From the NCBI GenBank assembly GCA_031292565.1, contig JARLGW010000001.1, positions 868,001 to 932,000 on the forward strand: a DNA stretch of 64,000 bases. The letters run 5' to 3'. Shown piece by piece: positions 1 to 64,000 of this stretch. A model generated the notes under the pieces. It was given only the letters and a program-made list of their open reading frames with translations. It searched no databases and was not told where the DNA came from. Position numbers and translations under genes: made by a program. This DNA comes from Paludibacteraceae bacterium. Its GTDB lineage: Bacteria; Bacteroidota; Bacteroidia; Bacteroidales; Paludibacteraceae. Position 1 is the first letter of the stretch. Each line of letters starts with the position of its first letter.

Positions 1-185
1 TCCTGCAAATACTCAGGCAGGTCGTCATAATTCATCGCCCAGCGTGTGGTAAACGACACGGGGGCGTGCGACGAAATGCCATAAGCCTTAAACCCTTTGG
101 AAACAGCATACTGTACAAATGCTTCCATCGAAGCATGACCATCACAAAAACTACAATGACTATGAAAATTAGAAAGATATTGCAT
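1..185 (-). CDS. PHP-domain phosphatase, histidinol-phosphatase type (partial)
   Basis: The reverse strand reads an ATG at 185 followed by about 61 codons that run off the left edge. The N-terminus carries a His-Ser-His metal-binding motif (HSHCSFCDGHASMEAF), the first motif of PHP metallophosphoesterases, and then AYGISSHAP, typical of the histidinol-phosphatase branch that removes phosphate from L-histidinol phosphate in histidine synthesis. Only the first fifth or so of the protein is present, so the substrate cannot be decided; PHP proteins of this branch also act on other phosphoesters. It lies downstream of kup on the same strand, separated by a hairpin terminator, so it is probably transcribed separately. 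Confidence 0.75.
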   Translation of the reverse strand, partial: MQYLSNFHSHCSFCDGHASMEAFVQYAVSKGFKAYGISSHAPVSFTTRWAMNYDDLPEYLQ

Positions 186-200
186 GGTGCAAAGTTACAA

Positions 201-240
201 TTTATTGAAAAAAAAAGAGCAGTTTTATTTTACTGCTCTT
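201..240 (-). terminator. Intrinsic terminator of kup
   Basis: A perfect 9-bp stem (AAGAGCAGT 215-223 with ACTGCTCTT 232-240) with an 8-nt loop lies just after the kup stop codon. On the reverse strand it is followed by a run of nine T, the layout of a rho-independent terminator. Confidence 0.75.
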
Positions 241-246
241 CATCTT

Positions 247-2265
247 TTATCTATTTTTAATCGGATTAACCTGTTCCAGTTCCTCACTTTCTATTTCTTC
301 TTCCGATTCTTTTTCTATGTTATCAATACGCTTTATATGGCTTTCGTAGGTCTGATTAATGATTAACGGTACCTGTTCCATTTGCACGTTGCTCGTATCA
401 AGCCCATACGCCTTTATGTCCGTAATACCCAAATGAGCAAACACGGTATAGAAATTCATAATAAATTTATCGCGAATGGAGAATCCATGATCGTAGTTAT
501 GAACACGATGAATAACAATAAATTTAAAATCACCGTCAACATTATGTTTCCTCAACGATGGATACGTACTTCTCAAGTCAAACTCCTTACTTTTAATCAA
601 GTCGGAAATAACACGGCGGAAGTATAAATTTAGCTGAGGCTGCATTCTAAATCCTACACGGAATTCAAGTCGGAATAAAGTTCCGGGAATAATTTCTTCA
701 AAGGAATATTGATTTGTATATGGCTCATCCACGAAGTGCATGTGCAAAATCCAGTAATGGTCTGCCCGCTTCGGATGCTTATTTACAATAGAATATACAA
801 TTTTACTCTCAATATCCGACGAATAATCGGCCTTGCTTAGAAAAACCAGATTCGTTGCATATTTTGGTATCGATTCATCATCCTTAATATCCTGTAGCAG
901 CCCGGCATAATCCTTAATTTTGAAGAACTGAATGTATTTGTTTTTAATTTTCCGCCCATTATACCACACGTACATAATCAAGGTAAATACGCCTGCCAAG
1001 CTCACGGTTAAAGCACCACCTTCCATAAACTTAAACATGTTGGCTACAAAGAATGAAGTTTCGATGGATAAAAATAAAATCCCAAATAAGACTATGAAAA
1101 TCATGGGTCTGTTAATCGATTTCATATAATTGAGCAGCAGGATGGTAGTCATCAACATGGTGATGGTAATAGACAGACCGTAGGCCGCTTCCATGCGGGA
1201 TGAACTTCTAAAAATCAACACGATGATGATACACGAAACCAACAAAAACCAGTTGACAAACGAAATATACAACTGACCTTTCACGTTGGATGGGTGACTA
1301 ATACGCTGACGTGGCCAAAAATTGAGCGACATGGCTTCGTTGAAGATCGTAAAGAGGCCACTTATCAAGGCTTGACTGGCAATGATGGCCGCCGCGGTGG
1401 AAATAATGATTCCAAAGAATAAAAACCACGAGGGCATGATGCCAAAAAATGGGTTGGTGCCATGGTTTTGAGTAGTAAGAATCCACGCTCCTTGCCCCAG
1501 GTAATTCAAAATCAACGTGGCTTTTACAAAAACCCAGCTTACACGGATGTTTTGAATACCGCAATGACCTAGATCCGAGTACAACGCTTCGGCTCCAGTG
1601 GTACAAAGAAATACGGCACCTAATAATAAAAATCCACTGGGCGTATCAATCAACAAACGGACAGCACACATGGGGTTGAATGCCTGTATGATTTGCGGAA
1701 AATGACTTATTTGTACCACTCCCAAAACACCTAGGGTAGAGAACCATACAAACATGATAGGGCCGTAGAACCGTCCGATAAGATGCGTGCCAAACTGCTG
1801 AATAATGAAAAGGGCACAAAGGATGCCGATTACAATTTCTATGACAGGCACACCAGGATGAAAGGCATCTAACCCTTCAATGGCTGACATTACGGTGATG
1901 GACGGGGTAATAATACCATCGGCAATCAGCGCACTGGCTCCAATAATGGCTACAATGTAAATAGTAGATTTTTTCTTTTTCTTTAGCAAGGCATATAATG
2001 CCAAAATTCCACCTTCACCACGGTTATCAGCACGCAGTGTAATGATTACATATTTTATCGTGGTTTGCAACGTCAACGTCCAAATGATACACGATAAAGC
2101 TCCGGTTATGTAATCAAAATTAATTTGCCCTCGTCCAAAATTCACGATGGCTTTCATCACGTATAAAGGAGATGTACCAATATCTCCATATACAATACCT
2201 AAAGTAATAACAAGCCCGACAAAACTGAGCTTGTGGATATTACTGTGCGAACTCTTTGTTTCCAT
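247..2265 (-). CDS. kup: KUP-family potassium uptake transporter
   Basis: At 672 aa it has the usual length of Kup/HAK/KT transporters, which import K+ by proton symport across the inner membrane. The signature GDIGTSPLYV is at residues 27-36. About twelve hydrophobic segments fill the first 460 residues, and a hydrophilic cytoplasmic domain of about 200 residues follows, ending in a Glu-rich tail. It is a single-gene unit with its own -7 box upstream and a terminator directly after it. Nothing is missing and no accessory subunit is nearby. The family assignment is secure; regulation is not visible. Confidence 0.95.
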   Translation of the reverse strand: METKSSHSNIHKLSFVGLVITLGIVYGDIGTSPLYVMKAIVNFGRGQINFDYITGALSCIIWTLTLQTTIKYVIITLRADNRGEGGILALYALLKKKKKSTIYIVAIIGASALIADGIITPSITVMSAIEGLDAFHPGVPVIEIVIGILCALFIIQQFGTHLIGRFYGPIMFVWFSTLGVLGVVQISHFPQIIQAFNPMCAVRLLIDTPSGFLLLGAVFLCTTGAEALYSDLGHCGIQNIRVSWVFVKATLILNYLGQGAWILTTQNHGTNPFFGIMPSWFLFFGIIISTAAAIIASQALISGLFTIFNEAMSLNFWPRQRISHPSNVKGQLYISFVNWFLLVSCIIIVLIFRSSSRMEAAYGLSITITMLMTTILLLNYMKSINRPMIFIVLFGILFLSIETSFFVANMFKFMEGGALTVSLAGVFTLIMYVWYNGRKIKNKYIQFFKIKDYAGLLQDIKDDESIPKYATNLVFLSKADYSSDIESKIVYSIVNKHPKRADHYWILHMHFVDEPYTNQYSFEEIIPGTLFRLEFRVGFRMQPQLNLYFRRVISDLIKSKEFDLRSTYPSLRKHNVDGDFKFIVIHRVHNYDHGFSIRDKFIMNFYTVFAHLGITDIKAYGLDTSNVQMEQVPLIINQTYESHIKRIDNIEKESEEEIESEELEQVNPIKNR

Positions 2266-2305
2266 GCATTAAGTTAAAATAAAAATAGCTTGAATATTTT
2301 TTTGT

Positions 2306-2313
2306 CAAATATA
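2306..2313 (-). promoter_or_regulatory. Candidate -7 box of kup
   Basis: The reverse strand reads TATATTTG, a perfect match to the Bacteroidota -7 consensus TAnnTTTG, about 41 nt upstream of the kup ATG. No clear -33 TTTG lies at the right distance, so this is a weak call. Confidence 0.3.
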
Positions 2314-2420
2314 TTCAATAAATTACGGAATTATGCTGTAAAACATATAAAAATGCTGTCTTTTTGTAAATTTTATACATTAGTCTTAAAAAATGAAAGT
2401 GCAAAAGGCCACAAATGTAG

Positions 2421-2460
2421 AAATAAAAAACAGACAATCAAATGCTTAATTGTCTGTTTT
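2421..2460 (-). terminator. Intrinsic terminator of the TPM-domain gene
   Basis: A perfect 12-bp stem (AAAACAGACAAT 2427-2438 with its complement 2449-2460) has a 10-nt loop. On the reverse strand a T-rich run follows. It sits 38 bp past the stop codon of the gene ending at 2499. Confidence 0.75.
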
Positions 2461-2498
2461 CTTATTACAATGCTGTAACATTAAATAAGGTTAAAATC

Positions 2499-3005
2499 TT
2501 AATTCCAAACCTTCATTAGTGAAAGTAAACCTTGTTTGGTGCCTGCAAAATAGTTGCCTTTGGAGTAGGCGGGAATCATATCGGAGTTAATAATCTTCTT
2601 GCAGGTTTCGTTCATAAGCAGTTTCTCAGTACCGTAGGCCGTGGTTATCCTCACAGTGTGTAGCGATTTGCTTACAATGATAAGCAACGAGTTTTTGGCC
2701 TCATTGTGCCCTATTAAATTCCAGTTGTTGGACAGGTCTTTAGAGAAATCGTTTATGTTGCTGTATGGTTCATACGATTTTATAGTAATAACGGCGATGC
2801 CACTATTTGTTTTTGCCTCAAAAGCCGAAATGATAGAATTCAATTCGCTTTGCTGCTGTTGGGTAAACAAGCCTTCCACATCGGTTACCCAGCCATCTTC
2901 CGGTAAGGCGAATTTTTTTATTAGTTGGGCTTGAGTGGTTAATGTTAACGTGAAGAAAAACACCAGCGCGATTAATCCCTTTCTTGAAATCATAAATAAA
3001 GTCAA
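2499..3005 (-). CDS. Secreted TPM-domain protein (YgcG/Psb32 type)
   Basis: The protein has 168 aa. After a signal peptide (cleavage probably after TTQA, near residue 26) comes a single TPM domain, named after TLP18.3, Psb32 and MOLO-1. The typical N-terminal part reads GWVTDVEGLFTQQQQ and the core is AKNSLLIIVSK. Many bacterial relatives add a membrane helix and a glycine-rich tail; this one ends right after the domain, so it should be a soluble periplasmic protein. Some family members have weak phosphatase activity, but the bacterial role is unknown. The ORF start at 3005 lies four codons before a second Met (2993) that is an equally good start. Monocistronic, with its own terminator. Confidence 0.8.
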   Translation of the reverse strand: MTLFMISRKGLIALVFFFTLTLTTQAQLIKKFALPEDGWVTDVEGLFTQQQQSELNSIISAFEAKTNSGIAVITIKSYEPYSNINDFSKDLSNNWNLIGHNEAKNSLLIIVSKSLHTVRITTAYGTEKLLMNETCKKIINSDMIPAYSKGNYFAGTKQGLLSLMKVWN

Positions 3006-3117
3006 TGTGTTTAATAGAAGTTTCTGTTGTGCCTTTATTTAAGGACACTTTAATAAACGCTAAAAGTAGAGAAATAATATAAAGGAGTGTGCGTTTTTTT
3101 GTATTTTAGAGTGTTAA

Positions 3118-3154
3118 AATCATTGCCGGTGGAATGAACAAGCCGGCAATGATT
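3118..3154 (+). promoter_or_regulatory. Inverted repeat in the bcp leader
   Basis: A perfect 12-bp inverted repeat (AATCATTGCCGG 3118-3129 and its complement 3143-3154, 13-nt loop) ends 38 nt before the bcp start. No T-run follows on either strand, so it is not an obvious terminator. It could be an operator or a leader hairpin. Confidence 0.45.
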
Positions 3155-3192
3155 CGTGTTACAATGCATAACCATTTAAAAAAGATATAATT

Positions 3193-3651
3193 ATGATACA
3201 GAAAGGTGAAAAAGCCCCCGGCTTTAAGGGTGTGAATCAAAACGGACAGGAGATAAGCTTATCGCAGTTTAAAGGGAAAAAGGTAGTGCTTTATTTTTAT
3301 CCGAAGGACAATACTCCCGGCTGCACCGCCGAAGCATGTAACCTGAACGATAATTACCAGTATTGGCTGGGCAAAGGCTATGAAGTGATAGGTGTGAGTC
3401 CCGATTCAGTGGATTCGCATAAAAAGTTTGAAGAGAAATTCAATCTCTCGTTCAACCTGATTGCCGACACGGAGAAAGAAATTTTGCAGGCTTACGGGGC
3501 GTGGGGCGAAAAGAAAAACTATGGCAAAACCTACATGGGCGTGCTGCGGACTACCTTTATCATTGATGAAAACGGGGTGGTGGAAAATGTGTTCGCAAAA
3601 GTGGATACCAAGAACCACACAGAACAGATACAAAAAGAATTAGGATTATAA
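3193..3651 (+). CDS. bcp: Thioredoxin-dependent thiol peroxidase Bcp (peroxiredoxin Q)
   Basis: At 152 aa this is standard length for the BCP/PrxQ family, which reduces H2O2 and organic hydroperoxides with electrons from thioredoxin in the cytoplasm. The peroxidatic Cys44 lies in NTPGCTAEAC and the resolving Cys49 five residues later, the spacing of atypical 2-Cys members. The thioredoxin fold is intact (VVLYFYPKD before the active site, TTFIIDENG in the C-terminal half). It stands alone between divergent and convergent neighbours, with an inverted repeat in its leader and a bidirectional terminator behind it. Confidence 0.95.
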   Translation: MIQKGEKAPGFKGVNQNGQEISLSQFKGKKVVLYFYPKDNTPGCTAEACNLNDNYQYWLGKGYEVIGVSPDSVDSHKKFEEKFNLSFNLIADTEKEILQAYGAWGEKKNYGKTYMGVLRTTFIIDENGVVENVFAKVDTKNHTEQIQKELGL

Positions 3652-3741
3652 AAAAAGATAAATCAAAGGTTCGGGGTTGAATGTAAAATTTAAACCGTTA
3701 CTACATTATAGAAAAAGCACCCACAACGTTTGGGAAAAACT

Positions 3742-3772
3742 GAATAGGCGACATTAATAATGTCGCCTATTC
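3742..3772. terminator. Bidirectional terminator between bcp and the histidine kinase gene
   Basis: A perfect 14-bp stem (GAATAGGCGACATT 3742-3755 with 3759-3772) with a 3-nt loop lies between two convergent genes. The reverse strand has a T-run after the stem; the forward side is less T-rich. Confidence 0.7.
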
Positions 3773-3841
3773 TTATGTAATCAAAAAAAATTATAAACAC
3801 TAATACTTTTCGGCAAACGTACTTACGGAGCACTACTATAA

Positions 3842-5602
3842 CTAACTAGTCTTACTAAGTGTAAATAAGAATTCAAGCCCCCCTTCTGCTCTATTCCTGG
3901 CCGTAATTTTACCATGATGGAAGAGTACGGCGTTCTTTACAATAGCCAGTCCAAGCCCGGTACCACCCATCTTACGCGAACGCCCCGTGTCAACCCGGTA
4001 AAACCGCTCGAACAACCGAGATAGGTGCTCTTCGCTAACACCGGCACCGGTATCGTAGCACGAAAAATAGAAATAATTTTCATCTTCCCGGTAACAATGG
4101 ATACCCAGGGTAAAACCGGTTCCGGCATAGGCCAGCGAATTGTCCACTAGATTTCTGAATATGGAATACAATAAAGACCGATTGCCTTTAATAACCATTA
4201 CCGTTTGGGTACTTCTATCCACAACCACTTTTTTCTCTTCAATCTGGAGCGAAACATCTTTCAGCACATCGGTAATCACTTCATTTACATGTATCAATTC
4301 CCGTTCAAACAAGCTGTCGGCCTCATCAATTTTATTCAGCAACGAAATATCTTGTAGCAACTGCGTAAGCCGGGTGGCTTGTACAAAGCAACGCTCGATA
4401 AAAAACTTCAAGCGCTCAGGGTCCATTTCCGGGTTATTGATAATCGTTTCCATATACCCTTGAATGCTGCTTACCGGAGTTTTCAGTTCGTGCGAAACAT
4501 TTTGCGTGAGCTGCCGTTTTAGCTGATTCTCCTGCTCCTGCTGGGTAATGTCGTTAATGGATATTTCAAAGCTATTATCCTGAAAGATAATACACTTAAC
4601 AATAAACACACGTCCATTTTTGCGCAACGTGAGGTGCTCCCTGAAAATACGGTTTATATCATCCTTAGAAAGTACATTGTCAATAAAATTATTTATCTCG
4701 GCAAACTCAGGAAGTTCAAACACCTCGTCGGTCTTATCCAACTGGCGATCTGATATTACATCAATATATTGCAGGAAGTGATTGTTAACCAATATTTCTT
4801 TCTTTTGGTGTGAAAAAATAGCTAGCCCCTCCTGCGAAATTTGTAAGTGCTTGTACAGTTTTTCGCGTTCGGTATAAAGGTCGTCGCGCGTACGGCGTAA
4901 GCGTTTGTAAATATCTACTATATACGAACTTATTTCGCCCAACTCATCATTGGTGAAATGGTGTTCTTTTCCGGCAATAGTATCTTTCTCTGCATTAAAA
5001 GCAAAATCACGTAATTGTGAAATTGATTTGCCAATGCGGGACGAGATATAGACCAGCACCACCACAGTTAGTATAAACATTAGAATCATAAAGTATAGGA
5101 ACAACGGATTGGCATTAAGCATATCCATAACATCTACATTATAAGGCAATGCACTACGCACAAAATAATGGTCGAACTTATTGGCCACGTAATAATATTC
5201 TTTGTCGGTAGAGGCCGAATGTCGGATAGCGGAACCCGATCCGGTTTTTAATGCCTGCTGAATTTCCGGGCGGTAAAAATGGTTCTCCAGTTTTTTCCGA
5301 TGCCCTACAAAGGAATCGAACAGCACGTCGCCGTTACTCGTCATCACGGTAACGCGAAGCGTGGTGTCAGGGAATAGCTTAACCAGGCTATCCAACGAAT
5401 CGAAATCATAATCTTTGTGATAAAGATACCGAACCACAATCTTATTGTAATCGGACAAAGAAGATTCCAGCTTATCCACGCAAAATTGTTTTTCCCTTTG
5501 GTACTGAAAAAGGGTAACAACACTGGAAAAGAAAAGAAAGATGGCGAAAAAGTAGATGAAGAGCCGTTGGTCAAAACGAATCCGCTTAGGAAATATCTTC
5601 AT
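3842..5602 (-). CDS. Sensor histidine kinase (PhoR-like)
   Basis: The protein has 586 aa. Transmembrane helices at about 14-33 and 167-187 flank a periplasmic sensor region of about 130 residues. A HAMP-like linker (about 188-245) and a PAS-like region (about 250-355) come next. The HisKA box holds the phospho-acceptor His371 (NVSHELKTP), and the ATPase domain shows N box NLVDNSLAYAG, DTGAGVSEEHL and GGTGLGLAIVKN. It should phosphorylate the response regulator encoded 61 bp upstream on the same strand. The architecture is that of PhoR/WalK-type kinases, but no phosphate genes are nearby, so the signal is unknown. Confidence 0.92.
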   Translation of the reverse strand: MKIFPKRIRFDQRLFIYFFAIFLFFSSVVTLFQYQREKQFCVDKLESSLSDYNKIVVRYLYHKDYDFDSLDSLVKLFPDTTLRVTVMTSNGDVLFDSFVGHRKKLENHFYRPEIQQALKTGSGSAIRHSASTDKEYYYVANKFDHYFVRSALPYNVDVMDMLNANPLFLYFMILMFILTVVVLVYISSRIGKSISQLRDFAFNAEKDTIAGKEHHFTNDELGEISSYIVDIYKRLRRTRDDLYTEREKLYKHLQISQEGLAIFSHQKKEILVNNHFLQYIDVISDRQLDKTDEVFELPEFAEINNFIDNVLSKDDINRIFREHLTLRKNGRVFIVKCIIFQDNSFEISINDITQQEQENQLKRQLTQNVSHELKTPVSSIQGYMETIINNPEMDPERLKFFIERCFVQATRLTQLLQDISLLNKIDEADSLFERELIHVNEVITDVLKDVSLQIEEKKVVVDRSTQTVMVIKGNRSLLYSIFRNLVDNSLAYAGTGFTLGIHCYREDENYFYFSCYDTGAGVSEEHLSRLFERFYRVDTGRSRKMGGTGLGLAIVKNAVLFHHGKITARNRAEGGLEFLFTLSKTS

Positions 5603-5663
5603 GTTGATTGAATTAATGAACTAACCTGACACAAAAATACAAAATTAACAGGTTGTCAAACTG

Positions 5664-6368
5664 TTATTTAGTTGAAAACTGTTCGTACGTTTCAAAACAA
5701 TAGCCATACCCTAGGCGGGTAACGATATTTTTTCCGTATTGGCCTATTTTTTTACGCAACCGGGTAATATTCACATCAATAGTTCTGTCCAGCACGTAAA
5801 CCTCATCCGTCCAAATACGAGAAAGAATTTCTTCGCGGGAAAACACCCGGTTCTGATTTTCCAAAAACAATTTCAGTATTTCAAATTCCTTCTTGGTTAA
5901 TGATACATCTTCATTATTCAACCGCACTTTTTTCTGATTTACAATCAATTGAAGATCTTCATATTCCAGCACTTCGGCTTCGGGTTCCGATTGCACGGCA
6001 TTGCGACGAAGCACCACTTTTACGCGGGCACACACTTCGCGGATGGAGAATGGCTTGGATATATAATCGTCAGCACCAATGGTAAAACCCGTAAGCTTAT
6101 CGTTCTCGGTATCTTTAGCCGTAAGAAAAATAATAGGGATATTGGCCAGTTTTTCATTTTTACGAAGAATGCTTGCCATTTTGAACCCGGAAATTTCGCC
6201 CATCATCACATCCAGCATCAACAAATCATATTGCGACAAGTCCTTGGTTAAAGCCTCTTCGGCGGAAAAAGCCGTATCCACAGTATATCCCTCTGTTTCG
6301 AGATTGAATTGAAGAATTTCGCATAAATCCTCCTCATCATCTACCACTAAAATTTTGTATTTATTCAT
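5664..6368 (-). CDS. OmpR/PhoB-family response regulator
   Basis: The protein has 234 aa, the usual length. The receiver domain has the acidic pair Asp10/Asp11, phospho-acceptor Asp53 (LLMLDVMMG) and the conserved Lys in DDYISKPFS. The C-terminal winged helix reads LTKKEFEILKLFLE and ends with the recognition region RTIDVNITRLRKKIG. It should bind direct repeats next to promoters when phosphorylated by the kinase gene that follows 61 bp downstream. Two direct repeats lie in its own upstream region, which suggests autoregulation. Confidence 0.92.
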   Translation of the reverse strand: MNKYKILVVDDEEDLCEILQFNLETEGYTVDTAFSAEEALTKDLSQYDLLMLDVMMGEISGFKMASILRKNEKLANIPIIFLTAKDTENDKLTGFTIGADDYISKPFSIREVCARVKVVLRRNAVQSEPEAEVLEYEDLQLIVNQKKVRLNNEDVSLTKKEFEILKLFLENQNRVFSREEILSRIWTDEVYVLDRTIDVNITRLRKKIGQYGKNIVTRLGYGYCFETYEQFSTK

Positions 6369-6406
6369 GTTGTCTTACAGTTGTAGTGTAATCATTTTTA
6401 ACTTTA

Positions 6407-6457
6407 CAAAGATTATAAATGCATATAACAAATATATGTAATAAATGTTACAAATAT
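6407..6457 (-). promoter_or_regulatory. Candidate autoregulatory promoter of the response regulator
   Basis: The reverse strand carries AATCTTTG (6407-6414, one mismatch to the -7 consensus). Upstream lie two direct repeats, TAACAAATAT at 6426-6435 and TTACAAATAT at 6448-6457 as read on the forward strand (9 of 10 identical), 22 bp or two helical turns apart. The nearer copy overlaps the -33 position. Tandem direct repeats there are what OmpR-type regulators bind. Confidence 0.4.
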
Positions 6458-6471
6458 GTGTCAAAATAGAA

Positions 6472-7263
6472 TCAGTCCTCATTACTTAGGCTTACCTCAC
6501 CATCGTAGTACACAATTTTCCAATTACCCTGGGCATCCTCTACTAGAGCAGTTAACGATTCCACCCAGTCGCCCGAATTAAGATAGTGAATAGTACCTAT
6601 ATATTTATTTTCAGGCTGGTGGATGTGTCCGCAAATAAGCCCGTCCACATGTTTAAACTTGGCAAACTTTATCATTTCGTTTTCAAAATCGGAAAGATAA
6701 GAAACCACCCGTTTCACCTTTTTCTTTATAGCTTGGGATATAGAGTGATAGGGCAACCCCTTCTTTTGTCTCTTCTTATTATGCCTTTTGTTTATCCACA
6801 GCAAAAACACATACCCCACGTCGCCTAGCATGGCTAACCACGGAATCCGTGAGGTGATAGGATCAAAAATATCGCCATGCAACACAAAATATTTTTTGCC
6901 ATGCGAATAGTGGATATAACTTTTCACCACCCTGAAATTTAATATCTTTATAGGCAGCACATGATCTAGAAAATCATCGTGGTTTCCTCTCACATAAATA
7001 ACTTTGGTATCGCCTTTTTCCATCATTTTCATTACAACACGAAAAAAGCGGGTATATCTTTTACGCCAGCGTGCTCCACTTTTTTGAAGCTGCCATCCAT
7101 CAATTATATCTCCATTAAGAATAAGCTTATCACATTTCACCGATTCCAAAAAATTGATCACCTCATTTACTTTTGCATGGTTGTTTCCTACGTGAATATC
7201 GGAAAGAACTACAGTAGCATAATACGTCTTTTCTTGCATGATTAAATTGTTTTTACTATGCAA
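6472..7263 (-). CDS. LpxH-like metallophosphoesterase (putative UDP-2,3-diacylglucosamine diphosphatase)
   Basis: The protein has 263 aa. Calcineurin-type metal motifs are in order: LSDIHVG, LNGDIIDGW, YVRGNHDD, YFVLHGD and ICGHIHQPE. Proteins of this group (COG2908-like) are commonly annotated as UDP-2,3-diacylglucosamine diphosphatase, which releases lipid X in lipid A synthesis, but classical LpxH is a distinct, shorter branch, so the substrate is inferred. The start at 7263 is preferred because AAGGA lies 7 nt before it; an internal Met nine codons in (7239) is the alternative. It is divergent from lepA. lpxB lies elsewhere in the window. Confidence 0.8.
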   Translation of the reverse strand: MHSKNNLIMQEKTYYATVVLSDIHVGNNHAKVNEVINFLESVKCDKLILNGDIIDGWQLQKSGARWRKRYTRFFRVVMKMMEKGDTKVIYVRGNHDDFLDHVLPIKILNFRVVKSYIHYSHGKKYFVLHGDIFDPITSRIPWLAMLGDVGYVFLLWINKRHNKKRQKKGLPYHSISQAIKKKVKRVVSYLSDFENEMIKFAKFKHVDGLICGHIHQPENKYIGTIHYLNSGDWVESLTALVEDAQGNWKIVYYDGEVSLSNED

Positions 7264-7285
7264 TTATCCTTTTTATAAACTTTAA

Positions 7286-7293
7286 CAAAGTTA
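7286..7293 (-). promoter_or_regulatory. Candidate -7 box of the metallophosphoesterase gene
   Basis: The reverse strand reads TAACTTTG, a perfect TAnnTTTG match 22 nt upstream of the chosen start. The -33 element is not clear. Confidence 0.3.
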
Positions 7294-7445
7294 GAGGCAC
7301 TTGTTGACATACATATATCAAACGGATTACAAATCAGTGACAAAAAAACAGGAGAAAAATTTAAACTAAAGGAGAGTAAATATCGGCTATAAAAATCCGG
7401 CTCAAGAAAACTGTAACTTCCGTTAAAAAAGCCGGCATCCACCCC

Positions 7446-7477
7446 CTTGCCTACTCGTTTACTTTTTCTTACCTTCG
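7446..7477 (+). promoter_or_regulatory. Promoter of lepA
   Basis: CTTG (7446-7449) and TACCTTCG (7470-7477) are separated by 20 nt, each with one mismatch to the Bacteroidota -33 TTTG / -7 TAnnTTTG pattern. The -7 box ends 30 nt before the lepA ATG. Confidence 0.5.
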
Positions 7478-7507
7478 CAACGGAAACATATTGACACGCT
7501 TTTTTGT

Positions 7508-9295
7508 ATGAAAAATATTCGCAACTTTTGTATTATAGCTCATATTGACCACGGGAAAAGTACCCTTGCCGATCGCTTACTGGAATATACCAACACGGTA
7601 TCGGGCAAAGCCATGCAAGCACAGGTGCTGGACGACATGGATTTGGAACGTGAGCGAGGCATCACCATCAAGAGCCACGCCATCCAAATGAACTACACCT
7701 ACAAAGGAGAACAATATGTACTGAACCTGATAGATACCCCGGGGCACGTGGATTTCTCCTACGAAGTGTCACGCTCCATAGCTGCCTGCGAGGGCGCACT
7801 ACTTATTGTGGATGCCACACAGGGCATACAGGCTCAAACCATATCCAACCTATACATGGCGTTGGAACATGACCTGGAAATTATCCCGGTGATGAACAAG
7901 ATGGATATGGACAGTGCCATGCCCGAAGAGGTGGAGGATCAGATTGTGGAACTACTGGGCTGCAAGCGGGAAGAGATTATCCGCGCCAGTGGCAAAACAG
8001 GTATGGGTATCGACGAGATTCTTTCCGCCATTATAGAACAGGTAAAAGCTCCCGTGGGTGACCCGGAGGCTCCACTGCAATGCTTGATTTTCGACTCGGT
8101 GTTTAACTCCTTCCGCGGAATTATCGCATACTTCAAAATTATAAACGGCACCATTAATAAAGGTGACCTGGTGAAATTTGCGGCCACCGGAAAAGAATAT
8201 AATGCCGACGAAATAGGCATACTAAAACTAGAGATGAGCCCTACCAAAAGCTTAGGTGCGGGAAATGTAGGCTATATTATATCCGGTATTAAAACATCCA
8301 AAGAAGTAAAAGTGGGCGATACCATCACCCACGTGGCTCGTCCTTGTACTAAAGCCATCGCGGGGTTTGAAGAAGTAAAGCCAATGGTATTTGCCGGGGT
8401 ATATCCTATCGAAACAGAGGATTTTGAAGACCTTCGGGCTTCGATGGAAAAGCTCCAACTGAATGATGCTTCGCTCACGTTTGAACCCGAATCGTCTATG
8501 GCACTCGGCTTTGGTTTCCGTTGCGGATTCCTGGGCATGCTACACATGGAAATTATACAGGAACGACTGGACAGGGAATTCGACATGAGCGTGATTACCA
8601 CCGTGCCCAACGTACAATACAAAGTATATACCCGAAAAAACGAACTGATAGAAGTGCACAACCCTTCGGGCTTGCCCGACATCACGATGATAGACCGTAT
8701 TGAGGAACCTTATATCCGTGCATCCATCATTACCAAAACTTCGTTTATCGGACAAATAATGACGCTTTGCCTGGGTAAACGTGGTGAACTTATTAAGCAA
8801 GATTATATTTCGGGCGACCGCATCGAACTGATTTATGAGATGCCGTTGGGCGAAATCGTGTTCGACTTTTACGATAAACTAAAAAGCATCTCCAAGGGTT
8901 ATGCTTCTTTTGATTATCACATGATTGACTTCCGCCCTTCCAAGCTGGTAAAGCTGGATATATTGCTCAACAGCGAACCCGTGGATGCCCTTTCGTCACT
9001 CATTCACTTTGACAACTCGGTGAACCTTGGCCGACGCATGTGCGAGAAGCTACGCGAACTTATCCCCCGCCAACAGTTTGATATTGCCATACAAGCAGCT
9101 ATTGGAGCTAAAATCATTGCCCGCGAAACCATCAAAGCCGTGCGCAAGGACGTAACCGCCAAATGTTATGGAGGTGATATTTCGCGTAAACGAAAATTGC
9201 TGGAAAAACAAAAGAAGGGTAAAAAACGTATGAAGCAAATAGGCAACGTGGAAGTACCACAAAAAGCTTTCCTTGCCGTGCTGAAACTGGATTAG
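7508..9295 (+). CDS. lepA: Elongation factor 4 (LepA), ribosome-associated GTPase
   Basis: At 595 aa it has the standard length. GTPase motifs are complete: P-loop [13 protein letters not shown] near residue 11, switch region [19 protein letters not shown], and NKMDM for guanine recognition. The EF-G-like domains follow, including [13 protein letters not shown], and the LepA-specific C-terminal domain with basic residues [22 protein letters not shown]4 acts on the ribosome and influences translocation and subunit biogenesis. In many proteobacteria lepA precedes lepB; here it is a single-gene unit with its own promoter and terminator. Confidence 0.98.
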
Positions 9296-9321
9296 ATTTA
9301 TCCTAAAAACATTATATAACG

Positions 9322-9358
9322 AGGCTGCCCGAAAAGTAAAATACTTTTCGGGCAGCCT
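9322..9358. terminator. Bidirectional terminator between lepA and the TonB-dependent receptor gene
   Basis: A perfect 17-bp stem (9322-9338 with 9342-9358) with a 3-nt loop lies between convergent genes. The forward side runs into TAAATTTTT, so it can stop lepA transcripts and probably the leftward five-gene unit as well. Confidence 0.85.
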
Positions 9359-9377
9359 TAAATTTTTCACCCTCTTG

Positions 9378-11729
9378 CTAAAAATCTATTTTATAACTCA
9401 GCACAGGTAATACCATCGTTATATCATATTCATCCACTTTTTTAGTTTGATAATTATAATAGAAGCCTGCATTGATAGGTGTACACAATAGGTTCTTAAT
9501 TTGCAAAGCCCAGGTAGTTGAATATTTTCGTTTATTTATCTTGTAGGTCAACGTCAAATCCATGTAATAAACGGGTTTAAATTGTTTATCAAAAGCCTTA
9601 GTCTGGTCATACAGCACATCTTTGGTTGCCTCATCGGCAGTGTATGGCGTATAATGGTCGCCACCCAATATATTCAATCGCCCGTTAACCCCAAATACCC
9701 TATTGTTCTTCCTAAAAAACTCCTTCCCTATCACAAGGTTCATTACATAGCCTTTATTAAAACGGGTGCTACGCCATACCCCATCACCCGCCTTATATTT
9801 TGAGCTGAACAAAGAAACCGTCATCAAGTAATAATAATTGTCGTTCATAAAACGCTCCAAGGTAAAGTCCACACCAATGTTTCTACCCTCACAGTTATTC
9901 ACCAACGAATCGCGAAAAGTTTCGTCCTGAGTGAAATTTATCATGGAAAACGAACTATCCCTTATACCCGGCACATGATACAGGTATTGAAAATATGATT
10001 CCGCTTTGAAACGAAGCTTTTTACTTATAGCCCAATCATACCCCAACACAAAATGATGTGCCTTAGAGAAATCAAGCGATTGGTTTGGATAATAATCTTT
10101 CCCGTTTACCAGATAATGCACCCTGTAAATTCTCAATTCCTCTAGCTGGCTGTGGTTGCCATACCCAAAGCTAAACGTCTGTTTTTCGGTAGCCTGCCAT
10201 TTCACCGCGAAGCGGGGTTCAAAAGAATGTTTTCCGCTCAAGGCAAAATAATTAAAATGCAAGCCACCCGAAATATTTAGGTTGGAAGTAATATCATATT
10301 TATGTTGCGCGTAAATCTCCGTGAGCGAAGTGCTTGCTTTTTCATCCACGAAAGTTTGGTAAGTAGCAGGCTTATTCTCTTCTTCCGTGGTACTCATTTT
10401 TAAATTATAATACATCAAGTTGTGGCAAAACCCTACCCGTAACATGTTAGCTGCATTAAACTTATAGTTTATTACAGAACTCAATATCACCTTCCCCGAA
10501 TTGTTTCTAAGATAAGTATCCGGGCGAGGCACCAAATTATCGTCCAAACGATTAAAAGTCCATTCGTTGGTAGCCCCTGTGGCCGCTATGCTCGTATTGG
10601 TATAAGCCTGTTTATTCAACTTATATTTATGCGAAAGGCCACAAGCACCCATTTCCTGCGTACTTGTATATGTCTGCCTATCTATATTATATTTCCATTT
10701 GGCAGAATCCTGTTCATACGGCTTTTCATTTTTATCCAAGCCACCAATACCCCACAAAGCAAAAGTGCCGACTTTTCGGGTAGGAAAATTCAATTTAAAA
10801 GAAAAATCCTGGTATTTAGGCACTTCGTCAGTAGTTAATAAACCTACCTTACTAAACAAACCAGTGGTGGAATACCTATAATTAAACAAATAGGATGAAC
10901 CGCTTTTTTTACAGATAGGGCCTTCCGACGAAACGTCGATTCCCAACAGCCCCAATTGAATAGCATGTTCGTATTTCTCATTATTTCCTGTTCGTAACTT
11001 CATGTCAAACACTCCGGCCAACGCGTTTCCATATTCAGCAGGAAAAGCCCCCGTGTAAAAATCAGAATTTGACATCATCTGGCTACTGAAAATTGTAACG
11101 GCTCCCCCGCCCACCATATTACCACCTGCAAAATGGTTGGGGTTGGCTATATCCACGCCTTCCAATCGCCACGATACCCCTTTGGGCGAGTTACCACGAA
11201 CCACGATACCATTATCCTGTACGTTTCCTACGGCAACCCCGGCAAAGGCGGATGCCATACGAGCCGGATCGTCCAACCCTCCGGCATAACGGCGGGTTTC
11301 CTCCACGGTAAACGAACGGGCACTTATCATAGCCATCGTATTTAATGGTTTATCCTTTGGCGAACGTACCGTGATCGACTTTAATTGATTTACCGATTGT
11401 TTCAACCCTACGCTTACCTCTACTTCTTTTGCCGAGGACACCAACACTTCGGACACCGAGGTGGAATCATAACCTATATAGCTTATTTTCAGATTATATC
11501 GACCAATAGGCACTTCGGTAATTTTGAAATCACCATTCATATCCGTAACGCCACAAAGCGAAGGGTCAGCCAATTGAACACAAACAGATGCGCCTATTAA
11601 TGGCATTTGCGTTTCATTATCCACCACCTTTCCCTTTATTACCTGAACCAGTTTTTGAGCTCGCAACGGGATGAAAAAAAGCAATAGCAGTACTAACGCG
11701 TTAGCTATAACGCGACAACAATTTTTCAT
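9378..11729 (-). CDS. TonB-dependent receptor with N-terminal carboxypeptidase-regulatory-like domain
   Basis: The start is placed at 11729 because this Met begins a clear signal peptide (MKNCCRVIANALVLLLLFF), giving 783 aa. A CarboxypepD-reg-like beta-sandwich follows (about 30-105, with VDNETQMPLIGASV), then a plug domain (RSFTVEETRRYAGGLDDPAR, NGIVVRGNSPKG) and a long beta-barrel ending in an aromatic strand (LSYKIDF). It should be an outer-membrane importer energised by TonB-ExbBD. No SusD partner follows, so it is not a standard SusCD glycan pair. It lies downstream of a sigma/FecR unit on the same strand, but a 293-bp gap filled by palindromic repeats separates it from the preceding gene, so cotranscription is uncertain. 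The substrate is unknown. Confidence 0.9.
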   Translation of the reverse strand: MKNCCRVIANALVLLLLFFIPLRAQKLVQVIKGKVVDNETQMPLIGASVCVQLADPSLCGVTDMNGDFKITEVPIGRYNLKISYIGYDSTSVSEVLVSSAKEVEVSVGLKQSVNQLKSITVRSPKDKPLNTMAMISARSFTVEETRRYAGGLDDPARMASAFAGVAVGNVQDNGIVVRGNSPKGVSWRLEGVDIANPNHFAGGNMVGGGAVTIFSSQMMSNSDFYTGAFPAEYGNALAGVFDMKLRTGNNEKYEHAIQLGLLGIDVSSEGPICKKSGSSYLFNYRYSTTGLFSKVGLLTTDEVPKYQDFSFKLNFPTRKVGTFALWGIGGLDKNEKPYEQDSAKWKYNIDRQTYTSTQEMGACGLSHKYKLNKQAYTNTSIAATGATNEWTFNRLDDNLVPRPDTYLRNNSGKVILSSVINYKFNAANMLRVGFCHNLMYYNLKMSTTEEENKPATYQTFVDEKASTSLTEIYAQHKYDITSNLNISGGLHFNYFALSGKHSFEPRFAVKWQATEKQTFSFGYGNHSQLEELRIYRVHYLVNGKDYYPNQSLDFSKAHHFVLGYDWAISKKLRFKAESYFQYLYHVPGIRDSSFSMINFTQDETFRDSLVNNCEGRNIGVDFTLERFMNDNYYYLMTVSLFSSKYKAGDGVWRSTRFNKGYVMNLVIGKEFFRKNNRVFGVNGRLNILGGDHYTPYTADEATKDVLYDQTKAFDKQFKPVYYMDLTLTYKINKRKYSTTWALQIKNLLCTPINAGFYYNYQTKKVDEYDITMVLPVLSYKIDF

Positions 11730-11820
11730 GATAATTTTATTTATTTTTACAGTAAAGAGGTTACAAACCAAAGTTCGATATAAGAGAAAATATTATATAT
11801 TTGACAAACAGACAATTGTT

Positions 11821-11960
11821 CTCCGTAGGAGATTGATTTCAATAGAAAAAAGCTTATATATAAAAACCTTTTCCCGTAGGGAATACATATATTTATCCCC
11901 TCACGGGGAACAGGTTCTTCTTGTTTTGCTTTTCTATTGAAATGTATTGCCTACGGCAAA
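11821..11960. repeat. Intergenic palindrome array / miniature inverted-repeat element, copy 1
   Basis: Four short palindromes lie in 140 bp: CTCCGTAGGAG (11821), TTCCCGTAGGGAA (11871), CCCC-TCAC-GGGG (11897) and TTGCCTACGGCAA (11947). A perfect 14-bp inverted repeat (11836-11849 and 11930-11943) bounds the two inner ones, giving a 108-bp unit. The same unit, inverted and including the flanking TTGCCTACGGCAA palindrome, is at 58244-58372. No protein is encoded. Confidence 0.8.
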
Positions 11961-12022
11961 AAATACATTGATTATCAAAATTTTAAATATATTTTTATAT
12001 CAAACAGGTTACAAGCATCGGG

Positions 12023-13204
12023 TTACAAAAACCGCAAACCGATTTTCACACCTGCCCAGCTCTTTAGGTTATACCTGCCACTCGTCTCGTTGGTGAAAGA
12101 GTACGGAGCAATTGAGGAATAAGTTTCATCGTAACGGGAATTGCCTGTGTCGGTAGAAAGAAAATTGTAAGTCAAAGCTACAAACACTGAAGTTTTAGCA
12201 CCTATATTACGGTCGATACCCACGGCAATCTTGTACAAGCGGTTATTGGTACAAACATCCGATTCTTTAATAATTTGCTGATAAGAAAGATCAACATCAA
12301 GCAATGTTTTTTCATTTAACGAAAAAGAAGACCCTACGCCCCAGCCATAGTTCCACAACGGACTGTCGAAATTATTCGGACGCATACCTACTATAAGCAT
12401 GGTGTGGAATTTCTTTATTCCCGAACGAAATGCCACATTGGTATAAAAAAGTTCATCACCCGAAATCTCCAGTTTATGATACCCTCCTTTTTTCACCCAA
12501 TTAATAATGCCCACAGGAGTACCTTCGCAAGTATCGGAAACATTGATAAATCCTACCTGTGTTCCCTTCAACCGCGAAGTGCTGTTGAGCAAGCCTGATA
12601 TTTGAACGCTCTTTACTTCTTTTGCATGGTTTATCAATCCGGCTATCTGCACATTAGCAGAACCTTTGGCATTATTAACCACACCGGCTATTTGGCATTT
12701 ACCTGCACTCGAAGCATTGTTCAACAAACCGGATATTTGAACGGCAGCCGTATCGGTAGTAATATTTGCAGCCCCGGCACATTGCACGTTGGAACCTTTG
12801 GACACGTGGTTTACCAGCCCGGCTAATTGCACACCCGAAGCCGACTTTGCAAAATTGAAAACACCGGCTCCTTGAAACCCGGAGGAAGAACCGCCCACGC
12901 AGTTACCGATTCCGACCAACTGGCATTTGCCTGCATCGCGCCGATCGAAATTGACAATGGAACCCATTTCAAACCCTTGTACTTGATTAATGCTACCTGC
13001 TAAAATATTGATAGAGACGTTGCAGGAAACTTTGTCGGAGGAAAAACCATCCGTTCCCAAATAAGGAAGGATGGACACTTGACCCTTACGATGAACAACA
13101 TCGTCGGACGAAGAAGCTTGCTTTTGAATGGATTGAGAATAAAGATCGGGAAAAGTGAAAAAGAAAGCCCCTATAAAAAAGGCAAGAATAATGTTAGTTT
13201 TCAT
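12023..13204 (-). CDS. Secreted 15-residue-repeat solenoid protein with C-terminal barrel-like domain
   Basis: The protein has 393 aa and a signal peptide (about 1-24). Residues 65-240 are about eleven tandem repeats with a strict 15-residue period in the middle (consensus xxVQIAGLxNxAxxx; the V/C position recurs at 125, 140, 155, 170, 185 and 200). The last 150 residues, starting at GYHKLEIS, alternate hydrophobic and polar residues and end in LRFL, which resembles an outer-membrane barrel. Similar GxxN repeats occur in Leptospira surface proteins (LA_2272 type, from memory). It is a paralogue of the next gene upstream: repeats and C-terminal domain align, but the STN domain is missing. The gap to that gene is 72 bp, same strand. 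Function unknown. Confidence 0.75.
   Translation of the reverse strand: MKTNIILAFFIGAFFFTFPDLYSQSIQKQASSSDDVVHRKGQVSILPYLGTDGFSSDKVSCNVSINILAGSINQVQGFEMGSIVNFDRRDAGKCQLVGIGNCVGGSSSGFQGAGVFNFAKSASGVQLAGLVNHVSKGSNVQCAGAANITTDTAAVQISGLLNNASSAGKCQIAGVVNNAKGSANVQIAGLINHAKEVKSVQISGLLNSTSRLKGTQVGFINVSDTCEGTPVGIINWVKKGGYHKLEISGDELFYTNVAFRSGIKKFHTMLIVGMRPNNFDSPLWNYGWGVGSSFSLNEKTLLDVDLSYQQIIKESDVCTNNRLYKIAVGIDRNIGAKTSVFVALTYNFLSTDTGNSRYDETYSSIAPYSFTNETSGRYNLKSWAGVKIGLRFL
12485..13012 (-). repeat. Coding tandem repeats, 45-bp period
   Basis: This stretch encodes residues 65-240 of the 393-aa protein: about eleven units of 15 residues with recurrent VQIAGLxN cores. The DNA copies have diverged although the protein period is exact, so selection acts on the fold rather than on recent DNA duplication. 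Confidence 0.75.
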
Positions 13205-13276
13205 AAGAGTGTTGTTTTGTTTTATAACTCTATGACAACCTTATGAAAGCATACCCCCACGAGGCATGAAAAAAAA

Positions 13277-15181
13277 TTAAAAAAATCGCAAAGCGGCGGT
13301 AGCACCCACCCAAGTTTGCAGCAACCTACCACCGGAAGAGGTTTGAGTAGTTAAAGTATAAGGAGCAAGATGCCGGTAATCATCGTAATGATTGGATTCT
13401 GTATCGCTGACTAATACATTATATGATACCCCTAAGGCAATGGACATTTTTTTAAACACCTTCCGATCAACCCCCACGTATAACCGGCTTTGATGACCGG
13501 AGTAATCAACGTATCGGGAAGTAAAAAACCTGTGAGACGACAAGTCTATATCCATAAGCCATTTATCAGGATTACCAAAAGAAAGCCCCAACCCAAAACC
13601 ACAAGTGTAAAGTCCCACGGAATTATTAGTGGCAACCCCCGCGGCAAATATGGTATGCAGGAACTTCATCCCGGTGCGGAAAGAGAGATTGGCAAACGAC
13701 ATTTCGTTGTAAGACACTTCCAATTTATGATAGCCCGATTTGCAATAGCTGAACACCCCCACGGGAACTCCCGAACAGGAGTCGGATAAGTTTATAATAC
13801 CCAACTGCAAAGCTTTCACCTTACGAGCCTTATTTATAAAACTCGAAACTTGCACGCTGGCTTCGGTGGCAGTATTAACACAGCCCGATAGTTGTATGCC
13901 TACCGTATCGGCCGTATTAACCAAACCCGTGGCTTGTATCCCCACCGAATCAGCTCGGTTTGTTAAACTCGAAAATTGTATATCGGCTTTAGCTGAACGA
14001 TTTAACAGCCCCGACACTTGCACCCCTGCTTTAGTTCGAGCCCGGTTGTACAGTCCGGCTACTTGCAGCGGAGACTCCGAAGCTACATTAAGAAGCCCGG
14101 CCATTTGCATCATTTCATTTTGTTGAGCCTTATTGAGCAAGCCGGATAATTGCACCTTGGATTTCTGCGTTATATTTACAATACCCGCAAGTTGTACAGG
14201 TGCTACACTTGAAGCCATATTTACAACCCCGGCACATTGCACGCCTTTTACGGTATCGGAATAATTTAAAATTCCGGCACCTTGAAATCCGGTAGACGTT
14301 CCGCCTGTTAAATTTCCAATTCCGGCCAATTGGCACACACCTGCATCTGTTCGGATAATGTTAAGCAAGCCTGCAAACGTAGCCTTTCGCACGCTATAGG
14401 CATATCCCACTGTTAAATTTAGGGCAACATCGTTGCCCGTGTTTCCGCTCAACAAAGCATTGGTGCTGACAAGCGGCATAAGCGAAATCTGTACTTTACG
14501 GAAAACAGAATCGGTAAGGTTGCGCGAATGAACTTTGAGCTGCTTGGGTATAAGCCACGAAGGCATGATGCTACGCCAAGCCACCACGGGCTTTTTTTTC
14601 GTGGCCAAGGTATCATTTTGCAAATCTACTTCTATTATGTCTTTAGCTTTATCGGCATCGGCAAGCAATAAAGTATCCACATATCCTTTTTTGCTAATAT
14701 GCAAATCGGTAAGCGATTTATTGGCTGGTACTTTTAAGCTGAAATACCCATATTGGTCGGTTATGGCGGCAACTCCTAACTTTTTGTCGTACACGCTAGC
14801 CTCGGTAAGCTTGGCTCCCGATTTTTTATCATAAACATAGCCTTCCAGTTTCTTTGTTTCCTGATTTAGAGCTGAATTTTTCCGCAAAATAACATAATTT
14901 CCTTTGGCTTTGTAACTAACCTCGTCGTGAAACATAGCGTTTAGCACCATTTTCACAGGCTTGTTTGTCATATTTAAGCTTACCGGGTTATGCACACCAA
15001 CGGCTGTAGGGCTGTAGGAAAACACCAACCCTGCCTGTTTGGAAACGGAGGTAAGTACATTTTCCACAGGCTGATTGCTCACCTCCACGGTAACACGGCG
15101 TTCCAACACAGAGCCTGAGGTTTGAGCATGCAGCAGAATACCAAAAAAAAGGAAGAATATAGGAGTAACGAATCGCATCAT
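13277..15181 (-). CDS. STN-domain / carboxypeptidase-regulatory-like / 15-residue-repeat solenoid surface protein
   Basis: Four regions are visible (numbering from the alternative ATG at 15199): signal peptide; STN domain (about 30-105, with FSYSPTAVGV and MTNKPVKMVLNAMF); carboxypeptidase-regulatory-like domain (about 117-193); about fourteen repeats of 14-16 residues (274-487, consensus VQLAGLxNxA); and a 150-residue barrel-like C-terminus ending LRFF. STN domains normally sit on TonB-dependent receptors or secretins and talk to FecR-type anti-sigma factors. The fecR-like gene is directly upstream, so this protein probably feeds the sigma pathway, by inference. ATG 15181 is chosen because the signal peptide then starts with a short basic N-region; ATG 15199 would overlap fecR by 14 bp. 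Confidence 0.75.
   Translation of the reverse strand: MMRFVTPIFFLFFGILLHAQTSGSVLERRVTVEVSNQPVENVLTSVSKQAGLVFSYSPTAVGVHNPVSLNMTNKPVKMVLNAMFHDEVSYKAKGNYVILRKNSALNQETKKLEGYVYDKKSGAKLTEASVYDKKLGVAAITDQYGYFSLKVPANKSLTDLHISKKGYVDTLLLADADKAKDIIEVDLQNDTLATKKKPVVAWRSIMPSWLIPKQLKVHSRNLTDSVFRKVQISLMPLVSTNALLSGNTGNDVALNLTVGYAYSVRKATFAGLLNIIRTDAGVCQLAGIGNLTGGTSTGFQGAGILNYSDTVKGVQCAGVVNMASSVAPVQLAGIVNITQKSKVQLSGLLNKAQQNEMMQMAGLLNVASESPLQVAGLYNRARTKAGVQVSGLLNRSAKADIQFSSLTNRADSVGIQATGLVNTADTVGIQLSGCVNTATEASVQVSSFINKARKVKALQLGIINLSDSCSGVPVGVFSYCKSGYHKLEVSYNEMSFANLSFRTGMKFLHTIFAAGVATNNSVGLYTCGFGLGLSFGNPDKWLMDIDLSSHRFFTSRYVDYSGHQSRLYVGVDRKVFKKMSIALGVSYNVLVSDTESNHYDDYRHLAPYTLTTQTSSGGRLLQTWVGATAALRFF
13739..14380 (-). 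repeat. Coding tandem repeats, period 42-48 bp
   Basis: It encodes about fourteen units of 14-16 residues with core V/I-Q-x-A/S-G-L-x-N in the STN-domain protein. The period is looser than in the neighbouring paralogue. Confidence 0.75.
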
Positions 15182-15185
15182 AAAG

Positions 15186-16205
15186 TTAGTTATCTGCATC
15201 TAAAGCATTTAGCAAGTAGCCTTTTTCAGTTTTAGACACTGTTAGGCCTAAGGTTGCCGACATTACATCTACAATTGAGGCTGTTTTTTCGTTGTTGAAT
15301 GTAACGGTAATTGTTTGATTGCCCAACTTGTTATCTCCCAGCAGAATGGCATCAGAATAAGCGGCATTAAGTTGTTTTATCACGTCGGACAAACGGGCAT
15401 TGACAAACACGAATTTACGGGTTTTGTATGCTACCGCGTTCGGATTGGCCACATTCGTTTTGGTAAACGTTTTTGTTTTCCTGCAATAAATACCTGTTTC
15501 GCCTTTGTGTAGCAAGATGCCCGACTGGGTGTTTGTGTAGAACGAAACTTCTCCATCCTGAACAAAGACTTCAATAGTAGGGCTTCCGGGCACCGCCTTC
15601 ACGTTGAAAGAAGTACCAATGTCTTCTATCAAGGTTTCCTGGGCTTTAACTACCAACTGGGTATCGGAAGCATGTGTAACATGAATAAAGGCTTCGCCCG
15701 AAAGGATCAATTCTTTTTTCTTTTCTTTTTTATTCTGTTTAAACACGATGGAGCTATTCTTGTTGAGGCATACCTGGGCATTACCGCCAAATGCATGCGT
15801 TACAGGCTGGCTATTGCTGGCAATAGTGTATTTCACCTCGTCCTGTTGCTTGCCCGAAAGTAAATGAAAAACAGCCGCAGAAACCAATACCAGCAAAAAG
15901 ATTGCGGCAACCTGCATCCACCGGTTTCTTATAAGTGGGTACGACTTGCGCTTCACCACCTCCGTTGGGGCGGGTTGACTATTCATTTTTGCTTTCACCG
16001 TTTGCCAAGCTTTTTCGGTATCAACCGGAATAAAGGGACGACAATTGCCGGCTTTTTCATATACAAGACGAAGTTCATCAACATACTTCCTGTTATCGAC
16101 CGAAGCCGACATCCATCCCTGAAGCAAATCATGCTCCTGCGGTGTGGCTTCACCTACAAGGTATTTGGCCACTATGACGTCGATATGTTTCTTACTTGTA
16201 ATCAA
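15186..16205 (-). CDS. FecR-family anti-sigma factor
   Basis: The protein has 339 aa. The N-terminal cytoplasmic anti-sigma region (VAKYLVGEATPQEHDLLQGWM) is followed by one membrane helix (about 96-114, VAAIFLLVLVSAAVF), the periplasmic FecR domain (GEAFIHVTH, VQDGEVSFYT) and a C-terminal STN-like DUF4974 region (RLSDVIKQLNAAYSD). FecR proteins hold an ECF sigma factor and release it when an outer-membrane partner signals. The start is TTG, overlapping the TGA of the sigma gene by four bases (TTGA); no in-frame ATG preserves the N-terminal domain. The expected partner is the STN-domain protein encoded immediately downstream. Confidence 0.9.
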   Translation of the reverse strand: MITSKKHIDVIVAKYLVGEATPQEHDLLQGWMSASVDNRKYVDELRLVYEKAGNCRPFIPVDTEKAWQTVKAKMNSQPAPTEVVKRKSYPLIRNRWMQVAAIFLLVLVSAAVFHLLSGKQQDEVKYTIASNSQPVTHAFGGNAQVCLNKNSSIVFKQNKKEKKKELILSGEAFIHVTHASDTQLVVKAQETLIEDIGTSFNVKAVPGSPTIEVFVQDGEVSFYTNTQSGILLHKGETGIYCRKTKTFTKTNVANPNAVAYKTRKFVFVNARLSDVIKQLNAAYSDAILLGDNKLGNQTITVTFNNEKTASIVDVMSATLGLTVSKTEKGYLLNALDADN

Positions 16206-16816
16206 AAAATATTTGATATTATGATTAACACAATGGTTATAAAATAATCCTTCAATTGCACTCGCATAATGCGCAACGCTTTACCCATCTGGTTTTCAAC
16301 TGTTTTCACAGCAATGTTTAGTTGGTCGGCTATTTCGGCATACGTGAGATCTTCAAAACGGCTCAATCGAAACACTTTACCACATTGTGGAGGAAGTGAT
16401 TCCACCGCGTCGGCTATTAAGCCTTCCAATTCGTGAGTTAAAATAGGTTGGGTCGTGTCCATGGGTTCGTCCCCCTCCACGTGTTTCACATAATCACCAT
16501 GAGCCTGCCTCACTTTATTATGTTTTATCTGATTAAAACATCTGTTTCGCACGGATTGATATAGATATGACTTTACCGAGATTTGAATATTTAGCTCCGC
16601 TCGTTTTTCCCAAAGAAGGAGAAAAATGCTTTGCACCACCTCCTCGGCCTCGGCCATATCGTTCACAAAAGTATTGGCATAATTGCACAAGCATTCATAA
16701 TATGTTTTGAATACCTGCTCAAAAGCCGACTCATCGCCTTGCTGTAATGCTTTTGCTATTTTGCTATCCGTTAATGACACACAATCTTCTTTTAAATACG
16801 GATCAACATAGGGCAA
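16202..16816 (-). CDS. ECF-type RNA polymerase sigma-70 factor
   Basis: The protein has 204 aa. Region 2 (AFEQVFKTYYECLCNYANTF, AEEVVQSIFLLLWEKR) and region 4 (LPPQCGKVFRLSRFEDLTYA, AEIADQLNIAVKTVENQ) are both intact, as in the Bacteroidota FecI-like group. The last 14 residues are hydrophobic (FITIVLIIISNIF), an unusual tail for a cytosolic sigma factor. It overlaps the fecR-like gene by 4 bp, so the two are translationally coupled. Targets probably include its own operon. It is the first gene of the leftward unit. Confidence 0.93.
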   Translation of the reverse strand: MPYVDPYLKEDCVSLTDSKIAKALQQGDESAFEQVFKTYYECLCNYANTFVNDMAEAEEVVQSIFLLLWEKRAELNIQISVKSYLYQSVRNRCFNQIKHNKVRQAHGDYVKHVEGDEPMDTTQPILTHELEGLIADAVESLPPQCGKVFRLSRFEDLTYAEIADQLNIAVKTVENQMGKALRIMRVQLKDYFITIVLIIISNIF

Positions 16817-17001
16817 TGGCAGAACTTGACTCTTTCTATTAGTAAGACAAGTTCAAGCCGTGTTACCCCCATGTATTAAATAAATATTTTTACAAGTTCC
16901 GAGAAACGAGTTAAAACCTATCTTTCTAATCTTTTAGCAAAGTGAAATTGAAAGGTTAAACCCGGCTCAGACACTCACCGCGTGTGTAGGTTGGTAGGTA
17001 G

Positions 17002-18585
17002 TTATTTTTTGTTTTTCTTCTTCTTGGCTTTTGGCTTTTCGTCTTGAACCGTGTAACGGGTAAATATATCCATCTTGTTTTTCGGACGGATGCCATCCAG
17101 CCACATGTATCTGGACACGTATTTTTTATCATCCGGTACCTGGTCAATAGGATACATCGTACCCGTTGAAGCCGGAATCATTACTATCCGCTCAATTTTT
17201 TTATTCTTTAAATAGGTGGTGAGGGTACTACTTTCCGCTCGATTTACCCCGATTAAGCTGCCATCATTATCCCGCGGATGATACACCGCGATAGCATTTC
17301 CTTCTACCTTAACCTTACGCACCTGATTGTCTTTAATATATGCTTTCAGCGTTTTACCCTGTATCTGATTGAAGTGGGTAGAATCGACCTGAGAAACGAC
17401 CAATGCCCAACCCTTTACCCAAATCATATCGGCTTTTTTGTTCTTTTGATATAGTTGAATAAACTCGCCACAAATTTGTGCGGAGTCGGACCACAACACA
17501 GGTCGCTCGTACATATTGAGTATAGAATCGGTGGTGGAATACGATACTGAATCGCATTTCCCCTGCAAATCGGCTCTAAAGAAACGTACATTACCAATAC
17601 CTCGCATTTTATGATAGGTGGAATCACCTTTGGTTTTAAGCGTATCGGCATGTAAATAAAGAGAATCTGTTCCTGAAAAATCAACAGCATAGGCCGAATC
17701 CCTCATCAGACCATCGTCGCCGTTTTGCACGAAGTTACCATAACGCCCACGCACCAGCATCTTTTGTACACTATCCGTGAGTTGTACATGCTGCCGGGCT
17801 ATCATTTTACCCGTTTTCTTGTTATAAAAAATGGTGTCTGCTTTTAATTTTTTACCGCCAAAATGATTTACATACGAATTTTTCATCAATTGGCAGTCAT
17901 CCGTATTGGTATTGTACCAACCGTTTTCGGTATATATTTTTGTCTTTTCGTTGTACCAAATATTGGTAGGAACGGAGAAATATGCGATTTTCTGTTTGGA
18001 GTTATACTTTAACACCTCGGTTCTAAGAGCTAAATTCTTATTGTCCAAATGAACATTTTCTCTAAACGTAAACAGATTTGTTTTAAACGATAGATCTCCT
18101 TTTTTGGAAGTAAGCACATTTTCCTTATCCGTGATGCGCCCACCAGTATAGTAATAACCAATGTTATTGGCCTGATCGAAATCAAGACTATCGGTTTCCA
18201 AAACAGTATTATGATGCACTACCCGCACATGCCCTTTAATACGAGCCATGTGAGTATTTCCATCGTAATGCAAAATTTCGCCATATATACGGAGCGAATC
18301 GCCCTGCACAATACGTATGTTACCAAATGCATCTATTTTGTTACGTTGTTCGTAAAAATTAGCTACATCGCAAAACAACCGTGTATTACCCTGCCTAAAA
18401 ACAACGTCATTTCTTAAAACCTGACAATCAGCCTGTTGCTTCTGATCAAAAGAAAGAGTTCCTGAATGTTCGAGAAAAATAGGCGACTTGCCTTGTGCTA
18501 CGACAATAACATTAAACAAGCATAAAGCGCAAAATAACGCTATATGCTTGCTGTATGAAATAAACTTAAAACTTGTTCCTATCAC
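17002..18585 (-). CDS. OstA/LptA-like LPS-transport domain protein
   Basis: The protein has 527 aa. After a hydrophobic N-terminal signal (about 10-30), most of the length is OstA-type beta-jellyroll repeats (RNDVVFRQGNTRLFCD, FGNIRIVQGDSLRIYGE, IKGHVRVVHHNTVLETD), as in LptA and the N-terminal part of LptD. Bacteroidota have such long OstA-like proteins, thought to help carry LPS across the periplasm. The C-terminus ends in a very Lys-rich tail (KPKAKKKKNKK). It lies 7 bp behind the SurA-like gene on the same strand, so it is coexpressed with periplasmic chaperones. It is longer than LptA (about 185 aa) and lacks the LptD barrel. Confidence 0.85.
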   Translation of the reverse strand: MIGTSFKFISYSKHIALFCALCLFNVIVVAQGKSPIFLEHSGTLSFDQKQQADCQVLRNDVVFRQGNTRLFCDVANFYEQRNKIDAFGNIRIVQGDSLRIYGEILHYDGNTHMARIKGHVRVVHHNTVLETDSLDFDQANNIGYYYTGGRITDKENVLTSKKGDLSFKTNLFTFRENVHLDNKNLALRTEVLKYNSKQKIAYFSVPTNIWYNEKTKIYTENGWYNTNTDDCQLMKNSYVNHFGGKKLKADTIFYNKKTGKMIARQHVQLTDSVQKMLVRGRYGNFVQNGDDGLMRDSAYAVDFSGTDSLYLHADTLKTKGDSTYHKMRGIGNVRFFRADLQGKCDSVSYSTTDSILNMYERPVLWSDSAQICGEFIQLYQKNKKADMIWVKGWALVVSQVDSTHFNQIQGKTLKAYIKDNQVRKVKVEGNAIAVYHPRDNDGSLIGVNRAESSTLTTYLKNKKIERIVMIPASTGTMYPIDQVPDDKKYVSRYMWLDGIRPKNKMDIFTRYTVQDEKPKAKKKKNKK

Positions 18586-18592
18586 TTGTATC

Positions 18593-19948
18593 TTATTTTT
18601 TTATCCAGTTTGGATATTGAAATGTACATTTTTGCCAATTCGGATCAATATAAACATAGGTTTCCTTTTGTTTATTTTTAATCCATTCGTTTAGTATTTC
18701 CGAGCTTTTCTTATTTTGAACAGAGGCTTTCAATTGCTGATAGTCTTCCTCTATATTCGCTTTATGCTGCTCGGTTTTGGATTTTATTTTGATAATAACA
18801 CACACTTCCCTACCCGATTCGTTAGTCATGGTAAACGGTTCGGAAACAGTTCCTACAGTTAAATTATACGCCTTTTTTGAAATTTCAGATGGCAATCCTT
18901 GATATTCAAATTTTGAAGTTCCGTCTTGTGAGTTATTCATCAAACCACCACTCATACGGGTATCTTTATCATCAGAAAACAATAAAACGGCATTCTCAAA
19001 AGTCACTTTTCCCACACGAATAAGATTGCAAATACTATCCAACCTGTTTGTTGCCTTTAGTTTTTCGGATGTTTGTACTTTAGGTTTTAATAGGATGTGA
19101 CGGCAATTTACTTTATCGCCACGTCGTTCAATTAACTGAATGATATGAAACCCAAACTCGGTTTGAATAACATGTGATACTTTTTTCGGATCAGTGAGGC
19201 TGAATGCTTCTGCTGCAAATTCAGGTACCAATTGTGCTTTGCCCATAAACCCTAGCTCGCCCCCTACTTTTGCCGAAGTTACATCGTCCGAATACAGGGT
19301 TGCCAACATTGAGAATGAGGCATCTCCACTTTCCACCCGTTGCTTAAAATCACGAAGCTTCGTTTTGATTTCTTCTATTTGCTTGGGGTCGTAAGCCGGA
19401 GCAATAGTTAATATTTGCACTTCAACTTTATCCGCAATAAGAGGAATTTCATCATCTTTCATTTTGGAATATGCCTTTCTTACTTCGGAAGGTGTTAACT
19501 TGATGGTTCCTACCAACTTTTGTTGTACTTGCTGAATCAGCATTTGCTCCCTTGCCTGGGCTTGAAGCTCTTCATTGATTTGTTTTATGGTTTTTCCAAA
19601 ATATTCTTCCAGTTTTTCCTGAGAACCGATTTGAGAAATCATGTCATTCACCCGCTGGTTTACCTGCATGGTAACGTTACCTTCATTGGCCGTTAAACTA
19701 TCTGTTTTGGCCTGATGCAAAAAAAGCTTACGTATAGCCAATTGTTCAGGTACTATACAATACGGATCCCCGGTAATATCGGTTTTTTCATACTTCATCT
19801 GTTGAATTTGTTTTTCAACATCCGATTTAAGTATTGATTCATCACCCACCACCCAAACAACTTCATCTATTACATTGTCCTGTGCCAAAGCAGAACCCGA
19901 CACTAAAGTAAGTACGAATAAGATGAAAAGTTTTATTCTTTTTTGCAT
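18593..19948 (-). CDS. surA: SurA-like periplasmic peptidyl-prolyl isomerase
   Basis: The protein has 451 aa, close to E. coli SurA (428). A signal peptide ends at about residue 22 (SGSALAQ); the SurA N-terminal chaperone domain (DEVVWVVGDESILKSDVEK) and two parvulin domains follow, the first with GGELGFMGKAQLVPEF and FGFHIIQLIERRGD, the second starting at NCRHILLKPK. SurA chaperones unfolded outer-membrane proteins to the BAM complex. It is the fourth gene of a five-gene unit with 7 to 51 bp gaps. The second parvulin domain is less conserved, as in SurA. Confidence 0.9.
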   Translation of the reverse strand: MQKRIKLFILFVLTLVSGSALAQDNVIDEVVWVVGDESILKSDVEKQIQQMKYEKTDITGDPYCIVPEQLAIRKLFLHQAKTDSLTANEGNVTMQVNQRVNDMISQIGSQEKLEEYFGKTIKQINEELQAQAREQMLIQQVQQKLVGTIKLTPSEVRKAYSKMKDDEIPLIADKVEVQILTIAPAYDPKQIEEIKTKLRDFKQRVESGDASFSMLATLYSDDVTSAKVGGELGFMGKAQLVPEFAAEAFSLTDPKKVSHVIQTEFGFHIIQLIERRGDKVNCRHILLKPKVQTSEKLKATNRLDSICNLIRVGKVTFENAVLLFSDDKDTRMSGGLMNNSQDGTSKFEYQGLPSEISKKAYNLTVGTVSEPFTMTNESGREVCVIIKIKSKTEQHKANIEEDYQQLKASVQNKKSSEILNEWIKNKQKETYVYIDPNWQKCTFQYPNWIKK

Positions 19949-19989
19949 ATATTTATATTGTTGTGAAAATGTTTTTTATCTACGTTTAT

Positions 19990-20853
19990 CTATTTCTCAT
20001 TTTTGTAATAGGTTACTTTTTTTCCTTTCACAGCATCTTGATATAGCTTATCTTCAAACTTTTGAATAAAGTCATTTTTCAGCTTGTTCATTAAAATGGT
20101 TTGAATCTTATCCTTTGCCATTTCATACGGTTCAATGCTGCCACTTAGCTGACAACTAAGTATTCGGATGATGTAATGATAACGACTGTCTGAAACCTCA
20201 ATGTACTTGTTTCGCGAAATAAAATTAGCTTGATCTTCAATCTTTATAGGTATATCTTTTACTACATCGTTAAACAAAGTCCACTTATCGCCGAAATATT
20301 GATAATTGGTTGCATTCTGAATGCTATATTTTTCTACGGTTTCAACAGATTTGGCATTGAAATTACGCAGCCAATTTTGCAGGTTTGCATATTTAGGGGC
20401 ACCCAACGGTACTTTAATAAATATTCCTTTTACAATATTGTTAGTCAGCTGAAACTTGTCTTTATTCTGATTGTAAAAATCGAGCATCTGCTCGTCCGTA
20501 GGCCCGTCACCAAGCTTTTCTTTGATTAAATTTTGCTGATATTGGTGTATTATAAGCGATTTTCTATAATCCTCCACCAAATCTTCTATCTCATCTTGAT
20601 TCGAAATATTTCGTTCGGCATGATCGTACACCAACGCATCAGTTACCCATTTGCGCACATAGTTATTTACAATAGACAAGCTGTCCTGACGGCTACATCC
20701 TTTTGGTACAACAGATTGGATTTCATCAAGATACAGGTATTTACCTTTTATTTCCAAATAGGGAACACGGGATTCATCTTTTTTGTCGGATTTCTTACAG
20801 CCGCACAAAACGGCCATACAACTTAGAAACAAAAAGATGCGTATTAACTTCAT
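19990..20853 (-). CDS. Lipoprotein, SurA/PpiC-like foldase-related
   Basis: The protein has 287 aa with a lipoprotein signal peptide (lipobox AVLCGC, modified Cys at about residue 19). The N-terminal helical region (RQDSLSIVNNYVRKWVTDAL, DEIEDLVEDYRKSLIIHQYQ) resembles the chaperone part of SurA/PrsA proteins, and a degenerate parvulin-like region follows. No convincing catalytic motif is seen, so it is more likely a chaperone than an isomerase. It lies between two clear parvulin genes in the same direction, which supports a role in outer-membrane protein folding. Confidence 0.7.
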   Translation of the reverse strand: MKLIRIFLFLSCMAVLCGCKKSDKKDESRVPYLEIKGKYLYLDEIQSVVPKGCSRQDSLSIVNNYVRKWVTDALVYDHAERNISNQDEIEDLVEDYRKSLIIHQYQQNLIKEKLGDGPTDEQMLDFYNQNKDKFQLTNNIVKGIFIKVPLGAPKYANLQNWLRNFNAKSVETVEKYSIQNATNYQYFGDKWTLFNDVVKDIPIKIEDQANFISRNKYIEVSDSRYHYIIRILSCQLSGSIEPYEMAKDKIQTILMNKLKNDFIQKFEDKLYQDAVKGKKVTYYKNEK

Positions 20854-20904
20854 TTGTTAGTTTTGGATAAAGGTAAGCCTATTGTTTTATAGTCAACTAT
20901 AAAC

Positions 20905-22827
20905 TTAATTCTTATTAACCGTTTTTAAAACTTCTTCATTTACAATAACCTGATATTTTGCCTGCAAGGATTTAATCCACTCCGATTCCAAATAAGTTTG
21001 GTAATCTTGTATCACGGCTCCTTTTACATCCTGATAGCTTTCGGGGTCGGTGTCCAACACTTTACCATCCACCCACACTATTTTAAAATCATTGGGAGCT
21101 TTATACGCCCCTGTATTGAAAGCATAATAGTCCACCACTTTATTGTCGCCTTTGGCAAACAAGTTTTTCTCCGATTTCACCACGATATTGGCTTTTGTAT
21201 TCAAAGCATTCAATCGTTTATCAATAGAATCTTCCGGTTCATTTTTAAGTATTAGCTTAACTTGAGCAACCGTTTTCTTATCTTTGCATGACAGCACTCG
21301 GCCTTTGAAATGAGGCACATCCCATTTGTATTTAGCTTTATTCTTTTCAAAGAAACGACGTAAGCCCACCGTATCGGCAGATGCTTTTTCCCAAACTTCG
21401 CTGTTGCTGACGTTGAACAACAAAATGCCATCTCTATATTCCTGCATCAAGTTTCGGAAGTCGAAATGACTTTGTTCTAAATGACTGTCCTTATAATTAA
21501 TTAGCAAACTGCTTACATAAGCATCCAAATCACTTTGAATATTTGCAGCATGGAGCTTTCTATCCTTTATATAAGTTACAAACTCGTTAGTGGTATAAGC
21601 CTTGTCGGCAAATTTAAACAGTGGGTTCGCTATTTTTTGTGCTTCTACAATAAACAGCGAATCTTTCCACTGAACTTTTTGCGCTATTTTTTCCAATTTA
21701 AGCAACTGCTTTTGGTTTTGTTCATAATGATATTCTCTTTTCAAGGTAGCAACAAAAGCATCTTGAAGCATCTGAGCACGATCGGTTTGCCCTATTTGAG
21801 CTTTTAATCCGGCACTTACGTCCTGATAGGTATCAATAGGTTTTTTGCCTAAAAGCTTTATAATGTGCCAACCATACTCGGTTTTGATAGGGGCTGAAAT
21901 TTGTCCCGTGTCGCTTAAAGCATAGGCAGCATCTTCAAAGGCTTTCACCATGTTTCCAGGGCCAAACCAGGCTAACTCGCCATTATTCTTGGCACTGTAA
22001 GTATCCTCCGAATTTTCTTTGGCTAATTTTCCGAAATCTTCACCTGCTTTAGCCTTGGCATAAAGAGCTTTTATATCAGCTTCGGCCTTGACATTTTTTC
22101 CAGGCATGGTATCGTTGGTTAATTTCATGATATGTGCCACATGGATTTTACCTTTTCCCGGTCTCGTTGCATTTATTTTAAGGATATGGTATCCAAACAT
22201 GGTTTGCACGGGTTTCGATATTTTACCTACAGGGGTAGTATAGGCTAAGGTTTCAAACGGATAAACAGTCCACATGGCGGACAAATAACCTAAATGACCT
22301 CCGTTTTTCTTAGCCGAAGGGTCGTCGGACACCTCTTTAGCCACTTTTTCAAAGTCTTCTTTTTGAAGTCGATTCTCTATTTCAAGAGCCTTTTTGTAGG
22401 CTGCTAAGGTATCGGCAGGCGTTTTGTTCCCTTCTATTTTTATCAATATGTGGCTCACGTCAACATCTTGCTTCATCCGTTCGTATTCAAGCTTCATCAA
22501 TTGATTTCGAACATTGGTATCGGATAGGAAGGGTGCGGCCAACTGCCTACGATATCCGTCCAATTCGTTTTTAAAACTGCTCACGGTATCCAGATTTTGA
22601 GCTCTGGCCTCGGCAACTTTTAGCTTAAATATTTTAAACAGCTCGAGATACTCCGGTAGCGATTTTTTATCAGCCATTTGGGCTGAATTGTTTTTATTAT
22701 AAAGATATTCAAAGTAGGACTTAGGTATCTTTTCTCCATTGATTGTTAATAAAGTCTCTTCTTCCGAAAACGCCCAATTAGCTAAAGAAAACAAAGCTAC
22801 AATAATCAATATCCTTTTCATCGTCAT
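20905..22827 (-). CDS. Periplasmic parvulin-type peptidyl-prolyl isomerase with two PpiC domains
   Basis: The protein has 640 aa and a signal peptide (about 1-21). Two full rotamase domains follow: the first with VSHILIKIEG, GGHLGYLSAMWTVYPFE and FGYHILKINATRPG, the second with HVAHIMKLTND, NGELAWFGPGNMVKAFE and YGWHIIKLLGKKP. A long helical C-terminal part (about 360-640) has no clear relative I can name. It probably assists folding of exported proteins. A second Met two codons in (22821) is an equally good start. Second gene of the leftward envelope unit. Confidence 0.88.
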   Translation of the reverse strand: MTMKRILIIVALFSLANWAFSEEETLLTINGEKIPKSYFEYLYNKNNSAQMADKKSLPEYLELFKIFKLKVAEARAQNLDTVSSFKNELDGYRRQLAAPFLSDTNVRNQLMKLEYERMKQDVDVSHILIKIEGNKTPADTLAAYKKALEIENRLQKEDFEKVAKEVSDDPSAKKNGGHLGYLSAMWTVYPFETLAYTTPVGKISKPVQTMFGYHILKINATRPGKGKIHVAHIMKLTNDTMPGKNVKAEADIKALYAKAKAGEDFGKLAKENSEDTYSAKNNGELAWFGPGNMVKAFEDAAYALSDTGQISAPIKTEYGWHIIKLLGKKPIDTYQDVSAGLKAQIGQTDRAQMLQDAFVATLKREYHYEQNQKQLLKLEKIAQKVQWKDSLFIVEAQKIANPLFKFADKAYTTNEFVTYIKDRKLHAANIQSDLDAYVSSLLINYKDSHLEQSHFDFRNLMQEYRDGILLFNVSNSEVWEKASADTVGLRRFFEKNKAKYKWDVPHFKGRVLSCKDKKTVAQVKLILKNEPEDSIDKRLNALNTKANIVVKSEKNLFAKGDNKVVDYYAFNTGAYKAPNDFKIVWVDGKVLDTDPESYQDVKGAVIQDYQTYLESEWIKSLQAKYQVIVNEEVLKTVNKN

Positions 22828-22858
22828 TTAAATATTTATAAAATAAAATCTATTTATA

Positions 22859-24745
22859 TTAATACAAAGGCAAAGAGTAACCGGCACCCAAAGTTAAAAA
22901 TTCAGCATCCGTCTTATGTGTTTTTACAGCCACCACGCCAAAGAGTCTGTTGGTGAACCTATATTTTAAAGCAAGTCTGTAATAAATTGACTCATCAGCA
23001 GCTTTAATGTTGTCATACACGTAAAAACCACCGTCAAGAGCAACAGCTACTCTTCCTAGCACAAATTCATTCGACAAACAAATTCCACCCCTCATTAAGG
23101 AAGTGAATTTTGATCTATCGTAGGTTGAGTTTTGATACGATGCAAGCTTTGGATATGCTGCCTTAAAGGCATCATCAACGCCACCTACTTTAACATCTTT
23201 AAATGCTTCATCATAAAAGCCATCAAGACCTAACCCAAGCCTATAGATATTAGCCATTTGGTAATACACAGTGGTATTAAAGTTACCTACCGCGTATTTT
23301 TTGTCAGATTGATACATTTCTCGTACGCCACCCATACCCATTACGTCAAAGGTGAAATAATGAGGTATTTCATCCGGTTTTTGGCGCAACACTTGGGTAA
23401 CAGGCGTTGGCGTGTATTTTAAAGACAACGAGCCTGCCAGGATATTAAGCCCCGTGTTGGGCGTGGAGAAATTTCCGTTGGACATATGTATCAACGACAC
23501 TCCGGCACTTATAGTATAATGTGATTGGCGCTCCTGCTCATCGCTGCCAACAAGCGTTACCGGGCGGATATTCACGCCAAATCCTGTTTTAATAAATACA
23601 TTGACGGGAGACCCTATAAGATAGCTACCATTGGTTGAAGGATCTATAGCTTCCCCTGAAGTAGTTTTATCATATTTGGTAATATAGCTTACCCCGAAGC
23701 CATTACTGAAATTAAAATCGATTGCCTTCGAACGTATAATAGGTATATCTACATACGGGTAAACGGCAAATGCCTGCCCCAACCGTTGCTCGTTACCTAA
23801 ATTCAGATAGGTCAACGCGAAACCATAAGATGGCAGATTGAAATAGTGATGCCAGTTTTTGTTTCCTTGCGTAGGGTATTCGATAGCCAATTCGGCGCCC
23901 AACACCGGACGCACATCAACCCCGTCTATTTGTTTGTTAATCTTATCCGTGTGCTTTAATATACTTCCGGCAATAAGAGAAAATTTATAGAAATATGGTT
24001 TGTCAAAAGTTACATCTTTACTGAAACTGGTACTTTCGAAGTCGCTCCACGATTTCGGGGTGTTATCCTCCCGCTGATAAACTGGTGGCGCTCCGGCTTC
24101 GTTGGATGGTGCATTACTCCAACTGTTGTTTCCACCCGACCGTCGACCCGAAGATGAATGGCCGGCACCGCTACTAGCCCAAATGCCACCACCCGATGAG
24201 CTGGATATTTTTTTATTTTTAGCCCACGAATCGTTGGCTTTGCCTCTCGAACCGTGTCGTTTAGAGCCACCCGTATCCCAGCCATCATAGTCGCTGGTAG
24301 CCATACGCATTTTCTTACCGCCTTTGGAAAACGGATCGTAGCCACCGCCCCCTTTATATTTTTTGTTGCCCGATGAGGCAAAGGGATCGAATCCACCAGA
24401 ACTGCTTCGTTTGCTTTTTTTATTCGAGGCAAAGGGGTCGAACCCACCTCCACCTTTATGTTTTTTGCGGTTGCTTTCCGCTTCAAAGGGGTCGAATCCA
24501 CCGGCAGTGCTTTTTTTACTACTACCACTTCCAAAAGGATCGAACGCGTGTCCGTTTCTTTTCCTTGATTTGTATCCCTGCCCGTTGGAATAGGATCGAC
24601 CAGCGGTTTTGCTTCCCGTTAGTTTAATAGCCTTTTTCTTAGCTGCTTTATTTCTTCCTTTAATAGAACAATCCTCGCCTAAGCACTGCGCACTCAAGGT
24701 GTAGCTTATAAAAATGCTTAAAATGAGGAAGAGGTATTTTTTCAT
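22859..24745 (-). CDS. PagL-like lipid A deacylase / acyloxyacyl hydrolase with N-terminal DPF-repeat tract
   Basis: The protein has 628 aa with a signal peptide (1-20). Residues 21-245 are a basic, Gly/Ser/Lys-rich low-complexity tract with five FDPF/YDPF units at 68, 84, 102, 119 and 136. From about residue 250 an outer-membrane barrel domain resembles Bacteroidota acyloxyacyl hydrolases; the PagL-type catalytic motif is HMSNGN with His420 and Ser422, followed by TPNTGLN. PagL removes the 3-O acyl chain of lipid A in the outer leaflet. Family members are usually 180 to 400 aa, so the N-terminal tract is an addition. It is first in the leftward operon of foldases and OstA, and divergent from gldF-surE-lpxB. 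Confidence 0.75.
   Translation of the reverse strand: MKKYLFLILSIFISYTLSAQCLGEDCSIKGRNKAAKKKAIKLTGSKTAGRSYSNGQGYKSRKRNGHAFDPFGSGSSKKSTAGGFDPFEAESNRKKHKGGGGFDPFASNKKSKRSSSGGFDPFASSGNKKYKGGGGYDPFSKGGKKMRMATSDYDGWDTGGSKRHGSRGKANDSWAKNKKISSSSGGGIWASSGAGHSSSGRRSGGNNSWSNAPSNEAGAPPVYQREDNTPKSWSDFESTSFSKDVTFDKPYFYKFSLIAGSILKHTDKINKQIDGVDVRPVLGAELAIEYPTQGNKNWHHYFNLPSYGFALTYLNLGNEQRLGQAFAVYPYVDIPIIRSKAIDFNFSNGFGVSYITKYDKTTSGEAIDPSTNGSYLIGSPVNVFIKTGFGVNIRPVTLVGSDEQERQSHYTISAGVSLIHMSNGNFSTPNTGLNILAGSLSLKYTPTPVTQVLRQKPDEIPHYFTFDVMGMGGVREMYQSDKKYAVGNFNTTVYYQMANIYRLGLGLDGFYDEAFKDVKVGGVDDAFKAAYPKLASYQNSTYDRSKFTSLMRGGICLSNEFVLGRVAVALDGGFYVYDNIKAADESIYYRLALKYRFTNRLFGVVAVKTHKTDAEFLTLGAGYSLPLY
24329..24544 (-). 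repeat. Coding repeats, five DPF units of 16-18 residues
   Basis: It encodes residues 68-139 of the PagL-like protein. Each unit has (G)GFDPF followed by a Ser/Lys-rich linker; spacing between units is 16, 18, 17 and 17 residues. The DNA copies remain similar (GGGTCGAA words recur on the forward strand), which suggests fairly recent duplication. Confidence 0.8.
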
Positions 24746-24788
24746 AAACAGTTCACATTTTCATTTAAGATTGTAGCGAAAAAAGATA

Positions 24789-24825
24789 TATCTTTGTTCC
24801 TGCTTTTTCCGAACGGACAAATATA
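24789..24825. promoter_or_regulatory. Divergent promoter region, PagL-like gene / gldF
   Basis: The forward strand has TATCTTTG (24789-24796), a perfect -7 box 47 nt before gldF. The reverse strand has TATATTTG (24818-24825), a perfect -7 box 72 nt before the PagL-like gene. The two promoters overlap, so one regulator could control both operons. The -33 elements are weak. Confidence 0.4.
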
Positions 24826-24843
24826 TAAAATACTTAAATAAAG

Positions 24844-25566
24844 ATGATCGTTTTACTAAAAAAAGAATTGCGCAGCTTTTTCAGTTCTGCCACCGGATAT
24901 ATCGTTATTGGCGTTTTTTTACTTATAACCGGATTGTTTTTATGGGTCTTCCCCGGAGAGTATAATATCATAGAGTCGGGTTACGCTCAGTTAGACGGAT
25001 TGTTTTCATTGGCACCGTGGTTGTATCTGTTTTTAGTTCCAGCAGTAACCATGCGTATGTTTGCCGAAGAAAAACGCAACGGCACCATTGAATTGCTATA
25101 CACCAAGCCCATTTCGGAATTGGAAATTATTTTAGGTAAGTATCTTGCCGGGGTTGTTTTGGTTATGCTTTCGCTATTGCCTACCATTATTTATTTCTTC
25201 ACAGTATATTACTTGGCCGAACCGCTGGGCAACGTGGACACAGGTGCCTTTTGGGGCTCATTTATAGGGCTATTCTTTTTAGCAACCATTTACGTGGCCA
25301 TCGGGTTATTAGCCTCATCTATAAGCGACAACCAAATCATCTCTTTCATCCTAGCCATGTTTTTGTGTTTCTTTTTCTATAACGGGTTCGATTTGGTGGG
25401 CTCTCTATTTACATCAGGGAAAGTTATATCAGCCATATCGGCTTTCGGCATAAATGCTCACTACGAATCTATGAGCCGGGGCGTTATTGACAGCCGCGAC
25501 GTTATCTACTTTTTAAGCGTAACAGCTTTATTTGTATTCTCTACCAAGTGGATTATTAAACGATAA
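24844..25566 (+). CDS. gldF: GldF-like ABC transporter permease
   Basis: The protein has 240 aa with about six membrane helices. It opens with LLKKELRSFFSSATGYI and has AEEKRNGTIELLYTKPIS, the signature of ABC-2 permeases of the GldF/NosY group. In gliding Flavobacteria GldF works with GldG and the ATPase GldA; neither is encoded next to it here. Many non-gliding Bacteroidales keep GldF with unknown cargo. It begins a rightward unit with surE 15 bp downstream. Confidence 0.82.
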   Translation: MIVLLKKELRSFFSSATGYIVIGVFLLITGLFLWVFPGEYNIIESGYAQLDGLFSLAPWLYLFLVPAVTMRMFAEEKRNGTIELLYTKPISELEIILGKYLAGVVLVMLSLLPTIIYFFTVYYLAEPLGNVDTGAFWGSFIGLFFLATIYVAIGLLASSISDNQIISFILAMFLCFFFYNGFDLVGSLFTSGKVISAISAFGINAHYESMSRGVIDSRDVIYFLSVTALFVFSTKWIIKR

Positions 25567-25581
25567 AAACAGTAAGGTAAC

Positions 25582-26397
25582 GTGGATCAAGACAAAACGA
25601 ATATTCCTGCAAATAAACAGAAACCGCTTATTTTGGTTACCAACGACGATGGTGTAACCGCGAGAGGAATTCGCTCTCTTGTAGAAAGCGTTCGTCCATT
25701 AGGTGAAGTGCTGGTGGTTGCACCCGACGCTCCCAGATCAGCACAAGCAAGTGCGTTAACAGTAACAAACCCTTTAAGGGTAAAAAAAATTGAAGAAGAG
25801 GATGGCTTGACTATTTATCAATGTAACGGAACTCCCGCCGATTGCGTAAAACTGGCTATTAATCAATTGGCTCCTCGGAGACCCGACATCGTGGTTTCGG
25901 GTATTAACCACGGCACCAACTCCTCCATCAGTATCATCTATTCGGGCACCATGGGTGCAGCCATAGAAGGATGCGTGGCCGGCATCCCGTCAGTCGGATT
26001 CTCGTTATGCAGCTATGACCCACGGGCTGATTTTGATTCGGCCATACAATATGCCTACACCATTACACAAAAGGTGCTTGCCGAGGGTTTACCTAAAACC
26101 GTGTGCTTAAACGTAAATATCCCGGAGAAACATCATCATATACAAGGTATAAAGATTTGCCGACAATCAGAAGGCTATTGGTCGGAAGAATTTTTGAAAC
26201 GTCAGGATCCTTCAGGAAAAAATTACTATTGGCTTTCGGGTGAATTTATCAATGCCGAACAAATGAGTGACGACACGGACGAGTGGGCGTTGGAACACGG
26301 CTATGTTTCTATCGTGCCCGTAAAAGTGGACATGACGGCTTATGAATTTATCGACGATTTGAACAAATGGGTAACTGATTTGGAATCGAAAGCATAA
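25582..26397 (+). CDS. surE: 5'/3'-nucleotidase SurE
   Basis: The protein has 271 aa. The metal and phosphate motifs are present: LVTNDDGVTARGI near residue 16, APDAPRSAQASALT, and SGINHGTNSSISIIYSGTMG. SurE dephosphorylates nucleoside monophosphates in the cytoplasm. The start is GTG at 25582, supported by AAGG about 8 nt upstream; no ATG precedes the first motif. It is linked to gldF (15-bp gap) and followed by a terminator. Confidence 0.95.
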   Translation: MDQDKTNIPANKQKPLILVTNDDGVTARGIRSLVESVRPLGEVLVVAPDAPRSAQASALTVTNPLRVKKIEEEDGLTIYQCNGTPADCVKLAINQLAPRRPDIVVSGINHGTNSSISIIYSGTMGAAIEGCVAGIPSVGFSLCSYDPRADFDSAIQYAYTITQKVLAEGLPKTVCLNVNIPEKHHHIQGIKICRQSEGYWSEEFLKRQDPSGKNYYWLSGEFINAEQMSDDTDEWALEHGYVSIVPVKVDMTAYEFIDDLNKWVTDLESKA

Positions 26398-26432
26398 TTA
26401 TTGAGAATTAAAATTTTCGTAAAATGAAATAC

Positions 26433-26467
26433 AGCACTTATGATACCGTCCATAAGTGTTTTTTTGT
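26433..26467 (+). terminator. Intrinsic terminator of gldF-surE
   Basis: A stem of 8 perfect pairs (CACTTATG with CATAAGTG) extended by a G-U and an A-T pair is followed by eight T. It lies 36 bp past the surE stop. Confidence 0.8.
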
Positions 26468-26470
26468 ATC

Positions 26471-26501
26471 CTTGTTTTTGATTGTAAAAACAGTATATTT
26501 G
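26471..26501 (+). promoter_or_regulatory. Promoter of the 102-aa membrane protein and lpxB
   Basis: CTTG (26471-26474) and a perfect TATATTTG (26494-26501) are 19 nt apart, placed just behind the surE terminator and 49 nt before the next start codon. Confidence 0.55.
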
Positions 26502-26550
26502 TGGATGAAACGGCACTTCGAGTGTTTATATAAAAGAAATTTGAATCAAT

Positions 26551-26859
26551 ATGGCTTGGAATCAGGAAAAACAGAAAAAACAAAAAGACAGCTTTTGGAT
26601 AGGATTTATTCCCGGAATTATTCTCCCTATTTCTATCATTATATTCATGATAAAGCAGAACACGGATCAAAGCATTGGTTACGTGCTAGAAAAGCTTTTT
26701 CTTATTATTCACAACACGGGGATGCATCATTTAATGGTGGGCATTCTGCCTAACCTAGTGCTCTTTTTCGTTTTCTACATGATGAAAAAAGAAAAAGCGG
26801 TGAGCGGGGCTTTCGTGGGAACAATTCCGTATATCATACTTATGTTTTGGGTGTTTTAA
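26551..26859 (+). CDS. Small inner-membrane protein of unknown function
   Basis: The protein has 102 aa. A charged N-terminus (NQEKQKKQKDS) precedes three hydrophobic segments (about 16-34, 62-76 and 84-101). I do not recognise a named family. It lies 52 bp before lpxB on the same strand and shares its promoter, so a role near lipid A synthesis is possible but only by position. A longer overlapping frame (26424-26753) was not chosen because it lacks membrane-protein or domain character. Confidence 0.65.
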   Translation: MAWNQEKQKKQKDSFWIGFIPGIILPISIIIFMIKQNTDQSIGYVLEKLFLIIHNTGMHHLMVGILPNLVLFFVFYMMKKEKAVSGAFVGTIPYIILMFWVF

Positions 26860-26911
26860 AAAAACGCTTATATAATCAGAGACAGAAATTATTGTCTCAT
26901 GCTCAATTTAT

Positions 26912-28042
26912 ATGAAATATTTTATCATTGCAGGTGAGGCTTCCGGCGACCTACACGCGTCGAACTTGATGCGGGAGCTAAAAGTAAAAGATGCTAAGGC
27001 GGAATTTTGTTTTTTAGGAGGCGATTTGATGGCGGCTCAAGGAGGAACGCTGGTAAAACATTACCGCGACATGGCTTTCATGGGTATCATTTCAGTGGTG
27101 CTTAACCTGCGTACAGTGTTGAAAAACTTGAAAGACTGCAAGCATAGCATCCAGGCATTTCAACCGGATGTTGTTATCTTGGTTGACTACCCAAGTTTTA
27201 ACTTGCGTATAGCGAAGTTTGTAAAAACAAAGCTCAAAAACATACCTGTATATTACTACATCTCACCCAAAATATGGGCATGGAAAGAATATCGCATCAA
27301 GAGCATCAAGAAGTATATTGACAAGATGTACACCATCCTCCCTTTTGAAACTCCTTTCTATAAAAAGCATAATTTTGAAGTTACCTATGTAGGAAACCCT
27401 TGTGTGGATTCGGTTGCACTCCGGCCAAATCAAGACGAATCGTTTACGGCATTTACACAACGCACAGGGTTGTCCGACAAGCCTATTGTTGCTCTACTAG
27501 CGGGTAGCCGAAAGCAGGAGATTAAAGGATGCTTGCCTACCATGCTAAAAATGGCAAAACATTATCCTCAATATCAATTTATAGTGGCCGGGGCTCCGGG
27601 CATCGATTCTTCTTTTTATGAAGAACTGATGACCGGAACTACGGTAAAGATTATTTACAACGAAACGTACAACTTATTGCAGCAGGCACACTCGGCAGTG
27701 GTTAATTCGGGTACGGCCACGTTAGAAACCGCTTTATTCAGGGTTCCTCAGGTAGTTGTATATAACATTGCGGGAGGTATATTGGCCAACATTGCTCAAT
27801 CATTGATCTTAAAAGTGAAATATGTTTCGTTAGTCAATCTGATTGCCGATAAAGAATTGGTAAAAGAATTGATCGCTCATTACTTTACCGAGAAAAATTT
27901 GAGGTATCAATTAGAACGGGTTTTATTCTTACAAGCACAGCGAAATAAAATGATAGAAGGATATTATGAAATTATAGCACTGCTAGGCGAACCGGGAACG
28001 GCAAAACATGCTGCCGAAGAAATATACAAATCATTAATATAA
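26912..28042 (+). CDS. lpxB: Lipid-A-disaccharide synthase
   Basis: At 376 aa it is a GT19 glycosyltransferase of standard length. It starts with the family signature IIAGEASGDLHASNLM, continues with LGGDLMAAQGG, DYPSFNLRIAKF, YYISPKIWAWKE and ends with the donor-binding region NSGTATLETALF. It joins lipid X to UDP-2,3-diacylglucosamine to make the lipid A disaccharide on the inner face of the inner membrane. It is last in its transcription unit. Confidence 0.97.
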   Translation: MKYFIIAGEASGDLHASNLMRELKVKDAKAEFCFLGGDLMAAQGGTLVKHYRDMAFMGIISVVLNLRTVLKNLKDCKHSIQAFQPDVVILVDYPSFNLRIAKFVKTKLKNIPVYYYISPKIWAWKEYRIKSIKKYIDKMYTILPFETPFYKKHNFEVTYVGNPCVDSVALRPNQDESFTAFTQRTGLSDKPIVALLAGSRKQEIKGCLPTMLKMAKHYPQYQFIVAGAPGIDSSFYEELMTGTTVKIIYNETYNLLQQAHSAVVNSGTATLETALFRVPQVVVYNIAGGILANIAQSLILKVKYVSLVNLIADKELVKELIAHYFTEKNLRYQLERVLFLQAQRNKMIEGYYEIIALLGEPGTAKHAAEEIYKSLI

Positions 28043-28045
28043 TTT

Positions 28046-28094
28046 TAACACGTATGATAATTTCATTACGATAAAGTTATTCGTGTGTTTTTTG
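28046..28094 (+). terminator. Possible terminator of lpxB
   Basis: AACACG and CGTGTGTT can pair with one bulged base around a long loop, and a TTTTTT run follows. The structure is weak. Confidence 0.35.
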
Positions 28095-28283
28095 GTTAAG
28101 AACAATTAATTTTGGCATCTCATTATGTATGTAATGAGAATTGAATTGAAGGAAAATAAAATAAAACAGACACTCAATTTTAACAAAAAAGAGTATGTTG
28201 TTAATAGTTTATTTATATATTTTTACATTTCATTCATTACCAACTTATTTTTATTCTAAAACAAGAAAAGCGACTAACTACCT

Positions 28284-30071
28284 ATGAAAAAACTTTTTAT
28301 CGGGGGAATTATCCTTTTTTCATGTTTATCCGCCGTACATGGACAAACATTCAGAAGCGCATCACCTACCCTATCAGCCAACGCTAAACAAATTTGCTTT
28401 GATGGCACAAGTTATCCTTTGCTGAATATCGCTTCTGGCAGTGGAACATCATCTTATGTAGGTTCGGTTATTAACGACCCCACCGACCCAATTGCCACAA
28501 AGGGTATTTACTTCAAAGCCTCAAATGCAACCGGTTTTAGTTTTGCAAGCAGCAATACAAGCGTTGTTACAACTAGCAATATAAGCATGACCTTTGTTTC
28601 GGGCGACACTTGCCTATTGAAAATAAAACCAACAGGTGTAGGCTATGCCACCATAACAGTTCAAGCCACCAATGGAAGTAACACGTCTGCTACATATACA
28701 ATAAATGTGGCAGCCTCAGCAGCCTCAGCCTATGGAGCCAATACTATATTCCCCACCCTTGTTGCAGATGCATCAGCAGTTGCCACAATTGATAGCAACT
28801 ACATGTTTATTGCCGATGATGAAACTAACGTGATACGTATGTTTAACCGGAAAATGTCGGGACAATCGCTTTACACCTTGGATATTACCAGCGGAGGTGG
28901 AGGAGCCTCCGGCGAAGAGTTTGACCTGGAAGCAGCCACTGTAAGTAGTTCTACCTACAATAACGGACGACGCATTTATTGGATGGGGTCGCTTGGAAAT
29001 AGTAAAAAAGGAGCATCAAAACCATACAGAGATCGAGTTGTCACCACAGATATGTCAGGCACAGGTATATCCACGACTTTAACCGTGAAAAGCTATTCGG
29101 CAAACATGCGTTCCGCGTTAATCTCCTGGGGAGATGCTAATTCGTGGGGCTTTACAGCATCAGCCTACGCTGCATCTTCGGGAGGCATGATACCTAAACG
29201 CATTGACGGGTTCAACATCGAAGGTTTGAGTGTTACTCACGCTGGAGAAACTGCTTACATAGGCTTTAGAGCCCCATGTGTTCCTACAAAAGGCACAACA
29301 CCTAGCTCGGACAACTCGAATAGGAAATATGCTTTGTTAGCACCGGTTACAAACTTTGAAACCATGATGAATGTTTCAGGAAAATCAAGCATTACCCCTA
29401 CTATAGGTGAACCTGTTCTTTTTGACTTTGCCGGATTGGGTATTCGTGACCTATTACGGGTAGGAAGTAATAAATACATAATCATAGCCGGTTTGTTTGA
29501 AGGTGGTGGTACCCCTGCCGTTTATTTATGGGACGGTGCGGTGCCTGCCAATTCGGGTACAAACCCAATTACAACGGCAACTTCCAGCTTACTGAAATTA
29601 CCGCTTGACTTGACCGATTTGGTTCAACCATCAGCCGACGGTGGGGTGGAAGGACATCCCGAAGCTATATTGGCCGAACAGGTGGATTCTACTTTGTATA
29701 TTCATCTTATTTGCGACAATGGAACCGTGGTTTATTATAATGACGCGCAAGCTGCTAAAGACTTGTCGCTAAGCCAACCTCAATATAGCAAATTCCGTAT
29801 GGATAATTACACGTACAGCTTACCAACTATAACTACTAAAGCTACCTTGACAAAATTAAGTTCGGTTTCGTGGACTGTGGTTAACGACAAATTGGAAATA
29901 ACCGGGGTGGCAAAAGGAACTGTAATTTCAGTCTTTAACCCGAAAGGACAAAGCATTGCAACACAAACAGCCAACAATAAAGCATCTGTATCTTTGCCAA
30001 CAAAAGGCGCATTCATTGTTAATCTTTCAGGAAGCGAAGGCTCACGAAGTTTTAAAATATTGAATAAATAA
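28284..30071 (+). CDS. Secreted DUF3616-type protein with T9SS C-terminal sorting region
   Basis: The protein has 595 aa. A signal peptide (1-20) is followed by a region of about 120 residues resembling a bacterial Ig-like fold (SNTSVVTTSNISMTF, IKPTGVGYATITVQATNGS). The middle resembles DUF3616 (FIADDETNVIRMFNR, RRIYWMGSLGNSKKG, DGFNIEGLSV, TAYIGFRAP), probably a beta-propeller. The last 80 residues look like a type A T9SS sorting domain (VISVFNPKGQSIA, GAFIVNLSG). It should be exported and placed on the cell surface or released. Its role is unknown. Single-gene unit with a terminator. Confidence 0.75.
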   Translation: MKKLFIGGIILFSCLSAVHGQTFRSASPTLSANAKQICFDGTSYPLLNIASGSGTSSYVGSVINDPTDPIATKGIYFKASNATGFSFASSNTSVVTTSNISMTFVSGDTCLLKIKPTGVGYATITVQATNGSNTSATYTINVAASAASAYGANTIFPTLVADASAVATIDSNYMFIADDETNVIRMFNRKMSGQSLYTLDITSGGGGASGEEFDLEAATVSSSTYNNGRRIYWMGSLGNSKKGASKPYRDRVVTTDMSGTGISTTLTVKSYSANMRSALISWGDANSWGFTASAYAASSGGMIPKRIDGFNIEGLSVTHAGETAYIGFRAPCVPTKGTTPSSDNSNRKYALLAPVTNFETMMNVSGKSSITPTIGEPVLFDFAGLGIRDLLRVGSNKYIIIAGLFEGGGTPAVYLWDGAVPANSGTNPITTATSSLLKLPLDLTDLVQPSADGGVEGHPEAILAEQVDSTLYIHLICDNGTVVYYNDAQAAKDLSLSQPQYSKFRMDNYTYSLPTITTKATLTKLSSVSWTVVNDKLEITGVAKGTVISVFNPKGQSIATQTANNKASVSLPTKGAFIVNLSGSEGSRSFKILNK

Positions 30072-30094
30072 ACTATCAATATAAATTTTCTCCC

Positions 30095-30130
30095 AAGCCC
30101 CGTCTTTATACAACAAAGACGGGGCTTTGT
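30095..30130 (+). terminator. Intrinsic terminator of the DUF3616-type gene
   Basis: A perfect 13-bp GC-rich stem (AAGCCCCGTCTTT 30095-30107 with 30115-30127) with a 7-nt loop is followed by a T-rich stretch. Confidence 0.85.
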
Positions 30131-30170
30131 TGTTTCAGAGTAGCTGTTATAAGCTCTTCACCCTCTCGTT

Positions 30171-30201
30171 ATTGTTTCGTAATTTCCACCCTATACTTTT
30201 G
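30171..30201 (+). promoter_or_regulatory. Promoter of the 288-aa T9SS cargo gene
   Basis: ATTG (30171-30174) and a perfect TACTTTTG (30194-30201) are 19 nt apart. They give a leader of about 75 nt. Confidence 0.5.
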
Positions 30202-30282
30202 TTTAAACATTTCACCGAAGACACTTACGGCAAGACCAACTAACGCCCGGCATAAAAAAAAATTTAAACAATAAATAAAATT

Positions 30283-31149
30283 ATGAAAATATCTCTGAAA
30301 AGAACCATTACAACAACTATTATTTCTATCTTGGTTTTGAGTGCGACGGCACAAACTACCATTGTAAGTTGGGGTTTTGAATCGGGAAGTACATCAGCTG
30401 CCACAGGCACAGGCACTATTGCAGGCATAGGTGGTGTTACCACATCGGTAGATGCCACTAAGGGGATTACCACCGGAACTTCCACTACCAGCGGTGTGTT
30501 AGAATCGAGCTTAACACTAACCGGATATTGCTTTTCTACCATAAATTACCCGGCACAAGGCACTCCAAGTAAAACTGCCGGCATTCAGATTAATGCAAGT
30601 ACATCAGGCTATAAGGACATCATATTCACAATGGACATGCGTCATGGAAACAAATGTGCCAATACCGCGGTGTTGCAATATACCACCGATGGTTCTAGCT
30701 GGAATGATGCCACCTCTTATGTAACAATTGTGAACAACGACACTTGGTTTCTACGGTCTTACGACTTTAGCAGCCTTACCGAGGTGAACAACAATGCTAA
30801 TTTTGCAATCCGCGTGGTTTCTTCTTTCGCAAGCGGAACTTCGGCCTATGCTGCATCCAACTCAAGCAGTAGTTATGATGTAACCAAGGGTTATCGGTTT
30901 GACAATATTTCGTTGAAAGGAACCGAGATAACCAGTAGTGAGATTGAAACCGTTTCAAGCAATTCATGGAAACTATCGGGCAAGGTGTTGAACTTTGGCA
31001 GTGTTACCCAAAACAAGATTGAAGTATATAACCTAATTGGAATAAAAGTTGCTTCATCCGAACCTGTATCACAAATAACACTGCCTTTATCACAAGGATT
31101 TTACATTGTGAAAGTAGGAACTCTAACGAAAAAGATCTTCATCAAATAA
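30283..31149 (+). CDS. Secreted protein with T9SS type A sorting domain
   Basis: The protein has 288 aa. A signal peptide (about 1-24, ending LSATAQ) is followed by a beta-rich domain of about 190 residues (TTIVSWGFESGS at its start, IIFTMDMRHGNKC, WFLRSYDFSSLTEV) that resembles carbohydrate-binding or choice-of-anchor modules. The C-terminal 70 residues form the sorting domain (VLNFGSVTQNKIEVYNLIG, GFYIVKVGTLTKKIFIK). No catalytic motif is visible. It has its own promoter and terminator. Confidence 0.75.
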   Translation: MKISLKRTITTTIISILVLSATAQTTIVSWGFESGSTSAATGTGTIAGIGGVTTSVDATKGITTGTSTTSGVLESSLTLTGYCFSTINYPAQGTPSKTAGIQINASTSGYKDIIFTMDMRHGNKCANTAVLQYTTDGSSWNDATSYVTIVNNDTWFLRSYDFSSLTEVNNNANFAIRVVSSFASGTSAYAASNSSSSYDVTKGYRFDNISLKGTEITSSEIETVSSNSWKLSGKVLNFGSVTQNKIEVYNLIGIKVASSEPVSQITLPLSQGFYIVKVGTLTKKIFIK

Positions 31150-31175
31150 CCCTTTCATAAGTTTTTGTAATCAAT

Positions 31176-31218
31176 AAAAGGAGAAAGTTCAGCGTTGAAT
31201 TTTCTCCTTTTTCTTTTT
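31176..31218 (+). terminator. Intrinsic terminator of the 288-aa cargo gene
   Basis: A perfect 11-bp stem (AAAAGGAGAAA 31176-31186 with 31201-31211) is followed by TTCTTTTTT. Confidence 0.8.
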
Positions 31219-31256
31219 TGTTATCTTTTAATTGTTAATAAAATTCCGTTCTAATT

Positions 31257-31288
31257 TTTCATTTATTGGGTGTGTAATATTATCTTTA
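31257..31288 (+). promoter_or_regulatory. Candidate promoter of the OmpA-like lipoprotein gene
   Basis: TTTC (31257-31260) and TATCTTTA (31281-31288) have the correct 20-nt spacing, each with one mismatch to consensus, 32 nt before the start codon. Confidence 0.4.
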
Positions 31289-31319
31289 CTTTTCAAGTTT
31301 ATTATTTCTCAAATTTTTA

Positions 31320-32315
31320 ATGAAAATGAAAAAAAACTGCATCTTCCCATTCATTTTGATCGGATTAATTGGGTTTAATGCCTGTGCGCCCGTTTATAAA
31401 TGCGGCGAGGCTATACCTGCAAAAAAAAGCTTCTTTTGGGGCAAACGCCTTAAAACGGTAATAACTGAAAGAGATTCTTTATGTGCCAAACTTTCGGCAA
31501 CCGAGCAGCAAGCGGACTCGTTGATGAAAGATACCGTTGCATTAAAGAACAAAGTAAGACAACAAAACAACACTATCAACGGGTTAATTATCGACAAAAA
31601 CGGATTAATTGCCAACAAAGACAGCTTGATTGCCGAAAACAATTCGCTGAAAGCCAACAACGGTAGCTTAAAAAAGAATTACGACAACCTGCAAAATGAA
31701 AAATCAAGTCAAGCCGACCAATTCAACAAAGCGTTGAAACTGAAGTCGAACGAACTAAACCAAAAAGCAAAATTAATAGCCGAACGGGAAAAGAGCTTAA
31801 AGGAAATGCAAAATATTATATCCCGTCAGGATTCGGTGTCCAAGCGACTGAAAGAAACCTTGCGCAAAGCCTTGCTTGGCTTTAAAGCCGATGAGCTATC
31901 CATCGAAAACAAAAACGGGAAAGTATATGTATCCATGTCGGACAAACTACTATTCAAATCGGGCAGTGCCGCCGTGGAAAGCAAAGGAAAAGATGCGCTG
32001 AAAGTATTAGCAGAGGTGTTGGTTAAGAACCCCGACATTGACGTGTTGGTAGAAGGACACACGGATAACGTGCCTATTAAAACAGCTGTATTTAAAGACA
32101 ACTGGGATTTGAGTGTGATACGGGCCACTTCCATCGTGCGCATACTCACGGGAGAATATTCAGTACAACCCACCCAGGTATCAGCAGCCGGTAGAGGCGA
32201 GTTCTTCCCCAAAGCAAGCAACAGCACTCCCGAAGGAAGAGCCCAAAACCGAAGAACGGAAATTATTCTTTCACCAAAATTGGACGAAGTAATGAAGATG
32301 TTGAATAATAATTAA
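31320..32315 (+). CDS. OmpA-family lipoprotein with long coiled coil
   Basis: The protein has 331 aa. The lipobox IGFNAC puts the lipidated Cys near residue 21. A coiled coil of about 150 residues (about 40-190) has asparagine-rich pseudo-repeats around IDKNGLIANKDSLIAENNSL. The C-terminal OmpA/MotB domain (LLFKSGSAAVESKG, VEGHTDNVPIKT, SAAGRGEFFP, QNRRTEIIL) should bind peptidoglycan. Together it would span from the outer membrane to the cell wall. A LuxR-type regulator gene follows after only 13 bp, which is an unusual partner. Confidence 0.9.
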   Translation: MKMKKNCIFPFILIGLIGFNACAPVYKCGEAIPAKKSFFWGKRLKTVITERDSLCAKLSATEQQADSLMKDTVALKNKVRQQNNTINGLIIDKNGLIANKDSLIAENNSLKANNGSLKKNYDNLQNEKSSQADQFNKALKLKSNELNQKAKLIAEREKSLKEMQNIISRQDSVSKRLKETLRKALLGFKADELSIENKNGKVYVSMSDKLLFKSGSAAVESKGKDALKVLAEVLVKNPDIDVLVEGHTDNVPIKTAVFKDNWDLSVIRATSIVRILTGEYSVQPTQVSAAGRGEFFPKASNSTPEGRAQNRRTEIILSPKLDEVMKMLNNN

Positions 32316-32328
32316 CGAGAACTACATT

Positions 32329-33123
32329 ATGAACAACAATAAGGATGCTGTAAACGAGATTAAATCATATGCTAATATCGTCAATCAGCATCCTTTTGTT
32401 TCTAAAGAACTAGATTATTCAATACTGGAAAACTATAAGCCGATCCTCTACCAAATGGCTCAAATAGGAAACAGTAGTATCAGCGTTTATGATTTGTATC
32501 AACATAATCATGCTTTCTATTCACTTAATTTTGTTACTTTTCTAGGATATGCTTTTCAGCAGGCAACCGATAATGGACAACAATTTTTAGATTCAAAGAT
32601 TCATCCGGAAGATTGCTTGAAACTGCGTGAAAGTAGTAATTCCTTTATGAAGGTGCTAAAGCATTTCACTCCTGACGAAAAATTAAATTTCAAATTTATC
32701 AATGAATATAGAATCATGAATATTGATGGAATCTATATTTGGGTTATAGAACAGCATCAAGCATTCATGTTAGACAATTACGGGAACATCTGGTTAGCAA
32801 TCAGCATTATTGATATTTCTCCTAATCAGTCCAAAAAGAAAGAAGTGTCTTCTCAGTTTTTTAATTTTCGAACCAGAAGATCCATTCCTTTTCAATTTGA
32901 AAGTAAAAACGACACCGAAGAATCTTCAATAGTTCTCACAAAAAGAGAAAGTCAGATATTAAGCATGGTTAAGAAAGGATTCCTTAGCAAAGAAATTTCT
33001 GACAAACTTTCTATTAGTGTTCATACGGTTAATACTCATCGTCAGCGTGTACTCGAAAAACTTGGGGCTGACAATTCAATCGAAGCCATTATATTCGCTA
33101 CAAAATATGGGTTATTAGATTAA
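32329..33123 (+). CDS. LuxR-type transcriptional regulator with PAS-like N-terminal domain
   Basis: The protein has 264 aa. The N-terminal 160 residues resemble a PAS-type sensor (FYSLNFVTFLGYAFQQA, YRIMNIDGIYIWVIEQHQA). The C-terminal GerE/LuxR helix-turn-helix is complete (LTKRESQILSMVKKGFLSKE, ISVHTVNTHRQRVLEKLGA). There is no receiver Asp, so it is not a standard response regulator. Its position 13 bp behind the OmpA-like lipoprotein gene suggests cotranscription. Ligand and targets are unknown. Confidence 0.85.
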   Translation: MNNNKDAVNEIKSYANIVNQHPFVSKELDYSILENYKPILYQMAQIGNSSISVYDLYQHNHAFYSLNFVTFLGYAFQQATDNGQQFLDSKIHPEDCLKLRESSNSFMKVLKHFTPDEKLNFKFINEYRIMNIDGIYIWVIEQHQAFMLDNYGNIWLAISIIDISPNQSKKKEVSSQFFNFRTRRSIPFQFESKNDTEESSIVLTKRESQILSMVKKGFLSKEISDKLSISVHTVNTHRQRVLEKLGADNSIEAIIFATKYGLLD

Positions 33124-33466
33124 TCTTCGCATAGCTTTTCCACATCAAATATTCAAATCTTAGTGAGAGTTCCTTTTTGATTGGCAGAATAAATATCCGC
33201 TAATCTAAAGGAACTCCTATTTTATATCAAAGCGACAAAATCAAACTTTCATTAAAAGTTGCTATCCATTATTCTACAATCTTTTCATCATGAATATAAT
33301 CCTACCTATTTAGAATTATTGATACACAAACTTTCCTCAATTTTCATTCAAAAAAATAATGAAAATTCAGTATTGCCCGTCACTACGCATAATTCAATCT
33401 TTGTGTCTCAAAAAAATATAGAAATATTTTAAACGATCGCAAAGAAATTTAATTACAATTTGTAAT
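33124..33466. other. Intergenic region, AT-rich, no gene
   Basis: These 343 bp hold a probable terminator at 33167-33216. The rest is AT-rich, with an AATCTTTG box near 33406 that may serve the epimerase gene. No RNA gene or coding frame is seen. Confidence 0.6.
33167..33216 (+). terminator. Probable terminator of the LuxR-type gene
   Basis: GAGTTCCTTT (33167-33176) pairs perfectly with AAAGGAACTC (33207-33216), and GATT/AATC inside extends the stem. It is followed by CTATTTTATAT, only moderately T-rich. Confidence 0.5.
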
Positions 33467-34456
33467 ATGATGAAATGTCTTGTAACGGGAGGTTCCGGTT
33501 TTTTAGGAACGAATTTAATTCATGAGTTGGTGAAAATTGGTTGGAATGTAAAAGCCATTGTACGGCCGAACTCAAACATAGAATATATTAAATCGTTACC
33601 CATTGAAATTATTTATGGGGATATAGCAAACAGAAAAGATATTGAAAATGCTGTTGTAGGTTGTGAAATCGTTTTCCATGTTGCAGGCGATACCTCATTT
33701 TGGAAAAAGAACTTTAAAAAGCAGCATGTTATAAACACCGAAGTTCCATCAATAATTGCTGAAGCTTGCATTAAAAACAAGGTGAAAAGATTGATACACA
33801 CTAGCACTGTGGATGCGTTAGGTTATAACCCAACAGGATTAGCCACAGAAAGATGGGGTTACTACAATTTTGCAAATATGGACTATAACTATGCCGACAC
33901 AAAAAGAGAAGGTGAAAAGAAACTCATAAAATACAACAGCAAGGATTTGGAAATAATTATTATTTATCCGGGTAGTATGATCGGCCCTTACGACTTCACA
34001 TTTCAATATGGTAGATTATTCTTTGATATACAAAGTGGCAAGATTTTCGGAGCACCTGCCGGAGGAGCTAGTTTTTGCCATGTAACACAAGTTGCTTTAG
34101 CTCATATTAATGCTGCTACTAGAGGCATACCCGGAGAAGGATATATATGTGCTGGAACAAATATTACTTACTCCAAACTATTTGAGCAGATTTCATCAAA
34201 ATTAAAAAAAGAAAATCCTAAATTTATATTTCCAAAATGGCTTCTTGTTACATACGGATATATAGAACAAGCACTTTCCTGTTTTTCAGGTAGAGCTCCT
34301 GAGATTGATCCCGGCAATGCTCGATACATGTCAATAAAAGCTTGGTATGATAGTTCTAAAGCAATTAAAAACATTGATTATCAAATTGTCCCTGTTGAAA
34401 ATATGATTAATGACGCCTACAATTGGTATGTCGAAAATAATTTCATTAAAGCATAA
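33467..34456 (+). CDS. NAD-dependent epimerase/dehydratase (extended SDR)
   Basis: The protein has 329 aa. The Rossmann motif is TGGSGFLGTNLIHEL, the acidic/NADP-discriminating region IVRPNSN follows, and DI at the end of the third strand (IYGDIANRKDI). The active site has STVDALGYNP and the YxxxK motif as YADTKREGEKK. The overall look is that of dihydroflavonol-reductase or 3-beta-HSD-like SDRs acting on small carbonyl or sugar substrates. The substrate cannot be deduced. It is AT-richer than its neighbours and stands alone, so it may have been acquired; a second Met directly follows the first. Confidence 0.85.
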   Translation: MMKCLVTGGSGFLGTNLIHELVKIGWNVKAIVRPNSNIEYIKSLPIEIIYGDIANRKDIENAVVGCEIVFHVAGDTSFWKKNFKKQHVINTEVPSIIAEACIKNKVKRLIHTSTVDALGYNPTGLATERWGYYNFANMDYNYADTKREGEKKLIKYNSKDLEIIIIYPGSMIGPYDFTFQYGRLFFDIQSGKIFGAPAGGASFCHVTQVALAHINAATRGIPGEGYICAGTNITYSKLFEQISSKLKKENPKFIFPKWLLVTYGYIEQALSCFSGRAPEIDPGNARYMSIKAWYDSSKAIKNIDYQIVPVENMINDAYNWYVENNFIKA

Positions 34457-34547
34457 TTAGGTAGGCTGGCTGAAAACTAATTAACAAAGTTACTGTGACT
34501 TTATTTTCTCAATATATAAATCCGTTATACAAAAATCCATTCACATA

Positions 34548-34581
34548 AAAAGAGAATCATGAAATTTCATGATTCTCTTTT
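34548..34581. terminator. Bidirectional terminator between the epimerase and a T9SS cargo gene
   Basis: A perfect 34-bp palindrome (17 bp per arm) lies between convergent genes. It is flanked by T-rich sequence on the forward side and A-rich sequence on the other. Confidence 0.8.
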
Positions 34582-34606
34582 CTATTTTATATACGTCCAA
34601 TAAACT

Positions 34607-36046
34607 TTATTTTTTCACTAACTTCCTTTGCACAATACCATTATCAGTAGCTATCTGAACAAGATATGCTCCCTGAGGCAAAGATGATAAAGAAACGGTT
34701 TCGGGTGATGTTACTTGCTTTGTTAGGAATACTTTACCGTTTATATCAGATACCTGAATAGTTGCTTTCCCATTTATTCCGGTTATTTGTATAGCATCCG
34801 AAGTTGGGTTTGGATATATGTTGACGGAATTATCAGCTTTAACATTAAATATAGCTGCCAATGGTTGTGATTTGAATTGTATATTATCTACAATCAAATC
34901 GGAGCCAACAAACGAAACTAACGAATCGGCATAATAAGAAGATTGTGCATTAATAATTACCGTATCAGGCACAGTTATATTGGCAACAGGAATTTCCACA
35001 TAAGTCCAACTTGATGCCGAATGTAAAATAGCAGAATACCATCCTATAGAGGAACCACTTTTTTTAAGGTTTACAGTTACCTGAGCACTATCGCTTCCTG
35101 AAGGTGTGTATTTATAATAGAAAGCCAAGGTATCTATTTGGTTGGTAAATGGCTGACCTCCATGTTGCGTACAATTTCCACCACAATTATCAGTATAATA
35201 TCCGGTGGAAATATATCCTGGACGAGCAGCCTTCTGGTTATTCATTTTTCCTAAATAAGTCTTTAACTCCACGGCAGCACTTCCTTTATATGCAGTGGTG
35301 GTTTTATGAACGCCAGTTATACTTTCGTTACCATTATCTAAGTACCAACCGGATGGCACGGAAACAGTGGAATCTGCCCATGTTTCAAAACTGCCGTTAA
35401 AAGCTGTAGGCTGACTAGCTGCACCCGTAAACGACACACTATCTATCACCAATGTGCTGCCAATAGGTCCACTCTTATTTGACATAACGGAATAACTTGA
35501 TGTTGCGGCAAATATGACCGAATCGGGTGTTTGGGTCAATGCAGGGCTGAACGTCAAATTAAACAGTGTATAGGAACTATGAATTCCTCCTATTTTTTTA
35601 GAATACGTTCCAATATTACTTCCCGCTTTACTAAATGCAACTATGATTAAAGCGGAATCGGCGGTGGCTACATTGTATTTATAATAGCCTCTTATGCCTG
35701 TAGGCTTTTGCGTATATGGAACACCTCCATGCCAGGTTGAAGCAGAGCCACTATTTGGCGAACTATTTAAGAAGTAACCTGTAACAGTATCTGCCCCCAC
35801 TAACACGGTAGAAAGCTGGACGGCATAGTTTCCAGCATAAGAAGATGTTGACTTAACGACATTAAACGAAACAGAATTCTTCAAAAACGAGGAAACTTTT
35901 TCAGAAGAAGAACTGTAAAGATAGTTTTGCGGAGTAGAGTATGTACCCGAAGTCCATGTTTCAAAATTCCCGTTGGGAATATACGTTTGCCCTGATGCCG
36001 TAAAAGCAACAACGGTTACGAATAACAAAAGTAAAAGTTTTTTCAT
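34607..36046 (-). CDS. Secreted protein with two tandem beta-sandwich domains and T9SS type A sorting domain
   Basis: The protein has 479 aa. After the signal peptide (1-19), two related domains follow: about 20-210 (YIPNGNFETWTSGTYSTP at its start, LVIDSVSFTG at its end) and about 214-395 (FNGSFETWADSTVSVPSGW at its start, LIVDNIQFKS at its end). They look like galactose-binding or carbohydrate-binding modules that arose by duplication. The C-terminus is a textbook type A sorting domain (VNIYPNPTSDAIQITG, LPQGAYLVQIATDNG). It lies downstream of the helicase-nuclease gene with a 206-bp gap. The ligand is unknown. Confidence 0.82.
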   Translation of the reverse strand: MKKLLLLLFVTVVAFTASGQTYIPNGNFETWTSGTYSTPQNYLYSSSSEKVSSFLKNSVSFNVVKSTSSYAGNYAVQLSTVLVGADTVTGYFLNSSPNSGSASTWHGGVPYTQKPTGIRGYYKYNVATADSALIIVAFSKAGSNIGTYSKKIGGIHSSYTLFNLTFSPALTQTPDSVIFAATSSYSVMSNKSGPIGSTLVIDSVSFTGAASQPTAFNGSFETWADSTVSVPSGWYLDNGNESITGVHKTTTAYKGSAAVELKTYLGKMNNQKAARPGYISTGYYTDNCGGNCTQHGGQPFTNQIDTLAFYYKYTPSGSDSAQVTVNLKKSGSSIGWYSAILHSASSWTYVEIPVANITVPDTVIINAQSSYYADSLVSFVGSDLIVDNIQFKSQPLAAIFNVKADNSVNIYPNPTSDAIQITGINGKATIQVSDINGKVFLTKQVTSPETVSLSSLPQGAYLVQIATDNGIVQRKLVKK

Positions 36047-36252
36047 GAGATTTGGGTCAGTGATTATAGAGCTGACACCGCTCTTTTTTTAATAAATTTG
36101 ATTTGCAAAAATGATTTTTTCTCATTAATTTTCTTAAGAAGAAAAACATAAAATATTATATATCAAGCAATCAAAGTTAATTTAAAAAACAATACGTTTG
36201 TTCGTTTACAATAAGATTTCTTCTTTTTTATAAAATCTAAGGGGCAAAAGGA

Positions 36253-39200
36253 TTAAACTTCTTCTATTCTATTTTCGGCTACATACCAAAGGTAACCCGT
36301 TACATTAGCATAACCCATCTCATGAAGCAAACTAATATATTCTTTCACCTGCTTTTGATGACGAGCATGAGCCTCACCTAATTTATAATCAACAACTAAC
36401 ACCTCATTTTGGTTCACCATCACTCTGTCGGGTCTACGGGTTCGGGTATTATTATTTTCATCGCGGGTAAGGATAAGGCATTCATTAAAGAGGGTGTATG
36501 AGGACGAGAACCAGTTTTCAACCCCCGAAGCAGTAATTGCGTCTTCCACCTGCCGGATATAACTTTCTTTTTCGGCATGCGTTATCAGCCCTTCAAAAAT
36601 GAGTTTTTCCACCGCGGTTGGTATATCGGCTATTGTTTTAATATTGGAAAACAAGGTGTGCATAATATTTCCATTGCGGATATATTGATTCTCTTGGGGA
36701 GCCTCGCCCGAAGCAATAAACTGTTTAGACTTGTTGCTCTGACGAAAGATATTGTCTTTATACAGTATTGCATGCGACACAAAATCTACCGCCACCGAAT
36801 ATTTCTTCGTGTTATATTTCAGCACATTTTCTTTATCACTATCGTTTTCTCTTTCGGCACTAATTTCGCCATACGTGAGTTGTTGCCGTTCCTCGTCGAA
36901 CACACCCGGCAGATTTCTGCTTTTGGTAAGGTTGGAAATCAGATCGGAAATCAAGGTGCGTTTACTTGTGCCCGTAGATGCCTTGGATAGGATGCACAGG
37001 TTGTGCTCGGCACGGGTAAATGCCACGTATAGCACATTTAGGTTGTCCATCCACAGTTGGGCTGTTTCCTCGGCATACTCGGTGGCAAATACCGATTGCT
37101 TCATGGTGGCACTGTATTCTATCGGCAATATCTCCAGGTTAAACGGCTCGTTTTTTTTGTCGCACCACACGAGGCTTTTTTGTCGGAAGTTAGAATACTT
37201 AGCCATTTCCCAGTCGCAAAACGGAAGTATAACCGTGTGGAATTGTAAGCCTTTAGATTTGTGGATAGTCATGGCACGCACGCCGCTCAACCCCGTTTCG
37301 GTAGGCACGGATTTGAATTGCATTTCCTCATCCCAATACGCTAGAAAGGCAGTAATATCCGAAGTATTTTGATTCAAATAGCTCACCAAATTATCCAAGA
37401 AGAAGTATAGGTAAGAGGATTGATGAGGCATCTTTTCCAGCTCGAAAACACGATAGATAAACAAAATCAGCTCGTAAAGAGGCATCACCTCCAGTTGAGC
37501 ATAATCCGCCTTACGAAAACCGTGGGGCAACAGAGCATCCATGCCATCACCATGACGGAGCAAATAATGCAAATCCACCATTTGAGCTTTGTTGGTAAGC
37601 TCCAGCCACATGAGCAACAGTTGTGCTCTTGGCACGGGGTTTTCCCAATCGGCAATAGAGCGCAACGCTTCCACGATAATTTTCAACGTGGGCGATGCTG
37701 CCAATTGGAAAGCATCGTTAGAAATAATGTCTAAATAACGGGCTTCAGCCAACACCGGATAGGCCTCCTTTTGCGCGGCAAGAAAAGCAGCTATCTCCAT
37801 TATTTCCCTGTTTGTTCGAGTAAGCATACATATTTGAGGGGCATCTACACCCGTCTCGTGGAAAGATTCGAGCTTTTCAAGTAAACGTTGTAAGGACGCT
37901 TCTTTATAGGATATTTTTTCTTCTTTGTTTTCGGCAATGAAGTCAATAAATACATAGCCTTGCTCCTTATCCCGTGCCGATTTCTGTTCCACCGTTTCCG
38001 CCAAATAGGCTGTTTCAAAAGGAGAAACCACGGTAGATTCAAATTCATCGTAGAGCTGCTGCCCAAGTTGTTCAGCTGCCTGCACAAAGAATTGATTGTT
38101 GAAATCCACCACCCGCTTTTGGCTACGATAGTTGGTGCCTAGGGTTTTAGACACGGTGTCCAACAAATTTTCGATGCTATTCAATATGCTCCAATCACCA
38201 TTTCGCCAGCGGTAAATAGATTGTTTCACATCACCCACCACGAGGCTGAAATTATTGTTGGCAATAATTTCCGAAAGTAGGGATCTAAAATTGTGCCACT
38301 GCAAACGCGACGTGTCCTGAAACTCGTCGATCATCACATGTTTTATTTCGGAACCAATTTTTTCGTACACGAACGAGGCATCCGAATCCGCGATCATTTG
38401 GTTGAGGAACAAGGCTGTTTGCGAAAGCATAAAGCGGTTGTTTTCCTTGTTCTGAGTCTCCATCTCAAGGGCGATATTCCACAGCAACCCCAGTTGGTGT
38501 ATATTTTTCAGCACCAGCACGGATGAATTATAATCCATCAGACGCTGCGTGCGGTAGTCCTCCGTGTCCTGCAAATGCCCCATTAGCACGCTTTCGGCCA
38601 GGTAATTAATTTCACTCTTTTGCGAAGCACTGGCTTTTGTTCCCGCCCACTTGGAGGCATCGTCCATCGCCTTTTGGATGGTAGAGCCGCATATATCGTC
38701 GCTATATTTTCCGTTTAAAATCTTGTTGTAATAACTGGCCACGTAACCCACATTCTTTCCCCCGCCCGAAAGATTATAGGGCGAAATCTTATTGTCTTTC
38801 AGAATTTTGAAAAACAGATTGGCAAAGGCTTGCATTTGTTTTTCAAACGCATCTTTGAGCTGTTTATGCGTTTTTATCATCTCATCTATCAGCTTGGGGT
38901 TTTCCTCCAGCTGCTTGCGCAAATCCATCTCATGCTCCTGAAAATATTCGTTGAAAATATTCATCCCGAAGCTCTTCAATTCCCTATCCACCCGCCAGCT
39001 TTGCCCCTGCTCTATTTTTTCTTCGATATAGCGGCCAATCCAATCCAGCAACTTGGGGTCTTTATTCGATTTTTCAATCATGGCGTTTACAGCCTCATCT
39101 ATTACCTTGATGGTATTCAATTCGATATTGAACTTGGAGCCTTTGCCCAACTCACGAGCCAAGTTGCGCAACACGCGCTGGAAAAAGCTGTCGATGGTAC

Positions 39201-39540
39201 CCACGTAAAAGCGGCTGTAATCGTGCAATATGTCAGTCAACGCTACTTTTGCTTTTTGTCGAACCACATCATCCTGAAATGATTTCCCGGCTTCGGCTAG
39301 CACTTGCTGCAACGACTGCAAAAATCCGTTGCTCTCGGCCAACCCGGCTGCCAAGCCATATAGTTCGGCAATAATACGGTCTTTCATTTCCCCCGTGGCA
39401 TCCTTGGTAAAGGTTACTGCCAGGATATGGCGATGCGCGTGCGCCTCCTCACTAAGCAACAATTGCTTAATGTATTCCACCGCCAAGGTATATGTTTTAC
39501 CCGAACCGGCTGATGCTTTGTATGTAACGAAGTTAGACAT
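36253..39540 (-). CDS. AddA-like UvrD-family helicase-nuclease
   Basis: The protein has 1095 aa. Superfamily 1 helicase motifs run in order: Walker A YKASAGSGKTYTLA at the N-terminus, VTFTKDATGEMKDR, motif II MIDEFQDTSRLQW, DVKQSIYRWRNGD, TIHKSKGLQF and VLYVAFTRAEHNL. A RecB/AddA-type nuclease follows at the C-terminus (RRPDRVMVNQNE, VVDYKLGEAHARHQKQVKEY). It should process double-strand DNA ends for recombination. In most Bacteroidota an AddB-like PD-(D/E)XK gene is adjacent; none is present on either side here, so its partner is elsewhere or absent. Confidence 0.92.
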   Translation of the reverse strand: MSNFVTYKASAGSGKTYTLAVEYIKQLLLSEEAHAHRHILAVTFTKDATGEMKDRIIAELYGLAAGLAESNGFLQSLQQVLAEAGKSFQDDVVRQKAKVALTDILHDYSRFYVGTIDSFFQRVLRNLARELGKGSKFNIELNTIKVIDEAVNAMIEKSNKDPKLLDWIGRYIEEKIEQGQSWRVDRELKSFGMNIFNEYFQEHEMDLRKQLEENPKLIDEMIKTHKQLKDAFEKQMQAFANLFFKILKDNKISPYNLSGGGKNVGYVASYYNKILNGKYSDDICGSTIQKAMDDASKWAGTKASASQKSEINYLAESVLMGHLQDTEDYRTQRLMDYNSSVLVLKNIHQLGLLWNIALEMETQNKENNRFMLSQTALFLNQMIADSDASFVYEKIGSEIKHVMIDEFQDTSRLQWHNFRSLLSEIIANNNFSLVVGDVKQSIYRWRNGDWSILNSIENLLDTVSKTLGTNYRSQKRVVDFNNQFFVQAAEQLGQQLYDEFESTVVSPFETAYLAETVEQKSARDKEQGYVFIDFIAENKEEKISYKEASLQRLLEKLESFHETGVDAPQICMLTRTNREIMEIAAFLAAQKEAYPVLAEARYLDIISNDAFQLAASPTLKIIVEALRSIADWENPVPRAQLLLMWLELTNKAQMVDLHYLLRHGDGMDALLPHGFRKADYAQLEVMPLYELILFIYRVFELEKMPHQSSYLYFFLDNLVSYLNQNTSDITAFLAYWDEEMQFKSVPTETGLSGVRAMTIHKSKGLQFHTVILPFCDWEMAKYSNFRQKSLVWCDKKNEPFNLEILPIEYSATMKQSVFATEYAEETAQLWMDNLNVLYVAFTRAEHNLCILSKASTGTSKRTLISDLISNLTKSRNLPGVFDEERQQLTYGEISAERENDSDKENVLKYNTKKYSVAVDFVSHAILYKDNIFRQSNKSKQFIASGEAPQENQYIRNGNIMHTLFSNIKTIADIPTAVEKLIFEGLITHAEKESYIRQVEDAITASGVENWFSSSYTLFNECLILTRDENNNTRTRRPDRVMVNQNEVLVVDYKLGEAHARHQKQVKEYISLLHEMGYANVTGYLWYVAENRIEEV

Positions 39541-39560
39541 TTTTATTTTGAATTGATGGT

Positions 39561-39834
39561 AAACCCCGATGGGGTTTAGGTTCTCTCTACATTTGTTGCC
39601 CCCGGTTAAAACCGGGGGTTATGCACGGAAAACTCCTAACGGAGTTTCTATTTTTTGTTGCTTCATCAATATTGGCTCATCCTTAAATTACACTTTGGCA
39701 TGCAGGACAAACTCAATATGAAGTTTTTAATTCCGAATAACTGTTTCAATACTCCGCTAGGAGTACCCTGTAAATAACCTCCGGTTTCAACCGGAGGAAA
39801 AAGGAATTGTTTGCAACCAACTCCGTAGGAGTTG
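39561..39834. repeat. Cluster of six GC-rich intergenic palindromes
   Basis: The perfect inverted repeats are: AAACCCC-GAT-GGGGTTT (39561), CCCCCGGTT/AACCGGGGG (39599), AAACTCC-TAAC-GGAGTTT (39630), TACTCC-GCTA-GGAGTA (39750), CCTCCGGTT/AACCGGAGG (39778) and CAACTCC-GTA-GGAGTTG (39818). Loops are 2 to 4 nt. Arms differ but share the core CC-(GTA/TAAC/GCTA)-GG with the other arrays in this window. Two of them (39599 and 39778) are near-duplicates of each other. Confidence 0.8.
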
Positions 39835-39862
39835 CCCTTTCTATTAAAAAATTAAAAAACAA

Positions 39863-39888
39863 AGCTAAATGAATAATGTCATTTAGCT
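39863..39888 (-). terminator. Intrinsic terminator of the toxin-antitoxin operon
   Basis: A perfect 10-bp stem (AGCTAAATGA 39863-39872 with 39879-39888), 6-nt loop, abuts the toxin stop codon. On the reverse strand a T-rich run of about 20 nt follows. Confidence 0.85.
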
Positions 39889-40206
39889 CTACACTGTTTT
39901 ATAATTATTGATAATTTTTTCTATATATACATCTTCTCCGAACTTGTTGTAGATAATATACCACGATGTCCGGCTGTTGCGTTTGTATTGATAAATATAA
40001 GTGCCATATTGCTTGTGTAGCTTATAAATTGCTTTTCGGTGATACGACATGGTATCCAAATTTTCGCAAGCGGCTTTTAACTCATTCCGATATTTTAGAA
40101 CAGAAGCAAATTCGAGTATTTGTTGATTATTGGTTGTTTTCCAATTAACTAAGCTGATAAAGATTTCTTGCAAATCATCTAAAGCTGTTTGTTTATAAAA
40201 CACCAT
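39889..40206 (-). CDS. RelE/ParE-like toxin
   Basis: The protein has 105 aa from the ATG at 40206. It begins MVFYKQTALDDLQEIFISL and ends SWYIIYNKFGEDVYIEKI, the layout of RelE/ParE toxins: an N-terminal helix hairpin and a C-terminal beta-sheet with basic residues (HKQYGTYIYQYKRNS). Such toxins cut mRNA on the ribosome or poison gyrase; which applies cannot be told. The start is chosen because upstream sequence in frame lies inside the antitoxin gene, which overlaps it by 14 bp. The antitoxin is encoded first, as usual. Confidence 0.7.
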   Translation of the reverse strand: MVFYKQTALDDLQEIFISLVNWKTTNNQQILEFASVLKYRNELKAACENLDTMSYHRKAIYKLHKQYGTYIYQYKRNSRTSWYIIYNKFGEDVYIEKIINNYKTV

Positions 40207-40447
40207 GATCTTTACAGATTTTAGATATTCTTTTATCTGCTTCTTTCCAAAACTCATCCGAAGTCATATACTCGACAGAAGAATCAGTAATGATTTTTTT
40301 ATCTGATTTGACATATTCAACCGCAGGCTCTGCAACTGCTGAGATATTATTTTCTTCAAATTCTATCCCCTCATTATTCTTTCGCATCTCTTCGAGCATG
40401 CGTCGGCCATTGAGAGTTGAGTCGTCTATATATACGGTATGTATCAT
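40193..40447 (-). CDS. Putative antitoxin of the RelE/ParE-like toxin
   Basis: The protein has 84 aa, acidic, in the position and size of a type II antitoxin. The N-terminus MIHTVYIDDSTLNGRRMLEEM could form a dimerising DNA-binding element, and the C-terminus has SVEYMTSDEFWKEADKRI, a toxin-embracing type helix. The middle contains a short internal repeat (VEYVKSDKKI / VEYMTSDEFW). It precedes and overlaps the toxin gene. I do not recognise a named antitoxin family; the call rests mainly on context. Confidence 0.65.
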   Translation of the reverse strand: MIHTVYIDDSTLNGRRMLEEMRKNNEGIEFEENNISAVAEPAVEYVKSDKKIITDSSVEYMTSDEFWKEADKRISKICKDHGVL

Positions 40448-40465
40448 AATGATAATTTATATTTA

Positions 40466-40473
40466 CAAAGATA
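40466..40473 (-). promoter_or_regulatory. -7 box of the toxin-antitoxin operon
   Basis: The reverse strand reads TATCTTTG, a perfect match to TAnnTTTG, 18 nt before the antitoxin start. No TTTG is seen at -33, which may fit a repressed promoter. Confidence 0.4.
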
Positions 40474-40503
40474 AGAATTTTACAATATATTTTGGCTGAT
40501 AAG

Positions 40504-41310
40504 TTATAGCAAAAATTTCTCCACCACGTGTGCCACGCCGTCTTCCTCGTTGGAGAGGGTGATGTATTGAGCCACATCTTTTACCACTTGCTGTGCATTG
40601 GCCATCGCCACACCTAGGCCGGCAAACTGTATCATAGTAAGGTCGTTGAACCCATCACCCACGGCTATCATTTCTTCCCGGGTCAAGTTCAGGTGTTCCA
40701 ATAGTTTCCCTAGCGACTGGGCTTTATCTATCCCTAGCGGCATTATTTCCAAGAAATAAGGTTCGGAGCGAAATATAGTCAACCGCTCACCGTATTTTTC
40801 TTTCATTTCAGGCTCTATCTTTGCCAGGCGTTCCGCATCGCCTACCATCAGACACTTGGGTACATGAAAGGTAATATACTCCACCAGGTTGTCCACCTTT
40901 TTTGTTGGCATTTTATTTAGAAACGCTTCCTTTTGCACATACACATTATTAGGATCCTCCGTAAGAATAAAATCATCTTCATACGAAATCAGCTCCATGC
41001 CGTAAGCCTTCGCCGAAGCATAGAGCGAGGGCAATATTTCGGGAGCAATGATTTGTTCCTGAACCACTTCTTTGGTTTGGCAAGCTATTGTTTTCCCACC
41101 ATTAAAAGCCAGGATGTAACCGCCAAAATGATGAAGCAACAAACTTTCGGCCAACGGAGCTACTCCATACATCGGCCTTCCTGATGCCAGCACTACAATA
41201 ACACCTTTTTCTTGTGCCTTGATAATTAACTCTTTATTACGCGGAGGTATTTCTTTTTTACTATTGGTAAGCGTACCATCTAAATCCAGTACTAAAACTT
41301 TGTATTCCAT
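40504..41310 (-). CDS. Cof-type HAD-IIB sugar-phosphate phosphatase
   Basis: The start is set at 41310, so that the protein (268 aa) begins MEYKVLVLDLDGTLTN, the HAD motif I with nucleophile Asp. Further motifs are VLASGRPMYGV (motif II), a Lys in the cap-following region, and VGDGFNDLTMIQFAGLGVAM (motifs III/IV). The cap is of the IIB type, as in the Cof/YbiV group that acts on sugar phosphates or flavin nucleotides. The longer reading frame to 41385 has no family similarity in its first 25 residues. It is 114 bp downstream of the DJ-1 gene's terminal region. Confidence 0.9.
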   Translation of the reverse strand: MEYKVLVLDLDGTLTNSKKEIPPRNKELIIKAQEKGVIVVLASGRPMYGVAPLAESLLLHHFGGYILAFNGGKTIACQTKEVVQEQIIAPEILPSLYASAKAYGMELISYEDDFILTEDPNNVYVQKEAFLNKMPTKKVDNLVEYITFHVPKCLMVGDAERLAKIEPEMKEKYGERLTIFRSEPYFLEIMPLGIDKAQSLGKLLEHLNLTREEMIAVGDGFNDLTMIQFAGLGVAMANAQQVVKDVAQYITLSNEEDGVAHVVEKFLL

Positions 41311-41373
41311 ACGTGAATCAACATCTCTTTTTTTTGCAAAGTAACAATAAAATCCTTTTAATGAAAAAACAAC

Positions 41374-41407
41374 AAAGCCTTGCAAAGAGTATTCTCTACA
41401 AAGCTTT
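41374..41407 (-). terminator. Probable terminator of the DJ-1 family gene
   Basis: AAAGCCTTG (41374-41382) pairs with CAAAGCTTT (41399-41407) with one mismatch. On the reverse strand GTTGTTTTTTC follows. It is 18 bp past the stop codon at 41425. Confidence 0.55.
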
Positions 41408-41424
41408 ACTTTTATTTTTGTTTG

Positions 41425-41982
41425 TTAATATACAATCATAGTTTTTGCCAACGAAGCGGACAATTCTTCCCCCTTGAGCGTTTCTACAATTTTCAATCCA
41501 AATTCGATTGATGTGCCGGGGCCTTTACCGGTAATGATTTTCCCGGAACGAACCACTCTTTGCTTGGACAAAACGGCATCTTCCAAATCCTCTTCATAAC
41601 CCGGAAAACAAGTAGCTTCTTCGTTACGCAAAAGCCTCATCTTGCCTAAAATAAGCGGAGCCGCGCAAACGGCAGCCAAGTATTTGCCTACTTTGTAATA
41701 CTCGCTTATTAACTTGATTAAAGGTAGAAATGCTTCCAAATTACGGGTTCCGGGCATGCCGCCGGGAAGTACCAGCATATTGCCATCCTTAAAATCACAG
41801 TCTTCAAACAAGGCATCCACCTCAATGCTTATTTTATGAGACCCGGTTACCATTTTTTGTCCGGTAACAGAAACAATAGTTACGTGCAATTCAGCACGAC
41901 GGAGTACATCAATAATAGCCACGGCTTCAGTTTCCTCGAAACCCGTAGCTAGAAAAATATAAATTGAATTTTTATTTACCAT
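41425..41982 (-). CDS. DJ-1/PfpI-family protein
   Basis: The protein has 185 aa, typical for DJ-1/YajL/ThiJ proteins. The reactive nucleophile is Cys106 in YLAAVCAAPLILG, the same number as in human DJ-1; the conserved Glu lies in GFEETEAVAIIDVLRRA, and the PGG motif in LVLPGGMPGT. Members protect against oxidative or carbonyl stress, possibly as deglycases, which is disputed. Single gene upstream of the HAD phosphatase with a hairpin in between. Confidence 0.92.
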   Translation of the reverse strand: MVNKNSIYIFLATGFEETEAVAIIDVLRRAELHVTIVSVTGQKMVTGSHKISIEVDALFEDCDFKDGNMLVLPGGMPGTRNLEAFLPLIKLISEYYKVGKYLAAVCAAPLILGKMRLLRNEEATCFPGYEEDLEDAVLSKQRVVRSGKIITGKGPGTSIEFGLKIVETLKGEELSASLAKTMIVY

Positions 41983-42075
41983 CTATTATTGAATTAAAAT
42001 GAGAACATTTCTACACAAAGATAATCGAAGATATATAAGAAAAGCAAAAAAAGACAAAAGACTACCCGGAAAATT

Positions 42076-42107
42076 TATGGAAAAAATCGTAATTAATTAT
42101 ATCTTTG
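42076..42107 (+). promoter_or_regulatory. Promoter of exbB-exbD
   Basis: TATG (42076-42079) and a perfect TATCTTTG (42100-42107) are separated by 20 nt. The leader to the exbB start is about 95 nt. Confidence 0.5.
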
Positions 42108-42209
42108 GCGCAAGTTACCAGAATACTTATTTTTCATGTCGTTTGAATTGAAATTCAAGACCATTTTACCAAATAGAAACCATGTAAATTTAATAAAAAT
42201 AGAATAATC

Positions 42210-42893
42210 ATGACCACATTAACAATTCTACAAGCAGGAGTACAAGTAGCCACCGACGCAGCCCAAAAAACTACCATGAAGAATGAGAGTTTATTTAGCA
42301 TTGTTGCTAAAGGAGGATGGATATTAATTCCTATTTCACTCATGCTTATCATTGCTATTTACATTATCATAGTAAAAATACTTCAATTGAAGGACGCTAC
42401 CAACAACGAACAAAATTTAACCGACAAGATCTGTGATCTGCTTCACGACGGAAAAGTGGAAAGTGCCGTTAATATATGTCAGGCAAGCAACAAACCGGCG
42501 GCTAAAGTATTAGCCACGGGGCTTAAAACACTTGGACACCCAATCAAAGACATTCAGGATGCCATGGAAGGCGAAGCACGTCAGCAAATAGACGGGTTGA
42601 ACCGAAACATGCAATACCTTGGGGTTATTTCGTCCATAGCACCTATGTTCGGATTCCTAGGAACCATTTTCGGGGTAATTAAAATCTTTTATAGCATTTC
42701 GTTGACCGACAACATCAGTATCGGTATTATTTCCGAAGGGTTGTACCAAAAAATGATTTCTTCCGCTTCCGGTTTGTTGGTTGGTATTGTTGCTTATACC
42801 GCTTTTCATTTAATCAATTCACAGATTGACAAAATAACCTCCGATATAGAAAAGCAAGGCAACAAATTGGTTAGTGCATTAAGAGAAAATTAA
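42210..42893 (+). CDS. exbB: ExbB/TolQ/MotA-family proton channel subunit
   Basis: The protein has 227 aa with three membrane helices (about 35-56, 128-151 and 178-197). The family core is APMFGFLGTIFGVIKIF, preceded by the conserved cytoplasmic loop with LGVISSIAPM. It forms the pentameric inner-membrane channel that uses proton flow to drive TonB, serving receptors such as the one at 9378-11729. exbD follows after 29 bp. The N-terminus could start at a later Met (residue 25), but the first one suits the promoter position. Confidence 0.92.
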   Translation: MTTLTILQAGVQVATDAAQKTTMKNESLFSIVAKGGWILIPISLMLIIAIYIIIVKILQLKDATNNEQNLTDKICDLLHDGKVESAVNICQASNKPAAKVLATGLKTLGHPIKDIQDAMEGEARQQIDGLNRNMQYLGVISSIAPMFGFLGTIFGVIKIFYSISLTDNISIGIISEGLYQKMISSASGLLVGIVAYTAFHLINSQIDKITSDIEKQGNKLVSALREN

Positions 42894-42922
42894 TCCACGG
42901 GTACTCAAAAAAAATTACTGTC

Positions 42923-43321
42923 ATGAAAATATCCAGAAAAAGAGAAAATCAGCCGGAAGTCTATACGTCCTCCTTGAGTGACATTATGTTTTTCCTACTG
43001 CTGTTCTTCCTTATTATCTCTACCATGGTTAACCCTTCGGTAATTCAATTAATGCTGCCCAAAGCATCGGCCAACATCCAAAAGATGTCCAAGCAAACCA
43101 TTAATCTGTCGGTTACAGCCGATTTGAAATATTATTTGAATGATAAACCCGTAACTTTGGACGAAATTAAGCCTGCTATTGCCGGAATGGTTACCCCCAC
43201 GGAAGCTGCCACTGTGATATTGAGAGCAGACAAATCCATCAAATTGCAAGACTTGGTGGACATACTTGACATCGGGCATCAACTAAGAGTAAAAATGATA
43301 TTGGCTACCAAAAAAGAATAA
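42923..43321 (+). CDS. exbD: ExbD/TolR-family biopolymer transport protein
   Basis: The protein has 132 aa. A basic N-terminus (MKISRKRENQPEV) leads to one membrane helix (about 23-42) that contains the proton-carrying Asp in SLSDIMFFLLLFF. The periplasmic domain ends VILRADKSIKLQDLVDILDI, typical of ExbD. It is paired with exbB. In many Bacteroidota a tonB gene follows in the same direction; here the tonB-like gene is on the opposite strand. Confidence 0.92.
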   Translation: MKISRKRENQPEVYTSSLSDIMFFLLLFFLIISTMVNPSVIQLMLPKASANIQKMSKQTINLSVTADLKYYLNDKPVTLDEIKPAIAGMVTPTEAATVILRADKSIKLQDLVDILDIGHQLRVKMILATKKE

Positions 43322-43361
43322 CTTCATAAAAAGTTAAAATAAACTACCAACTCAAGAACAG

Positions 43362-43400
43362 AAAAAGGGCAACATTCCAACATTGGGATTTGCCCTTTTT
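43362..43400 (+). terminator. Intrinsic terminator of exbB-exbD
   Basis: AAAAAGGGCAA (43362-43372) pairs perfectly with TTGCCCTTTTT (43390-43400). The arm itself supplies the terminal T-run. Confidence 0.85.
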
Positions 43401-43435
43401 CCATTCTTATTTTATTGCCAACCTTAGGTATTCTC

Positions 43436-43475
43436 TCAATAAAAAAAGTTTACTGAAACGAATTTCAGTAAACTT
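43436..43475 (-). terminator. Intrinsic terminator of the tonB-like gene
   Basis: A perfect 13-bp stem (43446-43458 with 43463-43475), 4-nt loop, is followed on the reverse strand by a run of seven or more T. It lies about 240 bp beyond the stop codon at 43716. Confidence 0.75.
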
Positions 43476-43715
43476 CTATATATCTTAATGGCAATAAAAT
43501 TTCTATACGTTTTTACCAACTAGCCCTAAATTTCCTAAAGGGGACTTTTGGTCAAACTAACCATCTGTCATATCAATAGCTAGTGGAAAGGAGTTGGGGT
43601 TGAAATAATTTAAAATGCACTACAGTGATTTTCTTACTAGAATAAAACTTTTAAGGCTATGAAAGATAGGTTATAATCCTTCTAATTAATGTGTAAGCCT
43701 TTCGAGCTAACGTTA

Positions 43716-44642
43716 TTAATTTCCTTCAAACTTGAAGTTGTAGGTAATGGTACCCACCACGTTGCCGGTAGCACGAGAGTCGGGAGAGAACTTTTGCTTA
43801 CGTGCAGCAGCCTTACATTCCTCCCGTTGATTTTCATCAGTAATGGTGGTACCACTGGCTATTCCCGTGGCAATTACGGTACCTGTTTTATCTACCGTGA
43901 TAGCCACTACAATTTTACCTTCCTGATTTCCGACATAAGATGGTTTATGCAACGAACCTGTTATCTGACGACCTCTTAACGACCATGTATTTCCGCCACC
44001 GGAACCATGACCCAACGGATTACCGGGTGCTGAACCTGTTCCGCCACTTCCGTTACCATTACCAAACCCGTCGCCACCGGTACCTCTACCGCCACCGGAG
44101 CCACTACCCGACCCGTTGCCGTTGCCAACTCCACCACCGGAACCATGGCCGAAGGCGTTAGAAATGGACGAATTTGCTTTATTTATTTTAGCCTGGTTAG
44201 CCGCCGCAACTTGAGCTTGCCGGGTTTCCTCAGCTTTTTGCTGCCTAAGAGCTTCGCGCTGACGCAATTGCTCCAACTGCTGCAATTTATCTTCAATAGT
44301 TTTAGGCGCAGGCTTATTCATGTCTTTTTTCACCGCCGGTTTATCAGCAACCTCCACGTCCGATTCGTCCTGCTGCGTCATCACACTTTCATCTTTCGAA
44401 CTGGTCGATCTAGAGGCTGAGGCAGCAACTACACGTGCACCTGTAGAAGGCACGGAAACCGAACCTCCGGGATCGCTTGCCCCCGCACCACCATCACCAT
44501 CACCAAAGTTAACTTCCAGCAATTCTTCTTGCGGTTTAATCATTTCTTTGGCACCCGAAAAAGTGATTATCAATAATATCAAAAGAATCAGCCCGTTAAT
44601 GCAAACGGTACCCACTAAGCCATATAACTGAAATTTTCTCAT
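43716..44642 (-). CDS. tonB: TonB-family energy transducer with Gly/Asn-rich linker
   Basis: The protein has 308 aa. A single N-terminal membrane anchor (about 6-27) precedes a periplasmic region with a charged Gln/Arg coiled stretch (QQLEQLRQREALRQQKAEE) and about 65 residues of GNGSG-type repeats (about 170-230) in place of the usual Pro-rich spacer. The C-terminal domain has GKIVVAITVDKTGTVIA and AARKQKFSPD, typical of TonB. It should link ExbBD to TonB-dependent receptors. It is convergent with exbBD rather than part of that operon. Confidence 0.85.
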   Translation of the reverse strand: MRKFQLYGLVGTVCINGLILLILLIITFSGAKEMIKPQEELLEVNFGDGDGGAGASDPGGSVSVPSTGARVVAASASRSTSSKDESVMTQQDESDVEVADKPAVKKDMNKPAPKTIEDKLQQLEQLRQREALRQQKAEETRQAQVAAANQAKINKANSSISNAFGHGSGGGVGNGNGSGSGSGGGRGTGGDGFGNGNGSGGTGSAPGNPLGHGSGGGNTWSLRGRQITGSLHKPSYVGNQEGKIVVAITVDKTGTVIATGIASGTTITDENQREECKAAARKQKFSPDSRATGNVVGTITYNFKFEGN

Positions 44643-44719
44643 ACCAACGTTATATAATATTGTCCGTTAAAGTTTTTAGAACAGACAACCCCACTCCTTA
44701 CCATTTTCTTAATATCATG

Positions 44720-44727
44720 CAAAAATA
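44720..44727 (-). promoter_or_regulatory. Candidate -7 box of the tonB-like gene
   Basis: The reverse strand reads TATTTTTG, a perfect TAnnTTTG match 77 nt before the start. A -33 element is not evident. Confidence 0.3.
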
Positions 44728-44879
44728 ATAGATTTAAGCAAATAACAGCATGATACTGAAAAAGATTTGAAGTGAAATAAATAAAAACCGGCAAACACTA
44801 TCCTACAAATTACACGGAAATTACTTATTTTTACAAATTGATATAATACCTTTAGCACCGTAACCAAATTATCAGCAAG

Positions 44880-45758
44880 ATGAAAGTAGCAATTTTTGGC
44901 AATACCTATAAAAAAGAAAACCTTAGTTTGCTCAAAACGCTTTTTGAGGTGTTGGAAAAGAAACAAGCCTCTGTTTGTGTGGAAGAATCTTTTTATAATT
45001 TTTTTCTGGAACATATTGATTTTAAACCCAACGTGGATATTCTTGATGCTACCGAAAACTTCTCAGCCAACTTGGCGATAAGCATTGGTGGCGACGGAAC
45101 GTTTTTAAAAACAGCCGCGCATATAGGGAGTAAAGATATTCCCATTATCGGGATTAACACCGGGCGACTTGGTTTCCTGGCGGATATTGCTTCCTCAAAC
45201 ATTGTGAAACCTCTTGAAAAAATACTGAACGAGGAGTTTATTATTGAAGAGCGATCTATCTTGCAGCTAAACTGCAATCATTGTCCGGGATTTAATTGCC
45301 ACAATCTGGCTCTAAATGAAGTGGCGGTGATGAAGCAGGACAGCTCTTCCATGATTACCATACACACCTACATTAATGACCAACATCTGATTTCGTATCA
45401 AGCCGATGGGCTTATCGTGGCCACGCCCACGGGCTCCACTGCCTACTCCATGAGCGTGGGTGGTCCGTTAGTGGCTCCACAGGCAAAGAACATCATTCTT
45501 ACCCCTATTGCATCGCACAGCCTCACGGTAAGGCCGCTTATTATTACCGACGACTGCGAAATACGCTTACAAGTGGATAGCCGTACCAATTCTTTTCTAG
45601 CGGCTGTGGACGGGCGTTCGCAGGTGTTTGAGCAGAGTGCGGAGCTAATCATCAAAAAAGCTGATTTTTCTATTAAGGTGGTGAAACAAAAAGACCATAA
45701 TTTTTACAACACGTTGCGCAACAAACTGATGTGGGGCGTGGATAAACGAGAACAATAA
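44880..45758 (+). CDS. nadK: NAD kinase
   Basis: The protein has 292 aa. The ATP/NAD-kinase motif SIGGDGTFLKTAAH is at about 73-86; NTGRLGFLADI and the NAD-binding region NEVAVMKQDSSSMITI follow, then DGLIVATPTGSTAYSMSVGGP. It makes NADP from NAD and ATP in the cytoplasm. fmt follows after 5 bp, so the two genes are cotranscribed. Confidence 0.96.
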   Translation: MKVAIFGNTYKKENLSLLKTLFEVLEKKQASVCVEESFYNFFLEHIDFKPNVDILDATENFSANLAISIGGDGTFLKTAAHIGSKDIPIIGINTGRLGFLADIASSNIVKPLEKILNEEFIIEERSILQLNCNHCPGFNCHNLALNEVAVMKQDSSSMITIHTYINDQHLISYQADGLIVATPTGSTAYSMSVGGPLVAPQAKNIILTPIASHSLTVRPLIITDDCEIRLQVDSRTNSFLAAVDGRSQVFEQSAELIIKKADFSIKVVKQKDHNFYNTLRNKLMWGVDKREQ

Positions 45759-45763
45759 CAGAG

Positions 45764-46720
45764 ATGGATAAAAAAGATTTACGTATTATATACATGGGCA
45801 CACCCGATTTCGCGGTGGAAAGCCTGAAAGCGTTACACGAAAACGGCTACAACATAGTGGGTGTAATTACCATGCCGGATAAACCTGCCGGACGCGGACA
45901 TAAAATACAGTTTTCGCCCGTGAAGCAGTACGCGTTGGACAACAACCTGCGGTTGCTACAACCAGAGAAGCTAAAGAATGAGGCCTTTTTGGCAGAGCTA
46001 AAATCGCTACAAGCCGATTTGCAAATAGTAGTGGCCTTTCGCATGCTGCCCGAAGTGGTATGGGATATGCCCCGGCTGGGTACCTTCAACCTACATGCCT
46101 CGCTCCTACCCCAATACCGTGGAGCGGCACCTATTAACTGGGCGGTAATTAACGGGGACACGGAAACGGGTGCTACCACGTTTTTCCTCACGCATGAAAT
46201 AGATACGGGAAATATTATTTTACAAGAAAAATTGCCTATTGCAAAAACGGATACGGCAGGAGATGTGCACGACCGATTGATGCTACTAGGCAGTGGACTG
46301 GTACTTAAAACCGTTGACCAGATTTTGAGTGGTAACGTACAAGTGAAACCGCAATCTCAGAATGACACGCTGAAAACAGCGCCGAAAATATTCAAGGAAA
46401 CCTGCCGCATGGACTGGACGAAAACAGCCACGGAGCTTTATAATTTTGTACGTGGCCTGTCGCCATCCCCTACGGCATGGACGGAAATCACCTTGCCAAG
46501 CGGCGAAACCTTGGGGTTGAAAATTTATGAGACGGAAAAGGCTTTCGGGCAACACAACCTCTCTGCCGGAACGTTACTTACGGACAACAAGACTTTTATT
46601 AAGATAGCTACTTCGGATGGATACTTGCATCTACTATCGGTACAACTGGCGGGAAAGAAACAAATGAAGGTGGACGAACTGCTAAGAGGGTATAAAGTAG
46701 ATGGAAGTCATTTATTGTAA
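45764..46720 (+). CDS. fmt: Methionyl-tRNA formyltransferase
   Basis: The protein has 318 aa. N-terminal hydrolase fold starts IIYMGTPDFAVESLKAL; the folate-binding and catalytic segment is FNLHASLLPQYRGAAPINWA, with the catalytic Asn/His/Asp set of the family, including GDTETGATTFFLTHEIDTG. The C-terminal OB-like domain contacts tRNA (RGLSPSPTAWTEI). It formylates initiator Met-tRNA. In many bacteria fmt is next to def; here its partner is nadK. Confidence 0.96.
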   Translation: MDKKDLRIIYMGTPDFAVESLKALHENGYNIVGVITMPDKPAGRGHKIQFSPVKQYALDNNLRLLQPEKLKNEAFLAELKSLQADLQIVVAFRMLPEVVWDMPRLGTFNLHASLLPQYRGAAPINWAVINGDTETGATTFFLTHEIDTGNIILQEKLPIAKTDTAGDVHDRLMLLGSGLVLKTVDQILSGNVQVKPQSQNDTLKTAPKIFKETCRMDWTKTATELYNFVRGLSPSPTAWTEITLPSGETLGLKIYETEKAFGQHNLSAGTLLTDNKTFIKIATSDGYLHLLSVQLAGKKQMKVDELLRGYKVDGSHLL

Positions 46721-46739
46721 AAAGAACAACTTACATAAA

Positions 46740-46783
46740 AAATGCACCCCAAAAGTTTTATGCCTAACTTTTGGGGTGCATTT
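46740..46783. terminator. Bidirectional terminator between fmt and amt
   Basis: A perfect 18-bp stem (46740-46757 with 46766-46783) with an 8-nt loop lies between convergent genes, A-rich before and T/A-rich after. Confidence 0.8.
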
Positions 46784-46825
46784 CAAAAACGGATATTCTC
46801 CTTTTTTGTGTTCTATATATAAGAT

Positions 46826-48058
46826 TTAGACTTGTCGGGCAACCTCTCCATGCAACGCCATATCCACCCCTACCTCCTGAGCTTTTTCGGATATTCTTAC
46901 CGGAATAAATTTATTGATAACTTTAAATAAGCCTAAGGTGAATAAAAAAGCATAGGTAATGGCTATCAATATGGCAACCAGTTCTTTTAAAAGTAAATCG
47001 AACCCGCCGCCGTAAAACAATCCATTGGGAACGCCAGGGTTAATACTTTTTGTAGCAAAAAGCCCCAGACAAATGGTGCCAATTACACCACCCATGCCAT
47101 GCACACCCCACACATCAAGAGCGTCGTCCCACCCACGGCTTTCTTTAAACCGAACGGCGAGGAAACAACCCAACGAAGCGATAACCCCAATGCCAGCGGC
47201 AGCATAAATATTCACAAACCCGGCGGCTGGCGTAATGGTAGCTAGCCCAGCCACCGCCCCGGTCATCAAACCGATAAATGAAGGCTTCTTATTCCCCGTG
47301 TTCCACTCCAAAATGAGCCACACGATGGCAGCAAAGGAAGCTGCCGTATCGGTATTCACAAATGCAGCTATGGTGACCGAATTTACGGCCAGTTCACTTC
47401 CTGCATTAAATCCGTACCATCCAAACCAAAGCAATGCCGTACCAATGGCCACCAACGGAATGTTGTTCGGATCATTTTTTGTAGCCCTGCGACCTACGAA
47501 AAACACGGAGGCCAACGCCGCAAACCCGGCAGTGGCGTGTACCGTAATACCTCCTGCAAAATCGAACACACCCCAATGAGCCAGCAAACCACCACCCCAT
47601 ACCATGTGCACAAATGGATAGTACACGAAAATTTGCCACAAAATAAGGAAGAATATGTATGATTTGAATGTAACACGATTGATAAACGCCCCGGTAATAA
47701 GAGCCGGGGTAATGATGGCAAACATCATTTGATAAGCAATAAAAATATATTCGGGGAAACGTTTATCCGGTGAGTAAAGCGTGGAAGGTGTTATACCTTG
47801 AAAAAATGCCTTATGAAGGTTTCCGTAAATTCCAAAAAAGTCGTTACCATGAGCCATATCGCCGCTAAAACAAACAGAATATCCGAATGCAAACCAAATG
47901 ATGGAGCTAATACCCATCGACACGAAACTTTGCATCATGATATTCAGGATGTTTTTCTTGCACCCCAATCCTCCATAAAAAAAAGCCAGTCCGGGAGTCA
48001 TAAGCATAACCAAACTGGTAGCCAAAATCATAAACGTAGTAAGTCCTGTATCAAACAT
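46826..48058 (-). CDS. amt: Ammonium transporter, Amt/Rh family
   Basis: The protein has 410 aa with about eleven membrane helices. The N-terminus LVMLMTPGLAFFYGGL and the core region GVFDFAGGITVHATAGFAAL with the conserved pore His are typical; a second pore-His region is DVWGVHGMGGVIGT. It carries ammonium across the inner membrane under nitrogen limitation. No signal peptide is predicted, and no glnK-type PII gene is adjacent, which is unusual since amt and glnK are often paired. Its promoter has a 16-bp palindrome at the -33 position. Confidence 0.95.
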   Translation of the reverse strand: MFDTGLTTFMILATSLVMLMTPGLAFFYGGLGCKKNILNIMMQSFVSMGISSIIWFAFGYSVCFSGDMAHGNDFFGIYGNLHKAFFQGITPSTLYSPDKRFPEYIFIAYQMMFAIITPALITGAFINRVTFKSYIFFLILWQIFVYYPFVHMVWGGGLLAHWGVFDFAGGITVHATAGFAALASVFFVGRRATKNDPNNIPLVAIGTALLWFGWYGFNAGSELAVNSVTIAAFVNTDTAASFAAIVWLILEWNTGNKKPSFIGLMTGAVAGLATITPAAGFVNIYAAAGIGVIASLGCFLAVRFKESRGWDDALDVWGVHGMGGVIGTICLGLFATKSINPGVPNGLFYGGGFDLLLKELVAILIAITYAFLFTLGLFKVINKFIPVRISEKAQEVGVDMALHGEVARQV

Positions 48059-48379
48059 AATGTCAGATTTAAAGTTTGGATCAAAAATACTACATTTTAG
48101 TAAAGTGTTACATAAATGTAACGTTTTTAATATAAATATGACAAAATGAAATTAAAATTATCTTTTTTAACCTATTTGATAGCAGGCACACGCACAAATA
48201 AACTGTTAAATACTGTGTTAATCTATCAAATTTATTTCTATTTGAATGAAAAAACAATGATTTAAAGAACAAAACACATTATTCCAACATAATTAATAGA
48301 GAATATTCATCTATTTGGGGAGTAAGAAAGTAAAAAACGGAAAGTGAACAACTAATTTTGAAAAGAACAAAGGATGAGA
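48059..48379. other. Intergenic region upstream of amt, no gene
   Basis: These 321 bp hold the amt promoter and operator-like palindrome (48082-48122). A 9-bp inverted repeat (ATTTGATAG 48174-48182 and CTATCAAAT 48223-48231) lies farther upstream. The rest is AT-rich without coding or RNA features. Confidence 0.6.
48082..48122 (-). promoter_or_regulatory. amt promoter with 16-bp operator-like palindrome
   Basis: The reverse strand reads a perfect -7 box TATTTTTG (48082-48089), 23 nt before the amt ATG. A perfect palindrome GTTACAT-AA-ATGTAAC (48107-48122) covers the -33 zone. Such a position fits a repressor or a class II activator; the regulator is not known. Confidence 0.5.
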
Positions 48380-48943
48380 TTAGAATTTATAATTCATGCC
48401 TGCCAAAACAGCAAAGGAATTCATCCGGGCATCAATGTTTCTATCGAAGTCGCTCAACGCGTAATTGTACCAGCCGGAAATATCGAAGGAGAATCGACGG
48501 GAAATGTTGTAACCCGCTTTTACCCCGGTTAAAAGAGAGGGAACCACGGAATAGGCATCGTCAATACGCTGCCTATTGGCATCTCTCGCCTTGAGCAAGG
48601 TGGAAAGGTTGGCTCCGGCATTGGCACCAATATAAAATCTGCCCACGGGTATGGCATACGAACCATACACTGGTACAACTAGATATTTATAATAACAATT
48701 GGACAAAGAGGCTACCGTGGCACTATTGTAACCTACGTTGATATATGCAATGCCTGTATTTAAAGAAACCCGATTCCAAGAATATTTGATACCGATAGCA
48801 GGAAGAAAAGATTTTTTATTGGCTACGCCTGCTGACTTTGAACTGATGTCGGAAAACAAAACGCCACTTCCCACTGACAGGCTGAACTGTGCCTGTAAGG
48901 CTATGGAGTAAAGCAATAGAGTTATCAATGCTATTTTCTTCAT
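48380..48943 (-). CDS. Small outer-membrane beta-barrel protein
   Basis: The protein has 187 aa from the ATG at 48943 (an upstream TTG at 48949 was not used). A signal peptide (about 1-18, IALQAQ) is followed by alternating beta-strand patterns (FSLSVGSGVLFSD, LNTGIAYINVGYNS, FYIGANAGANLS, FSFDISGWYNYALSD) and a terminal aromatic (MNYKF). It resembles the PorT/OmpW-like small barrels common in Bacteroidota. Function is unknown. It stands alone, divergent from the large T9SS type B gene. Confidence 0.78.
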   Translation of the reverse strand: MKKIALITLLLYSIALQAQFSLSVGSGVLFSDISSKSAGVANKKSFLPAIGIKYSWNRVSLNTGIAYINVGYNSATVASLSNCYYKYLVVPVYGSYAIPVGRFYIGANAGANLSTLLKARDANRQRIDDAYSVVPSLLTGVKAGYNISRRFSFDISGWYNYALSDFDRNIDARMNSFAVLAGMNYKF

Positions 48944-49295
48944 AATCAAAAGGAAGGTATTACACAGAGGAACAAAAAATAGCTGTAATGTCCAAAAAAA
49001 GGAACCTCTTGCTATATTGCCTAAATATATGAAATTACTTTGGAAAAATATGTTTCTTTAGGAATAAACTTATTTTAAAATTTTAAGCGTTTGTAATCCG
49101 TTACACCACCTATTTTCTTCAAAAGAATTAATCGGATTTAGTTGATTGGTTCTTTGGTTACCCTCTAAAATTTCATCTTGCGATAAACAATTAACCCTTA
49201 TACAGTATTTTATATATAGAAACTGTCTTAACTGAGGTTTTTAATTGTGGTAACGAACTGTTATCTTTGTATATAAAGTATGGTATAAAGGTGGT
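48944..49295. other. Intergenic region between divergent genes
   Basis: These 352 bp hold the -7 box of the rightward gene at 49262-49269. Otherwise the sequence is AT-rich and no gene, RNA or repeat is recognised. Confidence 0.55.
49262..49269 (+). promoter_or_regulatory. -7 box of the T9SS type B gene
   Basis: TATCTTTG matches TAnnTTTG perfectly, 26 nt before the start; a TTTT run at 49238-49242 could be a weak -33 element. Confidence 0.4.
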
Positions 49296-51797
49296 ATGAT
49301 AAAAAGAATCTTATTTATATCTATTCTGTTTGTTTGTGGCATTGTAAGCAACGTACAAGCAGCAAGTACCAGTTCCAACCGGGAATTTTGGGTAAGCTAC
49401 TTTGGCGTAAACCCTGATGATTCTATTAAAGCCGATCCTACCCTACAACAATTTTTCATACTCGTTTCCTCAAAAAAAGGATGCACCGGAACCGTAACCA
49501 ACCCTAACACAGGCTATAGCCAATCGTTTACCGTTGCGGCAGGCAACATACAAAGAATTTATATACCATACAAGCAATGCTATAACCATAGCGATTCCGA
49601 TTCCATATTTGTTACTAACAGAGGTATAATTGTTTCTACCAGCGATTCCGCTTCAGTATATCTAGGAAATTATCAATCAGGATCATACGACGCATGTGCC
49701 GTTTTCCCTACACAATCATTAGGAACTCACTATAGAGTAGCGTGTACAAACAACATCTATAACACGTATGCCGGAGTAACCGATTATAATTACGCCTCCA
49801 TTTTAGCCGTTGCAACCGAAGACAACACAAAAATACGGTTTAACCTGGCTAACAAAGTCTCTTATAAAAATAACACGTACAATGCCCATACGGATTATGA
49901 CACCACGCTGAACAAAGGACAGACATTGGCCATAACAGGAGTAGAATTGCTAGGATCGACATTAGAAAGCACCAATTGTAAAAAATTTGCTGTTTTTTCA
50001 GGCAACTATATTTCTTACGTACCTTATAACTATTGCTGTGGCGATGTGCTGGTGGAACAAATGGAACCGGTAAATAGCTGGGGTGAAAAATTCATGGTAG
50101 AAAGTACCTTGAACAGACCTAATGACAGTAGAATTTATATCATGGCAAACAAAGATGCCACCACTGTTACCATCAAAAACAACGGAACATCTTACAACAC
50201 CCTGATGAATGCCGGCGATTATTTAAACATTAATTCCGTTCAAACCGGCACCCTAATTACATCAGACAAGCCGATTTCGGTTACTCAATATGCTATCAGT
50301 GCAGGTCTTGCCGGATTAGGAGACCCTATGATGATGAATATCAACTCAGAAGAGCAAATGGTAAAAGAGTCCATTTTCACAGCACCATCAAGCCCCTTTG
50401 TATCAAACCATTATCTGGAAATATTTACAAAAACAAAGGATGTAAATAAAACCATACTGGATAGCACCAACATCGGAAGCAGTTTTAGCCCCTTCATTCC
50501 CGATGCCTCTTATTCTTACGCGAGAATTAAGATTACCGCCGACATAACACATTACATGAAAAACGAGGGTGGATTTTTAGCCTATGTTTATGGCTACAAC
50601 AATGGTGTGATAGGTACTGAAGAATCATACGGCTACTCCTTGAACTGGAGCTTTTATAATCTTGAAGATTATTTCAACGTGAGCAATAACGATAAATCCA
50701 CGGTGAACATATACTACCAAACCACCGATACTACAAACGCGTATAAAGTAACCGATACCATTACCGTGAGCAGAAATATTCAATCGGATTTTGTATCCGT
50801 ATCCTGGTTGTTGAATGGAAACCCATATACCGTGGCAACAGAAAGTACGCAGGCTGAACTCACATGGAAACTCCCGGCATCCGATTTACATAAAGGAGAA
50901 AATACCCTCTCCATGCTTATTAAAAGAGCGTGCATGACCGACACCATCAACTCCACCTTATGGCTGGCCAATTTCAGCTTATCAAGCAAAGACACTACCA
51001 TTTGTAAAGGAGATACGGCCGTGCTAAAGGCATCGATGAACATTCAGGGGCAATACCATTGGACAACGCCTACCGGTACTGTTACTGAAAGTACAGACCG
51101 ACTATCAGTGAACCCAACCACTACCACCACCTATTACGTTTATGGTACGTACAACGCTATAAAAACTGATACTGATACCATTACCGTACGGGTAAAACTA
51201 CCATCGGAAAAAATTATTTACGATACCATTTGTTCCGGTAAAACGTATTCATTCGCTGGAAGCGAGCTTTCGCAAACAGGGAAATACCTAAATAGACTGA
51301 CAGCTGCCAATGGATGCGACAGTATCATAACGCTGTATCTCTACGTGATACCTACCGTAACAAATTACATTTCGGCAACTATTAACAACGGCGAAAGCTA
51401 TCCTTTTAATGGCACAAACCTTTATACTCCGGGTACTTATACCGAAACCACACCGGATGCCATCGGGTGCGACAGTATCATTACCATATTAACGCTCAAG
51501 GTTAAAGAAGATACTACCGCCTCTATACCTCAAGGCTTTTCACCAAACGGAGATGGAATAAATGATTATTTCCTCATCAAAAACATTGAGTATTACCCGC
51601 ACAATCATATTCTTATTTTCAACCGCTGGGGCGACAAGGTGTATGAAGCCTCGCCGTATGAAAACAAATGGGATGGGAAGAATTATTTCGGGCTAAAGGT
51701 GGGCGGGAATATCCTTCCCGAAGGCACTTATTTCTATATTCTCGACCTAGGCGATGGAAGTGCTAAGAAGAAAGGATATATTTTTCTTGGAAGATAA
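49296..51797 (+). CDS. Large secreted adhesin-like protein, IgGFc-binding-like N-terminus, T9SS type B sorting domain
   Basis: The protein has 833 aa. After the signal peptide (about 1-22), residues about 25-460 resemble the IgGFc-binding N-terminal domain (REFWVSYFGVNPDD, AGNIQRIYIPYKQC, VLVEQMEPVNSWGEKFMVES). Ig-like segments follow, including two related 50-residue units with the shared word GCDSIIT. The C-terminus is the gliding-motility/CHU_C type B sorting domain (IPQGFSPNGDGINDYF, HILIFNRWGDKVYEAS, LPEGTYFYILDLGDG). It should be exported by T9SS and attached to the surface. Its binding partner is unknown; the IgG label is a family name only. Confidence 0.82.
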   Translation: MIKRILFISILFVCGIVSNVQAASTSSNREFWVSYFGVNPDDSIKADPTLQQFFILVSSKKGCTGTVTNPNTGYSQSFTVAAGNIQRIYIPYKQCYNHSDSDSIFVTNRGIIVSTSDSASVYLGNYQSGSYDACAVFPTQSLGTHYRVACTNNIYNTYAGVTDYNYASILAVATEDNTKIRFNLANKVSYKNNTYNAHTDYDTTLNKGQTLAITGVELLGSTLESTNCKKFAVFSGNYISYVPYNYCCGDVLVEQMEPVNSWGEKFMVESTLNRPNDSRIYIMANKDATTVTIKNNGTSYNTLMNAGDYLNINSVQTGTLITSDKPISVTQYAISAGLAGLGDPMMMNINSEEQMVKESIFTAPSSPFVSNHYLEIFTKTKDVNKTILDSTNIGSSFSPFIPDASYSYARIKITADITHYMKNEGGFLAYVYGYNNGVIGTEESYGYSLNWSFYNLEDYFNVSNNDKSTVNIYYQTTDTTNAYKVTDTITVSRNIQSDFVSVSWLLNGNPYTVATESTQAELTWKLPASDLHKGENTLSMLIKRACMTDTINSTLWLANFSLSSKDTTICKGDTAVLKASMNIQGQYHWTTPTGTVTESTDRLSVNPTTTTTYYVYGTYNAIKTDTDTITVRVKLPSEKIIYDTICSGKTYSFAGSELSQTGKYLNRLTAANGCDSIITLYLYVIPTVTNYISATINNGESYPFNGTNLYTPGTYTETTPDAIGCDSIITILTLKVKEDTTASIPQGFSPNGDGINDYFLIKNIEYYPHNHILIFNRWGDKVYEASPYENKWDGKNYFGLKVGGNILPEGTYFYILDLGDGSAKKKGYIFLGR

Positions 51798-51848
51798 CGA
51801 AGAACAAAGATTATAAGAACAAAGACGATAGATGTATTTGTATAAAAC

Positions 51849-51887
51849 AATAAAGAGCAAAGATTGCCGATGTCTTTGCTCTTTATT
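51849..51887. terminator. Bidirectional terminator
   Basis: A perfect 15-bp stem (AATAAAGAGCAAAGA 51849-51863 with 51873-51887) with a 9-nt loop lies between the convergent T9SS gene and the 13-residue-repeat gene. Confidence 0.8.
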
Positions 51888-51912
51888 CTGTGCTCTTATA
51901 TTCTGTATTCTT

Positions 51913-52200
51913 TCAATACATTAAATGCTTTTTTGAATTAGTATTCCATCCTGCTTGACTATCATATTTCACGAAATAGATCTTCAAATCAGCTTGACTT
52001 TCATAGTTGGCAAAGTAGATTTTCTTGTCCGCTTGGCTCTCAAACTGAACTTTGAAGACCTTTAAATCAGCCTGACTTTCGTATTTTACAACAAAAACCT
52101 TTACATCGGCATGACTTTCATAATCAACTGAATAAACCTTTTGTGCTTTTATTCCGATAAAGGTTAGCAATACGGTTGCAATTAAAAGTACTCTTTTCAT
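51913..52200 (-). CDS. Small secreted protein of five 13-residue repeats
   Basis: The protein has 95 aa: a signal peptide (1-20, ending IKAQ), then five exact 13-residue units at 22-34, 35-47, 48-60, 61-73 and 74-86 with consensus (V/I)(Y/F)xVxYESQADLK, and a short tail. Each unit would form a short strand with alternating aromatic and charged residues. The pattern recalls the DUF6150/Septknot-like family, from memory. Function is unknown. It is monocistronic with a terminator behind it. Confidence 0.75.
   Translation of the reverse strand: MKRVLLIATVLLTFIGIKAQKVYSVDYESHADVKVFVVKYESQADLKVFKVQFESQADKKIYFANYESQADLKIYFVKYDSQAGWNTNSKKHLMY
51943..52137 (-). repeat. Coding tandem repeats, five units of 39 bp
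   Basis: It encodes residues 22-86 of the small secreted protein, with exact 39-bp spacing. The word GACTTTCATA or a variant recurs on the forward strand in each unit, so the DNA units are still similar. Confidence 0.85.
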
Positions 52201-52282
52201 TAATACAAAATTTAAAATGAATAAAATAGATTATTTGCTTCTGTTAAACTCACGTTAATATGTCGTAAAGAAGAAGATTTTT

Positions 52283-53209
52283 TTACTCCTTTTTCGCCAC
52301 AAACAAGGCATTAAATTTTCGAGGAATGGGTGTTTCAAAACGCATCACTTCGTGTGTAACCGGATGCTTGAAGGCCAGCACACGGGCATGAAGGCCGATG
52401 CGACCAATAGGAGAAATTCCTGCTCCATATTTTTTGTCGCCAATAATAGGATGGCCTATTTCCTGCATGTGTACCCTGATTTGATTTTTACGCCCGGTTT
52501 CCAGCTCCACCTTTAGCATGGCGTAGTTTTCGTTTTTACGCACCACACGGTAATGGGTAATAGCTTCCTTACCATCTTCATTGGAATAGCTGGAATGTAT
52601 TTTAAAAGCCTTGCTTTCGTGTAAATAGGATACGATAGTGTCATCCTCTTTTTCAGGCACGCCTTCCACCACGGCAAGGTAAACACGTTCGGTTACGTTT
52701 TCGTGCCAATTGTCCTGCAAGGCAAGTTGTACATCCTTACTCTTGGCATACATAATAAGTCCCGATGTTTCACGGTCGATACGATGCACTACAAACAGGC
52801 GGTTACGAGGATCTTTCTTTTTCAAGTAGTTTTGCAGGATGCTAAAGGCCGTAGTTTCTTCCTTTCGCTCATCGGTAGCCACGGCTAAAAGCCCTTCCGA
52901 TTTTTCTATCACCACCAGATAATCATCCTCAAACACTATTTTCACTCTGGAACTTTTAAGCTCATAAGCCACTTTACCTGTATTCAGGGTAACACTATCG
53001 CCCACCTGCAAGAGGTAATTGAATTTTGTTTCGGGTTTTCCGTTTACACATACCTGCTTATGTGACAACAGCGACTTAAGCGCACTGCGGCTCTTGCCGT
53101 TAAAATGGATGCCGAGAAACGACATTAGTTCAATGGGCTCTTTTACCGCCAGAGAGGTTTGTTTGAGTCTTTCGCCTTTAAATTTCTTTTGGCCTGAATT
53201 ATCTTTCAT
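52283..53209 (-). CDS. RluA-family pseudouridine synthase
   Basis: The protein has 308 aa. An N-terminal S4-like RNA-binding region (FNGKSRSALKSLLSHKQV, VNGKPETKFNYLLQVGD) is followed by the RluA catalytic domain with the Asp motif HRIDRETSGLIMYAKS and KNQIRVHMQEIGHPIIGDKKY. It isomerises uridine in rRNA or tRNA; the exact site cannot be told from sequence. It lies 74 bp behind ftsZ on the same strand, with a palindrome in the gap. Confidence 0.93.
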   Translation of the reverse strand: MKDNSGQKKFKGERLKQTSLAVKEPIELMSFLGIHFNGKSRSALKSLLSHKQVCVNGKPETKFNYLLQVGDSVTLNTGKVAYELKSSRVKIVFEDDYLVVIEKSEGLLAVATDERKEETTAFSILQNYLKKKDPRNRLFVVHRIDRETSGLIMYAKSKDVQLALQDNWHENVTERVYLAVVEGVPEKEDDTIVSYLHESKAFKIHSSYSNEDGKEAITHYRVVRKNENYAMLKVELETGRKNQIRVHMQEIGHPIIGDKKYGAGISPIGRIGLHARVLAFKHPVTHEVMRFETPIPRKFNALFVAKKE

Positions 53210-53240
53210 CTTTATAATTAGAGGTGTTTTCCTTGCGAGA

Positions 53241-53268
53241 AAACAAATCCCCTCACGGGGATCTGTTT
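53241..53268. repeat. Single intergenic palindrome between ftsZ and rluA
   Basis: A 12-bp stem with one mismatch (AAACAAATCCCC 53241-53252 and GGGGATCTGTTT 53257-53268) has the loop TCAC. Its core CCCC-TCAC-GGGG is identical to one in the array at 11897. It could also weaken transcription from ftsZ into rluA. Confidence 0.65.
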
Positions 53269-53283
53269 AACTAGGAATATGTT

Positions 53284-54612
53284 TTATTTACTTAAATCGC
53301 GAGGCTTATAGGGTTGAGGCCCCGAACCGGATGCACGACGCTTGTAGGCGGGCGTTTTTTCCAATTCGTCCACCACCTTCTCGTCGTCAATATGTTGAAT
53401 CATGTTGGCAAAGGTGTCCGCTTTTTTCTTCTGCTCCACCTTCGTATCGCCATAGTATTCGTTGAACATCACTTTATCTACAACCGGGGATTCTTGTACA
53501 GGGATCACTTCGGGTTCTTTTTCCTGACTGTTATTGTCCGAGAAAATATCCTGTTGCGGTTCTTCTTTCTTGGCTGTTTCGGATTGGGTATATACAACCT
53601 TTTCCTTTTGAGCTGCGGGAGCCGCTATATCGTTCACCCCAAAGCCCGTGGCAATGAGCGTAATTTTAACTTCTTCGTCCAACTCCTCGTCAAAGCATAC
53701 ACCCCAAATTACTTCGGCATCCTGACCGATGGTTTCCATAAACTCATTTACCTGTGTTATTTCGTCCATCTTAATAGCCGTTTCATCTTGTCGGCAATAG
53801 AAGTTGAGCAATATCTTTTTAGCTCCACGGATGTCGTTGTTGCGCAATAATGGAGATGCCAACGCATCGTCGATGGCTTTACGCAAACGGTTTTCACCCG
53901 AAGCGTAACCCGTGTTCATTATAGCTACACCACCATCACGCATGATGGCATTGACATCGGCAAAATCCACGTTTATATGTCCGTGTATGGTAATAATTTC
54001 GGCAATACCCTTGGCGGCATCTTTCAGCACATCATCGGCTTTGGCAAAAGCGTTGGATAGGTCGAGTTCCGGGTATATGTCGCGCAGTCGCTCGTTATTA
54101 ATCACGAGCAACGCGTCCACGTTCTCGCTCATTTGTCTTACCCCTTCCAAGGCTTGAAGTATCTTTTTATGCCCTTCAAAAGCAAACGGAATGGTAACAA
54201 TACCCACGGTGAGGATGTCCATATCTTTAGCCACCTTGGCAATAACAGGGGCGGCACCGGTTCCGGTTCCACCACCCATCCCGGCGGTGATAAACACCAT
54301 CTTGGTGTTGTTGGACAACACGGAACGAATTTCCTCTATTGATTCTTCGGCAGCGGCACGTGCTACCTCAGGGTTATTTCCGGCACCTAAACCCGAAGTA
54401 GTTTGAGGCCCTAGTTGGATTTTCTTTTGTATCGGCGATTTGTTTAATGCCTGATTGTCGGTATTACAAATGACGAATGAAACATCTTTTATACCTTCAC
54501 GATACATGTGGTTCACGGCATTATTACCACCGCCTCCCACACCAATCACCTTAATGATGGCTGCTTGCTCTGCAGGCAAATCAAATTCTATTAAATCGAT
54601 AGCTTCTTCCAT
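53284..54612 (-). CDS. ftsZ: Cell division protein FtsZ
   Basis: The protein has 442 aa, a tubulin-like GTPase that forms the division ring. The GTP-binding signature GGGTGTG is at 113-119, KVIGVGGGGNNAVNHM lies near the start and the T7 catalytic loop is NVDFADVNAIMRDGG. Residues 330-442 are a charged, Glu/Lys-rich linker ending in the basic stretch KRRASGSGPQPYKPRDLSK. I do not see the usual conserved C-terminal FtsA-binding peptide of the DIPxFLR type. It is the last dcw gene here and follows ftsA after 28 bp. Confidence 0.97.
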   Translation of the reverse strand: MEEAIDLIEFDLPAEQAAIIKVIGVGGGGNNAVNHMYREGIKDVSFVICNTDNQALNKSPIQKKIQLGPQTTSGLGAGNNPEVARAAAEESIEEIRSVLSNNTKMVFITAGMGGGTGTGAAPVIAKVAKDMDILTVGIVTIPFAFEGHKKILQALEGVRQMSENVDALLVINNERLRDIYPELDLSNAFAKADDVLKDAAKGIAEIITIHGHINVDFADVNAIMRDGGVAIMNTGYASGENRLRKAIDDALASPLLRNNDIRGAKKILLNFYCRQDETAIKMDEITQVNEFMETIGQDAEVIWGVCFDEELDEEVKITLIATGFGVNDIAAPAAQKEKVVYTQSETAKKEEPQQDIFSDNNSQEKEPEVIPVQESPVVDKVMFNEYYGDTKVEQKKKADTFANMIQHIDDEKVVDELEKTPAYKRRASGSGPQPYKPRDLSK

Positions 54613-54640
54613 AGGAATATCTGCTTAGTTTTTTATATAC

Positions 54641-55915
54641 TTATGATTCAAAGTCGCGCTCGTTGAACAGCGTTCCCACTATTTTATCACCAAATACTTT
54701 CAAGCGACTTTTCTTTTTTGATTGATCTCTTTGTGGCATTTCGGGCGATTTCACGGCTTCTATAATTTTCAGTTCTTCCTCCACGCAACAGTTTTCAGAA
54801 CCAAAGTTAAGCAACCCGACTAACAACGTGTAAGCAGGGTCAATATATTGGTCATCCGTACCCGGTGCCAGTAAATGGTCATAACTACCTTGACGAACTG
54901 GCAAACCTGTTTTTAGTTCCACTAGCTTATCAATCCCGGTTAAGCGGGATGCTCCTCCGGTAATGATTACCCCGGCACCTAGTTTATCCTGATAGCCCGA
55001 TTTGTATATTTCTTCACACACCATGTCCATTATTTCGTCCATGCGAGCTTCAATAACGCTGTTCAATTCCTTGGTATGCACGATGTGCTCCACGGTGCCT
55101 GCTTTAATGGTGATGGCTTTAGGTTCTTCATCCAACGACAACATGGCCACGCCAAAATTCTTTTTCAGTTTTTCGGCATCCAACGCTGTTACCTGAAGGT
55201 CTCTTATATCCTGTGTTACAGTTTTCCCTCCTAACGGAATAACAATCATGTGGCGGATACAGTGGTTGAAATAAACTACCAGCGTGGTTGTTTCGGCACC
55301 AAAATCTATCACCGCACACCCTAATTCTTTATCCTCAGGGCTTACCAGTGCCTCGCTCATGGCAAACGGGGCGGTAAACATACCTGCCAGCCGTTGCGGA
55401 ATGCGTTCCAAGCAACTGCACAGACGCTCGTTAACACCCGGTTTACCTAGCACAAGCAGGTAGCGAGCTTCTACATGCGAGCAGAAACAGCCTTTGGGAT
55501 TAAACTCCGGTTCGCCGTCAATTAAAAAATCCTGAGCCAGGATTTCATATATCGAAGCATTGTCGAAAGTCAATGCTAAATTCTGATCGTACAGTTCTTT
55601 TATTCTTTCATCCGTAAGCTCCTGCTCCCCATCATATACTACCGGCACGTTATTAATTACGGTTTTCAATGTATGTCCACCTAACCCAACATATACCCGT
55701 CCTATCTCTATCTTTACCCTGTTTTGCAGTTTTTTGACAATACGACTTACGCAAATGGCCGCTTCGCTATGGTTGATAATCAATCCTCGACGGATCCCCA
55801 TAGAAGGTTCGGATTCCAAAGCCAAAATGTCGAGCAAGCCCTCCTCGTTGCGTTGGGCTACCATTCCGGTTATTTTAGAACTGCCCAAGTCAATGGCTAC
55901 AATGTAATTTGACAT
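54641..55915 (-). CDS. ftsA: Cell division protein FtsA
   Basis: The protein has 424 aa, an actin-like ATPase that anchors FtsZ to the membrane. It begins YIVAIDLGSSKITGMVAQ (phosphate 1), has VIDFGAETTTLVVYF (phosphate 2) and GVIITGGASRLTG (adenosine motif). The C-terminus (LKVFGDKIVGTLFNERDF) can form the amphipathic membrane-targeting helix. It lies between ftsQ (9 bp) and ftsZ (28 bp). Confidence 0.97.
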   Translation of the reverse strand: MSNYIVAIDLGSSKITGMVAQRNEEGLLDILALESEPSMGIRRGLIINHSEAAICVSRIVKKLQNRVKIEIGRVYVGLGGHTLKTVINNVPVVYDGEQELTDERIKELYDQNLALTFDNASIYEILAQDFLIDGEPEFNPKGCFCSHVEARYLLVLGKPGVNERLCSCLERIPQRLAGMFTAPFAMSEALVSPEDKELGCAVIDFGAETTTLVVYFNHCIRHMIVIPLGGKTVTQDIRDLQVTALDAEKLKKNFGVAMLSLDEEPKAITIKAGTVEHIVHTKELNSVIEARMDEIMDMVCEEIYKSGYQDKLGAGVIITGGASRLTGIDKLVELKTGLPVRQGSYDHLLAPGTDDQYIDPAYTLLVGLLNFGSENCCVEEELKIIEAVKSPEMPQRDQSKKKSRLKVFGDKIVGTLFNERDFES

Positions 55916-55924
55916 ACTCCTTAC

Positions 55925-56668
55925 TTATTTTTTGGTACACACGACCTGATTCTTATACTTTAAACTAATACTTTTATAATTGCCCCACCCTATTTTATTC
56001 AATCCATTCAAATAAAAAGTTTTCAGCTTATCGAGCTTCTGTTCGTATCCGTCAATAGTGCCAAGCTCTATTTCATGATCGCCTACCCGTGGGATTAAAA
56101 CCAGCTCGCTAACCGAATCAACATCTATTTGTTCTATCTGGGCATTCCAAAATTCATTTTTGCGTAAATATAACACAAAATCTTTCAACTTTGTTGCTGC
56201 AAATTGTTTATTTACAGCACCTGTAACTATGGGTACATAGGCTACAAACTTAGGCGAAACGGGCAAAAAGCTACCTGTTGCATCCACGTAATAATTGGAC
56301 GCCCCGTAAACACGGAAAATGGGCTCCCGTTGCCACACGTCGATGCTTATATCCGCCGAGGGCGTTTTGTAGCAATCAATTCTTTTGATCACGGGATTTT
56401 TTTGGAACAATATCTTCTCTATCTCTTCCGTCTTAATCCGGCTAATGGTTCTCCCTTTAATTTTTATTTTGCTTTCTACAAGAGTTTGCCTTACATCGGA
56501 AGCCGAAATAAATTGAAACTGGTCGCTATCCTTTATGGTAATAATTACTTTATTGCAAATTCTATTATCCCGCCCGGTAGAAGAACGAATAATGACAAAG
56601 AGAATGTAACCGAGTAAACCCAGTGCTAAAAAAATGATCCCTATATTTTTCCATTTAGGTTTCCTCAT
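55925..56668 (-). CDS. ftsQ: Cell division protein FtsQ
   Basis: The protein has 247 aa. One N-terminal membrane helix (about 11-29) is followed by a POTRA-like region (TISRIKTEEIEKILFQKNPV) and the FtsQ domain (REPIFRVYGASNYYVDATG). It belongs to the divisome in the periplasm. Sequence conservation of FtsQ is low, but size, topology and place between murC (4-bp overlap) and ftsA (9-bp gap) make the call firm. Confidence 0.92.
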   Translation of the reverse strand: MRKPKWKNIGIIFLALGLLGYILFVIIRSSTGRDNRICNKVIITIKDSDQFQFISASDVRQTLVESKIKIKGRTISRIKTEEIEKILFQKNPVIKRIDCYKTPSADISIDVWQREPIFRVYGASNYYVDATGSFLPVSPKFVAYVPIVTGAVNKQFAATKLKDFVLYLRKNEFWNAQIEQIDVDSVSELVLIPRVGDHEIELGTIDGYEQKLDKLKTFYLNGLNKIGWGNYKSISLKYKNQVVCTKK

Positions 56669-58035
56669 AGTTTTTCACAATAAGCTGTAATCTCAGGTAT
56701 TAATTTATCAATATCCCCAGCCCCGATGGTTACAAGCACATCGAATTGGTGTTTGGGCAATTCGGCCAGTAGCTGCTCCTTGGTGCATAGCGTTTTATTT
56801 TTTATCGTTACGTTGTCAAAAATAATTTCCGATGTCACCCCCGGTATAGGCAACTCACGTGCCGGATAAATATCCAACAAAATCAAATCATCAAGCAAAG
56901 ATAACGAGCTCGAAAAATCAGATGCAAAATCCCGTGTACGGCTATACAAATGTGGCTGAAAAACACCGCACACTTTCTTGCCGGGATACAAGCTTTTAAT
57001 AGAGTTGATACTCGCTTCCAGCTCCGCGGGATGATGAGCATAATCGTCCAAATACACTACACGGTCATTCTTTACATGAAAATCGAAACGACGCACGGTG
57101 CCTTTAAACGAGGCTATGCCTGCACGCAATTCATCGTCGGTAGCATCATTGAGCCACGCCAAGGCTAAGGCGGCCACGGCGTTTTCCACGTTTATCATTA
57201 CCGGAACACCTAACTGTAAATTGTAAATCACCGCTGACGGAGCAACAAAATCGAACAGGATTTTCCCGTTTTGCACCCGTATGTTTTCGGCATGAAAATC
57301 GCCGCCTTCGGTTGCCGAGTAGGTGAACAGTTTCACAGCCTCACGCAAATGGGGCGTTATGTCAATGCCTTTCTTCATAATAAGGCAACCACCTTCACGA
57401 ATAAGGCTGGTGAAATATTCAAAGCTTTCGCAAATATCTTTTTTGGTACCGTAAATATCCAGGTGGTCGGCATCGGCTGCAGTTATTACAGCCATGTAGG
57501 GCGACAATTGGTGAAAAGAGCGATCGAACTCGTCGGCCTCAATGACAACCAGATTGGTTTTGTCGGAAATAACAAGGTTCGTATCAAAGTTTTTAGATAT
57601 ACCACCTAAAAAGGCATTACACCCGATGTGCGAATTGTGCAACAGGTGTGCCGTCATGTTCGACGTAGAGGTTTTACCATGTGTGCCTGCAATGCAAAGC
57701 CCTCTTTCGCTTTGGGTAATTTGCCCCAGCACCTGGGCTCGCTTCATAATGGTGAAGCCTTTTTGCTGAAAGTAAAGCCATTCTTTATGCTCGGCCGGAA
57801 TGGCGGGAGTAAATACCACCAGTGTATTTTCAGAATCTTGAAATGGGCTGGCGATAAGTGAAATATCTTCGGTGTAATGAATTTCTATACCTTCTTGTTC
57901 CATCTTCTCGGTGAGGGCGGTTTTTGTGCGGTCGTAACCTGCTACCGGAAAGCCTTTAGCCTTGTAATAACGTGCCAACGCGCTCATCCCAATACCTCCT
58001 ATTCCAAGAAAATAGTATGCTGAAAATTTCTTCAT
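56665..58035 (-). CDS. murC: UDP-N-acetylmuramate--L-alanine ligase
   Basis: The protein has 456 aa. It has the Mur ligase N-terminal motif FLGIGGIGMSALARYYK, ATP-binding P-loop GTHGKTSTSNMTAHLL and the C-terminal region DDYAHHPAELEASI. It adds L-Ala to UDP-MurNAc in the cytoplasm. It overlaps ftsQ by 4 bp, but is separated from murG upstream by 377 bp filled with palindromic repeats, so it may need its own promoter. Confidence 0.97.
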   Translation of the reverse strand: MKKFSAYYFLGIGGIGMSALARYYKAKGFPVAGYDRTKTALTEKMEQEGIEIHYTEDISLIASPFQDSENTLVVFTPAIPAEHKEWLYFQQKGFTIMKRAQVLGQITQSERGLCIAGTHGKTSTSNMTAHLLHNSHIGCNAFLGGISKNFDTNLVISDKTNLVVIEADEFDRSFHQLSPYMAVITAADADHLDIYGTKKDICESFEYFTSLIREGGCLIMKKGIDITPHLREAVKLFTYSATEGGDFHAENIRVQNGKILFDFVAPSAVIYNLQLGVPVMINVENAVAALALAWLNDATDDELRAGIASFKGTVRRFDFHVKNDRVVYLDDYAHHPAELEASINSIKSLYPGKKVCGVFQPHLYSRTRDFASDFSSSLSLLDDLILLDIYPARELPIPGVTSEIIFDNVTIKNKTLCTKEQLLAELPKHQFDVLVTIGAGDIDKLIPEITAYCEKL

Positions 58036-58412
58036 CTTTGTTTTTTGATTTTATCCGGCAAAGTTATCTCTTTTTGTGCTAAGCGAATAATTATTTTTTT
58101 ATTAAGATGTGAGTTTAATATTTTTTGTTATTGAACCCATTCGGGGTTCGGAGTCAGTGGTCGTTCACCTACCCCGCATTGCATACGAGATTAGTAATGT
58201 TCAACCACTCCGTGGTTTAATTCATTTCACCATTATGAATTATTTGCCGTAGGCAATACATATCAATAGAAAACATAACGAGAGCAAATTGTTCCCCGCT
58301 AGGGGATAAATAAATCTATGTATCCCCTAACGGGGAATCGGTATCAATAGAAACGTTTTTCTATTGATATGTAAGCCCGAACGGGCTATCAATAACATTT
58401 ACTGTTTCTAAC
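58036..58412. other. Intergenic gap inside the dcw cluster
   Basis: These 377 bp interrupt a cluster whose other gaps are at most 55 bp. They are almost filled by the palindrome array at 58133-58387. The stretch 58036-58132 is AT-rich without features. Confidence 0.75.
58133..58387. repeat. Palindrome array / miniature inverted-repeat element, copy 2
   Basis: Six palindromes are visible: GAACCC-ATTCG-GGGTTC (58133), AACCAC-TCC-GTGGTT (58203), TTGCC-GTA-GGCAA (58244), TCCCC-GCTA-GGGGA (58293), TCCCC-TAAC-GGGGA (58323) and AGCCC-GAAC-GGGCT (58374). A perfect 16-bp inverted repeat (58258-58273 and 58357-58372) bounds a 115-bp unit. Read in reverse, the unit aligns with the one at 11836-11943. 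Confidence 0.82.
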
Positions 58413-59516
58413 TTACTTTATCAACTTAATTATTTCGTCGGCAATTCTTTTGGAGGAATCGTATTGAGCCAGCTTTTCTATGTTTATGGCCAACGAGGCT
58501 AATTTAGTGTTATCGTTGATTAACGTTAATGCTTCGGGTACTAGTTTTTGTACCGCCTCGGCATCACGTATCATAATAGCGGCATCTTTCTCGGCCAATG
58601 CCAGTGCATTTTTGGTTTGATGATCTTCGGCCACGTTGGGTGAAGGAACTAATATCACGGGTTTCTTCAACAAGCACAATTCGGAGATGGAACTTGCACC
58701 CGCACGGGATATAACCAAATCGGCAATGGCATACGCCAAATCCATGCGCGACACAAAATCGGTTACGATGAATGAGGGGCTTAGGTAAGGTTGTGCCGTT
58801 TCTCTAGCCTTATCAATATATATTTTTCCGGCCTGCCAAATTATTTGTATGCCCGATTCTGATAGTTCTTTCAGTTTAGCCAGCACGCTTTGGTTGATGG
58901 TGCGTGCCCCAAGGCTTCCACCTACAATAAGCAATGTTTTTCTATCAGGCGAAAAGCCGAAAAACTTATAGGCTTCATCTTTTTTGTCCAAGCCTTCGGT
59001 AAGGTTTTGGCGCACAGGGTTTCCGGTAAGTATAATGCGGTCTTTTGGAAAGAATCGTTCCATGTTTTCATACGCCACACAAATGCGGGATGCTTTTTTA
59101 GCCAACAGCTTGTTGGTTACCCCGGCATAAGAGTTTTGTTCTTGCAACACGGTGGGTACACCCGCCCAGTTGGCAGCCCGCAGCGTGGGGCCACTGGCAT
59201 AACCGCCTACACCTACCACCACATCAGGATTAAAGTCTTTTACCACCTTGCGGGCTTTGAGCATGCTTTTTGCTAGATGCAGAAGCACCTTCACGTTTCG
59301 CACCATGTTTTTACGGTCGAAGCCCATGATGGGTAGCCCTACAATTTTATATCCGGCAGCAGGCACGCGCTCCATTTCCATACGACCTTCGGCTCCGACA
59401 AAAAGAATTTCGGCTTCGGGTAGTTTGATTTTCAATTCGTTGGCAATGGCTACCGCGGGAAAGATATGGCCTCCTGTGCCACCCCCGCTAACTATTATTT
59501 TGGGATTCGTTTTCAT
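58413..59516 (-). CDS. murG: UDP-GlcNAc transferase MurG (lipid II synthase)
   Basis: The protein has 367 aa, GT28 family. N-terminal SGGGTGGHIFPAVAIANE, donor-binding IVGGSLGARTINQSV and SRAGASSISELCLLKKPVI are complete. It makes lipid II from lipid I on the inner face of the membrane. The first 29 bp overlap the end of ftsW, which suggests coupled translation. Confidence 0.97.
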   Translation of the reverse strand: MKTNPKIIVSGGGTGGHIFPAVAIANELKIKLPEAEILFVGAEGRMEMERVPAAGYKIVGLPIMGFDRKNMVRNVKVLLHLAKSMLKARKVVKDFNPDVVVGVGGYASGPTLRAANWAGVPTVLQEQNSYAGVTNKLLAKKASRICVAYENMERFFPKDRIILTGNPVRQNLTEGLDKKDEAYKFFGFSPDRKTLLIVGGSLGARTINQSVLAKLKELSESGIQIIWQAGKIYIDKARETAQPYLSPSFIVTDFVSRMDLAYAIADLVISRAGASSISELCLLKKPVILVPSPNVAEDHQTKNALALAEKDAAIMIRDAEAVQKLVPEALTLINDNTKLASLAINIEKLAQYDSSKRIADEIIKLIK

Positions 59517-60948
59517 CGTTTCTGTTTGTTTCTGGTATATTATTCGTTTCCGGCGTTACTTCTGCCGTAGGTTCTTTTTCTTCCGTATTTCCTTCGGGTA
59601 AATCGTAAGGTGTTTCGTAATTTTCGGCAACCGGCAGTGTTTTATCTTTTGCATTCGCGTCGTTGATAGACCGTGCCACGCATTGGATAATACCGATATA
59701 AAGCCAAGTGATAATAATAGCGGTACCACCCCTACTAAGCAGTGGCAACGGCTGACCTGTAACCGGCCCCAGATGAACCGCCACCGCCATACTGACAAAG
59801 GCTTGCGAAACCAACATCAAGGCCAACCCCATAACTAGCAAGGATGGAAATTCGTATTGGCTTTTCTTGGCTAAAATACCTGCCCGATACAAGAACATCA
59901 TGTACAAAGCCATCACCACAACACCCCCTATGAGCCCCATTTCCTCCACGATAATGGAAAAAATAAAATCGGCAAATGCCTGTGGCAGGTAATCACGTTG
60001 CACACTGTTGCCAGGCATCACGCCAAACGTACCTCCGCGTGCAATAGCTATTTGGGAGTGTATTATTTGCGCCGTGGTATCGTTGAATGTATATTTTGAA
60101 TTTTTATCTTCGCCGGTAAAATTTTCGATACGGTGTTCCCAGGTTTTGAATCGTTTCAGTACCCCACCATTCTTTTTTTTGTCATGCAAAGCGTTTACCG
60201 TTTTTAGTTCGTCCTTGCTCAACGGGATATATTTTACCACCACAAAAAACAGGAATGCCGCCAAGATAACACTGGACAGGAATATAACCAAACGCACGAA
60301 GGATACATTGGCTATAAAGAGCAATAGAATGCCTACGCCAAAAAGCATAACCGCGGTAGAAAGGTTTTCGGGCAGGATTAAAGCACAATAGAAACATAGC
60401 ACCAAAATGCCAATCCAAAATTTAAGACTCTTGGCGTATGCTTCCGTCAATTCTTTACGTCGGAACTTGGCTATGGTTGTAAGCACCAACGATTTTTCGG
60501 GATCGACGGTAAATAAATCGGCCAAGTAAATGATAACGGATATTTTGGCAAACTCGGAGGGCTGAAACTTCAAGCCCATGATGGACATCCAACGGGCGGC
60601 ATCGTTTTCGACCGACACACCAAAAACAGAAAATCCGGCGATAGAGATATGGGGGATTAACGAGCCCGGAAGCAACAACAACATTAAAAGAATAGCTGAC
60701 AACGGCAACATGAAATAGGCACTTATACGCACCCATTTAAACGGCATTTTATGCACAGCCCATGCTAGCACGGCTCCTATTAAAAGGAAGGAGCTATGGC
60801 GCAACAGTTCGGAGGTGTGGTTGTCTTTGTTGTTTACAAAGAAACTTCCGGCACTGTAGATTTCTATCACAGAGATAATGCAGAGGAACAAAAATATGCT
60901 CCAAATAGGCAAATCTCCCTTGATGTATCTTTTGATAAAGTTCTGCAT
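59488..60948 (-). CDS. ftsW: Septal peptidoglycan polymerase FtsW (SEDS family)
   Basis: The protein has 486 aa with about ten membrane helices. SEDS features include ENDAARWMSIMGLKFQPSEF, GGTFGVMPGNSVQRDYLPQ and LPLLSRGGTAIIITWLY near the C-terminal membrane part. It polymerises glycan strands at the septum with a class B PBP. A hydrophilic Glu/Asn-rich tail of about 65 residues extends the C-terminus; its last part overlaps the murG start. E. coli FtsW is about 414 aa, so the tail is an addition. Confidence 0.95.
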   Translation of the reverse strand: MQNFIKRYIKGDLPIWSIFLFLCIISVIEIYSAGSFFVNNKDNHTSELLRHSSFLLIGAVLAWAVHKMPFKWVRISAYFMLPLSAILLMLLLLPGSLIPHISIAGFSVFGVSVENDAARWMSIMGLKFQPSEFAKISVIIYLADLFTVDPEKSLVLTTIAKFRRKELTEAYAKSLKFWIGILVLCFYCALILPENLSTAVMLFGVGILLLFIANVSFVRLVIFLSSVILAAFLFFVVVKYIPLSKDELKTVNALHDKKKNGGVLKRFKTWEHRIENFTGEDKNSKYTFNDTTAQIIHSQIAIARGGTFGVMPGNSVQRDYLPQAFADFIFSIIVEEMGLIGGVVVMALYMMFLYRAGILAKKSQYEFPSLLVMGLALMLVSQAFVSMAVAVHLGPVTGQPLPLLSRGGTAIIITWLYIGIIQCVARSINDANAKDKTLPVAENYETPYDLPEGNTEEKEPTAEVTPETNNIPETNRNDENESQNNS

Positions 60949-60979
60949 AAATTTTCAGCTACAAGTTTTACATGTATGT

Positions 60980-62317
60980 TTATAGGTTCTTTACACAAGT
61001 TTTAAATTGATCGCCACGGTCTTCATAGCTTTGAAATAAATCAAAGCTGGCACAGCAGGGCGAAAGCAACACAGTGTCTCCTTTTTTGGCTAAATTGAGG
61101 CCTTGTTCCACTGCCTCTTTCATGGAAAGCACATCCACTATTTTATCTACCTTGCCATCAAAAAAGGCATGCAGCTTTTTATTATCCACGCCTAAAAAAA
61201 CCAAGGATGTTACTTTATCCTTTACCAAAGCTTCTATCTCGGTGTAATCATTTCCCTTATCGGTACCCCCTAAAATAAGCACCGTGGGGGTTTTCATACT
61301 TTGCAGGGCATACCAGCAGGAGTTTACATTGGTTGCCTTGGAGTCGTTGATAAAACGAACGCCACGTACACTGGCCACGTATTCCAAGCGATGTTCCACA
61401 CCCTCGAAATCGGACAAAGCTTCACGAATTTTATCTTTACGTAAATGCATAATGTTGGCTGACAGACCTGCTGCCATCGAATTGTATGTATTATGAGTAC
61501 CATCAAGCGAGAGTTCTTCTACCGGCATCCTGAATTCATCTTTTAACGACAGGATTACCAATTCAAGATTTTCGATAAAAGCCCTCACGCCTGGTTTCTT
61601 CTCCAACGAGAATGGGAACGGCATGGCCTTTAAATCGCGTTTAGCGAGTTCGGCCTGGATAATAGGGTCGTCGTTCCAATAAACGAAGGCATCACTTTCT
61701 GTTTGATTTTGGGTGACGCGGAATTTCGCATCAATATAATTTTGAAATTCGTAATTGTATCTGTCCAAATGATCGGGCGTGATGTTGAGCAGTATAGCAA
61801 TATCAGCCTTAAAGTCGTACATGCTATCTAGCTGAAAGCTGCTTAATTCTATCACGTAATAATCAAAGTTCTTTTCAGCCACCTGATAGGCCAGGCTGTG
61901 TCCTACATTTCCGGCAAGCCCTACATTCAGACCTGCACTTTTTAATATATGGTAGGTAAGCATGGTGGTAGTGGTTTTACCATTACTACCGGTTATGCAA
62001 ATCATTTTGGCCGTGGTATAACGTCCGGCAAATTCTATTTCGGAAATAATATGAATGCTTTTCTCCTTTATCTTTTTAATAATGGGAGCTTTATCCGGGA
62101 TACCGGGGCTTTTTATTATTTCGTTTGCTGATAGAATTATATCTTCGGTATGTTGTTTTTCCTCCCAGCGAATACCATATTTAGTAAGTGTTTCCTGATA
62201 TTTAGGTTTTATAGCCGACAAATCGGATAAAAACACATCAAAGCCTTTCTTTTGAGCTAGAATAGCAGCTCCTACTCCGCTTTCGCCTCCCCCCAGTATT
62301 ACAATTTTCTCACTCAT
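60980..62317 (-). CDS. murD: UDP-MurNAc-L-Ala--D-Glu ligase
   Basis: The protein has 445 aa. N-terminal motif ILGGGESGVGAAILAQKKG, P-loop ITGSNGKTTTTMLTYHIL, LNITPDHLDRYN and C-terminal FINDSKATNVNSCWYAL are all present. It adds D-Glu to UDP-MurNAc-L-Ala. The gap to mraY is 2 bp. Confidence 0.97.
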   Translation of the reverse strand: MSEKIVILGGGESGVGAAILAQKKGFDVFLSDLSAIKPKYQETLTKYGIRWEEKQHTEDIILSANEIIKSPGIPDKAPIIKKIKEKSIHIISEIEFAGRYTTAKMICITGSNGKTTTTMLTYHILKSAGLNVGLAGNVGHSLAYQVAEKNFDYYVIELSSFQLDSMYDFKADIAILLNITPDHLDRYNYEFQNYIDAKFRVTQNQTESDAFVYWNDDPIIQAELAKRDLKAMPFPFSLEKKPGVRAFIENLELVILSLKDEFRMPVEELSLDGTHNTYNSMAAGLSANIMHLRKDKIREALSDFEGVEHRLEYVASVRGVRFINDSKATNVNSCWYALQSMKTPTVLILGGTDKGNDYTEIEALVKDKVTSLVFLGVDNKKLHAFFDGKVDKIVDVLSMKEAVEQGLNLAKKGDTVLLSPCCASFDLFQSYEDRGDQFKTCVKNL

Positions 62318-62319
62318 GA

Positions 62320-63585
62320 TTATCGCATTTTTAAAGTAATGATTGTTAACGTAGCCAGTATCATGCCTATTATCCAGAAACGAATTACAATCTTAGACTC
62401 CGGCATCGGGATAAGAGGCTTTTGGAATAATGCCTGAATACCACTATTACCTGGTTTTTGGAAATGATGATGTAGCGGTGCCATCTTAAACAGGCGCCTT
62501 CCTTCGCCAAATTTTTTCTTGGTTATTTTGAAATAAGATACTTGCAACATGACGGATAGATTTTCCACCAGGAACACGCCACATAGAATGGGTATTAAAA
62601 ATTCCTTGTGAATAGCAATGGCAAACACGGCAATGATACCCCCGATGGTTAAACTACCCGTATCGCCCATAAACACCTGGGCAGGGAACGAATTGTACCA
62701 CAAGAACCCGATGGTGGCTCCGATAAACGCGGCGGCAAACACCACCAACTCTCCCGAACCAGGTATATACATAATATTAAGATAGCCTGCATAATTGATG
62801 TTACCCGACACGTAGGCCAGAATACCCAACGTGACTCCCTGTATGGCGGAGGAACCCGTGGCCAGCCCATCCAGCCCATCGGTCAGATTGGCTCCGTTGG
62901 ACACGGCGGTTACAATAAAAATGGTAACCAACACAAACAATATCCAGCCTCCGGCTTGTTTATGCTCACCCATCCAATTGAATACATCGGCATAATTAAA
63001 GTTATTGTTTTTGAAAAACGGAATGGTAGTGGTGGTGGATTTTATGTTATCGCCTTTATACTGAACCACTACACTAGTGGTTTCCTGACACTTCATTACC
63101 TTCACGTTTTCCCTGATTAGGGCTTGAGGGCTTAAATACAGCGTGAGCCCCACGATAATACCTAACCCTATTTGTCCTACAATTTTAAATTTACCTTGTA
63201 AGCCTTCTTTATTCTTGCGGAATACTTTTATATAATCGTCCAAAAAACCGATTCCACCCAGCCAAGCGGTAGTGATGAGCATCAGCAGGATGTAAACGTT
63301 ATTCAACCGGGCTAATAATAGTACCGGAATTAGGATAGCCAAAATGATAATAACACCACCCATAGTGGGTGTGCCTTTTTTACTCATTTGACCTTCTAGA
63401 CCAAGATTTCGGATGGTTTCGCCTATTTGCTTTTGTTGCAAATAGTTGATAATTCGCTTCCCATACACGGTAGCAATTATCATGGACAAAATAAAGGCTA
63501 AACCAGCCCTAAAGGATATGTATTGAAACATACCTGCACCCGGCAGACCGATTTTTCCTAAATAATTGAATAAATAATAGAACAT
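62320..63585 (-). CDS. mraY: Phospho-MurNAc-pentapeptide translocase MraY
   Basis: The protein has 421 aa with about ten membrane helices. Signature regions are [29 protein letters not shown] and [14 protein letters not shown], with [14 protein letters not shown] and the HHH motif MAPLHHHFQ. It attaches phospho-MurNAc-pentapeptide to undecaprenyl phosphate (lipid I). Residues about 165-215 form a hydrophilic insertion compared with the usual 360-aa enzyme, as seen in Bacteroidota. Confidence 0.97.
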
Positions 63586-63640
63586 ATTTTTAAAATTAAG
63601 TTGGTTGGTTTCGTACTCTTTTAATTGGACTTCATGAATT

Positions 63641-64000
63641 TCAGAAACAAGCTTTTACTTCTTCCCTATCGTCGAAATGATGTTTCACATCTCCAATAAT
63701 TTGATAATCCTCATGGCCTTTGCCTGCCACCAGTATTACATCGCCCGGCTGCGCCAAAGCACAAGCTGTTTTTATAGCCTGCCTGCGATCTACAATGGTA
63801 ATCACCTTTTTCATATCGGTGGTATCCAGCCCGGCTAGCATATCGTTGATAATATCCTGAGGGTCTTCCTTGCGTGGGTTATCCGACGTGATAATTACTT
63901 GTTCGCTGCCGTTAGCAGCTTCTTTAGCCATCATGGGGCGTTTGCCCTTGTCGCGGTTACCGCCGCAGCCGGCCACGGTAATCAATCGGCCTGCACCATC
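63641..64000 (-). CDS. murE: MurE ligase, C-terminal fragment (partial)
   Basis: The reading frame is open to the right edge and gives about 119 residues. It contains the conserved MurE C-terminal motifs: [17 protein letters not shown], the substrate-selecting DNPRKEDP (the DNPR motif that binds meso-diaminopimelate) and [14 protein letters not shown]. So the peptidoglycan uses meso-DAP. The start lies outside the window; the ATT/TTG-like start inside the window is not real. mraY follows after 55 bp. Confidence 0.95.

Follow-up and report, generated by a model that had tools for sequence, protein, structure and literature searches.

A candidate STN-bearing outer-membrane transducer with a predicted solenoid arm and OmpA-type barrel beside a Bacteroidota sigma/FecR pair

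The 640-residue protein encoded by the third gene of a five-gene unit in the window, the 64,000-nucleotide stretch of Paludibacteraceae DNA analysed here, probably serves the sigma/FecR pair encoded next to it as a dedicated transducer of the outer membrane, in place of a TonB-dependent transporter. Two kinds of evidence carry this reading: the domain content of the protein, in which an STN signalling head precedes a predicted β-solenoid arm and membrane barrel, and the gene order in related genomes, where the sigma/FecR pair goes with the STN head more closely than with the TonB receptor.

Results

Organisation of the unit

All five open reading frames of the unit lie on the minus strand between 9378 and 16816, in the order sigma factor, FecR regulator, STN/arm/barrel transducer, repeat paralogue and TonB receptor (Table 1). 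An earlier note on this DNA had described just these five neighbours, and the reading frames and profile matches confirm each of them. The sigma factor matches NCBIfam TIGR02985 with 178.5 bits (E 1.1e-52, cut-off 126.4), as well as the Pfam Sigma70_r2 and r4_2 families. The listed FecR reading frame begins with TTG and shares 4 bases with the sigma gene; its product exceeds the cut-offs of both PF04773 (43.0 bits) and PF16344 (30.6 bits), and its hydropathy reaches a maximum of 2.54 at residue 99. A hydrophobic segment over threshold is found in the FecR of 68 of 72 relatives (L084 included), and all 49 regulators scanned carry both FecR and FecR_C domains.

Table 1. Features of the unit and of the transducer candidate (residue numbers refer to the protein named)
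Feature	Positions	Strand	Remarks
ECF sigma factor, Bacteroidota type	16202..16816	-	TIGR02985; first gene of unit
FecR-type regulator	15186..16205	-	PF04773 and PF16344; N-terminal region, hydrophobic segment near residue 99, FecR 133-220, STN-like C-terminal FecR_C 264-326
Transducer candidate, 634-640 aa	13277..15199	-	likely start 15181; signal peptide, STN, CarbopepD_reg_2, linker, predicted β-solenoid, predicted 8-stranded barrel
STN signalling domain, residues 30-107	14879..15112	-	PF07660; model strands and helices 35-107
Carboxypeptidase-regulatory-like (SusC NTE-like) domain, residues 115-198	14606..14857	-	
Predicted β-solenoid arm and cap, residues 232-486	13742..14506	-	about 14 repeats of 14-16 residues; predicted periplasmic
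Predicted 8-stranded OmpA-type barrel, residues 487-640	13280..13741	-	stop excluded; terminal Phe
Paralogue	12023..13204	-	signal peptide, shorter repeat arm, same barrel; by identity to transducer
TonB-dependent receptor	9378..11771	-	CarbopepD_reg N-terminus; optional member; likely start ATG 11729

The gene set occurs in many Bacteroidota, and the conservation in relatives on which the note had made its reading depend is seen: almost all of the STN forms examined have sigma and FecR as neighbours. Cultured environmental relatives with the core unit include Ohtaekwangia koreensis (L027), Chryseolinea serpens (L070) and Emticicia strains. FecR is next to the transducer gene in 71 of 72 full-length relatives; L057 and L139 have the transducer gene with FecR absent nearby. 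Among the 58 relatives with enough downstream sequence for gene-order counts, 27 have a member of the receptor group no more than 4 kb downstream of the core and 11 have the paralogue, while the full five-gene order recurs in six (L007, L008, L017, L018, L021 and L079). The unit of five genes first proposed thus exists as such in some relatives, but the conserved core is only three genes, sigma, FecR and the STN/arm/barrel transducer, with receptor and paralogue optional. Consensus scans for promoters and terminators gave no excess over shuffled sequence (22 against a mean of 18.5, and 9 against 8.3), nor did short palindromes in the paralogue-receptor gap of the window, which were matched in number by 15 of 100 shuffles.

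The signalling head

The transducer was first described as a 635-residue protein carrying STN and carboxypeptidase-regulatory (CpD) domains. The likely start, an ATGATG four bases past the FecR stop, gives 634 residues; both domains were found by profile search, with scores near the cut-offs. STN scores 25.2 bits in the whole 640-residue reading frame, below the Pfam cut-off of 28.4, and 28.6 bits when the N-terminal 231 residues are scanned separately, no single stretch passing E 0.01 by itself; CarbopepD_reg_2 scores 31.1 bits in the whole frame (cut-off 32.2) and 32.8 in the N-terminal piece. The STN score is marginal in the window and clear in most relatives. At E <= 0.01, STN is matched in 64 of 70 N-terminal regions (the window and 69 relatives), with six lacking a match, and CarbopepD_reg_2 in all 70, although the choice of relatives raises these fractions, since the two patterns used to retrieve them both lie inside these domains. 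In a Foldseek search the STN model matched the signalling domain of PupA (2a02; target TM 0.72, E 0.023), and neither of the models searched matched a solved structure at E <= 0.001. Pfam gives no match in the transducer to a Plug or TonB-receptor barrel, in agreement with the proposal that STN is here part of a non-receptor protein.

Arm, barrel and location

The region following the head is predicted, from structural models, to form a β-solenoid and then an eight-stranded barrel. Twelve regular units of Q..G..N type, spaced 14-16 residues apart, lie at residues 290-450, and to these may be added one at 274 by a loose pattern and a degenerate one at 465 by sequence reading, so that the original count of about fourteen 15-residue repeats stands. 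What had been called a barrel-like C-terminus is modelled as a complete OmpA-type barrel of eight antiparallel strands with a C-terminal aromatic residue. Because the arm precedes an even-stranded barrel of this type in the chain, it should lie in the periplasm. STN, CpD and arm would then all be periplasmic, with the arm linking the STN/CpD head to the membrane anchor, a topology that is not easily squared with the outward sensor arm imagined in the note.

The best structural match of the arm is the curli subunit CsgA (8c50), a stack of coils, with an rmsd of 8.1, and its Q/N-bearing repeat is one that we take to resemble curlin repeats; in contrast to CsgA, the arm here precedes a predicted membrane barrel. 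An arm outside the cell, or one whose main role is another such as adhesion or fibre nucleation, with STN a vestige or a mere periplasmic anchor, seems to us very improbable. The position of the arm ahead of an even-stranded barrel argues against it, as do the lack of any Pfam match to the curlin repeat profile at E <= 1 and the association of STN with FecR described below, for which a vestige would not account.

Arm length ranges from 149 to 276 residues over 111 aligned rows, a variation of 12%, compared with 2.3% for the barrel. Since the length varies in this way, a strict molecular ruler, fixed across species, is unlikely.

The barrel is small and its loops are mostly short, and the optional cargo of the loci (TonB receptor, solenoid paralogue and DUF2807 protein) is of envelope type. 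In the window, moreover, the same strand carries an OstA-like gene and PPIC-isomerase genes ahead of the unit. All three features would suit a sensor of envelope assembly, in which STN signals failed barrel insertion or perturbation of the outer membrane and the barrel has no ligand. However, neither the OstA-like gene nor two of the isomerase genes have a relative in any of 80 related loci at E <= 1e-10, and we regard such a sensor as improbable. On the same count, a link of the unit to outer-membrane biogenesis was set aside.

Association of the head with the sigma/FecR pair

Arm-barrel proteins without STN exist in other classes. FecR is nearby in none of 20 such copies examined, compared with 15 of 16 copies that have STN, a comparison confounded by taxonomy in that no STN-less copy belongs to the class of those with STN.

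Co-variation of STN with FecR_C was considered as a sign of contact and rejected. In a correlation of rank distances over 66 sets (the window and 65 loci), the partial correlation with FecR_C was 0.184 for STN, only slightly above those for the barrel (0.127) and CpD (0.165). Higher values were obtained for other pairs, namely the barrel with the FecR N-terminal region (0.362) and CpD with the FecR domain (0.333). The correlation therefore says nothing for direct contact.

The paralogue and the receptor

As the note had claimed, the protein between transducer and receptor is a second solenoid protein without STN. It is 39% identical to the transducer over residues 431-639 and 42% over 222-404, sharing both repeats and barrel, and has no Pfam match to STN or CpD. 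The receptor in the window matches PF13715 with 57.8 bits and Plug with 16.3 bits, the latter below cut-off. Among 22 receptors scanned (that of the window and 21 of the 27 linked ones), CpD is matched in 22, Plug in 21 and STN in none, which bears out the description of a receptor lacking STN.

Does the receptor nevertheless belong to the signalling path? It could bind the ligand and pass its state, within the periplasm, to the STN-arm protein, which would relay it to FecR, the two together replacing one FecA-type receptor. In keeping with this, the receptor is linked downstream in nearly half of the loci, so that it may yet join in sensing; three of four Emticicia loci (L050, L052 and L054, not L082) have it upstream on the other strand, and 18 of 20 genomes, chosen by us for this search, have a match to the group at E <= 1e-100. 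Against this, it is missing within 4 kb downstream in 31 of the 58 loci, and the remaining two genomes, Algoriphagus L064 and L083, keep the core with no receptor of the group at that threshold. The best unlinked receptors, which may or may not belong to the same subgroup, score 771-977 bits; linked ones score 1116-1333 (Emticicia 877-882) and second copies in other genomes 551-867. We consider this division of labour rather unlikely. The two Algoriphagus genomes suggest that this group of receptors, at least, is dispensable.

Discussion

We return to the transducer as the probable controller of FecR. Anchored in the outer membrane by its predicted OmpA-type barrel, it would use the β-solenoid arm to hold the STN head out into the periplasm, and would control FecR by contact between STN and FecR_C, in place of a TonB-dependent transporter. 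In the resting state, STN would pair with the STN-like FecR_C and shield FecR from proteolysis; a pairing of this kind that protects the regulator has reportedly been published for FoxA/FoxR, and one has been proposed for PupB/PupR, for which micromolar binding and a β-sheet interface (6OVM) are reported. The contact would alter when the barrel, the arm or the outer loops of the barrel sense a change, FecR would be cleaved, and the freed sigma factor would transcribe the unit together with its optional cargo.

More tentatively, this may represent a widespread form of TonB-independent surface signalling in Bacteroidota, in which an OmpA-type barrel bears a rigid β-solenoid arm some 8 nm long (about 17 coils, each taken to rise 0.48 nm) that carries STN across the periplasm straight to FecR, and which may have arisen when a SusC-type STN-CpD head was joined to a pre-existing arm-barrel protein.

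Cell-surface signalling is generally seen as something that TonB-dependent transporters do in addition to uptake. In this unit the head is on a protein without a transporter domain, and sigma/FecR keeps with the head where the receptor is missing, implying that sensing has been separated from uptake. We read it as cell-surface signalling in which a dedicated barrel protein, with its head on a rigid arm, is the transducer. If this is true, a job known from nutrient transporters would fall to a dedicated sensor, and the arm would by its design resolve a published puzzle, namely by what means a signalling domain of the outer membrane reaches a regulator in the inner membrane.

Comparison with known systems

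An STN-solenoid-barrel transducer was not described in the titles and abstract openings of the open-licence literature among the matches listed, and the term LA_2272 did not occur in that literature, again among the matches listed. For the LA_2272 repeat proteins (NF047436) the repeat is the only defining feature, to which STN, CpD and sigma/FecR are added here. The two proteins of the window score 23.0 and 18.7 bits against the cut-off of 25; of seven relatives, the L018 paralogue (123.3) and the L014 transducer (49.8) pass it, two fall short (20.7 and 23.1) and three have no match. The OmpA family offers the barrel, but its C-terminal peptidoglycan-binding OmpA domain is not among the Pfam matches of the transducer.

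STN had been thought in the note to be known only at the N-terminus of receptors, and this does not hold. In the PUMA3 system of Pseudomonas aeruginosa (VreA-VreI-VreR), STN belongs to a protein other than a TonB receptor and occurs together with an ECF sigma factor and regulator; VreA is a 23 kDa protein without a barrel and with a TolA/TonB-like domain at its end (PMC2729926). In contrast, the transducer here has a long arm, is predicted to be anchored by a barrel and has no Pfam TonB-C match.

The FecI/FecR/FecA-type systems, including FoxI/FoxR/FoxA and PupI/PupR/PupB, likewise co-encode an ECF sigma factor, a FecR with an STN-like C-terminus and a protein of outer-membrane type with an N-terminal STN. 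Their FecA-type partner, however, is a TonB receptor, whereas the transducer here joins its repeats to a small, predicted OmpA-type barrel and matches neither Plug nor the TonB-receptor barrel. Alike in the head are the SusC-type transducers of Bacteroidota, which show the same STN-CpD order beside a sigma-FecR pair (L085); in genomes of the family of the window, the open reading frames whose N-termini match the STN-CpD head are mostly about 1100 residues long. In the SusC-type proteins this head is carried on a Plug and TonB-receptor barrel, and in the transducer described here on an arm and a small barrel.

Gene set and STN evidence

The unit's sigma and FecR ORFs, as listed, overlap by 4 bases, and the likely start of the STN gene lies 4 bases past the FecR stop. 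A gap of 251 bases separates the paralogue ORF from the receptor ORF, and the palindrome pattern searched for this gap shows no excess across the window. The hairpin that follows the receptor gene is likely a terminator. Among the upstream neighbours, the OstA-like gene and the two isomerase genes that were searched recur at none of the 80 related loci.

Features of the window and of related loci (L-numbers, loci in other genomes), from ORF listings and profile searches
Feature	Position	Strand	Details
Upstream OstA-like/LptA-like gene	within 17002-24745	minus	
Three upstream genes with PPIC peptidyl-prolyl isomerase domains	within 17002-24745	minus	one barely below Pfam cut-off
Upstream ORF matching PagL (lipid A deacylase)	within 17002-24745	minus	628 residues
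Five genes of the unit	16816 to 9378	minus	
ECF sigma factor		minus	first of the five; TIGR02985, 178.5 bits
FecR regulator		minus	FecR and FecR_C domains
Candidate transducer ORF	likely start 15181	minus	640 residues, 634 from likely start; STN, carboxypeptidase-regulatory domain (CpD), repeats
Paralogue (second solenoid)		minus	393 residues; repeats and C-terminus as in transducer, without STN
TonB-dependent receptor		minus	797 residues as listed, from TTG; carboxypeptidase-regulatory N-terminus
Paralogue-receptor gap	11772-12022		several short palindromes around CCTACGG or CCGTGAGG
Strong hairpin	9321-9359		18 pairs, 3-base loop; between receptor-gene end and convergent 595-aa ORF (7508-9295)
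Split transducer gene, Algoriphagus vanfongensis	L068:7914-9593		170-residue STN-CpD ORF and 385-residue arm-barrel ORF
DUF2807-like (head GIN domain) genes	L015, L016, L029, L035-L037, L041, L043, L046, L048, L049, L053, L061-L064, L066, L067, L083		
Stand-alone STN-less arm-barrel proteins	L105-L124		about 410-530 residues; other classes of the phylum

The earlier note had placed an STN domain on a carboxypeptidase-regulatory repeat protein beside sigma and FecR, and had described a receptor without one; profile searches bear out both points. The window's own STN match is marginal (25.2 bits for the whole protein and 28.6 for its N-terminal piece, against a Pfam cut-off of 28.4). Across the family the domain is clear, with 64 of 70 N-terminal regions matching at E <= 0.01, a fraction biased upward by the fetching of 69 of these regions, the relatives, with patterns located in STN and CpD. 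Some members are named 'STN and carboxypeptidase regulatory-like domain-containing protein' at NCBI and are therefore already annotated; in the titles and abstract openings of the open-licence papers listed by the searches, none was found to describe these members as transducers.

Conserved core and optional genes

A collection holding one genome per species (84,980 species) yielded 91 places encoding relatives, of which 80 were kept. A full-length candidate gene was picked at 74 loci, with the end of a FecR gene within 200 bases in 72 and a sigma gene within 1.7 kb in 71. Two picks were rejected as transducers: at L068 the rule had taken a receptor, the STN gene there being two ORFs, and the L084 pick is an STN-CpD-Plug protein. 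With these removed, FecR adjoins 71 of 72 and sigma 70 of 72; L057 misses both and has an ABC ATPase upstream instead, and L010, where the contig is cut, misses sigma alone.

Downstream, the pattern is looser. Among the 58 loci where 4.5 kb or more is available, a same-strand receptor of the group lies within 4 kb in 27, a second solenoid is found in 11, and 26 have neither. The proposal that all five genes are conserved together thus stands in part: the complete order recurs, but at 6 of 58 loci. At 19 of the 58, the 6 kb downstream of the transducer include a DUF2807-like gene (Pfam-confirmed in all five scanned); the window's five genes include none.

In 20 selected genomes, the receptor profile found a match in 18 at E <= 1e-100. 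The Algoriphagus genomes of L064 and L083 have no receptor at this threshold and retain sigma, FecR, transducer and paralogue; a third Algoriphagus (L068) has the receptor. Linked copies score 1116-1333 bits (877-882 in Emticicia) and the best unlinked copies 771-977, so the unlinked receptors may be of the same subgroup or of another. We take the receptor to be an optional partner or target.

What, then, accompanies the STN head itself? Of 395 genomes sampled from the phylum, at least 54 have a hit to the family profile (E <= 1e-40): at least 17 over STN and arm-barrel (the window's own genome plus 16 further ones from its class) and at least 37, which belong to other classes, over the arm and barrel alone, these counts being lower bounds because three candidates were scored per genome. 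Neighbourhoods of up to 4 kb each side were examined for 20 of the 37 STN-less copies and all 16 other-genome STN forms. FecR lies beside 0/20 STN-less copies compared with 15/16 STN forms, sigma beside 1/20 (a weak 61-bit match on the other strand) compared with 15/16, and the receptor beside 0/20 compared with 7/16, although taxonomy confounds the comparison, every examined STN-less copy being from other classes. The sigma/FecR pair therefore goes with the STN head. The exception among the 16 STN forms is L139, in genome G485, which has neither gene within 4 kb and whose regulator may be encoded elsewhere. Unit-adjacent paralogue genes are STN-less copies near FecR, yet they are so as neighbours of the STN form.

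Placement of the arm and comparison with known systems

In a barrel with an even number of strands, the two ends emerge on the same side, and the C-terminal end of OmpA-type barrels faces the periplasm. As the predicted eight-stranded barrel comes after arm, CpD and STN in the chain, all three should be periplasmic. Turn and loop lengths in 111 aligned arm-barrel sequences agree with this placement: the three predicted periplasm-side turns are 2, 3-6 and 2 residues long; on the opposite side, the loops, four in all, have 2, 2-19, 4-14 and 17-33. The suggestion that the solenoid is an outward sensor arm is accordingly hard to uphold, and the likelier role of the arm is that of a stalk linking barrel to signalling head rather than an outer antenna. 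Its length is estimated at about 8 nm from an assumed coil rise and not from coordinates (about 17 coils, one repeat per coil, 0.48 nm each).

On balance, we favour a predicted dedicated outer-membrane transducer for the sigma/FecR pair, its arm carrying the STN head, as a reasonably probable reading. The arm would bring STN to FecR, and the head would contact FecR_C, a domain present in all 49 regulators scanned, by analogy with FoxA/FoxR and PupB/PupR. In the account of FoxA/FoxR in PMC11637429, the signalling domain, without signal, binds to the regulator's STN-like C-terminal part and shields the regulator from proteolysis; the PupB/PupR complex has been solved, and its formation is proposed to precede siderophore binding (PMC7186176). 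An STN domain off a receptor has been published for VreA (PMC2729926). The ordinary version of the arrangement is seen at the related locus L085, where sigma and FecR adjoin a receptor that has a Plug and carries a similar head, with the same STN-CpD order as in the transducer. SusC proteins in sigma/anti-sigma loci are described as having an NTE ahead of STN (PMC7782687), whereas both L085 and the window's transducer have STN first.
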